Source: Coniochaeta sp. PMI_546 (lineage: Eukaryota > Ascomycota > Sordariomycetes > Coniochaetales > Coniochaetaceae). Taken from it: DNA of 64,000 nt. Location: the NCBI GenBank assembly GCA_021432605.1, contig MU271160.1, forward strand, positions 451,644-515,643, given 5' to 3'. Position 1 is the first letter of the stretch; each line of letters starts with the position of its first letter. The notes beneath the pieces were generated by a model, which was given only the letters and a program-made list of their open reading frames with translations, made no database searches and was not told where the DNA came from. The translations under genes were made by a program, and so were the position numbers. This document shows positions 1-64,000 of the stretch, in pieces.

Positions 1-3000
1 TCCCTCTGAATGGATGGAGTTCCGGGGTGTTACGTGTTACAGAACGGCGACGAAATATAGACAAAAAGAAACTACGTCGCTTTGTCTCGATTGTTTCTCG
101 TGGAACAAACATGACACATTGACCGTCGCCTTTGACAGAAGGAAGATCGACAAGCCGGCCGTTAATCCTCCACGATCCGCGGGAGGATCTCTGGTTTCCA
201 GTAGGGGGTTCGTGTGCGATCTCTGGCGTTTGGGGAAACAAGAAACCGGTAATCTGGTCTGGATGCAGTCTTGCGGCGGAGATCAGTATGTTTCATCCAA
301 GATCCCCCGTTGAAGCAGAAAAGTTGCACAGCATGCGTTGTTTTTGCTGGAGATCTTCAGCTTCAGCGTTCAGCTGCTGGATCGAGAGTGTGCAAAAGAT
401 TATGCTAGAAAGTCTATGGCTAGGTAGATCTAGAGCATCGTGCGTTGGCACGACAGCAGATGCCGTGGACCTATGGCACGTAGCCCAGACGTGGAATCCC
501 ATAGGTCGGCAGGGCCAGGCATGTCCGGGGACACAGCTGCTTTGCACCAGCACGTGGAGTCGTGGATTTAGCTCAAGAGGCGAAGCGATATGGAAGTGCT
601 GAGGTAAGTTGCTGAGTGTTAATTCTCCGAGCACGGCATAGCAAACTGTCAGGATCGCCGAAGGCTGACGAGTGACGAGGAGTGAGCCTTGGCTTTGGAT
701 TAGCACTCGGGTCAGCAACGGGCGTTGTCAAACTCAGGGTAAGGATCCCGCAGAAAGGTCAGGCCAGGAACAGGTAGACCTCATTACCTGTCGATTACTC
801 GAATCGTAATGTCAGGATGAGGCAGAACTGAGGGGGCTTTGAGAGACTGGCGGCCGCTAAAGTTGGCTGTACTGTTTGAAGTGCTTCACGTGAACCTTGG
901 TCACTGTCACTGTACGTGTAGACTTGCTACTGTGTAAGCCCGGTGGGACATTTCGAAAGGTGACTTTTACATGAGAGATCTGAGTGGATTCTCGTGCTTG
1001 AAACAACGCAGCGTGAAAGCGTGAAAATGGCAGGCAGGGCAGGTAAATGGGTAACTTCGGAATGGCAGGTGGCAAGAGGCTTCCATAAAGATGTAGTCAA
1101 GTCACGACCTTAGAAGTCGGCTCGGCCTGCGGTTCGCTGGAGCGTATCGTGGTGTGGTGGTCCTTGGTCTCCATCGCACAAACACTATTAGACTGACCCA
1201 GCCTGCCCAGCAAGGGAAACGGAAGACGGATGACATAGTGTGGCTACCATGGCGCTTGAGGACATAAGGATCGCTTCTGGGCTCTGGCCGCACAAATAGC
1301 GGGCTGTGATATGTGTGGTCGCAGTGGTGCTCGTGACATTCCTCTGCAATTGCTGCCAACGAATTTGACAGGTTGGGATTGGAACAGAAATTCACACCAT
1401 TACACGCCACGCGGTGCACTTGGCAAGCGCGAAATGGTGGCTGCGGCCCCGCCAGTGACGGGTTAATCACTCTGTGATGATGGGACAAGCGCCTTGTCTT
1501 TGTTCTTCTTCGAGACGTATATGTCGCAGTGTCAGTGACGACTAGGTAAGGTAGTGTTGGCCTCCTACCAACTGCATCAGGGACGACCAAAGGGGGAAAC
1601 GTTGGGTTCTCAAGGGATTGTTTTGGCAAAGGGAACCACCGGAGACCGATAACTCGCTGCGAACGAAGGTCGAATTTCCAGGCTTGACACGTTGCCGGCC
1701 AACCAGATATGGCCATTCGCGATGGTGTGGTGGACAAGGACCCTTGGAACTTGAAGCGTGAATTCGCATGCATGGCGCTCCGTCGGCCTACCCTATACGT
1801 ACACTAGGTAAGGTATATACCACAGTCGAAAGCCAAATCCGAAATGGAGCCCTAAAGAAGGATTTCGGGGCGAATGCCCACACGCGTCCACGTTCACGTA
1901 CCGTAGGTACCGGCAATGACGGGAGCTTAGAGTTTTGAGACGGTGGGCATCTCAACACTGGAAGGGAAGAGATTGGCGGACTGAGGAGGTGACGATTCCA
2001 TCCCTCCAATCTGCCGGAGAGTTTGACGTCAAAACGCCGCCACAGACCGACTGATAGCAACCTGGAACCTGAAAGCATTCCATTCTTTGCGCTCTTGGAT
2101 GGCAAAAAGTCGGTGACTTGTGAAATTCTAGATTAATCATATCTTATTCAAGCTCACATTGTCGTACAGAGCAAACAGTAAAATAACCCAAGAACAAGAA
2201 CAATGATTGGGATAATATGAGGTTTCCCGCCAGCGACTTGATCCGAGACGAGGCCGTCGTTTAAATCCTGGCCAACAAAATCCTGGCTCCACAGCAACCC
2301 GGGACGTACCTGCCGTCCAAAAGGTTGAAAGCTGAAGAAGCGGCCAAAAAAAAAAGTGAGGGGAAAGGGAGGGAGTAAGGATTAGTAGTCACACTGTGTT
2401 TTTTTGCCAGGAATCAGAGTCCCAGGTGTGAACGAGACTAGTTTCAGGGCACTCGTCGACAAGAATGGTTCAAGAACAGTCCCACGATCCCGACCGGCTG
2501 TTACTTTTCCGGCGGCTTCATCTGTGTACTTCAGGCGCGCTGACGTTGACACTGTGCTGCTGGTCCGAGCCGACGAGTCGTCTCCCGGTGACATGCGTTG
2601 CCCCCAGACATGATCCAATTCCTGGGCTGACTTCCAGTCTTCCAGTGACTTGAGTGCGGTACACAATAGAGACCTGGTTTAAACAAGCCTTGACCATGAG
2701 ACGAACGTGTGTGTAGACACCACTCCTGCGGCTTTCTTCAAACCTCTATTGAAACCGTATTCATCTCGCTGCTGTTGCACCATTCCATTCTACTCTTCTT
2801 ATTGTTTTCAAAAGTTGCTGTGGTGAGGCAATCAACGGAGATATAACTGCGTTTTAATCAATCCGCAATCCGCCTGTTACGACGCTAGCGGCACGACATC
2901 CTCCATCCCCCATCCTCTCTCCATCCTTAACGTACCTCCCTCCGGAAACGCTGCCACGACGACCCTTACAGCAGCGGGTATGCAGTTAGTACCTCAGTAG

Positions 3001-3357
3001 TACCTCACTGTGCCCGGACGACCGCTAATCCCACAAACCGAACCACTCGACCGTGACTTTCACTTGGCGATCTCCCAAGACGACTTCCTTCTCTTCTCTC
3101 TTTCGAAATCGAAAACTACATCTTATGTTGTCGTCCAGAGCAGGACTTTGATTTCACAAGAAACGCGAAATTCACTCTCTGCAGCGAAGAGGATTCGGCA
3201 GGGCCTTTTTTGTGCCTTGGGAATCGGCCTACCCTCCACTTGCTTGGCACTCGGTGCCCGCCCCTAGAACGGGCCCTCGCCCTCTACAACGTCGCTGCCC
3301 TCGCCAGGTTGAAGTCAGACCATCTCTCCTCTCCGTCTCAACGAGAGAAGCAGGATA
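1..3357. other. Gene-poor region and LAMMER kinase leader
   Basis: No convincing gene is seen in this 3.3 kb. The open frames present are short, rich in Trp, Cys and His, and lack the C-ending codon bias of the real genes here, so they look like chance frames. An A-run lies near 2346-2356 and a CRE-like palindrome at 2022-2033. The last 400 bases are pyrimidine-rich, as expected for a fungal promoter and 5' leader, and run into the kinase start codon at 3358. Base composition is not strongly AT-rich, so there is no sign of a RIP-mutated repeat. Confidence 0.6.
2022..2033. promoter_or_regulatory. CRE/ATF-like palindrome TTTGACGTCAAA
   Basis: A perfect 12-bp palindrome contains the 8-bp core TGACGTCA bound by CREB/ATF-type bZIP factors. 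It lies in non-coding DNA 1.3 kb upstream of the LAMMER kinase. Sequence match only; such sites also occur by chance. Confidence 0.25.
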
Positions 3358-5773
3358 ATGTCGACTCCAACGACGGCGACAGCCACTCTCCCACACTATA
3401 ATCCATACAATTCGCACCACTACCTCTCATCCCACCACCAGTCTTATCAGGACCCCAACACGGTGGCTTACCGAGTCAGCAACCCGACCCTTTCTTCCTC
3501 CCGGCCTCTGGCATATCCGGCTTCGGGCTATTTTGCTCCCTCGACCGCCGGCACTGCGTCAAATGGAGTGAACTCGCCTTCATACACCGCTCCACGCCTG
3601 CTCGAAGACGACTCGCTGTCACCGGCACGAACTGGAATGAGCTACCCAGCAATGCCGCCAGTCCGCACCTCTGCACATTCGTCCGCACAAGACGGTCAGC
3701 CCTCACGAAAGCGGCGTCGGTCGAGAGAGCCAGACTGGGTCGACTTCTACAAAAATGGTCTGCCCAAAGAGATCATCGTTATAGATGATTCTCCCGAGCC
3801 CGAGGCGTCCAAACTTGTTGCCAAGGAGGCACCCCAAGTGCTGCCACCCCCAATCAGCATCAGCTCCGGCTCTACTGCCGGTCACGACGCAGCCACCGCA
3901 AGACACGTTGCCAAGAAGCGGAAGAGAGACGACGAGCCAACCCACTACGACCCGGTCTATCACAATACCTATGTCGGTTCTCACACGCAAACTCCCCATG
4001 GCCATGGCACGCCCGCCAAGTCGACTATCTCCAGTGACCGGACAACTTCAGCGGTGCAGACGACCGCAGCCACGTCTCTTGACTCTCTGTCGTCGACTAC
4101 CAGCAACACTCAGGACTACTATAGTGTCCATGCTGGTCAGAAGAGGAAGCGAACAACACGGCAACAAATCGCTACCGAGGCCAAACGTCGCGAGGCTGAA
4201 GCCAGCGATGCTCTTCTCACATACCAACCGCCGCCATATCCACACAAGAAGGCGACGGATGTTCCAGTGAAACTCATACATGATGTAAGCAGAGCTGGCG
4301 CCCTCCGTGTTCTACTTCCGCATTGACTAACATGTGTCTGCAGGCTTCGTTCAACAAGGGCGGCAAATACGACGATGACGACGGTCACTACATCGTGGTG
4401 CCAGGTGCCGACCTCACAGACAGATGTACGTCTGCGCCCTTTCAGCGTCTCGCTTTTCGAGGATCTTTGCTGACCGACCGTTAGACCAAATGGACAAGCT
4501 ATTAGGACAAGGTACCTTCGGCAAGGTCGTCAAGGCTGTTGACCGGAGACGCGCAAACGAGTGCGTTGCCATCAAGATCATTCGCTCCGTCCAGAAATAC
4601 CGCGATGCTAGCAAGATCGAACTCAGGGTCTTGCGTACACTGCAGGCCAACGACGAGAAGAACCGCAATCGTTGCATACATCTCCGAGATTGCTTCGACT
4701 ACCGCGGACATATCTGCATCGTCATGGACCTTCTGGGGCAGAGCGTCTTTGACTTCCTCAAGGGCAACAACTTCGTGCCTTTTCCCAACAGCCAGATCCA
4801 GAACTTTGCCCGGCAACTGTTCACTAGTGTTGCTTGTGAGTTTGTCCTTGGCTTGCATGTCTGCTAGGAGGTTTGTCTTAACTAACTTGCGGGTAGTCCT
4901 CCACGATCTCCAACTTATCCATACGGACCTGAAGCCAGAGAACATTCTTCTTTGCCACAACGACTATCAGACGTTTACGTACAATCGCAAGATTCCCTCT
5001 TCGTCTGCAACAGTCTCCCGTCAGGCGAATCAGCGCCGTGTACTTCTGGACACGGAAATCCGCCTGATCGATTTCGGATCTGCAACGTTCCAGGATGAAT
5101 ACCACTCGTCAGTCGTGTCGACTAGACATTACCGCGCTCCCGAGATCATCCTGGGCCTAGGCTGGTCGTTCCCTTGCGACATCTGGAGTATAGGGTGCAT
5201 CCTGGTGGAGTTCTTCACAGGCGATGCGCTGTTCCAGACTCATGAAAATCTAGAACACCTTGCCATGATGGAGGCCGTTGTGGATTCCAGGATCGATACC
5301 CAGCTTGTGTCGCAGGTCAACCGTATGACTAGGAACGGAGGCAACCCTGCCTCGAAGTACGTGTTCCTGCCTCTTGACATCAGACGGATCCCGTGCTAAC
5401 ATGCTATTACAGGTACTTCAAGCGTCTGAAGCTGGATTATCCGCAAGCAGACACTACTCGAGCATCGAGAAGATTCGTCAAGGCAATGAAGCGTCTGGAC
5501 GTAAGTTTTCTTGACTACGACCATAATGAACCTCAGCTAACCGATAACTAGGACATAATACCTAAGAGCACTCCGTTCTTGGAGCAGTTTCTGGACCTGC
5601 TCCACAAGATCTTCGTCTACGACCCTGTACGCCGCATCACGGCCAAGGAAGCTCTAAAGCACCCCTGGTTCAAAATGGTTCCCCTTCCAGATGACGGTAG
5701 CGAGGCAGCTAAGATCCGACTCGACCGTATGAAGAAGGACCAGGGCCAGCGATTGGCTCCTATGCATATATGA
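3358..5773 (+). CDS. LAMMER-family dual-specificity protein kinase (CLK/Kns1/Lkh1 type)
   Basis: Six exons: 3358-4284, 4344-4425, 4485-4835, 4897-5356, 5413-5500 and 5552-5773, giving 709 residues. The first 310 residues are disordered, with basic nuclear-signal-like clusters ([19 protein letters not shown]) and the motif [12 protein letters not shown]. The kinase domain follows: glycine loop GQGTFGKV near residue 345, the catalytic loop HTDLKPEN characteristic of this family, IDFGSA, the APE motif in RAPEI, and the signature EHLAMMEAV near residue 573, which names the family. LAMMER kinases phosphorylate SR-type splicing factors and affect growth, septation and development in fungi. All five introns have GT-AG ends and restore the kinase motifs across the joins. 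An orthologue of yeast KNS1 and fission yeast lkh1 is inferred. Confidence 0.95.
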
Positions 5774-6930
5774 TGAGGACGAACAGCAGTATGGAAGGAT
5801 TTGGTCTTTGCGCGCGATGTATCGGAGGTCCGATCTGTGATGATACCAACATTTGGTGGCTCTGACGACCAACTATTTATGACGCCGTTCGCTTCGGCGT
5901 ACCGGTCTGTCGTTGCTTTTTCTTTTGCTAGGAGAAGGGGTTTGAGGAGTTGAGGTTCGGTACAATCCGTCTCTGCTTTTTTTTGTTTGAGGCATAATGA
6001 TTGAGTGGCATATCTCTAGCGGTTCATTAGAGGTCGGCTCTCAGGACTTTGACATGGAACAGTGTCAGCTACCAGGTCTCGGTGCATAACTTTCAACACC
6101 GTTTTGTGGCATGAATGGACGGTAGTCGATATAGTGGAACGAAGCGATACCCAGCCCCCTTTTATCTACTTCTTACTCGGCGATTTTTACGTGACGATCG
6201 AGCAACTGACGGCGGAACTGGTACACTTTCAGATGGAACCGGCTCGGGTTCGACGCGACTCAACCTTCGACTACTGACGGCAGAAACTACTGACCGGGTC
6301 TAGGATTTGGGGATCAGTTTTACGTCGGGAACATCAACTCATCTGAGCGATCTTCAACGCCTTTGACTCCCGAGTCATCGATCACCTCACTCGACAGTCG
6401 GCTCTATGCCGCACCCTTCTTTCTTGTCCAGACAATAACATTGTCTCTGCAACAATGTCCTTCGCTGAGGTTGCTCAGAAATGCTGGAGTCTCGTGGTCG
6501 ACAGAACAAAGGTGTTTCATGCAGGCTAGGTCTAATCGAGCTGTCATTACAGGTATGTTGTTCATACATACCTGCTACAAAGAGATTAAGTCTATCGGTG
6601 TCTCACTGATCAGAAGGGCCTTGAGAGATACCTGTGAGCCGAGGTTGGACTATATATGTGCCTGGCAGGTCGTCCCTGACATGTCGTCCCTGACCTGTAA
6701 TGATGATTCTCTCGCCATCTATCTACCTCTATGAACGGATCGTTGTGTTGATTAACGATATCACAAAGTACAGCCATCCTTTTTCTCATCACTTCGAACG
6801 CTGATATCTCGCAGATTCTTCTCTTACCGCCCGATAAGATCACACCTGTTCTCTCCTGCACAAGGTAGGATCACTCACGACCCCATCCATAAACACCTGG
6901 CCAAAACCACGACCACCATCCCTATTCAGC
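5774..6930. other. Intergenic, no gene seen
   Basis: The 3' trailer of the kinase gene and the promoter of the next gene, both on the plus strand. Open frames inside are under 125 codons and show no domain or codon bias. Confidence 0.6.
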
Positions 6931-9180
6931 ATGGGACCGTCTCGCGCCGACAAGCGCGCCGACCCCCTCCGCTACCTCCCGCCCGCGGGCGTTCACACCC
7001 TCGCCTCGATCCTCTGCTACCCGTCCTCGAACGGCGCCACCCAGCCCACGAAGGAATGGCTGGCGCAGCAGAAACACCGCATCTACGACATGCCGCGAGC
7101 GCTCAAGCTCCACCGGAGCGTCTCCCTAGCGACCTTCTTCAGCATCGACGAAGTGGTCTCTGGCCGGCTCTGCTCCTACCACGCGGAGCTGAAGCCGGAG
7201 CTGATCTTCTGGTGCTACGCGCAGCTCAACGAGGAGGTGTGCACGCACGTCGACCGGTTCAGGAGATACCGGATGAGGTTCCCCGACGAGTGTACCGATG
7301 ACCTGAGGGACTACATCGATCGGGTCACCTCCATCGCGACGCTGTATATGAGGAGGGATGATTTCGAGGCCGAGTACGGACGGCATGCGCTGGAGGAGGA
7401 GGAGCGGTACCCGCGCGTGCGGGGCGGATGTGCGGCCTGCGTGCTGGCGGTTATCGGGGCCAGGGCGCAGATGCTCATCGACCTGCGGGCGAGCATGTTG
7501 GCGCGGAGGAAGGGCAAGACGCCGCGGCTTTTGTGCTTGGTTGAGGCGTGGATGGATGAGTTCCCCTCCGGGACGCTTGATATGAGGATCGAGAGCGAGG
7601 AGATTGCTCAGGAGCTCGGGGCGTTTAGAGACAGGATCAGGGAGGTGAGAGGTGTGCGGGGTGATGAGCGTGGTGGGAAGAGGGAGAAGCACTATGATGA
7701 GCGGGATAAGCGGAGAAGGCGCAAGCATCATGAGAGAGCGAGCGTGAGCAGGGCGATTGCTGATTTCTTCGGGTGGAAGTTTGGCGACAAGAAGAAGCAC
7801 CATGGGAGCAGCAGCGGCAGCCACCACCATCGCTCTTCTAGTCATCGCGCTGCGTCACCCCCTCGCGAGTCGTCCAGCTGGCACGGTTCCTCCACGCATC
7901 GCGATACCGCTAGCAGAGCAGGCAGTACATATTCCTCCCACTCCTCCTCGACTCGTCCTGAACCTAGCGTCAGTCATCGTCCCCAGTCGGAGTACGTCGA
8001 TCGGCATTCGTATCGACCAGATTCGTCAGTCACGCGCATTCAGACGTGGGACGATGGACTCGCCAGTCAGGCTGGATATGACGACAACATCCCCCGCGAT
8101 TCGTCCTACGTCGCTCCTTACACCGAAGAGGTTCCCGACGACGCCACCTTGCACGGCAGCAGGTACGGACCACCATCAGACGGCGGCAGCGAAGCCACTT
8201 CCACTTCCCGCTACAGCAGGGATCCCTACCGGCAGTCCTTCCCCGCCAACCGACGCCCCGAGTCCACGGCTAGCCAAAACACCATCCGGCCACAGCCCAC
8301 GGCCAGCGGAAACACCCCCCTCCCCCCTCGTGGCAGCCATCTCCAGCCCCCGGCTCCCAGCTCAGACCGCTACTCCTGGACCAGCAGCGTCTATTCGACG
8401 GACGACAACGGGCTCCGCGCTAGAGACGCAGGGTTCCGCGCTACGGGGAATGGATGCGCCGTGCGGAAGCCGCTTGCGGCTGTCATCGAGGGTCTGGAGC
8501 TGGAGGAGGACGATGTCCCGCTTGAGCCGGACGGGTATGACCAGGTCTGCTGTCCTTCTTCTGATTCTGAGGATGGAGATGCGGAAGGGGAGGATGAGGA
8601 GGTGGAGCAGTATGTCGGTGCGAGGGCAGGATGGGAGAAGCAGGCGGCTCACCACCAAGGCTCGGGGGGGTCGGTTGACGGCAGTAGCTCGAGGGCAGAT
8701 GGGCCAAGCTGTCCGGTCTGCCAGGGCGATTTGACGGGTCTGGCTCCCGAGCAGGCAAATGCGCACTGCAACGCCTGTATCGACGGCAAGACCGCACCAC
8801 TCCCCGCCCGCAGGGACAGACCTACCGTCTCGGGCATAGGACGCATGGTTGACGAGGTGATTGACGGATTCGGGAATCTGTCCACCATCGACGAGGCGGC
8901 CGCGCAGTTCACTCCGCGACCGTCTGTCGCCTCGCGTGTTCGGCGCGAGTACCATGGCCAGCCACCCCACCGGGGGTCGGGGTATGCGCCGAGTTCGGTT
9001 GGGGTTGGTGTGCCTGATGATGAGGTCAGGCCTGATGATAGTCGCAGTGTTGCTGGACTTGCTCCCGGTCGCCCCGTGGGGGAGGCTGGTGGTGGGCGGG
9101 GCACTGTTGCTGGTAGCTCTGCTGCTCGTCGCAGTGCTTTGGGTGGTGGGAAGTTCAGACATGTGGTCAGGGATAGGTGA
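6931..9180 (+). CDS. Uncharacterised fungal protein with C-terminal C2HC (UBZ-like) finger
   Basis: Single long frame of 749 residues from the ATG at 6931. Residues 1-235 look folded, with Cys, Trp and aromatic residues and several helices, but I do not recognise the domain. About 240-590 is disordered, rich in Ser, His, Arg and Pro. Residues 594-616 read CPVC, 14 residues, then H-x3-C (C594, C597, H612, C616, with Leu and Asn in expected places), the pattern of UBZ4-type ubiquitin-binding fingers; this is motif inference only. The TGA at 9178 lies inside a perfect GTGAGT donor. Splicing 9177-9267 out would join GAT-AG to ATTGGC and extend the protein by about 26 residues to a stop at 9344-9346. 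The gene converges on the cellobiose dehydrogenase gene. Confidence 0.8.
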   Translation: MGPSRADKRADPLRYLPPAGVHTLASILCYPSSNGATQPTKEWLAQQKHRIYDMPRALKLHRSVSLATFFSIDEVVSGRLCSYHAELKPELIFWCYAQLNEEVCTHVDRFRRYRMRFPDECTDDLRDYIDRVTSIATLYMRRDDFEAEYGRHALEEEERYPRVRGGCAACVLAVIGARAQMLIDLRASMLARRKGKTPRLLCLVEAWMDEFPSGTLDMRIESEEIAQELGAFRDRIREVRGVRGDERGGKREKHYDERDKRRRRKHHERASVSRAIADFFGWKFGDKKKHHGSSSGSHHHRSSSHRAASPPRESSSWHGSSTHRDTASRAGSTYSSHSSSTRPEPSVSHRPQSEYVDRHSYRPDSSVTRIQTWDDGLASQAGYDDNIPRDSSYVAPYTEEVPDDATLHGSRYGPPSDGGSEATSTSRYSRDPYRQSFPANRRPESTASQNTIRPQPTASGNTPLPPRGSHLQPPAPSSDRYSWTSSVYSTDDNGLRARDAGFRATGNGCAVRKPLAAVIEGLELEEDDVPLEPDGYDQVCCPSSDSEDGDAEGEDEEVEQYVGARAGWEKQAAHHQGSGGSVDGSSSRADGPSCPVCQGDLTGLAPEQANAHCNACIDGKTAPLPARRDRPTVSGIGRMVDEVIDGFGNLSTIDEAAAQFTPRPSVASRVRREYHGQPPHRGSGYAPSSVGVGVPDDEVRPDDSRSVAGLAPGRPVGEAGGGRGTVAGSSAARRSALGGGKFRHVVRDR

Positions 9181-9487
9181 GTGTGTATTTTCTTGTTTTG
9201 CTTTGTCTGTTTGGGACTGGTCTCTGGATGGTAGGTATTTCGTTTTTCTTGGGTTCTGCTGACATAGATTGGCTGGGTCGCGTGTTGATACAGGTAGGCT
9301 GATGTCCCCCGAGAGTAAGTACAGTACAAGAGAGTTATATTCATGATTATCACTACAGTGTTCGGTTCCCATGTGTCAGCCACTTGCTACTTTGATGATG
9401 TAAGGACGTGTAGGCCGTAGACAATTATGCGATCATGCAACAGTGCAATCGTACTGTACAGATGCACAATGATGGTATCAAGCGTGG

Positions 9488-9514
9488 TCATGCGTACTCA
9501 TGCGTACTCATGCG
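9488..9514. repeat. Short 10-bp tandem repeat
   Basis: The unit tcatgcgtac occurs twice in tandem and begins a third time before diverging. It lies in the short non-coding gap between two convergent genes. No function is evident. Confidence 0.6.
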
Positions 9515-9621
9515 CGGTCATTGCGTATGTCTTGAGAATAACATGCATATGTACGATCAGCAGCAAAGTATATACAAACGAATGAACGCACTCTACCCCC
9601 CGTCCCAGCTGGCGCGAAGGC

Positions 9622-12321
9622 CTACAAGCACTGCGAGTAGTACGGATTCTGCACCTGGCACGTATACGGCGCAGCACAGGCAAAACTGCCCGTCCACTGT
9701 TGCCCACCGCACTGTCCATACCTCGCCACCGGCGCGGGCGCCGCCAGCGCCAGGATCCGCTCGCTCGCCCTCTCGGCCGCGATGACGATGTACGCCGAGG
9801 GGTTGGTCGTCGGCATGCCGGGGAAGATGGACGCGTCGACGACGAATAGGTTGTCGGTGCCGTAGACCTTGGTGTTGAGGTCGACCACGGCGGTGCCGCC
9901 CTGCCGGCCGTCGTCGGTGCCGAGTTTGGCGGTGCCCATCCAGTGGTTCGAGCGACGGTTGGAGTAGGAGACGATCATCTGTGTATGTGAGTTGGGGGTA
10001 TACCTTGTTGGGTAAGAGGAAGGGACTTACGTTGTTGACGTGGTCGGCTGCGCTGGTGGTGGAGTTAGGATACGTCCAGGTCAGGTTCTTGACGTTCTTG
10101 AGCGCGTTCTGCAGGTTGACAATTCCTTGAATTACAGCCGCCTTGTCGTTGGCGTCCTTGAGGTAGGGCAGGTCCGACACAACAGTGGTGAGAGCAGGTG
10201 TGATGGACATTTTGCCCCTGGACTTGGCGCCACGGCCCAGGTACTGGCTCATGGTCATCGCCTTTCCGTTCGGAGTGCCATCACTGCCCTCGACTCTGGC
10301 GGTCCATTGAAGTTGGCGGACGACACCATCGGCGCCCTTGATCTCGTCCCAGAACATGGGACCGATATTGGGCGCCGCCTGGGCGAGGATGCCGTACCGG
10401 TTGTTGAGGTACAGGTTCTTGTCTGTCGTGTTGGGGTCGGTCCAGGCCGCGTAGAAGTCGTAGAAGACGACATCGGGATGCTCGATGACGGTGTCAGTGT
10501 TGAGGTGATCCATCAAGTTAGAACCGACAGGGAGGTTGATCCATGACTGGTTGTTGACCATGGTTGGCCCGTCGGTCGAGCCCTTGACGATTGCTAGCTG
10601 GTCGGCAGGCCCGATGCCACTCCTCAGAAGGATCTTCGCCGTGCCGAAAGTACCCGCAGACAGGATCACGCGACCCGTGTTGGGCGTCAGGTTGACGACA
10701 CCCGCGTACCCGCCGTTGCCGTAAGCCTCGACCTCAACTCCGGTGACGTGGCCGCCAGAGCGAACGACGCGCTTGACCGAGGTGCCCGTCCACAGTTTGA
10801 AGTTGCTTCGTGCGCTTGCCGAGACGAGGTACGTCGCCATTGGTCCTCCGCGCTCTCCGTGGGAGAACATGTAGGGGGTATGCGAGTAGGTGCGGTTCTT
10901 TTGGTTGGGGGAGTTGTTGGCTGTGACCGATGTCCAACCTCCTTGCTTGAGGCCCCCGGAGAGGACGTTGAACCCTTGCTGGAGGTAGAGCTTGCCGTCT
11001 AGTGATGGGGTATCCGTGCCTGGAATGCGGGAGAAGACGCGAGAGGTAGCGGCTGCCATGTCACCAGACTGCCAACCCGAAGGGAAGTTGTAGTCCCAGT
11101 CGAGAGTGTACGGCTGTTAACTAGGTCAGTATAGAGTCCTAGCCTCCTATCTGCGGGGGTACTACTTACCTTCCACCAAAGACCGGCGTTCACAGCCGTA
11201 CCTCCGCCAAGAACACAACCAGCCATCTGGTCGGTGTCAGTGCACGCAATACCGGCAGAGTCAACCCAGATCTGGTTGCAGAGTCCGGGGACATCGAAAC
11301 GAGTCAGGTTGGTTCCAGTCAGCCAAGAAGGCTTCAGTGTACCGCCCCAGCGACCGGATGACGGAGGTCCCTTCTCAATGAGCAGCACCTTCTTGCCAGC
11401 CTCGCTCAGCTTGTCGGCAATGGGTATACCTCCCGCACCGCCACCGACGACAATGTAGTCATATGTGGTGCCAGTAGGAACAGGGACAGACGAAACCGAA
11501 GTCGTCGTTGCTGAACCACAGGTCCCCGTCACAGTCTTAGTAGCCTTGGCCGCCCAAGCGGTGTACGACGGGTTCGCCGCATTGCTGTCCAGCTGGGCGC
11601 CGAAAATACCCTGGGTGTCGTGCTGCACAAGTGTGACCTGAGACGGGCAAGCCGGGTTGCCCGGGGCTGCGACTGCCTGGGCCCATCCGAGGACGAGGAG
11701 GCCGTTGCTCGTTGCGGCGGCTCCGCTCTGGCCTCCCTGGCTCCAGCTGAGACAGTTCTGGCATCGGAAGATGAGGGTGTAGGTTGACGCGGTGATGGTC
11801 GAAGAGATTTGAGTCAACGTAGCATTGCCGGTATAAACATCTGGCATGTCGTATCCGGTCGCGTAGCGGAATGACGTGAGAATGTCACTTTTGTACGGGT
11901 AGGCCATGAGCAAGAGTGAGTTGGTCATGGGTCCTCCGAGTGATACACCGCACCAGCCGGTGTTTGTGGCATCTTTCGACGCACATTGCTGGTGAATCGT
12001 TAGCTAGCGCAGTCTATTGGCTTGCTTCGACGCTCTCACCAGGTAGCCGATGAACTCATTCGCATCAACCGTCAAAGCATTAGACGGAAGAGCTACACCG
12101 AAGGTGAGGCCGCCGGCCGAAGTACTGCTGGGGACCGGCCACGTATCAAAGATGATGCCGGTGCCGGGATCGGTGTACTTGACGGGGGTGCCGCTTTGAG
12201 CTAATGTAGAGGGCAAGACTGTAGCCTCACGTCAGTCTTTCATCAACGTCCGGTGATCTATGTATGACTTACACGGCACGATGGCCGCCAGCGTGGCGAC
12301 CACTGAAGTGAGAGACCTCAT
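9622..12321 (-). CDS. cdh: Cellobiose dehydrogenase with C-terminal CBM1 (class IIA-like)
   Basis: Five exons: 12321-12273, 12218-12040, 11988-11170, 11113-10031 and 9978-9622, giving 828 residues, a usual length for ascomycete enzymes. A secretion signal comes first (about residues 1-22). The haem b cytochrome domain has likely ligands Met97 (GGPMTN) and His199 (QHDTQG). The GMC flavin domain has the FAD loop VVGGGAGG near 256-263, catalytic His722 (SNHWMG) and Asn769 (PTTNPS). Residues 796-828 are a CBM1 with CGG, WTG and the final YYSQCL. The enzyme oxidises cellobiose outside the cell and passes electrons through the cytochrome to lytic polysaccharide monooxygenases. The linker before the CBM1 is only about ten Ala/Pro residues. 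The start was chosen because it precedes the signal peptide and the short first exon joins in frame. Confidence 0.96.
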
Positions 12322-13501
12322 GACGTCGTTCGCTGTTTGCCGTCTTCCACGAAGCCACAAGAACTTGACTTAGACTCGTCGGGGACAGCAGTAGAAGAGG
12401 CGAGGAGCCGCCATCTTTATGAAGAGGCGCCTTCGCTACCGTTCTCTACTCTCGCTTCCCCACAGTCTCTCTGCGCCACCATAACCACGGCATGGCGGCA
12501 AGCGGTACATCGGCGTACTGTGGTATGAGATAGTGTAATCCTGAATAATGGCATCGACGAAGCCTAGCGAGACCACGCGGTCAACGTGCATTTTCAAAGG
12601 AAGATCCCCGAGAGGACGGGATCCGGACAGGGCTATCCGCCATGTCTGTTCGCCCCTGTCCAGATGTAACGGCGAGGGAGCATCCGGGGTGAAGGAGTGA
12701 GATGGGTGGATTCCACTTGGGCAGGTTTGTGCGTCAACCTGAAGAGCAACTACATCGATGACTTCTATGCCACATGAGACTTGTTTCGGTCTCCTAGCTA
12801 GATGGTTAAAGCCATGTCGATCCTCGTTATTTCTCGAGCACCACCAGAGGTAGTTGAACATAGCACAAGCCTGGACTACCAACATATGCAACAACACAAT
12901 ATCAGTTAATTCTGACAAGGCTGGTCCAGAGCCTCAATAGAAGGACGTCTGAACCGAACCCGGTTTTGCAAGACACAGCGAGACTGCGGGTTGACGAGAT
13001 AAGATCGTCTATAGAGGCTCTTTAAGGGTCGCGGATACATGCTCCGTAAAATTGGACGCACGAGGGCGCGAGAATGCAACCAAACTCCCACTTGAGAACA
13101 ATGCATTTCTCGCTGATTGGACAGAGAGCGACTTCCTTACTTGAAGCCGTGGCAGCGGCTCCGCGCTCGAAGAGGCCGTGCATCGCCTGCACTGTCCGCA
13201 TTGTCCGGGTTCGTGGCCGAAGCCTCCCGCCGAGCCGTCACTTCCCCAAAACGAAACGGTAGTCTGGCTCCGCGATCCACGTTATCCCGAGTTTCGCAGC
13301 ATTGGATCCTGGTTCAGACATTTTGGCCCATCTGCGGGTAGGTAACATTTTCATGTAAGGTATGGACGGAATTTGCTGCATGAGTTTGTGATACATACAA
13401 CGACCTGGAAACCGTGATTCAATCCAGGAAAGCCTCCTGTACGCAGTTGCAGTGTTCTTCTGAGATCCTCGAGTAATGCAACAGGACTTCTTTCCAGACA
13501 T
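12322..13501. other. Intergenic, cellobiose dehydrogenase promoter side
   Basis: This holds the upstream region of the minus-strand cellobiose dehydrogenase and the approach to the tRNA gene. One 160-codon minus frame (12436-12918) has no domain or codon bias. No gene seen. Confidence 0.55.
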
Positions 13502-13574
13502 GGTCTAGTGGCCCAATGGCTAAGGCGTTCGGCTTCGAACCGAAAGATTGCAGGTTCGATCCCTGCCTAGATCA
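13502..13574 (+). tRNA. tRNA-Arg (anticodon UCG), no intron
   Basis: A full cloverleaf folds by eye. The acceptor stem is GGTCTAG with CTAGATC (one G-U pair) and discriminator A. The D arm has GCC and GGC. The anticodon stem is TTCGG with CCGAA around the loop CTTCGAA, giving anticodon TCG. The T arm is GCAGG, TTCGATC, CCTGC. The anticodon UCG reads CGA (arginine). It sits in the gap between the divergent cellobiose dehydrogenase and GNAT genes. Confidence 0.95.
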
Positions 13575-15452
13575 TCAAAGTCTTCTGCTGTCTCCTGTTG
13601 ACAGATGGGCTTGGGAGGACGACATCTCATTTTTGTGAGCGGCGCCGCACTCTTGGCGCGAACCTGCAGTGGCTCTGGATGGTCTATTGCCCAACGCTGG
13701 CTGAGACGCTCGGACTCGGCTCTGGACATCGTGTGTTCGACTTATACCGTGGCGGTCGTGGGATTCTGTTTTGCTTTATCTTCCTCCTCCTAGTTGTCGA
13801 TTCGTTGCTCCTATTGTCAAGCCTTGTTGCACATCTTCCCGACAGTACCCTGCTTCGAAGCGCATCCTTTGGTTTCAGCCTCGAGACACGAGTACGTTGT
13901 TCCTCAGCCGGAGTTTAGCGTTAGGTCGCGCTTTATGATCACCATTCAGGGCGTCTCGAAAGCATCTCCCATAGTTTGTATTCGTTGACTTGTGTGCATT
14001 GCGCCCTCTTGGATTAACATGGCTATTGGATTTGCCAGCAGAGCTCACGCGTATTGTCTGAGCTCACCACCACGGTAAAGCTACCACAGCCCGAAGCAAA
14101 GGTGTCTGACCGTCACTTGTGCAGTCCTAAGTCCCATCTTAAACAAATAATGGGAGCAGTATACCGATCTTGTCTTTCTCTTTAGTACTGGCACCATTGT
14201 ATCAGTGATCAGGAGCGCAAAGACGATTCGGCTTTCTGAAGTCTCCGTAGCAGAGTGGTTCTAAGATAGAGCCCCCTTTGTTGTAGGTCTGGAAGAGGGC
14301 GCCTTCTTACACATTGAAGCATTCCGGTCTCTATGGAACCAATGTTTCATTCCTGATGTCAGATGCAGCAATACTATTCCAGTGGAATACCAGCTTCATT
14401 TCGTTGCCAAGGCTGAAGCCTGAGGGGAACAGACACGCCGCTTGATGGTGTTGATGACCAAAGCCCCTCGGAGCAGACTTCTACAGCCATGGTATGGAGA
14501 GGCGTGGACGTCTCTTTGCTACCTTAAGGGGTATGGAATTATTACAAGATAAAGGATCTATGTGCAGTTACGAGGATCATGGGCTCCGTGACACTTGTTC
14601 TGGTTCGTCCGCGTCCTTGGCCTTATCAAGCTGTTTGCTCGCCAGGGGCATGTCGGCGTCAACTCAGTCACCATAAACAGCGGACCTTTTTTCGCAAACC
14701 AAATCTCAAACTTCACTTCATCTACCGCAGCTGGAAATCCGGAATCTTCCTGAAGTTCTCCCTCACGCAGCAGCAAATATCACCGGCGGGAAGCTCGTGA
14801 GTGCCTTCCTCGACTCGGTACCTTGGGTATTTGCAGAGCTTCTACTCGCAGCCTGAGGTCTTCTTCGTAAGGCAAGATACCTACCCCTCGCGCCTTCCTC
14901 TTCTCTGTCCTCGTTATTTGACTTGTCACGATCGTTTTCTCTCCAACCTCAGGTCCACGCAACCAGCACCTCGTCCATTCCACCTCTGTTTGCTCTTCAC
15001 CTGCTACTTCCTTTCGCCCCTCCACCCTGCGACTTACTTCACTTCTTCTTTCCCTTCCGGAAGACTCCGGGGTTTGTATCCCTAACCTCCCACAAAACCT
15101 CCATATTTCCCTGTCTTCACCGAATCTTGAGCCTTTCTCTTGATTCTCTTCTGCTCAACAAGGACCCAATCCAGCCATCAGACTTCTTCGACTGCAAGCT
15201 TTCAACCCTGCTTTGAGCTCACAAGTGTCAACACTACGTCTGATCCTCAAGTTGGACCACTGGGTAGCTCTCCACCCGCTCTCCGTTGACAACTTGAAGT
15301 CCTTCGTGGTGCCCCGTAAGTTGATATCAGGATATGCCTTTCCTCGTCACTGGAATGACTCTTCCATGATTAGATCGACAACTGACCGTGACGTCTCCAG
15401 AGCACACCTTGTACTCCGTTTTCTAACTTCTTCATCTGGATCTCAAGGCGTG
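13575..15452. other. Intergenic and long 5' leader of the GNAT gene
   Basis: No gene is supported. From about 14870 the plus strand becomes rich in C and T, typical of a fungal promoter and leader. A likely 5'-leader intron runs from the GTAAGT at 15316 to the CTCCAG ending near 15400, with a CTGAC branch-like site. In-frame codons exist upstream of 15453 but begin with TTG, not ATG. Confidence 0.5.
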
Positions 15453-17858
15453 ATGCCTAGAAAGATTATTCCAATCCCGGGCGTCCTACCACACGAGTGG
15501 CATAAGCATCAACCCTGCAGCAGTGAAGAAGGAACGAAGCAAGACAACATGGCTCCACACGAAGAGAGCATAACCACAAAGACTGAGAGCGTGATCCGAC
15601 ACGATCATGACGAGCTAATGAAGCCCAAGACCACCAAGGTCTCCATCAAGCAGTGGCAGACAACCGCCAGTGACCCTGCGAGACTGCATCGATTGATGCC
15701 TCAGGGATATACCGAGCCCCTGCGTAAGTTTGGCGATATCAGCAACCGGATATCCACTGACACAATTTGCACAGGTGCCGCCCCCAAGTTAGGGGATGTC
15801 GTGGCGTATGGTGGTCGTTTTCTCTATCCACACGAGGCTGTGGCGGCTCAGAGAGAACCAAGTCCTGAGCCCGAGAAACCGGTCCGCCAGCACTTGCCCA
15901 ATGCCAATCGTCATCATTATCAAGGTTGTTCACGAGTTGTGAAGCCCCAGCCTCTGAAAACCCATTATCAACATGAGAAGCTGTCGTCTGGATCCACCGG
16001 AGTTCGAGAGCAGGACGAGTCAGTTACAGCTTGGCGTGACTGTGCAGCGAACCCGAAGCTCCCCAAGGTCCACGAACAATCACAGAAGATTTCGAATGGC
16101 CCAATCCAGCGTCAATACGTCACGGATTCCAGTTTTGAGACAATACGTGAGCAAACCGAAAATGTCCAATCCGATAAGCCGTCCGAGCGTGAGAGGGTGT
16201 ACGTGAGAAACCCTGGGCCTCGGGTTGTCCATGATGGCCAGTGGAAGGTCAACGAGCAAGTACAATCCGATACTTTCCAAGCTGTCAACCATTCCGAGTC
16301 CTCAAATATGCAGCAAGAGCACATGACACAGGTCGGGCCTTTGGGAAGGCAGCGCCAGCCCGAGAAGAACCCTGAGCGAGACCTGTCTAACGGGGGCTCT
16401 GAGCCCGTCGCTCCGGCGCCCATGCGCTCACCTGACTTGAAGGAGATGCAGATCCCCAGGCCGAATCGCAATTACGTCGCATCAGTACGAAGCATGGTCT
16501 CTGTCTTGTCGCTTGACGAAGACGATAATGCGCGTGGCGACACTCATCCCGAGGAATCTCCAATGAAGCATAGCGATATCCGCAGCAAAATTGGCCTCGA
16601 GCATAACCTGCACATCTCTGGAGGCAAGCTTATCAACACTGATATCTGGGCCGAAAAAGCTCGCAGCCCGGACGAGATCTTCCTGGACCCGGTCTATGCA
16701 AACCCTTGGATTGAGGACTACGTCGAGAACCAGACTGACTATGATGTACGTGCTAATTTCCTTTACGAGGAGGACTCCATCGTCCATTGCCACAGCGACG
16801 TCGATACCTTCTCAGGAAAATTACTGAAACCCATTCAGCACGACTACACCGCACCGGACTACATGAACAGTGAGTCGCTGGATCGCCAGCTGAACCGGAC
16901 TGCCAGCTTGTATGTGCAGAAGAAGGCAATCAAGGCAAATGCCAGGAACAACAACAGCAGCGCGCCGCCTCGCCGTCCTCGAGGCTGGTTCGACACTCCG
17001 ACACCCTTGGACACTGCCACCGCCGAGCATACGGTGCCGAAGCCAGCTCAACCTGTTGAGCGTGCCAGGGCCGACTCAGAACCGGACCCCTTCTCTCCCC
17101 GTGTTCCGTGCCACGTCCGCCCCGCCAGGATGGAGGACATGGATGGCGTCCGTGGCATCTACAACTGGGAGGTGTTGAATGGGCTGCAGGCTTTGGACAC
17201 CGAGCCCCTGTCTTTGGATGACTGGGAGGGAATTTTGAAGAAGACTCAGGATGCCGAGCTCCCCTTCGTCGTTGTAATTGGCGGACCGTACCAGCTCCGG
17301 GGCAACTCGTCTCAGGCACACACTGAGCAGGCCCTTCAGGATAAGGATGCTGGAAAGGTACTTGCTTTTGGATTCCTCACCATCCGTCAACCCGGCCTGG
17401 CCGGCTCTTTTGGCGGAACCAGCCGCATGTCAGCCAAGGCTCACGTCTTTGTCCACCATGACTACCGCCGGAAGAAGCTCGGCCACGTTTGCATTGACAA
17501 GCTTCTGTCGACTGTTTCGACCCGCTACTCCACCAAAGACGGCTACGAGTTCGTCAACATCAATGACAATCCGACCTACAAGTACCCCTGGCAGCACAAC
17601 CGCAAGATCTACTCGGTCTTTGTCGAATATTTTGTCCCCAGAACTCGCGATCGTTTGGCAGCCAAGTTCGCGCCTGACGACACGGATCTCCAGTTGTTCG
17701 AGCGCATCATGAATTCTCGCTATGGATTCTGGAAGGCGGCTCGTCTCGAGGGTGCTCACCGCAGTCGTCGTACGTACGAGCCACACCCCATCTGGCTTGA
17801 TACCGTCATGTTCGAGCATATGTGCCAGGAGGGACTCGGTTTTACTCAGGTTCTCTGA
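15453..17858 (+). CDS. GNAT-family N-acetyltransferase domain protein, long disordered N-terminus
   Basis: The ATG at 15453 (MPRKIIPIPG) is the first in-frame start after a probable leader intron. One internal intron is likely at 15724-15774 (GTAAGT, CACTGAC, TTTGCACAG). It is 51 nt with no stop, so 784 residues if spliced or 801 if retained. The first 550 residues are polar and disordered. The last 250 form a GNAT fold: the start strand VRPARMEDMDGVRGIYNWEV, the core KVLAFGFL, the acetyl-CoA loop region HHDYRRKKLGHVCIDKLL, and FVNINDNP with a closing aromatic strand. The acetyl-CoA loop is a variant of the usual RxxGxG/A. Substrate unknown. The family name is from motif order; the N-terminal part is not recognised. 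Confidence 0.82.
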   Translation: MPRKIIPIPGVLPHEWHKHQPCSSEEGTKQDNMAPHEESITTKTESVIRHDHDELMKPKTTKVSIKQWQTTASDPARLHRLMPQGYTEPLRKFGDISNRISTDTICTGAAPKLGDVVAYGGRFLYPHEAVAAQREPSPEPEKPVRQHLPNANRHHYQGCSRVVKPQPLKTHYQHEKLSSGSTGVREQDESVTAWRDCAANPKLPKVHEQSQKISNGPIQRQYVTDSSFETIREQTENVQSDKPSERERVYVRNPGPRVVHDGQWKVNEQVQSDTFQAVNHSESSNMQQEHMTQVGPLGRQRQPEKNPERDLSNGGSEPVAPAPMRSPDLKEMQIPRPNRNYVASVRSMVSVLSLDEDDNARGDTHPEESPMKHSDIRSKIGLEHNLHISGGKLINTDIWAEKARSPDEIFLDPVYANPWIEDYVENQTDYDVRANFLYEEDSIVHCHSDVDTFSGKLLKPIQHDYTAPDYMNSESLDRQLNRTASLYVQKKAIKANARNNNSSAPPRRPRGWFDTPTPLDTATAEHTVPKPAQPVERARADSEPDPFSPRVPCHVRPARMEDMDGVRGIYNWEVLNGLQALDTEPLSLDDWEGILKKTQDAELPFVVVIGGPYQLRGNSSQAHTEQALQDKDAGKVLAFGFLTIRQPGLAGSFGGTSRMSAKAHVFVHHDYRRKKLGHVCIDKLLSTVSTRYSTKDGYEFVNINDNPTYKYPWQHNRKIYSVFVEYFVPRTRDRLAAKFAPDDTDLQLFERIMNSRYGFWKAARLEGAHRSRRTYEPHPIWLDTVMFEHMCQEGLGFTQVL

Positions 17859-18853
17859 GGTGCAGAGACTGAACTGGAGATGCGCGTAGATGCCGAAGTA
17901 CTACATGGGGTACTGTGTGAACCTATGACATTGGTGAGCGAGGCGCTAGGGGGGGTATTGGGAGTTCTGCGAAGGGTTTACGTTGGCCTGACGGCTCTAT
18001 CGGCTTTGGAAGATGCGCTTTCGTCTGCTATTCCTTTGTCCAGAAAGATGTCAAGATGCCACAAGTTTGACGTTGTTTTTTTTCCTTGGCCAACCAGACT
18101 GTCAAAATCAAAGCGACGGGGAAACCATGTCAGGCTTGATTTTCACGACAGAGACGGTACGCTGAGGTGTCTCTGGGAGCTGGATACACGATAAGCTGAT
18201 CCAATGCCAATGTGGGCCTCTTTGTCAAAGATGTTGGTGGCCGTGATTATCTTGAAGGGGAAGCGAGGCATCGCCATGCTGAAGCTGTGTACGGTAAAGA
18301 ACACTCTCCTCAAGCTGTCAGGAAGGAAAATGCTGGATCATGACTGGAAACCGGACATTGTATGTACTCACAAGTAGATACAACCTGAATGAACAGTCTG
18401 ACTAGGTAGTCGAGAGAAGCGTCTTGCTTTCCTGTGCAGGTGTATCTACTCCATGGTAATTACCACATCGCCTGCCTGTTGCATTAGAAGCTCTCATCCT
18501 ACGATCGTAATCCGTGAGTCCACGTGAGTCCAGGTTTCTAGTGGAGGAGAAATGATCGCCCTTCCTGCCGGCAGCGATCTCCCGGCTATTATCACAGCCC
18601 CAGGACGACGGGACCAAATGCGGAGGAGGTAGCGAAGTGACATGACATTGAATATAACATTTAGATTACATTGGTGGCGTCGGTGGTGTCCTCTAGGACG
18701 GGCGCAAGTTATCACGGTACGTTGGATACCATCCAGTTTGCTGATATAGATCATTGACATCTTCTCTAACCTTACGACATCTCTGCGCCACGATCAGTGA
18801 TCCCAATCAGTGGCACATGCCCAAACAACACTCTTCCAACAGTAGCCACCACA
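17859..18853. other. Intergenic, no gene seen
   Basis: This is the trailer of the GNAT gene and promoter of the GH16-like gene, both on the plus strand. The 104-codon frame at 17880 has no domain and begins just after the GNAT stop. Confidence 0.55.
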
Positions 18854-19779
18854 ATGCCGTCCCTCACCCTCCCCCACCTAGCCCTCCTCCTCCTCCTCCT
18901 CGCCGCCGCCAACCCCCTATCAGCCTCCCGCATCATCATCCCATCCAACAGCTTCACCTCCACCTCAACCTTCAACCAATCCTGGTCCTACAACTACCCC
19001 TGGGGCACAGACCACAACGGCGGCGCCCGCATGTCCCCCTCCCAAGTCACCCTCCTCCCAACCAACAACACGGTAATCCTCACCGCCTCGCCGGCCACGG
19101 GCCAGAAGCCCGCCTCCCACGGCGGCAAGTCCATCCCAATCCACTACCTCTCCGGCGCGATCCACGCCAGGGAACACCTCACCGTCGCCTCCGGCGCCGG
19201 TGGCGGGGGTTACGACCTGGCCGCCGAGTTCGTCGCGCCGGTGGCCAGGGGAACCTGGCCGGCCTTCTGGTTGACTTATGTGGACGGGTGGCCGCCCGAG
19301 GTGGACGTGGCGGAGTGGAAGGGGAGTGGGAAGATTAGTTTCAATACGTTTAATACCAGCAGCCAGGTGGCGGCGAGGGATGTGGATTATCCTGACCCGG
19401 GGAGGTGGCATGCTGTGAAGGCCGAGTTGAGGGCGCGGGGGAGCGATGTGGTGGTTAGGTTCTTTCTGGATGGGGTACTGGTTACGACACAGGTCGGGAG
19501 GGGGTATGTTGGGAAGGCTATGTATTTGTGAGTTGCTCCCTTTACGTCTGGTGGGTGTGGTGTTTGATTTGGGATGAGGGGTTGAGGTGAGGCTGACTTT
19601 TCTGGTGGACGGTTTAGGATTGTCAATCTGCAGATGGAAGGGTCGTCTGGCTCTCCCGGGCCGAAGCAAGGTATGCATCATCGAAATGTGAGGTGGTGGT
19701 GTGGTCATTAAAGGCTGACAAGATATTAGACACTTTGTATCAGATTCGAAATGTCGAGGTTGTCAGTTACAATCCCTAG
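18854..19779 (+). CDS. Secreted glycoside hydrolase family 16-like glucanase
   Basis: Three exons: 18854-19527, 19618-19670 and 19730-19779, giving 258 residues. A leucine-rich secretion signal covers about residues 1-23. The fold is of the concanavalin-like glucanase type: GTWPAFWLTY is followed by PEVDVAEW, matching the ExDxxE catalytic motif of GH16 (nucleophile Glu, Asp, acid/base Glu). The protein ends in a typical closing strand, VEVVSYNP. GH16 enzymes cut beta-1,3 or mixed-linked glucans, or transfer cell-wall chitin to glucan; which applies here is not clear. The start at 18854 sits in a good context (CACAATGCC) directly before the signal peptide, so it is preferred to the upstream in-frame ATG at 18797. 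The gene converges on the membrane-protein gene at 20070. Confidence 0.87.
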
Positions 19780-20069
19780 ATGCAGCCTCGCTGTTACTCA
19801 GCGGCCGGACCCGGGGTATCATGTATTCCCTGTCCGAGGAGGACTCCGTGTGTCGCTGTCCTCCTATCCTATGCCTAACATGCTGTTTCCTCCATTTCCC
19901 AAGTGTGTCCAAACGCCTACCTTACCCAGTGGTATCATGCTCCTCCTGTTTTGAAATCCGTGCAAGCTGATGGAGTCCGACGTCCATCGCCATGGCCGCC
20001 ACTCCGGCGTCATGCCATACCTCGCTCCTAGATGTATCGTGCCTAGTCGCTGCTACCGCCATACCAAGT

Positions 20070-21953
20070 TTAATCTCGATCCTGACCCTGGCTTCGGCTC
20101 CCAGCCCCTCGCCCAGGCTGCATCTCGTACGACTCCCCCGGCTGCTGTCCGGCCAGTTGCGCAGCCCTGACCCTCGCCTTCTGCTGCTTCAGCTGCGCCA
20201 TCTCCACATCCGAGAGCAGGAACTTCTGCTCGTCCACCTCCCTAGCCCTACCGGGACCGAGGGCCTGGTTCCTGTACGGCTGGTGCGGATGCTGCTGCTC
20301 GTTCTGCGGCGCCGCCCCCTGGAGCTCGTATTCGTTCCCGTGGTCGCCAAAGTGGTAGTAGCCGTCCTTCGTAGGCGGCAGCTCTGCCTGCGCGGCGGGC
20401 TCCTGCATCTTCCGGATGGCGCCCTTCTCCATGGCGTAGAAGTCCTCGGTCGATGCGTACGGTGGTAGAGGTGCGACTGCGCTGACCGGTTCGTCGGTGA
20501 GGTCGTACCTCACCAGATCGTCTGTCCTGTCTCCCGCCGAGTTGTGTGGAGACTGTGGCTCATGCGACGGGAATGGATGTGATGGGAATGCCATCACGGG
20601 GAATTCCGGTAGGTCGGCCGGGCGCTTCAAGACTGACTCGTCTGGAGTTATGGTAGCAGTAGCGATGACAGGAGTCGGCGTGATCCTGTTGGGGCCATAC
20701 GATACGACTAGCGGCGGCGCCGGCGGCTTCACCGGATACTGCGTCTGCGGTTGTGGCGATATGCTGTGCGTCGACGTTTCGTAATGCTCGTCCTGTCTAT
20801 CTCCGGACCCCGAGCTGCTGGGGTTGTCGTGAAACCTCGTGCTGGGCCGCGGAGTGATATTTGGCGTCACCGGATTGGGACCATATGAGACGACGCCAGA
20901 TGAAAGGGGCGCTGAATGTAAGCGCGCCGCATCAAGCTCCTCCCTCTCTGATAAGAAGTGTCTCTCGGACGAATTATGCCTCGCCGGTGGGAAAAAGCCT
21001 CCAGCCGACGAACTCGGCGACTGAGGCGAGTGTAGATATGCGCTTGACTCCCTCGACCGCAGGTCGTCGTATCCGGACGACCCTGGAAACCCATCGTACA
21101 CAGGCTGCACCTGTAAAGGCTCGGTGGACTCGTTCGAGTGCGACGAACCTCCAGCTAGCGGCGTCTTCTCGCGCCCCTTCTTTCCCCTGCGATCATGGTC
21201 GATGATGTGGCCTGCCAGGACAGCCTCCTCCTGCAGCCGTTTCCGACGTCGGAAAAAGAACCATGCTGCCATCCCAACAAGCACGAGGCACGCGCCTACC
21301 ACCGCTATGATAATACCGGCCTTGGCGCCTGTGCTGAGCTCCCCGCTAGCGTCTGGCGGAGGGTGAAGGGGATCGGCCGCTCCTGTTTTCGATGGCGTCG
21401 AGGCCGCGGAAGTCGAAGACTGGAGTCCGAGGGTCGTTTTGGAATCAGCCTGGGTTCGTTGGACGGGAAGCAAGGCAAAGTGCGGACTGTTGTCGCCGCA
21501 GGCCGGGGTGTCGGGGCGAAGATCGAACCAGCAGGGGTCGGAGGAGGAGAAATCTAGGAGGACGAGCACGGAGCCGTTGAATTTGGGAGCGCTGGTTTCG
21601 AATTCTACGGAACAGTCATAGCAGGTCAGCAGCGATATCTTGGACTACGATGTTACGACAAAGACAATGAACTCACTTTGCGCCGGGGATCCCTGCCCAC
21701 ACCAGGCGAACAACGTTGGATTCGTGAAATTCGAAGTGTATGTGACGTTAATCGTATCGAGGTAGTAGAACGTTAGGCCAGGTTGAGGATATAGAAACTC
21801 AACGCCGCATTTGGCCGCTACGAATGGTAGACAGGTCGCAAGGATCAAGCAAGAAATGCGGAACGAAAGGCTGCGGCAGTGTCTGATGGAGGAGGTCGCT
21901 GATATGGATATTGTCCTCCTCGTTGGGGTCTTTGTCTTTGTCCTTGTCGCCAT
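20070..21953 (-). CDS. Single-pass membrane protein with disordered cytoplasmic tail
   Basis: Two exons: 21953-21677 and 21604-20070, joined through GTGAGT and TTCCGTAG. A basic stretch precedes a signal or anchor (about FRISCLILATCLPFVAA). A small Cys-containing extracellular part includes GVEFLYPQPG and WCGQGSPAQ. A Ser/Thr/Pro stalk follows, then one membrane helix (GIIIAVVGACLVLVGMAAWF), a stop-transfer RRRKR, and about 300 disordered cytoplasmic residues. The tail contains two copies of VVSYGPN followed by P or R and V or I, then TP. This layout is common in fungal wall-stress or adhesion-type sensors, but no named family is recognised. The start could also be the in-frame ATG at 22064; 21953 gives the shorter, more signal-like N-terminus. 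Confidence 0.8.
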
Positions 21954-23792
21954 CGCCGTGGCCGAACAAAGAGTGGTCGTCGCCGTGTTACCAAGGCATT
22001 GATGGCATATGTGACGGAGTTCGCAATACCGGAAATCCGGAGGGATCACGAGCGATAGTGACAAAAAGAGAAACCCAGGGCCGAGGGAATGCGACAGATG
22101 TCATTGATTATCGAAGAAGGATGGTTGAAGTTGGTACCGCAATATGGTGTTGGAACAAGGGGGAGGGGAAGACCTTCAGCCCCCCCTGGACGTTGGCCTG
22201 GGCTTGCAGTGGGCTTCAGGTTGCGGCAGACCGACCGACCGACGGCGACAATCCATGCGCCCGTCCGACTTTGCCAAGCGATAGCGGCTGCACCGTGCAG
22301 ATAGAAAGTGATGCGAGAGGAATACCTCACAATATCAACGGTGCCTGGCAAAAAGGCATCACCAATACCTTGGTTGAGGAAGGAATATTGTCCAGCCCCT
22401 CGGCCAAAGGGTGGAGGCAGAGAATGATCTGTAACAGATTGTCCCTGGGCTTCGAGACCGATTGAGAAGCCGGCAATGGCCCTGCTAGCTTTCCAGCGAT
22501 CTGCTCCGCCCCAGGCTCTGTCCGCAGCGCCCCAGTGAGTTTAACGGTAACGAACGCTAGGCCGTGGCACAAGCGTCTATTCCGGGCCGTGATTCGCCTG
22601 ACAAGCGTGAGAACTCGTGGGTTGAAACCGGGGTCTGCATCCTTCGGGTGGTCGCTTGTGAACCGATGAAGGGCTGGCACAAGTCCCCTGCAGAATTGCA
22701 CCCAGCTCTTCGGTGACGGACTTTTGGTGACACTGGCTGACTGGCAGAACTTGGGATTAACGGACAGATTAATAAGAAGTCACACTTGACACTTCTCATT
22801 CTCAAAGACAAAAAAGTGACCGAGGGCGGTACGGGTCGCCCGGAAGGTAACCCGAACATGTGGTACGCTCTCGTAGAGCCTGATCAAGAACCCTGGCTTG
22901 CCTGATCATGATGATCACGATCACCCGTCCAGGATTTTGCAGTTGTAGTGTATGCTTTCGCTGCCGAACCTCCCCCTCGTCAGCATCGACATAGCTGGGC
23001 CCCATGTTCCCATTGGCTTGCTTTAAGGATCTGACAAGTGACGCAGTCAGCCCTACCGACGACGACGCCAAGAGTGAAACGGCTGAACACCTCAGCTGGT
23101 GCAACTCGCGCAACCTTGCTTCGCGAGTGGCTGCTGAATGAGCAAGTGTGGGAATATCAACGCGAAACCTGTCAAATGCAAAGTACAGAGGTGAGGTTGG
23201 CCAATAGCAGTACCTAGTTTCGTATCTCTCGAGGAGCACTTGGAAGACGACGAAATGAGAAAGGAGAGAAGCCAGAATGCAAGTAAGCTCCCATCCCGAG
23301 CTGAGAGTCTCGCCCGTAAGTGATTGCATTTACCCTAGTCTTAGAACGGCAATCCAGGTTGTGTCTCTACTGTGATGCATTTCAAATGGTGAGTTTCACT
23401 GAGAACGGAAACCAGCAAAGTTAGTAGAGTGCAGTTTGCTATGTTGGAAGTTGCACAAGATGCGATATTTCAAATAATAATAGACTTGAAAGAATTAGAG
23501 TCATGATGTATCCACGTGTGATATCCGGATAACGGTCATGATTTTCTTTTCCTGACCATACAAGCCAGCAGGTCTGTTGTTCGCTCCTTCCAAACTAACT
23601 GGAGCTGCCAAGAAGCAACTTCCTTACCTGAAAGGTACCTTAGCTGCACCCCTGCACTTTAACTCTCACCGCCCGGGCAGAAAAAGTTACGGAGATGCAA
23701 GCCGCCAAAATTTTGTCTTCAAGCCAAAGGAGACCCCACTATCGCAAACTCACTGCAAAAGCTACCGCCAACCCCGATATCTCTCATTCAAC
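21954..23792. other. Divergent intergenic region
   Basis: Promoters of the minus-strand membrane protein and plus-strand DRS1. Open frames (for example 22802-23329 minus) look like chance. A continuous open stretch in the DRS1 frame begins near 23577 but has no ATG before 23793. AAAATTTT at 23707-23714 resembles the RRPE element of ribosome-biogenesis promoters; weak evidence. Confidence 0.5.
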
Positions 23793-26234
23793 ATGGCGCC
23801 GTCACAGAAGAGGAAGGCCGTCGACGACGACTTCGTGTTCACAATCTCCGACAATGAGGCAGATATAGCCCCCGAAGAGGTGATCGAGGCCGCAGCGCCG
23901 CCAAAGAAGAAGGCCAAGAAGGACAGCAAGAAGTCAAAGAAGAACAAGCGAGCCACAGAGGACGACGACGAGCCCGCAGAAGAGCCGGCCGAGAGCATAT
24001 GGGGCCAGAAAGATGAGGACGACGGAGCCATGGACTCGGAGTTCGAGTTCATTGCCGACGAGGGCGCCAATGAGCTCGAGGGAGACGAGTTTGAGGGATG
24101 GGGCTTCGACGGCGCCAAGAAGGGCATGAATACACTTGAGAACAAGGGCGTTGACCTCGACGAGATCATCCGGAGACGTCGCGAGAAGAAGGAGAGTAAA
24201 ACCGACGCTGCTGGGGCAACTGAGGAGACCAATGGCGATGCTGAGGAGGCGGAGGAGGAGGAAGAGGACCTCGAGATGGACGACGACGAGGACGGGGTCC
24301 TTGCCGAGGATGGCTTCGGCATGGGCGTCGGATCTGATGTCGACGAGGAAGAAGACAAGAAGGATGATGACGAGGACGACGACGACGACGAAGAGGAGGA
24401 ATACGAGGATGGCGACGAGCCTGCCTCGGACGACGACTCCGTGGCTACCCCTGTCAACCACCCGGAGGACGACGGGCGGTCAGACAGCGAGGACGACGAA
24501 GATCCAGAGGAAGCAGCAAAGAGAGAGGCATTCTTCGCACCTGAAGAGAAGGAGAAACCGGGCAAGAAGACCAACCTGTCCTCCTTCCAAGGAATGTCAC
24601 TCTCACGTCCGATCCTCCGGGGCTTAGCGAACGTCGGCTTCACCAAGCCCACCCCCATTCAAGCCAAGGCGATTCCGATTGCCTTGATGGGCAAGGACGT
24701 GGTCGGAGGCGCCGCCACCGGTTCCGGAAAGACTGGCGCGTTCATCGTCCCCATCATCGAGCGCCTGCTGTACCGGCCCAAGAAAGTTGCGACCACCCGC
24801 GTGGTTATCCTCCTGCCGACCCGTGAACTGGCAATCCAGTGTCACGCTGTCGCGACTAAACTGGCTAGCTTCACCGATATCAAGTTCTGTTTGGCTGTTG
24901 GTGGTCTGAGTCTCAAGGTACAGGAGGCCGAGCTGCGGCTGAGGCCGGACGTTGTCATTGCCACCCCTGGTCGTTTCATCGATCACATGCGCAACTCTCC
25001 CAGCTTTACCATCGACACCGTCGAGATTCTGGTTCTCGACGAGGCCGATAGGATGCTCGAGGATGGGTTCGCGGACGAGCTCAACGAGATCCTGACGACG
25101 ATGCCAAAGTCTCGCCAGACCATGCTGTTCTCCGCCACCATGACTTCATCCGTCGACCGTCTTGTTCGTGTCGGAATGAACAAGCCGGTGCGGATAATGG
25201 TCGACTCGCAGAGCAAGACAGTCACTACTCTGGTGCAGGAGTTTGTGCGTCTCCGTCCCGGGCGAGAGGAGAAGCGGATGGGATATCTTGTCTACCTCTG
25301 CAAGAACTTGTACACTGAGCGCGTGATCATCTTCTTCCGGCAGAAGCGGCACGCTCACAGAGCACGCATCATCTTTGGACTGTTGGGATTGTCATGCGCT
25401 GAACTTCACGGCAGCATGAACCAGACACAGGTATGGTTTCTGTCTTTTTTTTCCCTCAAGTGTAAATGACATCTGCTGATAATGTACCAGCGTATTGAAA
25501 GCGTCGAAAACTTTCGAGACGGCAAAGTCGCCTTCCTACTAGCTACAGATCTCGCCTCTCGTGGTCTGGATATCAAGGGGGTGGATACGGTCATCAACTA
25601 CGAAGCGCCACAGTCACTGGATATCTACGTGCATCGTGTCGGAAGAACAGCCCGTGCGGGCCGCACCGGTACCGCCGTGACACTAGCCGCGGAGCCAGAC
25701 CGGAAGGTCGTCAAAGCCGCCGTCAAGGCCGGCAAGTCCTCGGGCGCAAAGATCAGCAGCCGAGTGATCGACGCGGCCGAGGCGGACAAGCTGCAGGCGC
25801 AGATCGACGAGATGGAAGATGAGATCGAGGAGATCATGGAGGAGGAGAAGCAGGAGAAGGAGATCGCGCACGTGGAGATGCAGGTCAAGAAGGGCGAGAA
25901 CATGATCAGGCACGAAGAGGAGATCAAGGCGCGGCCGAAGCGGACGTGGTTCGAGACGGAGAAGGACAAGAAGGAGGCCAAGCTCGCGGGCAGGGCGGAG
26001 CTGAACGGGGTGCGCGAGCAGCTGAAGAAGAAGGGCAACGGGCAGCTGAGCAACAAGGACAAGAAGAAGCTGGATGCCAAGGCGGCGATGAGCGAGGGAC
26101 GGGCGTGGAAGAAGGGCAGGGCCGAGAGGGACGGCAAGGGGGCGATCGAGGCGGCCAAGAAGGCCAAGAAGGCGCAGAAGGTCAAGAGGGCGGCTGGGCC
26201 GGGCAAGTCAAAGTCCAAGGGTAAGAGGAGGTGA
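23793..26234 (+). CDS. DRS1: ATP-dependent RNA helicase DRS1 (DEAD-box, DDX27 type)
   Basis: Two exons: 23793-25430 and 25491-26234, giving 793 residues (yeast Drs1 is about 750). The first 260 residues hold basic clusters and long Asp/Glu runs. The helicase core carries the motifs in order: Q-motif region [33 protein letters not shown], then after the intron [10 protein letters not shown] and [11 protein letters not shown]. The C-terminal 190 residues are Lys/Glu-rich and helical, ending in a Lys/Arg tail. Drs1 acts in the nucleolus on early steps of large-subunit (25S rRNA) assembly. Motif order, the acidic N-terminus and the basic tail together favour DRS1 over other DEAD-box members. The single intron splits the protein between motifs IV and V. 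Confidence 0.93.
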
Positions 26235-26866
26235 GGTACACGGGTAGATTCTAGGATTTGATTGTGTATATGGAGCGCAGCGTATTCGACATTTGCACAA
26301 GCTGCTGTACAAGTGTATCTAAATGGAATATCTACCCGTATGTCTAGGTACCTCTACACTTCAAGCTCACCAATCATCGAGCATCCCAGGCTGAACACGG
26401 CAACTCGTGGCGATCTCGGTGACGTAAGGCGGGACACAGAGGACCTGGCCCCGAGCTACATTAGCGTCGAGAGCAGTTTCTTGGCAATCCCCAAGACTCA
26501 AGACTTCTCCCAGGACGACCAGTCGAGTCTTAATCCACCTCGGACAAGACTCACTGGTGCCGAAACACATACAAGATATCCGTCTCGAGTGACCGAAGTG
26601 GTGCAGTCTGCAAGAATCACCTGCGCCAGCCCTACGATCGTGTTTCAATCTCCTGCACCGCACGCCTGGTGCCTGAAAACGCCACCGTCTCGAAAAACGT
26701 CCACCTGCCGATGCCACGAGGCTCCCTGAACTCTAAACGTGCCGACCCTGGATGACACCTGGTAGTCAACCCACGAACATAACTCTTTCTACCGCCCCTC
26801 TTTCCCTCCTCTTATAAACAGACACAACAGAGCCTAGCTCGGGTCCCCCCACGACCAGGTCAAAAG
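26235..26866. other. Intergenic, DRS1 trailer and APP1 promoter
   Basis: No gene seen. A TATAAA box lies at 26813-26818 on the plus strand, suitably placed to start transcription near 26840-26850. Confidence 0.5.
26813..26818 (+). promoter_or_regulatory. TATA box upstream of APP1
   Basis: TATAAA in the sequence CTTATAAACA, following a pyrimidine-rich stretch. Its position would put the transcript start just upstream of the open frame that leads into APP1, leaving little room for a separate coding exon further upstream. Confidence 0.4.
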
Positions 26867-27247
26867 CTGGCTCCCCTCAAACGCCTCGGTCTCCTCCGCT
26901 CACTGCGCCCACAACAACCGCACCACCGCTCCAGCCTCCTCCGCTACCTCTTCCCGCAGGCCGTGCGCGAGCGCTACCGCGAGCGCCTGCTCGACTTCCA
27001 CCTCGACACCCTCCCGCACTACAAGCACGGCCTCCAGAGCCGCGTCTACCGCTGGCTAGTCAACCGCGACCGCAAGCGCCGGGAGGGCACCCGGCTCGTC
27101 GACCTCGTCGCCCGGCAGAGCCGCCGGCTGCTGCTCGGGCCGGAGCCGAGCCGCATTCTCAGGGCCGGGTTCCGGCTGCGCGGGGCCGGGGACGCGAGTG
27201 GCGGGCCCGTAGTTGATGCTGCAAAGACTAGATCGGAGGCGAACAAC
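26867..27247 (+). other. AUG-less in-frame coding-like extension upstream of APP1
   Basis: The APP1 frame stays open upstream for more than 127 codons without any ATG. Nearly every codon ends in C or G, as in the real genes here, and the encoded peptide is Arg/Leu-rich (VRERYRERLLDFHL, QSRVYRWLVNRDRKRR). A CTG at 26867 has A at -3 and G at +4. The first ATG in this leader, at 27216, opens an 11-codon uORF whose TGA (27249-27251) overlaps the APP1 ATG. Either an upstream exon or a non-AUG start could supply the N-terminus; alternatively it is a GC-rich leader. Confidence 0.4.
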
Positions 27248-29752
27248 ATGACGTCGAGATATGACTATGGCTACAGGAGCGCGGGGGCCTCGGCAGGAGG
27301 GTTTGGCCCTGCTGGCTTGGGGGATGAGCCGCCTCGGGAACCGGGCTCGCGGCGGAGGAAGCTAGCCGCCTTGGCCGGCAGCGTGTACCGCGCTGGTGCG
27401 GCTGCGGCGTCGGAGCTGAAGGAGCAGTACGGCAATACCCGCATCAGGGGCGTCGAGCCGTGGGATGCGCAGAGGGTCACTATACCGGGGTCGTTCCCCA
27501 ACGTCGCCATCGTCACCAAGGGTAGCGAGCAGATGGTCTTGTTTCCGTCTTATGCGAAGAGACACATCAAGCAGTTCGGCAGGCCCAGGCACCCGCAGCC
27601 GGGGATGGCTCGGTCCGCGTCGCAGGCGAGCATGGATGACGAGGACTACTGGAAGCAGGAGTGGGCCAGGATGGAGGACGAGAAGGCTGTTGTTGACGTC
27701 GACGTCAGGGGATGGGTGTATAACCCTCATACGGGGCCGATGACTAGACGGAATCGGGTCTTGATAGGTCTTGCCAGGAGACTGAGCGGTATCCCGCCAC
27801 CGACGATTAACAACCAGCAGCCGACGTCACTTAATTCTATGCACGAGGAGCACGAACGCAAGCGGGAGGAGGAGAGGATTGCGAGAGAGGCAAGGGACAT
27901 CGAGAAGAGGGGACAGCGCGAGAAGGAGGCTGCCAGCAAGGGAACCTATAGCGAGACTCCGAGGCAGGACTCCGACGACGAGACGGACTCTATATACCTT
28001 TCAAGGACGCGGAGTGGAACACAATCGCCTCTCTCCGTTCCCTCGTCGCCAGTCCTGGCAGCTAAGACCTCCTCGTCCCAGGCCGGCGAGCTGACAGAGG
28101 CCGAGCTGGCGGTCGCGAACGCCAACATGATGGCTCGGCTCGGACCGTTCCTGACGGTGCCGTTGGTGGAGTCGCCGGTCACGCTGTTCTTCTACAACGA
28201 CACGCAGTCCCAGTCGCGGACCGTCATGACCAACGACTCGGGCCATTTCGTGACCCGCGTCGCGCTCGACTTCGTGCCCACGCATGTGCGCGTCTTGGCC
28301 GCCGAAGGCTCGTTGTCTGTCACCGAGCCGGTCAAGCTGATCGAGAACACGGGTGTCAGCCTGATCAGCGACATCGACGACACCATCAAGCGGTCCAGCA
28401 TATCTCTGGGTGCCAGGGAGATATTCCGGAATACCTTCATCAGAGACCTGGGAGACTTGACTGTGGAGGGCGTGAGGGAGTGGTATAACAGCCTGCACGA
28501 CATGGGGGTCAGCATCCACTACTGCTCCAACAGTCCCTGGCAGCTATTCCCCGTCATCGCCTCGTTCTTCCACCTCGCTGGCCTGCCACCTGGATCGATA
28601 CACCTGAAACAATACAGCGGTATGCTGCAGGGCATCTTCGAGCCAGTTGCCGAGAGGAAGAAAGGCACGCTCGAGAGGATCCTGCGCGACTTTCCGGAGC
28701 GCAAGTTCCTGCTTGTCGGCGACAGCGGTGAAGCGGATCTTGAAGTATACACGGAGCTGGCTGTTGCGAATCCTGGCCGCATCCTGGCCGTGTTTATACG
28801 AGACGTGACCAGCCCTGAACCTGCCAACTTCTTCGAGGAGTCTTTTGGACCTGGGGGGCCTAGGGCGAGGATGAGTAGGAGCCAGACTTCGCGGCCGCGG
28901 CTGGACCCGGGCAATTCATGCGGCGATGAACCTGCTGCCAGACCACCGCTGCCGCCACGACTTGCGTCGGCTCCGTCGAAGCCGGAGGAGAATCTGATTG
29001 ACTTCTCGGATGAGCCGGAGGAGATGGCACCGAGCGAGAGTCAGGAACTAGCCGATATGAAGGATATGGCCAAGCTCAAGACCGGCGTCAGCGCGCTAGA
29101 TCTCCTGGCTCGTAAGCCGCCACCTCGTCCGGCGAAACCTGCTGCTCTCCGAAGCACGCCATCAGAGACTGGCTCGGGCGTCGTTTCCGCGAGTAAGAGC
29201 GCCAAAGGCGACACCCCTCCCGTGCCCAATCCGCGGTCTCGCAAGCCATCAGGGTCACAGTCTTTCGCCCCGCCCCATCCTCTCGCCCAGATGCAGACCC
29301 TCTCGGACCAGAACATACCAACCACCGCCACCCTCGGAGACAACCCTACACCCACATCCTCCTCCTCGAACCCAGGCAGCAGCACAACAAGCTCCAAGCA
29401 AGCACCACCACCCCCCCTGCCCCGCCTCAAGGGCACCGGGGCAAGCAGTCTCCGCAACCTCAGCCCGCGCCTCGGCGCCCGCAGGTCGACGGCCAACTCG
29501 GACATAGACTTTGACCCGCTGCCGGGCCCGACGACGACGACGTACCAGCCATCCGTCAGCGGGACGCAGTCGCCGCCGGCGGTGAACAAGAAGGTGGACT
29601 TGTGGCGGCGGAGGCTGGCCAGGGCGCACGACACGCTGGATCACATCGGGGTGCGGCTCTATACGTGGCGCAAGGGGGAGGATGTTGTTGCCGAGGCGCA
29701 GGGGATTGTTAGGGAGGCGTTGCGGGAGATTGGGAAGGGGACGGGGAGGTGA
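27248..29752 (+). CDS. APP1: APP1-type phosphatidate phosphatase (actin patch-associated)
   Basis: From the first in-frame ATG at 27248 the protein has 834 residues and no intron. Residues 1-70 contain the RRRKLAALAGSVYRAG segment. The conserved App1 region then runs from about residue 60 to 570. It includes DVRGWVYNPHTGPMTRRNR, the catalytic DxDxT motif in SDIDDTIKRSS near residue 374, and FLLVGDSGEADLE. The C-terminal 260 residues are Pro/Ser-rich with PPLPPR and PPPPLPR motifs that could bind SH3 domains, as expected for an endocytic-patch protein. Yeast App1 removes phosphate from phosphatidate, giving diacylglycerol, and binds actin-patch SH3 proteins. The true N-terminus may lie further upstream (see the preceding feature). 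Confidence 0.9.
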   Translation: MTSRYDYGYRSAGASAGGFGPAGLGDEPPREPGSRRRKLAALAGSVYRAGAAAASELKEQYGNTRIRGVEPWDAQRVTIPGSFPNVAIVTKGSEQMVLFPSYAKRHIKQFGRPRHPQPGMARSASQASMDDEDYWKQEWARMEDEKAVVDVDVRGWVYNPHTGPMTRRNRVLIGLARRLSGIPPPTINNQQPTSLNSMHEEHERKREEERIAREARDIEKRGQREKEAASKGTYSETPRQDSDDETDSIYLSRTRSGTQSPLSVPSSPVLAAKTSSSQAGELTEAELAVANANMMARLGPFLTVPLVESPVTLFFYNDTQSQSRTVMTNDSGHFVTRVALDFVPTHVRVLAAEGSLSVTEPVKLIENTGVSLISDIDDTIKRSSISLGAREIFRNTFIRDLGDLTVEGVREWYNSLHDMGVSIHYCSNSPWQLFPVIASFFHLAGLPPGSIHLKQYSGMLQGIFEPVAERKKGTLERILRDFPERKFLLVGDSGEADLEVYTELAVANPGRILAVFIRDVTSPEPANFFEESFGPGGPRARMSRSQTSRPRLDPGNSCGDEPAARPPLPPRLASAPSKPEENLIDFSDEPEEMAPSESQELADMKDMAKLKTGVSALDLLARKPPPRPAKPAALRSTPSETGSGVVSASKSAKGDTPPVPNPRSRKPSGSQSFAPPHPLAQMQTLSDQNIPTTATLGDNPTPTSSSSNPGSSTTSSKQAPPPPLPRLKGTGASSLRNLSPRLGARRSTANSDIDFDPLPGPTTTTYQPSVSGTQSPPAVNKKVDLWRRRLARAHDTLDHIGVRLYTWRKGEDVVAEAQGIVREALREIGKGTGR

Positions 29753-30069
29753 AATGGGCCTGGGGGGGTCAAGTCCTGGTTTCGAAGAAGTCTTAGAATG
29801 GGAAGTACATGTATTATGGTATATATCTTGGTATTGCGACATGGCGAGGCGTTGCGGGTTGAGCGGCATGGCTTGTTGGGTGCTTGCACTGTTGTACATC
29901 GGATTGCAGTGGTTAGACATACATAGGACACTGCACATGCTTACGACTGACTACGCTCTAGTCACTACTTTGTTTCTAGATAGTCTCGACATGTGTACAG
30001 CTGGTTATCATCCTCCTCGACGTGTTATAAGCGGTGACATGACATTGGTATCGCACAGCCCGACGAAGT

Positions 30070-30081
30070 AAACCCTAACCC
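30070..30081 (+). promoter_or_regulatory. Telo-box AAACCCTAACCC
   Basis: About two copies of the telomere unit CCCTAA lie 190 bases upstream of the tRNase Z start codon. Such short interstitial motifs are known in promoters of translation and ribosome genes in plants and some fungi. It is too short to be a telomere remnant. Confidence 0.35.
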
Positions 30082-30102
30082 TTGTCCCGCGCGATTCCAG
30101 GC

Positions 30103-30113
30103 GATAAGATAAG
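30103..30113 (+). promoter_or_regulatory. Tandem GATA-factor sites
   Basis: GATAAGATAAG gives two overlapping GATAAG-type sites 155 bases upstream of the tRNase Z start. GATA factors such as AreA bind paired GATA sites; motif evidence only. Confidence 0.25.
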
Positions 30114-30268
30114 CCAAACTTTTTGTTGCTGGTGGGAAAAACGACCATCACTCTCGAAGCCTCGCGCGCCCCGGACGAGTCACACGGCGAAACATTGCAG
30201 GAAAATCAGGATCGATAACTCTCAATGACTGGCAGAAGAGACCGCCAGCCGCTACTCATGGCCTGAAT

Positions 30269-33200
30269 ATGCCCATCTCGCCGCTACTCCGGCGAGAACT
30301 AGCCACCAAGATCAAACTTCCTCCTGCCCTGCGAGTCACTCGGACAAACAAGGCGAAGCCCAACCCGACGCCGACGCCCAAGCTCGAGACGATACGCGAC
30401 CCCAAGGCCAGCATCTTTGGCTTCTCCGGCACCCCGGCCAAGAAGGCGAACCTGCACAGAGACAACCCTAGAAAAGCCTACCTCGTGCCCAGACTCGCCG
30501 ACACGATCTACTCTCCTCGAGCCCACCCATACAATCCTCGACCCCCAAGCAAAACTGCCCCTCAGTACGTCGTGGGCAGGGCGCGCGCGCATCCGAAGGA
30601 CCGAAAGGAACCAGACTTCACAACAACCGACACCTCGGGCGGGGGAGTATCCCGACTCAGCATGCTCGCCTACGTCGACGTCGTCTCGACGCCCACGGTC
30701 GACACGCCCGGCGCCTGCCTGCGCCTGCACTTCGACAACCGCCACTATGTCTTCGGCAACGTGTCCGAGGGCACCCAGCGCATCATGGCCTCGAAGCGCA
30801 TGTCCATGGCCAAGGTCGAGGACATCTTCCTCTCCGGGCCCGTGGACTGGCACGCCAACGGCGGCCTGCTCGGGTTCCTGCTCACCATCGCCGACGTGCA
30901 CGAGACGATCGCGGGGGCCATCAAGGACGCCAACAAGGAGAAGGTGGCGAAGGGGAAGAAGCCCGATGTCGTGAAGGTGCTCGACCACGTCAACATACAC
31001 GGCGGGAAGAACCTGGCGCACATGCTGGCCACGGCCAGGCGATTCGTGTTCCGGAAGGCGTTCCCACTGGAGCCGCAGGAGGTCAGGACCGATCCGCGGG
31101 CTGAGAAGGCGGGATCCGACGAGCCGGACTGGGCAGATGATAACATCAGGGTGTGGTATGTGCCGGTGGAGGGCGAGAGGGGAGCGGCGTCGCACACGTC
31201 GGCTCAGGCGAGTAAGTCCAAGAAGCGGAAAGCTGAGCACATGTCCGAATCTGACGGCGAGACCGCTCCAGCCCAGCCACAAAACGGTGCAGAGTCCGGT
31301 CCCGCATCTACCTCGACACCGAGCCAGGACGATGTAGACCAGCAGATGCGTCTCGGCGTGGTGAAACAAATGTTTAACTCTAGAGGCCGTCGACAGGCCC
31401 GGACCGTCGACGCGCTGCACGAAGTCAAGCTGGGCCAGACCAAGAGAGGGACGACGACGTTCACGCAGGACTCGAACGGCGACATACAGCCGTACAACGG
31501 CCCGGACGACGCCGACGCCAAGGTCCTGGTCCGCAAGGACTGGAGGGCGGGCGACGTCCCGCATCTGCCGCCCACGGAGCCCGCCCACGTGTCCATGTGC
31601 TACATCGTCAAAGTGCACCCGGGCAAAGGCAAGTTCAACGTCGCCAAGGCGGTGGAGCTCGGCGTCGCGAAGCAGAATTACAAGCTACTGGTCGACGGCC
31701 AGACCGTCACCGGCAAGGATGGCGTGACGGTCACCCCAGAGATGGTCGTGTCGCCCGCCGCCGAGCCGAGCGGGTTTGCCCTGGTCGAGGTGCCGGATGC
31801 GTCGTACGTGGACGGCCTGCTGACGCGACCTGAGTGGAGCAACGAGAAGATCATGGGCGGCATCGCGGCCGTCTACTGGATCGTCAGGACACCGGAGGTG
31901 CTGGAGGACGAGCGGGTGCGGTCCTTCATGCGAGAGAACTCGGCAATGAAGCACATCGTCCTGTCGAGGACAGAGGCCGGCAGTCCGTGTCTGATACAGC
32001 ACGCCGCCGTCGAGACGACGAGGCTCAACATGGTAGACAGTGATCTGTTTCCCTCGGTTGCGCACGCGAACGGAGATGGCTCCGCACCAGCACAAGAAGA
32101 CGCTACGCTACCCTACGAACTCGGCCAGGCCGGCGCCCAACTTCGACTAAAACCCCAAGTCCGCCCGGTCAACGACAATGTCGTTGCCCCTGTCAAAGAA
32201 GAAGAAGTGATGGAGAAGTTCATCGCAGATCCCGAGATCCTCCGGCTCGCAAGCGAAGCCAGAGCAAAAACATCCGACCCGGTCTTCCTCGCCCAGATGG
32301 CAGAGGCTACAGCAGACCTCCCTAACCGCGACACCGAAGTAATCCCCCTCGGCACCGGATCCGCCCTCCCCTCGCGCTCGCGCAACGTGTCGTGCACGCT
32401 CATCCGCGTGCCGGGGATAGGCAGCTACCTGCTGGACTGCGGCGAGAACTCGCTGGGCCAGCTGCGGCGCATGTTCGGCTACGAGGGCGCCGACGCCGTC
32501 CTGCGCGACCTCAAGGCGATCTGGATCAGCCACAGCCACGCCGACCACCACCTCGGCACCGTCAGCGTGCTGAAGCGCTTCTCGGAAGTCGTGCCCCTCT
32601 CCCCCTCGCCCGACACGCAGCAGCGCGTCGCCGTGATAGCCCACCCGCTCTACCACCACTTCCTGTCCGAGTACTCCCAGCTCGAGCCCATCGGGCTAGA
32701 CACCCACGTCACCCAACTATCAAACAACACCCCCACCGAGCCCCCCTCGCCCACCAACTCCTTCTCCCGCGGCCTCCACCGCCCCCTGGACGACGCCTCG
32801 GTGCTCTCCCCCTTCGGCCTGTCGCGCGTGGCCATCTGCAAGGTCGACCACTGCGACGACGCGCGCGCGGTGGCCCTCACGCTCACCTCGGGCCTCAAGC
32901 TGGCCTACTCGGGCGACTGCCGGCCCTCGCGGGACTTTGCCTCCGACCGCGTCGGGGCGGGGGCCCACCTGCTCGTGCACGAGGCCACGCTGGACGACGA
33001 TCTGAGAGCGGACGCCGTGGCCAAGAAGCACTGCACCATCTCCGAGGCGCTGCGGGTGGGGCGCGACATGGGGGCGCGGAATGTGCTGCTCACGCACTTC
33101 AGTCAGCGGTATCCCAGGCTGCCTGGGGTGGGTGGTGAGGTGGCGGGGAGGGACGAGGGGGATGGGGAGGCGCCGCCGCCGGTGGTGTTTGCGTTTGATT

Positions 33201-33310
33201 TTATGAGGGTGAGGCTTGGGGAGTTTAGGCGGGCGAGGGAGTTCTTGCCTGCGCTGCAGAGGTTGTATGCTGAGGAGGGGAGGGAGGAGAAGGTGGTTAA
33301 GGATGGATGA
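30269..33310 (+). CDS. TRZ1: tRNase Z, long form (tRNA 3' processing endonuclease)
   Basis: One exon, 1013 residues. The long form of tRNase Z has two beta-lactamase-like halves. The N-terminal half (from about residue 132, MLAYVDVVSTPTVDTPGA) lacks catalytic residues. The C-terminal half has LLDCGENSLGQL, the zinc motif SHSHADHHLGT near residue 754, SGDCRPS near 881, and HFSQRYP near 944. The enzyme cuts the 3' trailer from precursor tRNAs in the nucleus and mitochondria. Residues 1-35 are rich in Arg/Lys and poor in acids, like a mitochondrial presequence. Met132 could be a downstream start for a nuclear form. A Lys-rich KKRKAE cluster in the linker could be a nuclear signal. Confidence 0.94.
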   Translation: MPISPLLRRELATKIKLPPALRVTRTNKAKPNPTPTPKLETIRDPKASIFGFSGTPAKKANLHRDNPRKAYLVPRLADTIYSPRAHPYNPRPPSKTAPQYVVGRARAHPKDRKEPDFTTTDTSGGGVSRLSMLAYVDVVSTPTVDTPGACLRLHFDNRHYVFGNVSEGTQRIMASKRMSMAKVEDIFLSGPVDWHANGGLLGFLLTIADVHETIAGAIKDANKEKVAKGKKPDVVKVLDHVNIHGGKNLAHMLATARRFVFRKAFPLEPQEVRTDPRAEKAGSDEPDWADDNIRVWYVPVEGERGAASHTSAQASKSKKRKAEHMSESDGETAPAQPQNGAESGPASTSTPSQDDVDQQMRLGVVKQMFNSRGRRQARTVDALHEVKLGQTKRGTTTFTQDSNGDIQPYNGPDDADAKVLVRKDWRAGDVPHLPPTEPAHVSMCYIVKVHPGKGKFNVAKAVELGVAKQNYKLLVDGQTVTGKDGVTVTPEMVVSPAAEPSGFALVEVPDASYVDGLLTRPEWSNEKIMGGIAAVYWIVRTPEVLEDERVRSFMRENSAMKHIVLSRTEAGSPCLIQHAAVETTRLNMVDSDLFPSVAHANGDGSAPAQEDATLPYELGQAGAQLRLKPQVRPVNDNVVAPVKEEEVMEKFIADPEILRLASEARAKTSDPVFLAQMAEATADLPNRDTEVIPLGTGSALPSRSRNVSCTLIRVPGIGSYLLDCGENSLGQLRRMFGYEGADAVLRDLKAIWISHSHADHHLGTVSVLKRFSEVVPLSPSPDTQQRVAVIAHPLYHHFLSEYSQLEPIGLDTHVTQLSNNTPTEPPSPTNSFSRGLHRPLDDASVLSPFGLSRVAICKVDHCDDARAVALTLTSGLKLAYSGDCRPSRDFASDRVGAGAHLLVHEATLDDDLRADAVAKKHCTISEALRVGRDMGARNVLLTHFSQRYPRLPGVGGEVAGRDEGDGEAPPPVVFAFDFMRVRLGEFRRAREFLPALQRLYAEEGREEKVVKDG

Positions 33311-33840
33311 GAGGGGGGAGGTTTGAGGGGGGTTGAGTGTGTATGTATTAGATATATCATTGGATGGATACTGCTTGTGTTAGTGTTACATGTTGTATCT
33401 ATCTATACTCATGGGTTGCTACACCGATGGCTGTCTATACGGAGGTCACGACAAGTGAGGCTATTCCCAACAGTCTGACGACACCCAAAACGGCAACGCT
33501 GCTGTCTTGGCACCGGTGGTGATGCAACCCACCCTCCTACCCCCCAGATCTAATTGCCGATAGAGAGACGCTGTGTGTATGGGCAGACCAAAGCGGGGCG
33601 AGCCGTGTTGAGATCGAGAGTCAATTCCAATTGCATCATCCATTCGGACCTTAGTCTGGTAGACTCAGCCGATGCAAGGCGCCGTCGCCCTCTGGCCAGG
33701 CAGTTCCGTCCTTCAGCTAGCGTCGGCGGGGTGCGCGACTTGGCGAAACCCATATTTACTTGAAGCTGGCCGCTCGCCATTATCTCCGATGAGCTGCTCA
33801 ACCCGTCGCTCACTCATCGCCGAACAGAACACTCACTCAC
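33311..33840. other. Intergenic, no gene seen
   Basis: Trailer of tRNase Z and promoter of the flavin-reductase-like gene on the same strand. Nothing else recognised. Confidence 0.6.
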
Positions 33841-35050
33841 ATGTCTCTTATGAACCCTCGAGTCCTCCACTCCTGCTCCTCTTCTTCTCTGCTTCGAAGC
33901 TCAACCTCCACCCTCGCCCCAAGGACCACCCTCGTCACTCCCTCGTCTCGCATCTCATCGCCCTCTAGCCGCACCCTCTCACTCCCGCTCTCACACTGTC
34001 GCACCTACACCTCATCCGCCTCACCCTCACCCTCATCCTCACCCACAATGGGCGCCATCCAACCGCCCTCCGAATGGGAAGCCCAGATCAAGCGCAACCC
34101 CCACCCAGACTTCAAGAAGGTCGAGTCCTCCCGCCCGCCCTTCGACCCCGCCACCACCTTCCACTACACCCAAACGCCCCAACCCTCCTGGACCCCGGGC
34201 CACGGCGCCAACACCCCGGCCCCCTCCTCAGCCTCACACCTCACCATCGACCCCCACGAGCCCGGCCGCCCAGCCGGCTTCAACTACAAGCTCCTCATCT
34301 CCGCCATCGTCCCGCGGCCCATCGCCTTCGTCTCCACCCGCTCCGCGGACGGGAGCACCACCTCCACCACCAACCTAGCTCCCTTCAGCTACTTCCAGAT
34401 GGTAGCCCACGACCCGCCCCTGTTCGTAATCGGCTTCGCCTCCGCCCTCTCCCCCGAAGACGGCAAGACCAAAGACACCCTCCGCAACCTGGCCGCCACG
34501 GGCGAGTGCGTCATCAACATGATCTCCGAGTCCTTCGTCGAGGCCGCAAACGTCACCTCCGTCAACGCTCCCCCGGACGTGTCCGAGTGGGACGTCTCGG
34601 GTCTCACGCCAGTCTACGACTGTCAGACTGTCAAGTGTGCCCGAGTCAAAGAGGCCGTGTTCAGCGTCGAGGCTAAGTTGGAGTCCCTCAGGGAGTTTGA
34701 TAGTCGGGCCACCCCCGGGAAGAAGAGCGGGACGCTGGCTGTTGTCGAGGGGACGCGGTTCTGGGTGCGCGAGGACGCGATTAATGAGGAGAGGAATATT
34801 ATTGATCCTGCGGTGAGTTTTAATATCTCTTAATCAAATTCAATTCTGATTTCTGGAGAATTGAGGCTGACAAGTTGTGATTTAGGTCTTACGGCCCGTC
34901 AGTCGGCTGGGCGGCATCACGTACGCCCGGACGACGCAGGCGTTTGAGCTGCCCAGACCTGATTTCGAGAAGGACATCGGCGGCAGGGAGGCGGTGGAGG
35001 CTCTCAAGAAGAGCAAGAAGGAGGCCGAGGCTGGTGAGTCCAACATGTGA
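33841..35050 (+). CDS. Flavin reductase-like, FMN-binding split-barrel protein
   Basis: Two exons, 33841-34812 and 34886-35050, giving 378 residues. The central domain (about residues 145-330) is the split beta-barrel of flavin-reductase-like proteins: FNYKLLISAIVPRPIAFVST, then NLAPFSYFQMVAHDPPLFVIGF, then ECVINMISE. These bind FMN and NAD(P)H or act as oxidoreductases; the substrate is not known. The first 69 residues are Ser/Arg/Leu-rich without acids, like a mitochondrial presequence. A second in-frame ATG at 34048 (MGAIQPPSEWEAQ) in a good context could start a cytosolic form. The second exon restores the conserved LRPVSRLGGITYA strand and ends in a Lys/Glu-rich tail. It converges on the phosphodiesterase gene. 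Confidence 0.88.
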
Positions 35051-35431
35051 GACTCGGCACCACGCGGATGTACAATTGGAAGACGTGGAATGATTGGGGA
35101 GGCCAGAAGATGACGTGATGCAACGCCAGAAAGCGTGTTTTATATAGATAGATATACATGACGACGGACCCTATGGAGATACCTCTCCTGTACAAACGCC
35201 GATGAACCTGTGCTCGCTCACTTGAAGAGACGTGCACCTAACTCCCGAGTCACTTTGATGTCTGCCCCCAGTGCACATCTCTCTCATAGTCCGGCGGTAG
35301 TCGTAATCCCTCAATCCCAACTGCTGTGTCGATGCACAAGAAAACAACCCATAGCCTATACCCAGGAGCCAAAGCCAAAGACAGACACACACTCAGAAAA
35401 TAAAATGCACAAGCACAACCCAAAGTTGCCC
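35051..35431. other. Convergent 3' intergenic region
   Basis: Shared trailer region between two convergent genes; nothing recognised. Confidence 0.6.
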
Positions 35432-37909
35432 CTAGAAATACATAGCCTCCCCAGGACTAGAAATAACAAACTCGCACCCCAGCTGCGCCTCCCTCTCATA
35501 CTCCTCCAGCTCGCTCCGGATAATCTCCCCCACGGGCGGCCCGTCATTCAGCTTCTCCTTCAGGTGTATGAGCACGACCCTCAAGCCCCCAAGCGGGAAC
35601 TGCGCGGCCGGGGGCGGCCCCGACGCCACGCTGCCCGGCCCGCTCGCCGGCGTCGCGGGGGCCGACATCTCCGCGTCCCGGAGGTTGAGCTCGGCCGTCG
35701 GCGTGGCCACGTGCGGCGTGCTGAGGATCGAGCCGGAGCCGGAGCCGGAGCCGCGCTCGTCGGGCAGGGACTGCGACTGCGACAGGGTCGACGACTGGCG
35801 GCGCGGGGGCTTGACCGTCTTGGGCGACACCGGGTCGTCCCCCGTCAAGAGAGGGCTGGAGGTGGCCGAGACCGCCATCCGGGCCGCCCTCCTCCTCGTC
35901 AGGATCCGGGGGCCCTCGCCGTCTTCCCTCTTGCGCTTCCTCTTGTCCAAGCCGCCATGACTAGATGCCCTGTCCTGGCCACCACCACCACCACCACCGG
36001 CAGCAGCAGCAGCCTCGCCGGCCTCCTGCTGCGAAGCCAGCTGCTGCTGCTGCTGCCGCCGCGCCGCCCTCACCTCCTCGGCCAGATTGGCCATCTCCTG
36101 CATGATGAAGCGGGGCGCGAGATGCCCAAACAGACGGTCGACGCTCTGCGAGTCGTCGAAGCTGCACTCGATGAATATCGCCGCCAGCTTCCCCGTGGCT
36201 ATCTTGGGCGCCGCCTCCTGCCATATCTGCTGGTTGCGCGGGCTCAGGCTGATGCTGTCCGGCTCCACGTCGCCGAACATCAGGATCTCGCGGCCCGTGA
36301 CCACGTCGCGGATGAAGTAGGCGCTGCTGTCGTAGACGCACACCGTCTCCGTCGGGGCCCCCGCCGCCGAGGCCGACCCGGCCCGCTGGCCGCCGCTAGG
36401 GGCCGAGCTGCCGGCCAGGACGCCCTGCGGGGTGCTGGCCAGGTGCATCTGGTCGCGGTGCTGCTGCTGCTGCAGGATGATGCCGAGGTTCGGATTGATG
36501 TTGCTGTGGTGGGGGAGGCTCCGGGGCGACAGCAGAGGCATGCTGCTGCTGCTGGCGCCCAATCCCGCGCCGCCCATCCCCATGCCGACGGGTCCCATGG
36601 CCAGCGACATGGAGGCGGCATCCATGCTCCCGTAGCGGGTGCTGCTGTCGCTGCCGCGGTGGCTGTGCTTCTCGATGCAGTGGCCGTGGCTGACGCCCCA
36701 TACCTTGACTGCCAGATCGTCGCTGATCTCCATGTAGCCTTTGCCCTCGCCCTCGCCGAGGGCCGGCGAGCCGCCCTCCACCAGCCGCATGTACGTCACC
36801 AGACCGGCCCCGTTGTTCTCGTCGCTCAGGTTCGGCCAGATGACGTTGTTGAATATGTGGGTCTTGAAGGCGGCGATGGTGCTCGGGAGCCCGGCCAGGC
36901 GCTTTGGCCTGGAACCGGGCAGGCCGGCTGTGTTGATGACGAAGCCGGAGATGTGGTCGAGGTGCGGGTGCGTGATGAGGTAGGTGTCTATGAGATTCCT
37001 GTGTATGTATGCGGCGTTTGCCTCTGCTGAGGCGAAGGGGACCTCCAGTCCTCGGAACGGGCCTGAGGTGAGGGTGTGCGGTAGTGCCAGCTCGTCGGTC
37101 AGGCCGAGTTCCGGTGGCTGAGTTTCACGTAGTATTTTCGTTATCGCGCTGAGGTGCACGCCGGCATCGACTGCTATTATCGAACCTTTCCTCCAGCCTG
37201 ATGAGAGAGAGCGGACCAGGAAGGCTGTTGTGTTGGATTCCACTGGCCCTCCACCGGAGCCCTGTTAGTCGAGTTAGTGCGGTCTTCTTGACTTGTGTAG
37301 GTTGTGATGCCGCCCAGGAGTGGAATTTGGCAGGAGAATGTGCTTTAGCGACATCTCGTGTTGTGGTAGTTGAACTCATGGAGCATGTTGATGATGGAAC
37401 CCAAAAACAGTTTGCCGGCATTATACAACGACCGTCTCCGCCAAGCTCAACTATGGATGTAATTCTCCCTTCGACAGGATACCTAACAATAGGTAGGCGA
37501 TGACAAGGTTGGGGCATTGGGCGTAACGAGGTGGGCTTCTGTATAAGCTCTTTGTTCAAATCTCACTTGAGAAAGACAAAGAGATTATATGCCAGCAGCC
37601 GGTGGTCGACACCGGGGACAACCCCAGGCTGGCTGTCCTTGCACGAAGGGCTTCTCCCCTCGTTTTCAGCGAGGATCTAGCAAACGTTTCTCGTTCCCCA
37701 AATATGCGAAGCGAACGCGGCCTCTCTAGATAGTGCATGTAATGCTGCACTCGGGACAAGGGATTGCAGGATTCGGCCAAAGTAACCCGCACATCCTGGA
37801 GTCTTTTGGGGGGTTGATGACAATGATGTCGATGAAATAGGCGACTCACAAGAACGATTACCTGTAGCGCCGCCGCCACATCCTGGGCGTTTACCCTCTC
37901 ACCTCCCAT
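35432..37909 (-). CDS. PDE1: Low-affinity class II 3',5'-cyclic-nucleotide phosphodiesterase
   Basis: Two exons: 37909-37850 and 37261-35432, giving 629 residues. Exon 1 (20 codons) ends ALQVIVL and exon 2 begins GSGGGPVESNTTAFLVRS, so the join rebuilds the family's first conserved block. The metal site is LITHPHLDHISGFV near residues 112-125, with later blocks SAYFIRDVVTGREILMFGDVEPD and IFIECSFDDSQ, and the end block LRVVLIHLKEKL. The enzyme hydrolyses cAMP in the cytosol, lowering PKA signalling. Disordered Gly/Ser/Gln-rich inserts lengthen it compared with yeast Pde1 (about 370 residues). The single intron is 588 nt, about ten times the usual size in this window. Confidence 0.9.
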
Positions 37910-39776
37910 GAGCGCCTGTCGGGATCTCTGTCGCGATCCACAGTGCCGTTGATCCGGGATGGGAAAGCGAAGAAATGCGATGTGTCAACTGGGAATAATT
38001 GCCTTGTCTCTCGGGCCGGCAATTCGGCGTCCTGCAGGAAGCCGAGATTGCAGTTCGATAGGTCAGATCGTCTCTTCACGGCAGTGGTGTGCTTGGACGG
38101 TTGGTAGTGAGAGGAGAGAGATTAGCTGATGCCGAGTTACAAGAATCAATTGCACCTTTGTCTCCAAGATATAGTCGGGCAAGGTAGAGGTAGTTAAGTT
38201 TGAAGCTGTCTGTTGCAGGTCTCTCTGGTGGGACCCTAGTGTAGACGCAGGTAGTAGTACTGGTAGTACGTGTAGTACTGGTAACTCAGGCCGTCAGATG
38301 GGAATCTTTGGAGAGGCGACGAAACAAGGAAGGCGTTGAACTGAGCCGCATTTGAACTTGAAGGGCAGGTACCGTGGCAATGGTCAGTGGTTGCTTCCCT
38401 CCAAGAAGAGTGACAGGGGGGGTCCATGAACTTCGGGAAGGAACGTCACGACGGACCTGGGAGAAAACACGTGATATTGCTCTTCACAAGTCGTGTACTG
38501 TACCTCCAGGTTTTTCTGTCTTCTGTTCTCTTTGTGACAACGACGGCTTCCAGTTTCTTTTTATCTCTTTGTCAATGAATCCCGTCTCTCGCAGCTTCGA
38601 GGACGATAAGAGGCACGTGAGTCGGTATCTGCTGGAACCGTCCAAAGATCGGCAACACTTGATGCAATAACGGGCGCAGCAATGGAATGCCGACAAGAAA
38701 TCCCACTAGGCCAACTCTGTAAACGTGAACGGCAGTGAAAGACAAAGACATCATGCGAGTGTACAAACCATGGGAATCGCGCATCTTATCAGTTTCTTTC
38801 TGCCTGCACAACACACCCGAAGCCGTTTTATGCTGGCACGAACCTTAGCTATAGTGGAGTGTTCCTCAGCCCATCGCTTGACATGCATACTGCAGCCAGT
38901 TACCTGCCTCCCAACCTAGTACTATGGTAGAAGGGCTGCAAGATCGTGCAGCTTGCATGGCCCCAAGTCTGTCTCCAGTCCAGGTTCCCGTCCCCACAGA
39001 TATGCATCTTCAGAGTATCGCGTTGGTAGCTTTGGCCTCGCGATGACTTTCTCTATAATTCCCAGTTGGAGTTCATTGCGTAACTTTATAGAGAGAGTGG
39101 ATCGAGACAGCATTCTTCTCATCGCCTAATCAGTAAAACCTGCAATACTTTTGTCCCTGGACGAGCAGCAGGTGGCCTGGATTCTAGGTCCAACGCTTGA
39201 GCAAGCCACAGCGGTCTCTGGATGCAATTGAAAAGTTCAGGTACTTCTCGGACTTGCCGCTGGTGCAGTAGCGCCATCGGGCACAACGAGCCAATCTCGA
39301 ACCAGGCGTCATGTCGGAACCACCGTGCTGCCATCTCTTATTGCCATCCTCGATGCACCTGACATGTCACGCATCAGGCATTGTTCGTCCACCGCCTGAC
39401 TTGGCTATTGTCTGAGCTGTCGACGCCGCATCTGCTTGCTTGCCTTGTGACTGGGCCATGGATGCTACTCTGGCCTGTACAGTGCAGCTGCCTGTGAGTC
39501 GAGTCAGCAAGTCGGAGTCGTCACGGAGCCAGGCCCTATGTCAGTCAATTGGTCATGGTGAGGATAAAGAAACTACGAGTTAGGAGTCCAGGGACACAGG
39601 ACTCGATATGACAATGTTTACAACATAATACTTGGACTCGATTAGAAAGAAAGTAGTGTTCATGTGCGACTGTAACCTAATTGGATTACCATTCTCTCCA
39701 CACACCCGTATATAGAAAAGCGAAGTGAGCATATCACCAATTCTACTCACCTGTCCTACTTACCTGGAATCAGCCT
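37910..39776. other. Intergenic, no gene seen
   Basis: Upstream of the phosphodiesterase and downstream of the next minus-strand gene. It holds a short 9-bp repeat (38254-38280). Frames under 100 codons only; none convincing. Confidence 0.55.
38254..38280. repeat. 9-bp tandem repeat (gtagtactg x3, imperfect)
   Basis: Three consecutive 9-bp units with the AGTACT-type core; the middle unit differs by two bases at its end. Non-coding. Confidence 0.6.
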
Positions 39777-42245
39777 CTACATCCTACAGCCAAGCCCCGG
39801 CGGAAGCGAACTCCATCTAGGCACCACACCGCCTCTCACACGGTCTGCCTCCCGCGTCACCAGACTCTCGACCTCAAGCCGCTTGTAGTGCGGCATGCCA
39901 TCGATGGCCGTAACCATGGACGTGAGGATGCGGCTTACCCGGCGAACATCCAGCTGGCTTCGCTTCGGGAGCTTCTTCCGGACCTCGGCCGCGATCCCAG
40001 CAGTGTCTACCTCCAACCGCTTGGGAGACGAAGCTGTGTAAGCCGGTGCCTCGTCCTCGTCCACTTCCCTGGAGCGCTTGCGGGTTGCCAGAGGCGAGCA
40101 GCGGGGGAGGGTCGGTCGCCGGGGTCGTGGCATGGCCACTTGACCAGGGCCGGCTTCCAAGTCCGAAGTCTGCGAAACGGGCGCATACACCTCCTGAACG
40201 TCCTCATCGTCCTCAACCTCAACAACCCGCGCCTCCCGCTCCATCCGCAGCTTCTCGTCCTTCATCTGCTGATACAACTCCAGATCACCCATGTACCTAC
40301 CAACATGGATATCGTTCCGCCTCTCCAACCCCTCCAGATACCCCGGGCCCGCCGTATGCGCCCGCGTAAGAACATACCACAGCCTCCTCTCCCTGGGCGT
40401 CACCCTATCCCCCTGGCCCCTCCGTCCGCGCTCCCTGAGCCGCCTGCCCTCGCTCTGGATCCACGCGTCCAGCACCCCGACCAGCGTCCCGCCCAGCGCC
40501 ATGGGGTTCCGCTCCTCGTGCCGGAAGAATCGCCGGTCGGGCTGGATGCAGAACCTGCCGTCGAAGAAGAACCCGTACAGGCCGAACGCCTCCTCGAAGC
40601 AGTACAGGTGCATGTACCCCGCGCAGTGGAACGGATCCGTCGCCGTGCCGGACAGGTCGGCGTGCTCGTCAAAGGCCACCCGGAACTGGCCCTTGGAGAT
40701 GGTGTTCTTCTTGACGGGGCACTCGTCCCAGCGGCAGATGGACGCCTGGGCTCCGTACCGGTGCAGGTCGAAGGCGGGCGCGCACTGGATCCACATGGTC
40801 AGCTTGCCCTTGCGGCTGGGCGCCTTGCCATCCCCGCGGGGTCCGACGAGGAAGGCTTCGAGTTCTTGGCGGGTGTAGCGTACGTTGCCTAGCCACTCGC
40901 CTTGGTCGTTGTACCTGAAGAGGGGTTCCTTGTAGGCCCTCGGAGGGGGAAAACCGGGGCAACCGCTGGGGTCCTTCTTGGGGGGAGGGCTCCAGTCGGT
41001 CGGCTTGAGGGGCAGGGGCTGGTACCAGTGCGAGGGATCGTTGCTCTCACGTCTGTTGCCTTCGCGTCTGTGGCGGATCTTCTTGGTGGGGGGAAGGGCA
41101 TGATCGTCGTCTGCCCCGCGCTTTCGCTCGGAGTCTATGTGACCGCCGACGTACGGTTGGTATAGGTTTGTTGCTGGCTGGAGGTGTCCATCAACGAGCT
41201 GGGGGAGCTGAGGCCGTGGTGGGGCGTATGAGGTAGGAAACTCTGGGGACATGACGCCGGGAGAGAGCTGTTGGTATGACCGGTAGCTTGGCGGTGCTGG
41301 ATGGCCATTGTTAGCGGCTCGCCCCGAGAGCGGGAGCGTTTGGGAGTATGGAACATTTGCTCGTGCTAACACAGGATGAGGGTTAGTATAATAGGTCTGC
41401 GACATTCTTACCAAGTCCTGCGAGCGCACCCCTGGTGGCGCCGCCATGTATTGCTGCCGTGGAGCCGTGGAAGGATACCGCTGTGGCGTGCTCACAATGT
41501 TCCGGGGTGGCAGTACCCTCTGCGGCACCGGCATATACATCCGTTGTCCTGACATCTCCACCAAATTTGGGGGCGACCTTAGTTGTTGCGGCTGTGCGGT
41601 ATAGGGCTGTTGCGGCATGTATGAGCTCATGGCGCTAGAACCTACCTTCACAGGGGCATTCTGAAGCTGAGGCACGTAGTTGCCATTGGCCATCAATGAA
41701 GCGTCTAGAAAGGCCAGATCCGAGTCCGAGAAGGAATAATCCGCCGACTCAACGGTAGTCTGACCGGGAGCAAGATTCCGTTCAGCCCCGGTTTGCGAAG
41801 GGATCGGCTGATTGCTGTCAATGACAGGAGCAGACCCGGACTCGAAGCATGCTAGGCTAGAGTCAAGCACAGTCAGCTGGTCGTCGGTGTCATCGACGGC
41901 CTCCTCCGATAACATCGGGTCCTGTGGAAGCGTCAAGAGAAACGGAGCAGAGTCCGGCATAGTCAACTGGCTCTTCGTGTTCTTGATGGCCTTACCTGCT
42001 TCCTCAACCTGGCCCGTGGGTTGCGCTGTACCCGCTTGACCGTTATCATCCGGTTCAGTGGAGCCGAAGCTGAAATCGAAATCCGTCTTCTCTACAGAGG
42101 GCGAACCGAACAAATTAGTGTCGCCGCCCAGGTCCACCAAGTCGTCCATGCTGAAGTCTTGGAGGCCAGCTCCAGATTGGTCTTGCTCGTCAGCTTCTGT
42201 ATGGATCCCAAAAGGGTCTCGCGGAGATATATGTTCGGTCCCCAT
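39777..42245 (-). CDS. Uncharacterised protein with PARP-finger-like Cys/His cluster
   Basis: Single frame, 822 residues from the first ATG (42245); the open frame extends upstream but only from a TTG. Residues 1-420 are acidic, then Gln/Pro-rich and disordered, like an activation or scaffold region. A Lys/Arg cluster (KKIRHRREGNRR) follows. Residues 460-610 form a conserved-looking domain. It contains CRWDEC (C504, C509), KGQFRVAFDE, and YMHLYCFEE (H546, C549). The spacing and the KxxxRVA and H-x2-C-F features resemble PARP-type zinc fingers, which bind nicked DNA; this is pattern inference, with no named family recognised. The C-terminal 200 residues are charged and helical, then end in a short ordered segment. 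Confidence 0.75.
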   Translation of the reverse strand: MGTEHISPRDPFGIHTEADEQDQSGAGLQDFSMDDLVDLGGDTNLFGSPSVEKTDFDFSFGSTEPDDNGQAGTAQPTGQVEEAGKAIKNTKSQLTMPDSAPFLLTLPQDPMLSEEAVDDTDDQLTVLDSSLACFESGSAPVIDSNQPIPSQTGAERNLAPGQTTVESADYSFSDSDLAFLDASLMANGNYVPQLQNAPVKVGSSAMSSYMPQQPYTAQPQQLRSPPNLVEMSGQRMYMPVPQRVLPPRNIVSTPQRYPSTAPRQQYMAAPPGVRSQDLVRMSQTYYTNPHPVLARANVPYSQTLPLSGRAANNGHPAPPSYRSYQQLSPGVMSPEFPTSYAPPRPQLPQLVDGHLQPATNLYQPYVGGHIDSERKRGADDDHALPPTKKIRHRREGNRRESNDPSHWYQPLPLKPTDWSPPPKKDPSGCPGFPPPRAYKEPLFRYNDQGEWLGNVRYTRQELEAFLVGPRGDGKAPSRKGKLTMWIQCAPAFDLHRYGAQASICRWDECPVKKNTISKGQFRVAFDEHADLSGTATDPFHCAGYMHLYCFEEAFGLYGFFFDGRFCIQPDRRFFRHEERNPMALGGTLVGVLDAWIQSEGRRLRERGRRGQGDRVTPRERRLWYVLTRAHTAGPGYLEGLERRNDIHVGRYMGDLELYQQMKDEKLRMEREARVVEVEDDEDVQEVYAPVSQTSDLEAGPGQVAMPRPRRPTLPRCSPLATRKRSREVDEDEAPAYTASSPKRLEVDTAGIAAEVRKKLPKRSQLDVRRVSRILTSMVTAIDGMPHYKRLEVESLVTREADRVRGGVVPRWSSLPPGLGCRM

Positions 42246-44436
42246 TTCAGTATCGTCGAACACTATGCTGGTTCGAGGCCCACGACTCACAGGTAAGAAA
42301 CAGGTGCGAGTATCGGTAGTAGATAGTGTGTGCGGGAATTCGAAGTGTTGCGAGTCACAATGGAGCGGGTTAAGCGTGGAAACAGACAAGCGACTTGTCC
42401 TGTTGAGGGCCTCTCACATGTGTGTATATATAGGACTCGAGGAGCATCCTTTGACCATCGTCGAGGTCATAGACATTCTCTTCCTCGCAGTGACAAAGAT
42501 CGGGTAGATTTGGGTGTCTTTATCTGGAACAAAGACCTCGCTTGGGTTCAAGGCATGACACAATCGACATAATCGAACGCACTTGCTCCTTACAGGGGGA
42601 CAGCGTAGTCAAAGAGAAGATGCTTCAAGAACAATTGACTTGTCACATAATCGCTCCGCTCAGCGATAGGTTGGCAGTCAGGATGGATTCTATCATTGAC
42701 ATCATATGTGTGACTCGCTTCAGTATGGGATATATTCTTATATTCCTCTGCTTGGCTATGAGGCTGTGAAGGCCAGTGACAACTAAAAAGGCGAAGTCCT
42801 CCTCGAGAAAAAGGACAGACTTGAGCCGGTTCGTAGAGTGACCACGAACATGATATCTCGCAGGGAATCAGAACTGACGACGCTTTCTCAGTCATTCAGC
42901 AACCCTAGGTTAACGACTTGCTCGAGATTCCTCACTTGAGGCACGGCTCGACGCAGTAGAGCAGCACAGGCAGGACACAACGATGCCAGTTCAGCGGTGC
43001 CTACTCCTGCTGAGTTCATCTGATCTCTGCTGCCTAACACCGAACCAAGGGATAAAACAGCGGCGAGCACAGACGGTTGCTGCTCGTGAACTCGAAACTA
43101 CTTGATCGATCATTAGCACTTTTGCCATCCAATATCGAAGGCCGTAAGAGGTGAAACGATTCGATTTTGAATCAGTAGATGTTAAGCACGTTATCAACAT
43201 GGGTATTCAGAACAGGTCTGTGATATAATGCGTATTGTTCTCATCATAAAAATCGAGGGTAGGAGGCCAAGAGGGAACAAGGGAACGCAACATACCGAAT
43301 CCATAATGGGAGCCACGCAACAGTTCTGACATGCTTAGTCCTCGTCAGTTACCAGATGGGTGTCCATTGGGTGTCCATTGGTCGTCCATCCAGTGTCCAT
43401 CAGCACCGTCGTGTCATTTTATAGCATCGCCCGAGCTCTCTAGGGCAACAGTGAGAAAGGTAAGGCCTAGCCTTCAACCAGATCCGGTGTCAGATGTCCT
43501 GGTAGCCAACCATGAAGAGCGCCACATAGACATCTTCAGGATGTATGGTGACCTCGTATTTCAGACACTGAGGAATACGATCTCATCAGAGTGAGAAGGT
43601 GACAAGAGAGAAAAAATCAGTGGCCAAAAGTCACAGAAATAGAAAATCTCCAGGGTCCACAATGTCCAGGCGGGTGCACGGGCCAGATACTGAACTGGCT
43701 CTGAGTACTGTGTCCTGTGTGTGCGACTCGCAGCAGGTGTACGAGGGTACCTGAGAGAGGGGCTCTTTCTGCAGGGGTCGTCAAGATCCCTGTCGATATT
43801 CAAGGGGCCGTGCTTTAGCCGGGAGGAAAGAGCGAAAGACAAAGGACAGAAGTCGTGCTTACCCAACCAGAAGCAGTCTGTAACAACAACAAACTCGTAT
43901 ACCTTGCAGTCGTGTGTAAGATGGTGAACTGTAAAATGTATGAAATTCACAAGTGATAGCAGACATACCGGAATGGGTTTGGAATTAACTCAAGTAGATA
44001 GCAGAATTCTTTGGACACAAGGCCTGCCGTCCGGGCCGAGCCCACTAACTCGCAGGATGTACACATAAAACTGACGAAAGCTGGACTCGCTCCCTCCCCG
44101 CCTTTCCCAAAAAAACAACCTTCGACCCCTGCATCCTTCTCCAGCTGGCGGAAAGTCTCCCACTACGTCACGAGACAGATAATCCAAGCCAAGGCCGGCG
44201 CCAATCTGCCACCACATCCAGACAGATGACTTAGACATAGCTATATACTTGTCTCTGGCCTAATAAGTCTTGAGTCTGTATACACTCCACATCTGGGTCA
44301 ATCGTCCTTGCTACAGAGACTCGGAGCATCTTCCGAGCCCCTCGTGCCGACTATTGTTCTGGGGGACGCCGTCGAGGCCGGCTAGGCTCTTCTGGCTCGC
44401 ATCTCTCAACACAAACCCCCTCGTGTCAAATCTACA
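42246..44436. other. Divergent intergenic region
   Basis: A 2.2 kb promoter region between a minus-strand gene and the plus-strand Cps1/DIP2-like gene. A short repeat of gtgtccatt lies at 43358-43400. No frame with coding features was found. Confidence 0.5.
43358..43400. repeat. Short 10-11-bp repeat of tgtccatt
   Basis: Four tandem imperfect units share the core GTCCAT, the first two being exact (gggtgtccatt). Non-coding; could be a cluster of binding sites or a simple repeat. Confidence 0.5.
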
Positions 44437-47400
44437 ATGGCTGGCCTCAGTCCGGATCTGGAGGAGAAGCTCCAGGAGCTCGAGAAGGAGCTGGAGGTAC
44501 GCCATCCGAACATCCACCTGACTCTGACTATTTGACCATCGAGATGCCCTTTGCTGACGTGCGGTTCTGTGAGTAGGAAGGCGACATTACAGAGAAAGGG
44601 TACGGCGCTTATACGGACCCGACAACGAACCATTCATTCCGCGAAACCCTTATTGTGCCTTCGCGTAAATAATCACTGATATATGTGTTCCATGACAGGT
44701 ACCAGAAGAGACGAACGCAACTCCTCTCAGTATACGGCCTAAGTGCTATACCACAGCCTACGTCCGGCCTCCGAATCCACTCACCCGACAGCACTACTCA
44801 TCCTTCGGCCGATGGGCACCGTGCGGCCACCCTGGCTGCTCTCAACGCGAATGCCTCACCGACAGATCCGGGGAGCCCCTACCCACCGGCAACGATAGCC
44901 TCCCCGACAGACTACCGACCGGACTCCTCCTATGCTCAACCAGACCCAGCAACTCTTCTGGCGCCTGGCGGCCCCATGGCCGACCATCGGCCGCCAATGC
45001 GGCAGAACGACTCTCTATTTCTCGCTCCTGCACCGCAGGTTGACCCTTCGACTCGTTCTGGAACGATGGTCTCTGGCGACTATGCTTTCAATCCCGAGCA
45101 GCACGGCGGTCACTACATGGAGCCGCCACAGAACCCCTACGATAGCCGGACGGGCACCTTGCTGGACTCACAGGGCTATTTCTCGGACTTTGCCGGCCAA
45201 CAGCAGGCCTACGATCAGATGGCACCTGGCGAGTACGGCGGCCCTCAGAGATATTCCACTGGCGATGCCTTCTCACCCACTGCCGCCATGGCACCTCCGA
45301 TGCTGACGGCCAGCGACCTTCCGCCTCCCGACGCGCTCGAGTACATGATGCCGCTTGAACCCAGAGACCTACCATCAGCCATATACGACCCACACGACGA
45401 GAACACCCCAATGTCCAAGTTCGACAACATAGCAGCGGTGTTGAGACACCGTGGAAGGACGACCGCCAAACTACCTGCGTACTGGGTCCTGGATAATCGT
45501 GGAAAGGAGACGGCCTCCATCACGTGGGACAAGCTCGCTTCACGGGCCGAGAAGGTAGCCCAGGTTATCAGGGACAAAAGCTCGCTGTATCGTGGCGACC
45601 GTGTGGCGCTTATATACCGCGACACAGAGATCATCGACTTCGCTATTGCCTTGTTGGGATGCTTCATTGCTGGAGTTGTCGCGGTGCCGATTAATGACCT
45701 TCAAGACTATCAGAAACTGAACATGATCCTGACCTCGACCCAGGCACATCTGGCCCTGACCACGGACAACAATCTCAAAGCCTTCCAGCGTGATATCACC
45801 ACTCAGAAGCTCAACTGGCCAAAGGGTGTCGAGTGGTGGAAGACCAACGAGTTTGGCAGCTACCATCCCAAGAAGAAGGACGATGTTCCCCCGCTTTCCG
45901 TCCCTGATCTTGCCTACATCGAGTTCTCACGCGCGCCTACAGGCGACCTGAGAGGAGTCGTCCTCAGCCACCGCACAATAATGCACCAGATGGCTTGTCT
46001 CAGTGCTATAATATCTACGGTGCCGGGACACGGACCGGGCGACACTTTCAGCACTACTTTGCGAGATAAGAACGGAAGACTGATCGGCGGACACGCGAGT
46101 AGCGAGATATTATTGTCGTACCTTGATCCGCGGCAAGGCATAGGCATGATTCTTGGTGTCCTGCTGACCGTTTATGGCGGACACACGACAGTATGGCTGG
46201 AGAACAAGGCTGTGGACGTGCCCGGGCTCTATGCTCACCTTATCACGAAATACAAGGCCACGCTCATGGTGGCGGACTACCCTGGGTTGAAACGAGCCGC
46301 CTACAACTACCAGCAAGATCCAATGACGACAAGGAACTTCAAGAAGGGCATGGAGCCGAACTTTGGGACCGTCAAACTCTGCTTAATCGACACGTTGACC
46401 GTCGATAGCGAGTTCCACGAGGTGTTGGCTGATCGATGGTTGCGGCCACTCCGCAATACCCGGGCTAGAGAAGTTGTGGCACCCATGCTGTGTCTCCCAG
46501 AGCATGGCGGAATGGTGATCAGCATAAGAGACTGGCTGGGCGGCGAGGAGCGGATGGGCTGTCCCTTGAAACTGGACATGGGGACGGACTCCGACTCGGA
46601 GGATGAAAAGGCCAAGGAGAAAGAGGAGAAACCGGCAGCATCCAACGGCTTCGGAAGTCTTCTCGGAGGAGGAACTGCCACCGCTACAGAACAGCGCGCT
46701 AAGAACGAGCTGAGCGAAGTCCTCCTCGACAGGGAAGCTCTCAAGACCAACGAGGTTGTTGTAGTCGCAATCGGCGAGGAAGCGAGGAAGAAAGCCAGCA
46801 GCGAGTTGGGAACGGTCCGGGTCGGTGCCTTCGGCTATCCTATCCCCGACGCTACACTTGCCGTCGTCGACCCCGAAACTGGTCTCCTGGCCTCTCCACA
46901 TTCGGTTGGCGAGATCTGGGTCGACTCTCCCTCGCTGTCGGGCGGCTTCTGGGCTTTGCCCAAGCACACGGAGCAGATATTCCACGCGAGACCCTATAAG
47001 TTCGACCCTGGCGATCCGACTCCGACTCCAGTGGAACCCGAGTTCTTGCGGACCGGCCTGCTGGGTACGGTCATCGAGGGCAAGATTTTTGTTCTTGGCC
47101 TGTACGAGGATCGGATCCGGCAGAAGGTCGAGTGGGTAGAGCACGGCACCGAGATTGCTGAGTATCGATATTTCTTTGTTCAGCACATCGTGATAAGTAT
47201 CATGCGCAACGTTCCCAAGATATTCGACTGCTCGGCCTTCGACGTCTTTGTCAACGAGGAGCATCTGCCGATCGTCGTGTTGGAATCTCAAGCGGCATCA
47301 ACAGCGCCGGCAACGTCCGGTGGCCCACCGAGACAGCTGGATACACCGCTTCTCGACGCCCTCGCCGAGAGATGCATGGAAGTACTGGTTCAGGAGCACA

Positions 47401-50335
47401 ACATGCGTGTATACTGCATTCTGATTACTGCTCCGAATGCTTTGCCTAGAGTGACAAAGAACGGCCGTAGAGAGATTGGAAATATGCTCTGCCGCCGGGA
47501 GTTCGACCTAGGCAACCTGCCATGTGTACACGTCAAGTTTGCAGTCGAACACGCCGTACTCAACCTTCCGATAGGCGTGGATCCAATCGGTGGCATCTGG
47601 TCGATGGTGGCATCGAGCTCGAGAGCAGACATCCTCGCTCCGGCAGATAAGCAGTACTCGGGTATCGACAGGAGAGAAGTCGTCATTGATGATCGGACAT
47701 CGACGCCGCTCAACAACTTCCTGAGCATCACGGACCTGATACAGTGGCGCGTCGCCCGGCAGCCGGAAGAACTCTCGTACTGCACTATTGATAGTCGAGG
47801 AAAGGAGGGCAAGGGAGTGACGTGGAAGAAGTTTGACATGAAAGTCGCCGCCGTCGCGGTGTACTTGAAGAATAAGGTCAAGATCCGGCCGGGAGATCAT
47901 GTTATCCTCATGTACACCCACTCGGAGGATTTCGTCTTCGCTGTCCATGCCTGCATCAACCTCGGTGCAATCGTTATTCCCATTGCACCAATGGACCAGA
48001 ATCGGCTTAGTGAGGACGTTCCGGCCTTTCTGCACCTGGTCTCCGACTATGGCGTCAAGGCCGTCCTGGTGAATCAGGACGTCGACCACCTCCTGAAGAT
48101 GAAGCCTGTGGCCCAGCACATCAAACAGTCAGCCCAGGTACTCAAGGTTCACGTCCCCAGTGTCTACAACACCTCCAAACCGCCTAAGCAGAACAGTGGG
48201 TTGAGGGATTTGGGCATCACAATGAACCCTGCGTGGGTGCAGCCTGGGTATCCGGTGATTGTCTGGGTATACTGGACGCCGGATCAGCGGCGCGTGGCTG
48301 TTCAGCTCGGACACGATACCATTCTTGGGATGTGCAAGGTCCAGAAGGAAACGTGCCAAATGACGAGCTCACGGCCAGTCCTCGGATGCGTACGGAGCAC
48401 GACAGGCTTAGGGTTCATTCACAGTTGCCTGATGGGCATCTACATTGGCACTCCCACCTACCTCCTCTCGCCAGTCGAATTCGCGCAGAATCCGCTCTCG
48501 CTGTTCCTCATACTGTCCCGTTATAAGATAAAGGACACCTATGCGACGCCGCAAATGCTGGACCACGCAATGGCGGTGATGGCAGGGAAGGGCTTCACGC
48601 TGCACGAGCTCAAAAACATGATGATCTCGGCCGAGGGGCGTCCACGGGTCGACGTGTTCCAGAAGGTGCGGTTGCACTTCGCAGCCACGGGCCTCGACCG
48701 CACCGCCATCAACACAGTGTACTCGCACGTGCTGAATCCCATGGTTGCCTCCCGGTCCTACATGTGCATAGAACCCATCGAGCTGTGGCTGGACACCAAG
48801 GCCCTGCGCCGCGGGCTCGTCATGCCGATCGACCCGGAGACGGACCCCAAGGCTCTGCTGGTGCAGGATTCGGGCATGGTGCCCGTCTCGACGCAGATCG
48901 CCATCGTCAACCCGGAGAGCCGGATGCTCTGCAGCGACGGCGAGTACGGCGAGATCTGGGTCGACTCGGAGGCGTGCGTCAAGTCGTTCTACGGATCCAA
49001 GGATGCCTTTGACGCCGAGCGGTTCGATGGGCGGACGATCGAGGACCCGAGCATCCGGTACGTGCGGACGGGAGACCTGGGCTTCCTGCACAGCGTCAGC
49101 AGACCTATTGGGCCTGGCGGCGCGCAGGTGGACATGCAGGTCCTTTTCGTGTTGGGCAGTATAGGCGAGACCTTTGAAATCAACGGGTTGAGCCACTTTC
49201 CCATGGACATCGAGGCCTCAGTCGAGCGGTGTCATCGCAATATCATACCCAGTGGTTGGTAAGTAAACCCTCAACACCCTCCCCCACCCGTTATGTTTCT
49301 CTTTACTAACACACTTTTTTTTTTAGCGCCGTATTCCAAGCCGGCGGCCTGGTAGTGGTCCTAGTCGAAGTCAGCCGGAAAGCCTACCTCGCCTCCATCG
49401 TGCCCGTGATCGTGAACGCGATCCTGAACGAGCACCAGATCATAGTCGACATCGTCGCCTTCGTGGGGCGGGGGGACTTCCCGCGCTCCCGGCTGGGGGA
49501 GAAACAGCGCGGCAAGATCCTGGCCGGCTGGGTGTCGCGCAAGATGCGCACCATCGCCCAGTTCAGCATCAAGGGCGGCGATCTCGGCCCGCTCGGCGCT
49601 GCGCCGGGGACGTCGTCTGGCGACTCGCCCGTCCAGGGGCAGGCGGACGCGCCGCTCGCTTACGAGGGCGGGGGGCTGAACCGCGGCAGCTTGGGGAGTT
49701 TCAGGAGCACTGGTGTGGCCGGCGCGACCAGCTCGCTGAGGAATGTGGAGCACGCGCCGCAGATACTGGAGCAGAGGGAGCTGGAGCAGCAGCTCGAGGG
49801 CATGGCTGCGCTGGGCGGGGGGACGGGGTACGGGTACCAGGGCCATCCGCAGCCGCTCGAGACGCCCCTCGCTGAGATGCCGGCTAACGAGATCCCGCTG
49901 ACCAGGACAGAGGATGACAGAGACGGGGAGACGCCTACCAAGGCGCGGCATGAGAGGAACAGGAGCAGGGGTAGCTACGACGTGCCGGACTTTGGGAACT
50001 TCACCATCGACGAGTCCGATCCTCCTCCTCCTCCACCGGGACCCAAGCCGGGGAGTCCGACGACGGCGACGGGGTTCCAGGTCTCGAGCCCTGTGCTGCG
50101 GCTGCCTGGCGTGGATGGGCGGGAGGCGTTTGACGACTGGTCGGATGCGCGTGGGCAGCAGCAGGCGCAGCAGGTGCAGGATAGCAGGAATAGTCTGCCG
50201 AGTCGGCAGCCGGGGCACGGACAGTACCACCAGGGTGCTGCTGGGAATGGGGAGCAGGCTGACGATGACGAGTGGGCTAAGGATGCGGGTATGTATATGA
50301 ATCTTGCGGGGACGCTGGGGAAGCGGGAGGTTTGA
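44437..50335 (+). CDS. Cps1/DIP2-like protein with two adenylate-forming domains
   Basis: Four exons: 44437-44496, 44577-44599, 44699-49258 and 49327-50335, giving 1883 residues. The first two tiny exons and the start of the third encode a DMAP1-binding-type helix (LEEKLQELEKELE, EGDITEKGYQKRRTQLL). Residues 50-260 are disordered. Two tandem AMP-binding domains follow, from about 269 and about 1029. In both, the phosphate-binding loop is degenerate (EFSRAPTGDLRGVVLSHRT near 436; VYWTPDQRRVAV near 1215), as in the DIP2 family. RTGDLGFL near 1482 is kept. The C-terminal 300 residues are disordered. DIP2 proteins affect diacylglycerol and fatty-acid metabolism; the fungal Cps1 is reported as a virulence factor in a maize pathogen. 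Function here is inferred from family. Confidence 0.92.
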
Positions 50336-51147
50336 AGGGGCCATTTGGGTGGGGGGGACCTTTGAAGCTTGCGCGTGCTTGGGACGGGTAGGGAGAAGTA
50401 GAGGATGGATGGGGAGAAGATGATGATGAGGGACGAGTGTGTGTTCTTGGATACGAAGCGTGACGAAGCAGCGGTTTAGAGGAGCAGCGATAACCTGCAT
50501 GCAATACAGGGTAAAGAGAAGGAGGTACAGGGTTGAATTGGATCGATTTTGTCGTCCTCGTACGGAGCTTCGAAGAAGGTTAGCACAGCATTGGATTGTA
50601 TTGGCTGTTGATGTTTCAATGCTACTAACTAGAACGCTGAGTTGATGCGTGTGTTCGTGTTTGATATAAAAATGATTAATGAACGTTCAGATTACGAGTC
50701 CGAAACATGTTTTAGTGTTGACTTCCAAAGCCATGGTGACATAGTTGTAGGCTTCACAATATCGCACCAGGGAGGGTTTACATATTCCCATGGAATCCAC
50801 GCAATGACAACCCCGATATTCAAATGTTTGTATTGGTATTGACGACAAGATCTCTCCGCTGGAATGCAGATATATCGACAGTGGGTATTCAGCATGCAAT
50901 TTTCGAGTGGTGGTGATGTAAAAGGGGTCTATCTCGTCTCATTCCAACAATGCATTCCAGTCCCCTTGGACTGGCTTGGTCCATTCATAATCCAACAACA
51001 TCTCTGGCTTGCTCTCCTGGTATATAAAACAAAATCGCCGACAGCAATGGTTCCAAACAACTTTCCCACTCCGAGCATTTTGTCTCCCTTTCACTCTGCG
51101 CTTTCAAAAAAACGAGTGCTTTTCCATCTCCACGGATGAGAGTCCGA
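50336..51147. other. Convergent 3' intergenic region
   Basis: Trailers of two convergent genes. It is AT-richer than the flanks; nothing recognised. Confidence 0.6.
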
Positions 51148-53253
51148 TCACCAACCCAACGTCTCCAGCATATTCTTCACCTCCAGCTGGCCCATGCTCG
51201 ACACCCCCAAAGCGCGCACCTGCGTGCCGCGCCTCAGGCGCTGCAGCCCGACAGCGACCTTCCAGCTCTCCTCCTCGGACAGGACGAACAAGTACCTCTT
51301 GCCGTCCTGATCGCGCACCGTGGCCCGCAGGAGATGCAGGCCCTTGGCCTTCCAGTCGCCCGTCTTGTGAGAGTTAGAACCGCCCGACACGGAAGAGGAA
51401 GTCGCACTCGATCTCGCAGCAGCAGCAGCAGCAGCATTTGTAAAAGGAGACTCGCCGACCCGACAGCCGCCCTTGCACGCGCCCAGCATCTCGATGAGGA
51501 ATGCGTCGGCTTCGTCGCCGACGAGCGTCTTGGGTGCTCCCTTGTCGGCGCGGCGGGTGGGTATGGTCTTGAAGAAGGTGTGATTTGCAGGGGTCGCACC
51601 GGAAGAAGCAGAAGAGGTCGAACTGGATGACAGGGAGTGCGTGGGGCACCATACCTCGACGAGCTTGAGCGTCCAAGCCTTCACGTCCCATTCGCGCTGC
51701 GGCACGCCGCGCACGTCGTCGTCGATGAAGAGGCCCTCGGTCGTGATCCTCAGGATCAGGCCGTCGGTTACCGTGCCCAGACCCGAGATGAGCTGCGAGG
51801 CGGGCGTCTTGGCGAACTGGTTGAGGAAGCAGTACACGGCGCGGATGACAATCTTGTCTGGGTCCTTGGTGGTGTAAGGACTGCGCATCGAGGGTGGCGG
51901 CGTCGTTCGTGCGGTGGATTGGGACGGCGCCCACGAGGTTTCGGAAAAGTCAGAGACAGACTTCTTGTGGGCGGGCCGCTTCGGTTTGTCGTAGGGTCGG
52001 TATGAATATTCGTCTTCGGTGCCGGCGGTCGACTTGGCTGTGGGCGCAGGTGGCTTTTTAGTAGGGGATGCGGATGTGGATGTGGCAGACGGCGGCGCTC
52101 TGGGGGTTGCAGGGGAGGCTGGCTGAGACGATGGAGCCGGTGGCCGGCCGTTGGGCCACATGCTCGTCCTCTCTCCAACCGAGGAGTAGGCATACGTACT
52201 TCCCGTGCGAGCCTTGTTCTCTACCTCCTTTTCTTTGGCTTCGCGGTCCTTACGTTCCCTCTCGAGCTTCTCCTTGGCTTCTTTGGCTTCTCTCTCCACC
52301 TTCTCTCTCAGCTGCCGTTCTCTTTCGAGCCGGTCTCGAAGCTCCTTCTCCCGCTGTTCTCTCATCCGCGTCTCTTGGAGGAGCCTCTCCTTTTCCTTTG
52401 CTTCTCTTTCCTTAGCTTCCTTGTCTCGCTGCTCCCTTTCCCTCCTGTCCTTCTCTCTCTGTTCTCGCTCTCGTGCCTCCTTTTCCCTAAGCTCCCGCAA
52501 TCGGCGTGCAGCTTCTTCCCTTCTCTTTTGGTCGGCTTCCCTTGCCTTGCGCTCTTCTTCTCTCTTGCGTGTCTCTTCCCTTGCCTTCTCCCACGCATTT
52601 TTGGGCGTCTCAGTTCTGGATGTCTCGGGTTGAGGGGTAGGACGAGCAGGCTCTGGCTCAGGTGGTCGAGGTGGCGGTTGATGGTGATGAGTAGGTGGGG
52701 GACCACTGTTGGGTGGTGGTTGAGGCGGAGGAGCATGTTGGTTTGGAGGTGGACCGCTATGCGGTGGAGGGGCATGCTGGTGGGGAGGCGGGCCGTTGCG
52801 AGGCGGCGGCGGCGGCGGCGATGAGTAGGCTCCTGGCCCTCCGCCGAAGCTGCCGCTTCCAGTGCTCGTAAATGGTCCCCGCCTTCTCTCATGATCCGTT
52901 CTGCTATCGGCACCTCCTTTCGTGCTGTCGGCCTGCTGCCTGCCGAAAGCCCATGCTCCTAGTCCTACCGCAACCACGAGCATCATCATTCCCATGTTCC
53001 CCATGCCCTGAAACTCGTTCCACCACTGCTGTATGGCGGGTCTCAGACTCTGTATGACGACGACGCACATCAAGGCGCTCGCAAACCCTGCTACGAAGCT
53101 GTTGATGTTTGGTTTGAGGGAGGGGAGGTAGAGAAATCCGGCTCCAGCAGAGTGCTCCGGGATCATGAAGATCTCGTATTTGGGGTGCGCGCCGGCTGTT
53201 GTCCTTGGATTCTCGCCATGCGGCGGCGGCGGAGGGGGTGGACCTTGGTCCAT
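51148..53253 (-). CDS. Membrane protein with long charged single helix and conserved C-terminal domain
   Basis: Single frame, 701 residues. A short Pro-rich start is followed by two hydrophobic segments (about residues 50-70, SFVAGFASALMCVVVIQSL, and 84-104, MGMMMLVVAVGLGAWAFG). Next comes a Pro/His/Gln-rich stretch (about 140-215). About 150 residues of almost only Glu, Arg, Lys, Ala and Gln follow (REEERKAREADQKRREE and similar), the pattern of a stable single alpha-helix or coiled coil. After a Ser/Thr/Pro linker, residues 465-701 look folded (DKIVIRAVYCFLNQFAKTP, LRITTEGLFIDDDVRG, KRYLFVLSEEESWKVAV). I do not recognise a named family. The layout suggests a membrane-anchored spacer holding a folded domain away from the membrane. 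Confidence 0.78.
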   Translation of the reverse strand: MDQGPPPPPPPHGENPRTTAGAHPKYEIFMIPEHSAGAGFLYLPSLKPNINSFVAGFASALMCVVVIQSLRPAIQQWWNEFQGMGNMGMMMLVVAVGLGAWAFGRQQADSTKGGADSRTDHERRRGPFTSTGSGSFGGGPGAYSSPPPPPPRNGPPPHQHAPPPHSGPPPNQHAPPPQPPPNSGPPPTHHHQPPPRPPEPEPARPTPQPETSRTETPKNAWEKAREETRKREEERKAREADQKRREEAARRLRELREKEAREREQREKDRREREQRDKEAKEREAKEKERLLQETRMREQREKELRDRLERERQLREKVEREAKEAKEKLERERKDREAKEKEVENKARTGSTYAYSSVGERTSMWPNGRPPAPSSQPASPATPRAPPSATSTSASPTKKPPAPTAKSTAGTEDEYSYRPYDKPKRPAHKKSVSDFSETSWAPSQSTARTTPPPSMRSPYTTKDPDKIVIRAVYCFLNQFAKTPASQLISGLGTVTDGLILRITTEGLFIDDDVRGVPQREWDVKAWTLKLVEVWCPTHSLSSSSTSSASSGATPANHTFFKTIPTRRADKGAPKTLVGDEADAFLIEMLGACKGGCRVGESPFTNAAAAAAARSSATSSSVSGGSNSHKTGDWKAKGLHLLRATVRDQDGKRYLFVLSEEESWKVAVGLQRLRRGTQVRALGVSSMGQLEVKNMLETLGW

Positions 53254-53934
53254 ACTGGGCGTTTGTCGTCAATGCTGTGGCGGCGTTGCGTTGGTTGCTT
53301 GCGGTGCTCTCAGTCGTCAGTGGCTGTCGTGATGTCTCGAAAAGCGATGGTCGGCAAGTGGCCATGAAGCGAAGTCTAGAGGTATCTCGGCAAGGCAATG
53401 AGGGTCATCAAGTCGTAAGGAAGGCTGGAACGGCGGTGAGCTGGCTACACGCGGACTGACTTGGATTCTGCTCGACTTACAACAAAGGACAGCGACGTCA
53501 AACGAAGAAAAGACACCTGAACTCCGGCCAAATGCAGAGAGAGACGAAGGAAGAAGGGAAACAAAGCAAGCCAGGAAGCAAGAGAGGCAAGCAATTACTG
53601 GTGGTGACTGTCGAATAGCTCTGTTTACCGGGTTATAGGTGTTTCTTGCACGATCCAAAGTCGGAACATGAAGATATCATGGTGGATTTCGGTGTTTGGC
53701 ACAGATATGTGGCGGCAAGAAAAGAGGACGCCGGGAAGGTGCAGGTAGCTGTCCTCCTTTTCTGGGGAAAAAAAACCTGGCGGTGCAGGCGGTGCAGGCG
53801 GTGGTGGGTGTGAAATGACGGAAATTGATGAATTTGGCTGACAGGGGGTTGTTGTGTTTACTCTCTCTCTGCCAGCCTCTGGATGCTCGGACCCACTTCG
53901 GGAAGCGGGATGCTGCATTGGCTCCCCACAAGCG

Positions 53935-53958
53935 AGGGAAGGAGGGAAGGAGGGAAGG
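53935..53958. repeat. Purine tandem repeat agggaagg x3
   Basis: Three exact copies of an 8-bp all-purine unit on the plus strand, able to form unusual DNA structures. Non-coding. Confidence 0.65.
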
Positions 53959-55065
53959 AGCTTCCGTCAAGACAGTGACACATTTGATGATACCTACAGC
54001 AAGGTACCTTTGTACATACGTGTGAGCAGTCGAGGATTGAGAATCTAGGTATAGTCGTTGTTTAACGTCAACTCATCTATCCAAATCATTTGTGAATGCA
54101 GTGTTTGACCCAGAACCATTTTCTCGGGGTTCCAGACTGTGGAGGAAGAAATTACCAACTCCTCACCCAACGTAGTTGACGAAGAAACGCCACCACCCTC
54201 CTCTACCCGCGCAAAGAGACCCGGAAATGGAAGCATTTTTCTCCAAAGAGCTCCTTCCCTGTCAAGTGGCACCTCGTGCTTGCTGAAGAAATCCATTACA
54301 AACGAACATCCATTGCCAAGACCCTGAACTGCTCGCTCACATCTGCATCTTCTGTTTGCTCTTCTGCCGTCCAATTGCTTCCTCTCACCCCGCTCATCGA
54401 CGCGTCTCGACTTGCTCAATTCGAGCGAATCGACGAGGATAGCTGCAAAACAAAGCGCGCTGCATGATCGGTCCAGAGTGGCATTGGCACAGTTGAAGTG
54501 TCGAGCCCCATATCTCCAGAGCGGCGGGCTTGTGATGTGTCCAATGCCACGAGATTGCCCAATCTTGTCGCTGTGACAGGCTGTCCGAAGCACACCGCGA
54601 CCCACCCGCACCAGCAGCTTGCTCGTCAGTCTCGTCAGAGCGAACCGCGGAGGAACTGAACATCCCCGGAATGAGCCAGCCAGTGAAACCCATAATCAGG
54701 CTGTGCTGATGAGCAAACGGGCTTCAACGTCGCCCTCTCAGGCAGGGAAGACTTGGTGTAGTATAATTGGCCTCTATTTGCATCCGTATAGGCCCAGCGA
54801 GGGAAGGATGCGCAGCATTGTGTGGACTGGCGGATGCTCCCATCTCCAGCGGATTCTGAGCGTTTCACCTCCGCTGGCCCACCATCAATCGATGACTTTA
54901 ACCATACCATAACATCTTTCACTCACAGTGCTATGGTAATAATCAGCGGCAGCTACGGTAATGATCATTCCCGCGGACTCGGCGGCTCATGAAATTTGTT
55001 GGACAGCGAAGAGAGAGCGGCGGTTCTGGATCTCTGGACCAGTCTGAAGCTGCCGCGCTAAAAAC

Positions 55066-55078
55066 GTTGCCTAGCAAC
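55066..55078. promoter_or_regulatory. RFX-type X-box GTTGCCTAGCAAC
   Basis: It matches the consensus GTNRCC, a short spacer, RGYAAC exactly and lies in a perfect inverted repeat (ACGTTGC, CTA, GCAACGT). RFX/Crt1 factors bind such sites, for example in DNA-damage control of ribonucleotide reductase genes in yeast. The nearest gene start is the membrane protein, 1.8 kb away, so the target is unclear. Confidence 0.45.
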
Positions 55079-55945
55079 GTCGCTAGCTGCATTGACAGCG
55101 GGTACTCCCTCTGGCTGCGGGCGCTGCCCGACCTGTCGGGTGACGTAGCCTTGCCGCGGGGTGCGGTCCGGCCAAGACATGCTCCACACTGCCACCTGGC
55201 GCCTGCATGAGCGATTCTTCCTTTCTCCAGGCAGCAAAACAAAAACAGAGTCGTGCCTGTCGTGGTACCTGTGTACACGTATCATCGCTGGAGGCATCAT
55301 CGCCCATCGAGGGACGAGAAGGACGGGCATCAGTGGCCATGAAGTCGACATTGTGAATTTCTGTGCCAGAGCCGGGATATGGTTCCTGTACTATGTAAGA
55401 GACATCGCACGCGCACAGACAGACCAATTGACAGGGTGGGACAGTCATCTGACTGCTACCGCTGACTTGGATCTGGGACCGGGTCCTGTGTATCATTAAC
55501 GTTGTTGCCATTGCTCTCTTGGGGAAATCCCGATATAGGTATCTGAATGTGGACGCGACTTGTTGGCGATTCCTGGTCGCGTCGAACAACGTCCCTCACT
55601 CGTTCCTGGTTGTGTATCCGTGGGTCTGATCATGTCACACCGCCAGATCATGCTGCATGTCCCAGCTCAGTACTATGTACCGCACAGGAACGTGCATCAA
55701 GGACGCAGATCGAGTAGCCCGTTATCGGCTCGAAGTCGATTGAGCTTCAATGAGAAAACACAGACCACTTCGATGCTGCGGCATCGCGAGTCCTCAATAC
55801 CTTAGTCATTGAGTGAAATATGAAGCAAATGTGCATGTGCATACTATGCTACCTGCCTCCCAATGTCTCCGTGTACAGATACAATACAAATGTTGAACAG
55901 ATAAGAGGTATCAAACGTGATCAGACAACGCAGGTCTCCGTAGTG

Positions 55946-56368
55946 TCACAACCTCCCATCTCGATGTGGCATCCAAACCAGTCCCAGCTCGATAAACATG
56001 GCAAGCACATCTGAGATCCTCTCCAGGACCCAGCCAAGGAGAACTGCAATCCAAACGCTCGCTAAGACGATGCGGACCAAGACCGTGAGGATATTGTCTA
56101 TCATGCCCGCGCCGACGTCAGCATCACTATTCGTAGTTTGGTTCCAATCGATATGCTCCTTGATAACGAAAGCGGGTGTACACTCCCCTTTCGCCTTCTT
56201 CTCATCGCTAAGTCCACGACCCTCCTCCTCGCGCTTCTCATCGTCCTCAATGGTATCATCACACCCGTTTTCATATCGCCGTTTCTCCTCTCCATCAACT
56301 TCGTCGTTCTGCTGCTCGCACTCGCCTTCATCGTCCTCCTCATCTCCATACTCACCGACATCAGGTAG
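55946..56368 (-). other. In-frame 140-codon extension after the VAM7 UGA stop (possible readthrough)
   Basis: Directly after the VAM7 stop the codon is CTA, giving UGA-CUA, a known readthrough-promoting context. Checked triplet by triplet on the complement, the VAM7 frame is open from 56368 down to 55949 and stops at TGA 55948-55946. The encoded piece starts with about 65 very acidic residues (EYGDEEDDEGECEQQ, DDTIEDDEKREEE). It then holds a hydrophobic stretch of about 22 residues (ILTVLVRIVLASVWIAVLL) near codons 93-115. It has no suitable start of its own. Splicing that removes the stop is an alternative; a chance frame is possible. Confidence 0.4.
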
Positions 56369-57475
56369 TCACCCTCCGAGCCTCTTAGTCCTCTCCTTGG
56401 CAACCCTAATCTTGCCCCCCAACCGATCAACATCCTGATCCATCCGATCCATATACTCAATCTGCCTATCCACCTCATCCTTGATCGCCAACCCCATCTC
56501 CTTCTGCCGCCTTACAATCTGAGCCAGCGCATTGACATCCTGATCCTGCTCCTCCATCATCTTCCTCTGCAACAGCAGCACCCCATCATTGTCTAGCTCC
56601 CTAGTGCTCTCCGTCTCCGGAAGCGGCGCCCCCAGCACCCTCCCAGTCGTCCTCGAGCTCCCCGCCCCCGCACCCGCCAGCAGCGCCGCCTTATCCCCGT
56701 GACTAGCCGGCCCGCTCCCCCCCGTCACAGAACTCGCCAGCGTCACACTCAGCTTCTCAAGCCCGTCCCTCTCCGCCCTCGCAGCAGAAACCAGATCCCT
56801 CCTCCTCCTGAGCTCCCCCTCTCCCAACCGCCCATTCTCCTTCAACACCCTGAGCCCGTCATTCAACCCCACAATCAAGCTCCCAGCCTTGACCAGCGCC
56901 CGTTTCGCCGCACCCCCAGCCTCGATCCTCGCCGAGCTGCCCTCCGGCGCCGCATCCCTCCTCGCCAGCGCCATCCTCGCCTCGTGCAGGGCCCCCTTCA
57001 TCTCCCGATGCAGATCCAGCCACGTCCCGGGATCCGTAGCAGCAACCATTCCATTCGCCGCCGCAGCGGCCACGACCCTCGTCCCGCTCACCCCGCTCGC
57101 ACTGGCCGCGCTCCCGGCCGCCGTGGACGGCAGGTTCAGGAAGGCCCGCCAGGCGGTCGTGTCGCGCCACCGGCGGTCGGGCGTCTCGGCTATCGACCTC
57201 AGGTACGTCTCCAGCCCCTTGCGGCGGGCCTCGGTCAGCTCCGGGGAGGAGACGGTGGACTTGAACCACGACTTCCCCGGTAGGGGTGCGGGCGGCGGAC
57301 TGCCGACCTGGGAGGTCAGGGCGGCGTGCAGGGCGGCGAAGTCGGAGTAGCGCTTCTGCACGACGAAGGAGCGCAGGGGCAGGCGAAGGGTTATGTTGTA
57401 GAGGGTGTAGGGCTTGCCGTCGGCCGAGGAGGTGAGGGAGGTTGTTGGGATGGAGATCTCGGCGGGTGGTGCCAT
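56369..57475 (-). CDS. VAM7: Vacuolar Qc-SNARE Vam7 (PX domain)
   Basis: Single exon, 368 residues. The N-terminal PX domain (about residues 5-125) holds the phosphoinositide site QKRYSDF (Arg42, Tyr43) and the PLPGKSWF turn. The middle, about 125-300, is helical and Ala-rich. The C-terminal SNARE helix (about 305-365) ends IRVAKERTKRLGG; its central layer Gln lies in KDEVDRQIEY, as in yeast Vam7. Vam7 is recruited to vacuoles by PI3P and HOPS and forms the vacuolar fusion complex with Vam3, Vti1 and Nyv1. Like the yeast protein it has no membrane anchor before its stop. The stop context (UGA CUA) and the open frame after it are unusual; see the adjoining feature. Confidence 0.93.
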   Translation of the reverse strand: MAPPAEISIPTTSLTSSADGKPYTLYNITLRLPLRSFVVQKRYSDFAALHAALTSQVGSPPPAPLPGKSWFKSTVSSPELTEARRKGLETYLRSIAETPDRRWRDTTAWRAFLNLPSTAAGSAASASGVSGTRVVAAAAANGMVAATDPGTWLDLHREMKGALHEARMALARRDAAPEGSSARIEAGGAAKRALVKAGSLIVGLNDGLRVLKENGRLGEGELRRRRDLVSAARAERDGLEKLSVTLASSVTGGSGPASHGDKAALLAGAGAGSSRTTGRVLGAPLPETESTRELDNDGVLLLQRKMMEEQDQDVNALAQIVRRQKEMGLAIKDEVDRQIEYMDRMDQDVDRLGGKIRVAKERTKRLGG

Positions 57476-58422
57476 GGTTTTGGTTCGGCAGGCTCGTGTG
57501 TCGTGTGTTCGGGTTGTGGTCCACGATGTAGCGTGGAATATTGAGTGGCTTCGTCCAATAACTGATAAATCAAGGGTCTGATTAGTGGCAGAGATGTGTC
57601 AGAAGTCAAAGCCTCTGCAGATAATGGAGAATCTTGGTGCAGCTTGCACCAAAAAGGTCGGTGATGTTGTGCAAATGAGAGAGATGACGATGTTGCTGGG
57701 CGGCAAGTTGAGGTCGCACCTGCCTGCACATGTCATAGGGTACCCCAAATCCTGCCGTTTTGGGGAAAGTGCGTATACGTATCCAGGGTCCTTCCATTTT
57801 GGCCACTCACTGATACCTGGGTACATCCCACTTCCTTACTTGAAAAACACAGAAAGCAATAGCATAAGAGACATATTAGATGAGCTGAAGGATACCTAAT
57901 TCACTTGCACCGAACTGCTGTTTGTGCACATAACTCGCTCGCAGTACAAGTCTCCGTCATCCATGTTTTGCCTTCCGGGGTGGCTCACCAGTCAGAAAAC
58001 GGAAGGACGCCTTGACAGGAACACATGGATTTACAACCACCGATATATGGGAAAGGTACCTTAGTAAAGGACATTAGAGTAATGTCTCTCAGTGCAATCA
58101 GAGAAAAGAGCAGAAAGTCTTTTAGTCTATCATCATCATGACACGCAGAGTCCCTTGGCTCCTATAACCGGTGCCAACACAATGTCTCCTCGGTTTTGCT
58201 CCCGGTGAGAACCCTCAAACACATACAGGGCCTCATCCGACCCAATGCAAACCACGACATCTTGCTATACTGCCAAGTACAGACCATCTTTACTTCCGCA
58301 CGCCTAGTCCCTCTTCACTGATTGACGCTCATGATGTCAAATCAGTATCACCTCTCCAACTGCCTCAACCAACCCGAACATCCGCATTTCTACCCTTCCA
58401 ATCCACGCAAGGTAGAAAGCGC
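57476..58422. other. Intergenic, no gene seen
   Basis: VAM7 promoter and the trailer of the EB1 gene, which lies on the same strand. Frames of up to 104 codons without coding features. Confidence 0.55.
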
Positions 58423-59403
58423 TTAGAACGTCTCCTGGTCGTCAAGCTGCTCCCCCTCCGGAATCTCGAACCCCTCCTCAGTCGAGTACAGGATAGTCTG
58501 GATCTGCTTGATCAGCCCATCCTCCTGCTTCTCGATCTCCGGGTCCTCCTCGCACGCCTGCTGGATCAGAAGCTCGATGTCCCTCAACTTGCTAAAGTAG
58601 AAGTCTCTCTCGCGCTCCAACCCGACAACCGTCTCCTTCAGGGTATTGTTCTCCGCCTGCAGCGCAGCCGTCGCCGGGCCGCCGCCAACCTTGGCACCGA
58701 GTCGCGGACCGGTCGTGGGCGTCGTACCGCCTCCCCTACGCGGTCCGGCAGCGGCGGCCCGCGGAGCTGGACCCGTGGATGCAGGCACGGGGGCGCCTTT
58801 CCGCCGGCCGACGGCGTCGTAGTCGCCGCCTGGGTAGTATTGGTCCCAGAAGCGCTTCGTCCACTGCAGGAACTCGAGGTTGTCCTGCATCTTGCACTTG
58901 ATCAGCGACTCGACGGGGATCGACCGGTCGATCTGGTGCTTCGTGAAGGTATCTGTGGCGAAGGCATGTCAGCAACCGGAATACCTGAGACAAGCTGTAG
59001 TCCCAAAACGAGTGCAGTGCTTACTCTGCAGGATCTTGAAGTTCTGTATGTAGGCATATTCGGTGTTCACGTTGAACTTGACTCGGGACATTGGCACGTC
59101 CATGAAGATGCTGTCGTAGACCTGGCAGAGAGCGGCTCTAGGATTCAAATTCACGGTTAGCTCTGTTACTGTGAAAAGCAAAGGTGTCTACCGCGAGCCG
59201 GTATCGCTTGGAACGGCGGTTTATTGAAGGGTTCGTCCACTTACCCAGTTCCGCATTGCTCGACCTTTGTCATGTTAAGCTGGAGAAGACTGTTGAGCCA
59301 TTGGATGAGCTCCTGCCTGCATGTTCATGGTCGTTAGCATCTCCGACAAGAATATCAAGCGCGCTCGCGGTCCTGGATCGAGTACGCACCTTGATTCACC
59401 CAT
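58423..59403 (-). CDS. Microtubule plus-end protein EB1 (Bim1/Mal3 type)
   Basis: Four exons: 59403-59390, 59316-59245, 59137-59025 and 58952-58423, giving 242 residues. The first exon codes for only MGES and part of the next residue. The N-terminal calponin-homology domain reads QELIQWLNSLLQLNMTKVEQ, GAALCQVYDSIF, KFNVNTEYAYIQNFKILQ and CKMQDNLEFLQWTKRFWDQY, the microtubule-binding surface of EB1. A basic Pro/Ala/Gly linker follows. Then comes the coiled coil with the family mark FYFSKLRDIELL and the EB1 C-terminal hydrophobic pocket. The acidic end finishes in DQETF; the animal-type EEY end is absent, as is common in fungi. EB1 proteins track growing microtubule ends and support nuclear and spindle positioning. 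Confidence 0.94.
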
Positions 59404-60614
59404 TTTGTCTGATTTTGTCGTGTGTAAACACTGGGCGAGTCGCGCAAGGACAAAAAAGAGAGAAGCTTCGATGAGCTAAGATGCAAGGGTATCAAGAAGG
59501 CGCAAAGAGTTCCGACAACCAGAAAGAAGCCCGCTGGCAAGGCTGTGTACGGTGTATTTTGGCTTTGTCGGGAAAATGCTGTTGACTTGTTCCCCCGCGA
59601 CTTTTTGGAGGCAAATGGAAGCAAGAGACCCAAAACAGACTGGCGTCGTCCAATCAACCACAATCTGTGGAGGGGTACAGTGTGCTGTGCAAGGTAAAGT
59701 ATAAAGCCGATGACATTATTCGGTATGGTCCGTGCCGCTGACCCACGTGATCTCGCAAGCGTACAAGTGGGGAGAGTCTCCCGCCCTGGGCTTGACGATT
59801 TGACGACAATTCACCACCGTCACTTACACAAGAGCCCTGTATCTGCTGGCCTTCAACATGAAGGAGCTCTGCATGTTTCATGAATGGACACCCTCCTTTG
59901 AATCTCATCAAGGAATCCTCAGCGTCTACCTCTACACCCGCAGTAGCCTGTACTCATTTTGGCGCAATGACAGGTCATCCTGCTTGATATAACTGCACTT
60001 CTGTGCATGACCTCTGCGACCAATCATATAAATTGGAGTTACCTTGTCAAGATAGCTTCATCCGGCCTCCCACAGGCATGACGGGTCTCCGGTTTCCTCT
60101 GGCTCGTATCTCTGACCTTGAGATTCGCATACAGAAGAGTGATATCGACTAGACTCGTGGTTGTCTTATGCTCTAATGGCCTGATGGTCTCCTTGTAACA
60201 GAGGTTGAACATCACAGGTCCTCCCGGAACATGCATCTAGATTCAAGAGGTACCGGACATGTTCAGGACATGTTCAATCTCCTCGAAAGCCATTTGCCAC
60301 AGTACAGAACTTGCTGGCTCAATATGACATAGCTTTCCGCGTGCTTCTCCCTACTTCCATGGTCAAACATGCTGGACCAAAGGCAGGAGAGAGACCAGTC
60401 ACATGCCCTGGCCCCACCCCCGGCTGCCTGAACGGCAGCTCTGTGCTGGCAGCTAAGGCGTCGCTGCCCAGGAGACGCGTGTTGCGTTCCATCTTAAATC
60501 TTACAAACTTCTTCGCAAGAACGAACTCTTGGTCGTCCTCGATTTTGTACTCCAGCATCCGAGCTACTGATCGTCGTCCTATTTCTAACAAGTACATCCG
60601 CGGTCTTGGACACT
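59404..60614. other. Divergent intergenic region
   Basis: Shared promoter space between EB1 (minus) and the CCCH protein (plus). No gene seen. Confidence 0.6.
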
Positions 60615-62270
60615 ATGACCGGATCAGTTATGTCTCCGCCCCCAGGGCTTATTGCAGGGCAGGACGCACGCGAGGCTTTCCAGCAATATCTCAAGCAAGC
60701 CGAAGCTCGCCAGGGCCAAGCTCGCCAGGCAGCCGATCACCACCAGCAAGAGCTTCGACGTATTGATCAGGAGCGTGACCAGTCCCATAACAGCCTGATT
60801 TACATGTACAAGGAACTCTTAGGGAAGTATGCTCAGAAGTGCGAAGACTTTGAGAATGAGGTGGCATCCCGCCGCATGTGGCATCGAGAAGCTACAGAAA
60901 ATAAGCGCCAACTTGAGCAGCTTGAGCTCGCTACTGTAAGCTACATGTATCTCATCTTCACCGCAGTTGACGGCTAACCTGGACGTGTCTCAGGAGTCTG
61001 GTCCTTTCGCCGCAGTTATTCTGGACGGCGACGGTGCTGTCTTCCGGACTGAACTCCTCGCTAATGGGCACGAAGGCGGTGTGGAGGCTGCCCATATGCT
61101 GTTTAACAACGTCAAGAACCAACTCAAGAATATTTACCCCAAGTCAAATATCGACGACTGGAGTATCGTCGTTCAAATTGCTTTGAGTCTACCCGGTTTG
61201 AGCAAGAAGCTCCTCGAAGTTGGGATTATCCAAAGCCACGCCCTTCTAGCCGACTTCGTCCACGGCTTTAATTACTCTCAACCTCTTTTCTCTATCGTCG
61301 ACGTGGGAAAGGGCAATCAACGGGCTGACGGCAAGTGCCGAGAGATGGCTGGTCTTATGTCCCGCATCAAACAGTGTAAGCACATATTTTTCGGACCTTG
61401 CCACGATACCGGCTATATCCAGTCACTCCAGGGTTTACGCACTTCCTTCGGCGCCGCACAGCGTGTGACGCTTGTTGAGACTATCCCTGCCCTACCGGGC
61501 TTCAAAGAGCTGAAGCTCCCCTTTACGAGATTTACCGTTTTTCGGTCTGAACCCCTCCCAAATGGGCAGATAGGATCTCGAGTACCTTTAGCTGCTCCTC
61601 AGCCACAGCCGTTGCCCACTACGGAAGTCACGACCACCGGTAGGGCGGCGACACCGGGGGCCTCGAACTTGTCTCCTGTGGACGGACCGCCTTCTGCCAA
61701 CGGTGGCGCACCGATTAAACCAGCTACTTGGGCAGCTATGAGCAAGAACGGCGCAGTCCCCAACTCGAAGATTAACATCGCCCCCAAGAAGACTGCCTCC
61801 CGCAAATTCTACCTCGTTAACAAGGACAACGAGCGTGTCGACGAGGAACTGCCCCGGTTCGACCCAGCCGCCGAGAAGCGTTATCAAGCCAGGAAGCTCA
61901 AACACGGGAGCCACTGCAATGAGTTCCATCTTAAAGGCGAGTGCGACCCGAAGTACTGCCCTCACTACCACGGAGCGCCCCTTCCCAAAGCGGAGGCGCT
62001 CGTCATCCGGCACAAGGCTCGCTGTGGGGTCTGCAACTACGGGAGCGAGTGCGATGACCCGGACTGCTACTACGGCCACAACTGTAAATATGGTAGGCAC
62101 TGCACGAGCAGCGACTGCCGATTCGGGCATCTTCATCATGTGGACTTGGTAAGCATCGATCCGTCCTATGTGCCAGAGGCTGTCGTACTTATTGTTACTT
62201 TTTTTTTGCGATGCAATAGACCCCTTGCTACCGCGTTTACGAGGATGGGACTCGAGAGAGCATTGGTTGA
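60615..62270 (+). CDS. CCCH zinc-finger protein (fungal tandem-finger family)
   Basis: Three exons: 60615-60935, 60994-62148 and 62220-62270, giving 508 residues. The ATG at 60615 is the first in-frame ATG. Residues 20-107 form a coiled coil (QQYLKQAEARQGQARQ, RRMWHREATENKRQLEQLE). Residues 110-300 form a PIN/NYN-like alpha/beta domain (AAVILDGDGAVF, WSIVVQIALSLPGL, LFSIVDVGKG, HIFFGPCHDTGY), with acids in positions that could bind metal; this is inference. After a linker, Cys/His-rich fingers follow (CNEFHLKGECDPKYCPHYH, CGVCNYGSEC, CKYGRHCTSSDCRFGH). The last exon gives TPCYRVYEDGTRESIG. Such proteins probably bind RNA. The domain with a leading DGD and later GPCHDTGY recurs in many filamentous fungi without a known role. 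Confidence 0.86.
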
Positions 62271-64000
62271 TTCCGTTTTTACATACTGCCTTACACGCTG
62301 TTAACATTGGAACTTTACTTTGGTGGCTTGTTGTGTTTTGCAAGCCAGCAGGATTTCATATGTGTAGTAGAGAATGCTCTTTTCTTCTTATGACTCCTCT
62401 GTCGGTCGTCCTGTTCTTTGCTAGGTATCTTAGTTCTCTTATGATGACTACATGCTCCGATCGCATTACTGCCACTATTTCAGTTCTCAACGAGTAAGGC
62501 ATTCTTCTCATTGGCTGTATGGCCTTTCAAGGAAGAGCTTCTAGCTCCCCATGGATGATCACAGGCTGCCATAGCTCTATCTCTGGACGGTAGGACCAGG
62601 CATGATCCCAGTTCTGACCTTTGCCGCTCTTCGTGTCTTATCAAGTTCAAGTAACAAGTCTCGAAGGTCCAGGCAAGCCGCTGTACGCACGTTCAGTGAA
62701 TCTCGGAACCATGAAGAACCGCGTGCAAGCGGTTATCACTTACAGAATGCGGCCACGCAATGTATGCTGCCGTCTCTGAACAACCATCGTCGTCAATTAA
62801 CCACCGAGACGAAGGGCCCGTATCCCTCAGGATCCGAGCCGATGTGCTGACATGACCGTCTGGTGGGTGTTCAACATGCCGGCTTTTCGATAGTGGCCAT
62901 CATCAGTGAACCGTTCCGCAAAGTCGCCATCAGGGACAGAGACCCTTCGGAGCCGGATGTTGGCAACATCATCAAGACTTCATGAGGTGAAGTAATGATA
63001 TCCCAATACCCCCGTCTGACAGTTCGTCATTATAAGTGACCAAAGGATTGTGTTTTCGAGCTCGAGGGAATTTCATCGGGCAAGAATGCCATCTGTGGTC
63101 GTGATAGCTCTTCTGTTGTGCCGATATCTCTTTAATTTTGTCCTCGCCGTAGGTCACGGCATCGATCACAAGACCCGTAATCTTTGTTGAACATCTTGTA
63201 TCCAGACACACCTAGCGGTACTTCTCTCCCTTATTAAGTGAGTGTCCTAGCATTACCGATTTCGATTGCTATACATGTCCACGGCTTGTGGTGACCTAGC
63301 AGTAGCATAAGTATGTTAGCTTAGGAAGCAAAAGGGTGATTCGCGAGGTTGCCAAGACAAAGAAAAGCTGATTGGAGATAGATAGATTATACCGCGAGAA
63401 CAATTACTCCATTGAGGGCATAATCTCTCCAGTTATGGCGAGATCTCGTTGTGAATCAAGTACATGTCAGGTATTTCCATCGGCCAAGGCAAAGTAGAGG
63501 AGGTGTCCCTTAGGCTCTCCGGCCCATGTTAAACCGGAAAGGATTTGGCTCTAATAGCAGTCAACTCATCTTTCCTGCAGTATACTGTCAAGGTGGAGAT
63601 GTAGGCCGAATCTTGCGCCAAAGTAAGATGGCATGCCTGGCGCCGTCCCGGCATGAACTTCCAGGTAACGGCTTATAGGCACGGAGATGGACTGCCAAAG
63701 ACAGGTAGTTAGTCATTGGAATGCCTGACGGAAATATTCTTAGCAGAGGAAGCACAGGAATATGGTCCCGACATGGTCGCCGTGATGGTTGGAAATGTGT
63801 TGGCGATAGAGTTCGCTATGATAATCATGATGATTATGCATGGGAGATAAAAGAACTGGTATGAAGATTGCAAAGAGGCGCAGACAGTGTGGTAATGTCA
63901 TGATGTAGGAGAGTAGAGTCGTGGTACCTGCTCCAGTATTTCCATGTGTTCGGCGGATCCCATGATGAAGAGCAGGTGGATGATGAAGAGCAGGTGGATG
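62271..64000. other. Right flank, no gene seen
   Basis: This 1.7 kb holds the trailer of the CCCH gene and then DNA without supported frames. It is richer in A and T than the left part and ends in an 18-bp tandem repeat that runs off the window. Confidence 0.5.
63962..64000. repeat. 18-bp tandem repeat running off the window edge
   Basis: The unit atgatgaagagcaggtgg occurs twice exactly and a third copy begins at the window end. The unit length is a multiple of three and one frame (DEEQVD) has no stop, so it could be the edge of a coding minisatellite. Confidence 0.7.

Follow-up and report, generated by a model that had tools for sequence, protein, structure and literature searches.

A coding-like extension behind the UGA CUA stop of VAM7 in Coniochaeta sp. 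PMI_546 and its possible translation by stop codon readthrough

The VAM7 gene of Coniochaeta sp. PMI_546 ends in TGA CTA C and is followed in the same frame by 140 further open codons, which carry a gene-like coding signal and encode a hydrophobic segment, and no acceptable intron is found around the stop. The best single explanation, which we hold tentatively and place just short of an even chance, is low-level readthrough of the stop codon that would yield a tail-anchored form of Vam7. Such a process had been proposed in an initial annotation of the window, i.e. the whole stretch of 64,000 nucleotides that was analysed here. The readthrough part of this proposal gains support from the stop context and from the coding-like VAM7 frame, while membrane anchoring of an extended Vam7 may be surmised from one hydrophobic segment. 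The features concerned are located as follows.

56369..57475, minus strand: VAM7 coding sequence, 368 codons plus TGA, a single open exon with its ATG at 57475
57176..57370, minus strand: PX domain match in VAM7 (Pfam PF00787, E 2.8e-13)
56390..56557, minus strand: SNARE motif of VAM7 (phmmer match to syntaxin 8, 1gl2 chain D, E 1.9e-05)
56365..56371, minus strand: stop context TGA CTA C with the TGA at 56371-56369, read directly from the sequence
55946..56368, minus strand: in-frame extension of 140 codons plus TGA, an open frame with coding-like periodicity and score
56174..56368, minus strand: acidic linker, extension residues 1-65, with 28 D/E and 9 K/R
56036..56092, minus strand: hydrophobic segment, extension residues 93-111, with a KD19 maximum of 2.64

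VAM7 is identified by a PX domain and a SNARE motif, which were detected with a Pfam profile and by phmmer against the PDB, and the ORF also matches the Vam7 PX structure (PDB 1kmd, E 2.4e-06). Judging by the match to syntaxin 8, the SNARE motif is of the Qc type. This match covers residues 348-403 of the 409-residue stop-to-stop ORF and ends six residues before the stop. VAM7 itself reaches a KD19 maximum of 1.17 and has no transmembrane (TM) segment after its C-terminal SNARE motif, as is characteristic of the Qc.III SNARE Vam7. The latter is introduced as a soluble fungal protein without the C-terminal TM region found in most SNAREs (PMC2639358), and the accessible text of two papers describes it without a membrane anchor (PMC2639358, PMC5643095). 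Because Colletotrichum CfVam7 is given as a protein of 366 aa, encoded by a gene of 1,101 bp and with its SNARE domain at 299-366 (PMC8551764), the TGA of VAM7 lies at the position where the Colletotrichum protein ends. A length of 361 aa is stated for Drechslerella Vam7 in an excerpt of the paper on it, and the excerpted texts of papers on Vam7 of Magnaporthe, Verticillium, Drechslerella and Fusarium contain no mention of a longer tail.

The TGA CTA C at the end of VAM7 agrees exactly, coordinates included, with what the initial annotation had reported; the stop is preceded by G at -1, the base after CTA is C, and UGA CUA itself represents a weak termination context. The accompanying claim that this context promotes readthrough in fungi finds backing in reporter work with tpi1, for which the fungus used was reportedly Ustilago maydis. 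In this fungal reporter, CUA directly after UGA was sufficient for readthrough, as stated in the excerpted source (PMC4207609), and for human MDH1, sequence beyond the UGA CUA context is described as being without effect (PMC5133446). The mammalian consensus, as excerpted, includes a G after CUA, where VAM7 has C, and A or G at -1 is said to raise readthrough (PMC12233894). RNA structure downstream of the VAM7 stop is unremarkable (z -0.49), which, like the missing G after CUA, counts against readthrough.

It had further been claimed that no other gene in the window shares this stop context. TGA CTA is present at two of the 17 ORF ends examined (VAM7 included; some of these may mark the end of an exon and not of a gene), namely at VAM7 and at the ORF ending at 4323 (+), and the claim holds for these 17 ends because the second TGA CTA, at 4324 (+), reads as lying inside a kinase intron. 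The first exon of the kinase corresponds to the ORF 3313-4323 (+), whose frame reaches the TGA CTA at 4324, and at 4285-4343 (+) this exon appears to enter an intron of the form GTAAGC...TGACTAAC...CAG. Here, the in-frame TGA CTA is probably an intron branch site and as such a trap for readthrough scans, and 4324 (+) was rejected as the end of a second gene with this context. Another false readthrough signal is found in a DEAD-box helicase (23556-26231, +), in which the frame is open on both sides of an in-frame TGA at 25467. This TGA seems to belong to a short intron, GTATGG...CTGAT...CAG, and Helicase_C continues in the next ORF. Elsewhere in the window, two adjoining ORFs at 9596-12003 (-) match a cellobiose dehydrogenase cytochrome domain and a GMC oxidoreductase domain.

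Downstream of the VAM7 stop, the next in-frame stop is the TGA at 55948-55946, so that the frame indeed stays open for 140 codons, and the initial estimate that chance would achieve this in a few cases in a thousand proved fair. For comparison, five unannotated stretches were picked by hand as noncoding controls (53300-55940, 12950-15100, 37300-39700, 42650-44650 and 57650-58150). At least 140 open codons follow 4 of their 613 stops, frames running off a stretch being dropped, and dinucleotide shuffles stay open at frequencies of 0.0002 for the extension alone, 0.0005 for a wider region and 0.0055 for the whole intergenic region. By itself, in a scan of many genes, the open length would not be compelling, and the noncoding controls hold other open frames of 142 to 216 codons. 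The stretch 53300-55940, which spans about 2.6 kb between the VAM7 extension and the next long minus-strand ORF, contains open frames of 170 and 216 codons without coding signal.

Beyond what could be known at the time of the initial annotation, the extension, read in the VAM7 frame, resembles protein-coding sequence. Three-base periodicity amounts to 28.6-50.8 in seven 210-nt windows wholly inside the extension (centres 56060-56240; those further up reach into VAM7). In comparison, none of 578 noncoding windows exceeds 25, and the median of 895 gene windows is 26; toward the end of the ORF the periodicity drops to background. A second-order periodic Markov model was trained on 17 ORFs of the window, with VAM7 included and the extension left out, the coding set consisting of long ORFs that are partly backed by Pfam. 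Under this model, the VAM7 frame of the extension scores +19.8 bits, and none of the remaining five frames exceeds -3.8. Broken down by part, 56153-56368 contributes +20.2, the 29 codons that follow +6.2 and the last 39 codons -5.9; over these last codons every one of the six frames scores below zero, the VAM7 frame being the least negative. When VAM7 was excluded from training, the extension still scored +19.5 bits, a value below which 24 of 110 held-out gene windows of equal length fall (median 37.8). The noncoding stretches also served to train the noncoding model; the main score was repeated with these stretches and VAM7 held out, and the conclusions were unchanged. The four open frames of 140 codons or more in the noncoding controls came out at -20.2, -33.7, -29.7 and -28.8 when the stretch containing each was held out. 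Block shuffles of the extension that contained no stop (576 in all: 216, 186 and 174 at three block sizes) never reached the observed score or periodicity, the best attaining -2.8 bits and a periodicity of 22.6 versus 52.8 for the extension. Taken alone, 55949-56152 is periodic in the same phase, with 6 of 1580 controls being as strong. The extension is hence open and coding-like in frame, as would be expected for readthrough, and the weakness of its third codon positions counts against this.

This weakness is apparent from several measures. GC3 is 0.59 in the extension versus 0.82 in VAM7, and the synonymous score of the extension is -0.03; of 720 gene windows, 78 fall below this value, and of 1528 noncoding windows, 99 exceed it. 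The acidic half fares worse, as 33 of the 720 gene windows fall below it and 339 of the 1528 noncoding windows lie above it. When 56153-56365 was recoded with the codon usage of the window's genes, codons as poor as the actual ones arose in only 0.4% of cases, and the sliding codon score sinks to -0.09 at 56000. Much of the periodicity stems from GAN codons; once these are removed, 20 of 1386 noncoding controls match the extension in periodicity. The weak synonymous codons are unlike those of a strongly translated gene; they would suit rare translation, but also no translation at all.

Regarding the layout of the extension, the residue count bears out the strongly acidic character that had been ascribed to its first 65 or so residues. 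The hydrophobic stretch that had been noted behind them is seen in the 19-residue Kyte-Doolittle maximum of 2.64 at residues 93-111; among the 82 open frames of 60 or more codons in the noncoding controls, one reaches this value. A suitable start codon of its own is missing, as previously noted, with the earliest ATG at extension residue 89. The extension has no match in Pfam, PDB, Rfam or NCBIfam. It was rejected as a duplicate of another gene of the window, among which the matches beyond itself are weak at best (E 2.3), and an origin of the acidic tract from a tandem repeat was likewise rejected, with no repeat detected there. Separate searches of prokaryotic and viral contigs with the SNARE part of VAM7 and with the extension gave no match, which has no bearing on conservation. 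From the stop to the hydrophobic segment the linker comprises 92 residues, while ordinary SNAREs are described as having a short one; this difference and the lack of family matches count against readthrough. A shorter connection is conceivable through one further feature.

56098..56355, minus strand: possible intron inside the extension (GTGAGT, GCTGAC, TAG), 258 nt, in frame

This intron would excise the acidic linker. Its splicing in a portion of the transcripts would bring the start of the hydrophobic segment to six residues behind the stop and thereby recreate the arrangement of ordinary SNAREs, a SNARE motif joined to a TM segment by a short linker, that is absent from Vam7. The intron counts as weak evidence, since a comparable partner lies within 300 nt for 30 of the 200 GTRNGT donors in the window.

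Several other readings of the extension have to be weighed against readthrough. It may simply be the 3' UTR of VAM7, purine-rich and by chance open, periodic and endowed with a hydrophobic run, which we regard as unlikely. The CTA would then be a coincidence of about 1 in 64, singled out by a reader seeking such contexts, and the extension was picked for study because it is odd. The long open frames in the noncoding controls, a synonymous codon choice that is intermediate between genes and noncoding sequence, and the contribution of GAN codons to most of the periodicity agree with this reading as well. However, the four other noncoding open frames are neither periodic nor coding by score, none of the 576 open shuffles, which preserve composition, is periodic or scores as coding, and the extension is free of tandem repeats. 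Rather improbable, too, is that the VAM7 frame codes, or formerly coded, without any readthrough, be it through a recently acquired stop, as the remnant of a tail, through a strain or sequence difference, or in an isoform that skips the TGA. The coding signal in the VAM7 frame would be accounted for in this way, the two other in-frame stops of the window (helicase 25467, kinase 4324) look like plain introns, and the in-frame intron 56355-56098 inside the extension has a good donor, branch and acceptor. Because the helicase and kinase stops look intronic, introns that would remove the VAM7 TGA were searched for, with donors up to 200 nt upstream, a length of 45-300 nt and retention of the frame. 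The four candidates obtained were rejected: none has even a YTNAY branch site and two would cut into the SNARE motif. A-to-I stop-loss editing was rejected on sequence preference, as the A of the VAM7 UGA is preceded by G, while fungal editing is reported to strongly prefer U at -1 and, in its stop-loss form, to act on UAG (PMC11156358). Coding without readthrough is also at odds with the location of the VAM7 stop at the end point of Colletotrichum Vam7 as given in the excerpted source (PMC8551764), and it leaves the CUA as a coincidence.

The opposite strand offers another candidate over part of the same sequence.

56153..56368, plus strand: antisense ORF (ATG start, 71 codons, two hydrophobic segments), its TAG at 56366-56368 being the reverse complement of the CTA

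A small antisense gene encoding a 71-residue protein, with its TAG abutting the VAM7 stop tail to tail, is quite improbable in our estimate; the plus-strand ORF is nevertheless a real rival that accounts for part of the signal in the VAM7 frame. The acidic GAN codons would be NTC codons read in reverse, and the CUA a reversed TAG; among the codons for Ile, Val and Phe, the NTC form is here the commonest, and for Leu it ranks second. The synonymous score of this ORF, 0.284, lies above all 1734 noncoding and 615 of 832 gene windows, its GC3 is 0.73, both hydrophobic segments are pronounced (KD19 2.19 and 3.18), and codon recoding over 56153-56365 comes out slightly better on the plus strand (density 1.07 vs 0.71). 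Yet, recoding over 56066-56365 favours the minus strand (1.85 vs 0.44), and an antisense gene leaves the open, periodic minus frame and the hydrophobic segment below 56153 unexplained, where part of the sequence has stops in the plus-strand ORF's own register. Moreover, with the plus strand taken as coding, only 15% of the recodings made of 56153-56365 keep the minus frame free of stops, and over that region the Markov model, with a training set not chosen for membrane proteins, favours the minus strand by 21 bits. No upstream exon was found for the plus-strand ORF, and there was no family match, a longer version giving one sub-threshold hit (PF20682, E 0.053). Among the other genes of the window, it has beyond itself only a weak match (E 1.4).

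In the case of readthrough at VAM7, most ribosomes would halt at the UGA and release the ordinary soluble PX-SNARE of 368 residues, while a small fraction, probably on the order of a percent, would admit a near-cognate tRNA at UGA CUA and continue for 140 codons. The product, if stable, would consist of Vam7, the acidic linker and the C-terminal hydrophobic segment as a possible tail anchor. Provided that it enters a membrane, this minor Vam7 pool would then no longer depend on PI(3)P binding alone. That readthrough is programmed and one gene thus supplies two Vam7 SNAREs, a soluble PX-anchored and a minor tail-anchored one, appears possible but doubtful. Full-text literature searches yielded no report of readthrough together with Vam7, so that a readthrough form of Vam7 appears unreported in the literature searched; a literature search for hydrophobic readthrough tails together with BAG6 yielded no paper either. 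If biologically relevant, the anchored form would provide a natural test of whether Vam7 must be soluble and would carry readthrough in fungi beyond peroxisomal enzymes and into the machinery of vacuole fusion.

Several known systems invite comparison. In filamentous ascomycetes, A-to-I stop-loss editing would likewise add a C-terminal extension in a regulated way, but according to the excerpted source it acts on UAG with U at -1 (PMC11156358), whereas VAM7 has UGA with G at -1. In Drosophila, eight readthrough extensions with predicted TM domains are listed, and the SNARE Syx17 is said to have one with a farnesylation signal (PMC3840789). The likeness lies in a membrane anchor that may be gained through readthrough by a SNARE or another protein; in contrast, the Drosophila cases are based on ribosome profiling (PMC3840789) and concern an animal, a different SNARE and a different anchor. 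With the metabolic enzymes of fungi, VAM7 shares UGA CUA and an in-frame extension that might localise part of the protein pool, yet the enzyme extensions, according to the excerpted text, carry a peroxisomal targeting signal (PMC4207609), whereas that of VAM7 is 140 codons long, belongs to a SNARE gene and comprises an acidic linker followed by a hydrophobic segment. Finally, the 368-residue form corresponds to Vam7 as portrayed in the accessible part of the literature in having a PX domain, a C-terminal SNARE motif and no TM region, while the putative extended form would differ by precisely the kind of C-terminal hydrophobic segment that Vam7 is said to lack (PMC2639358).
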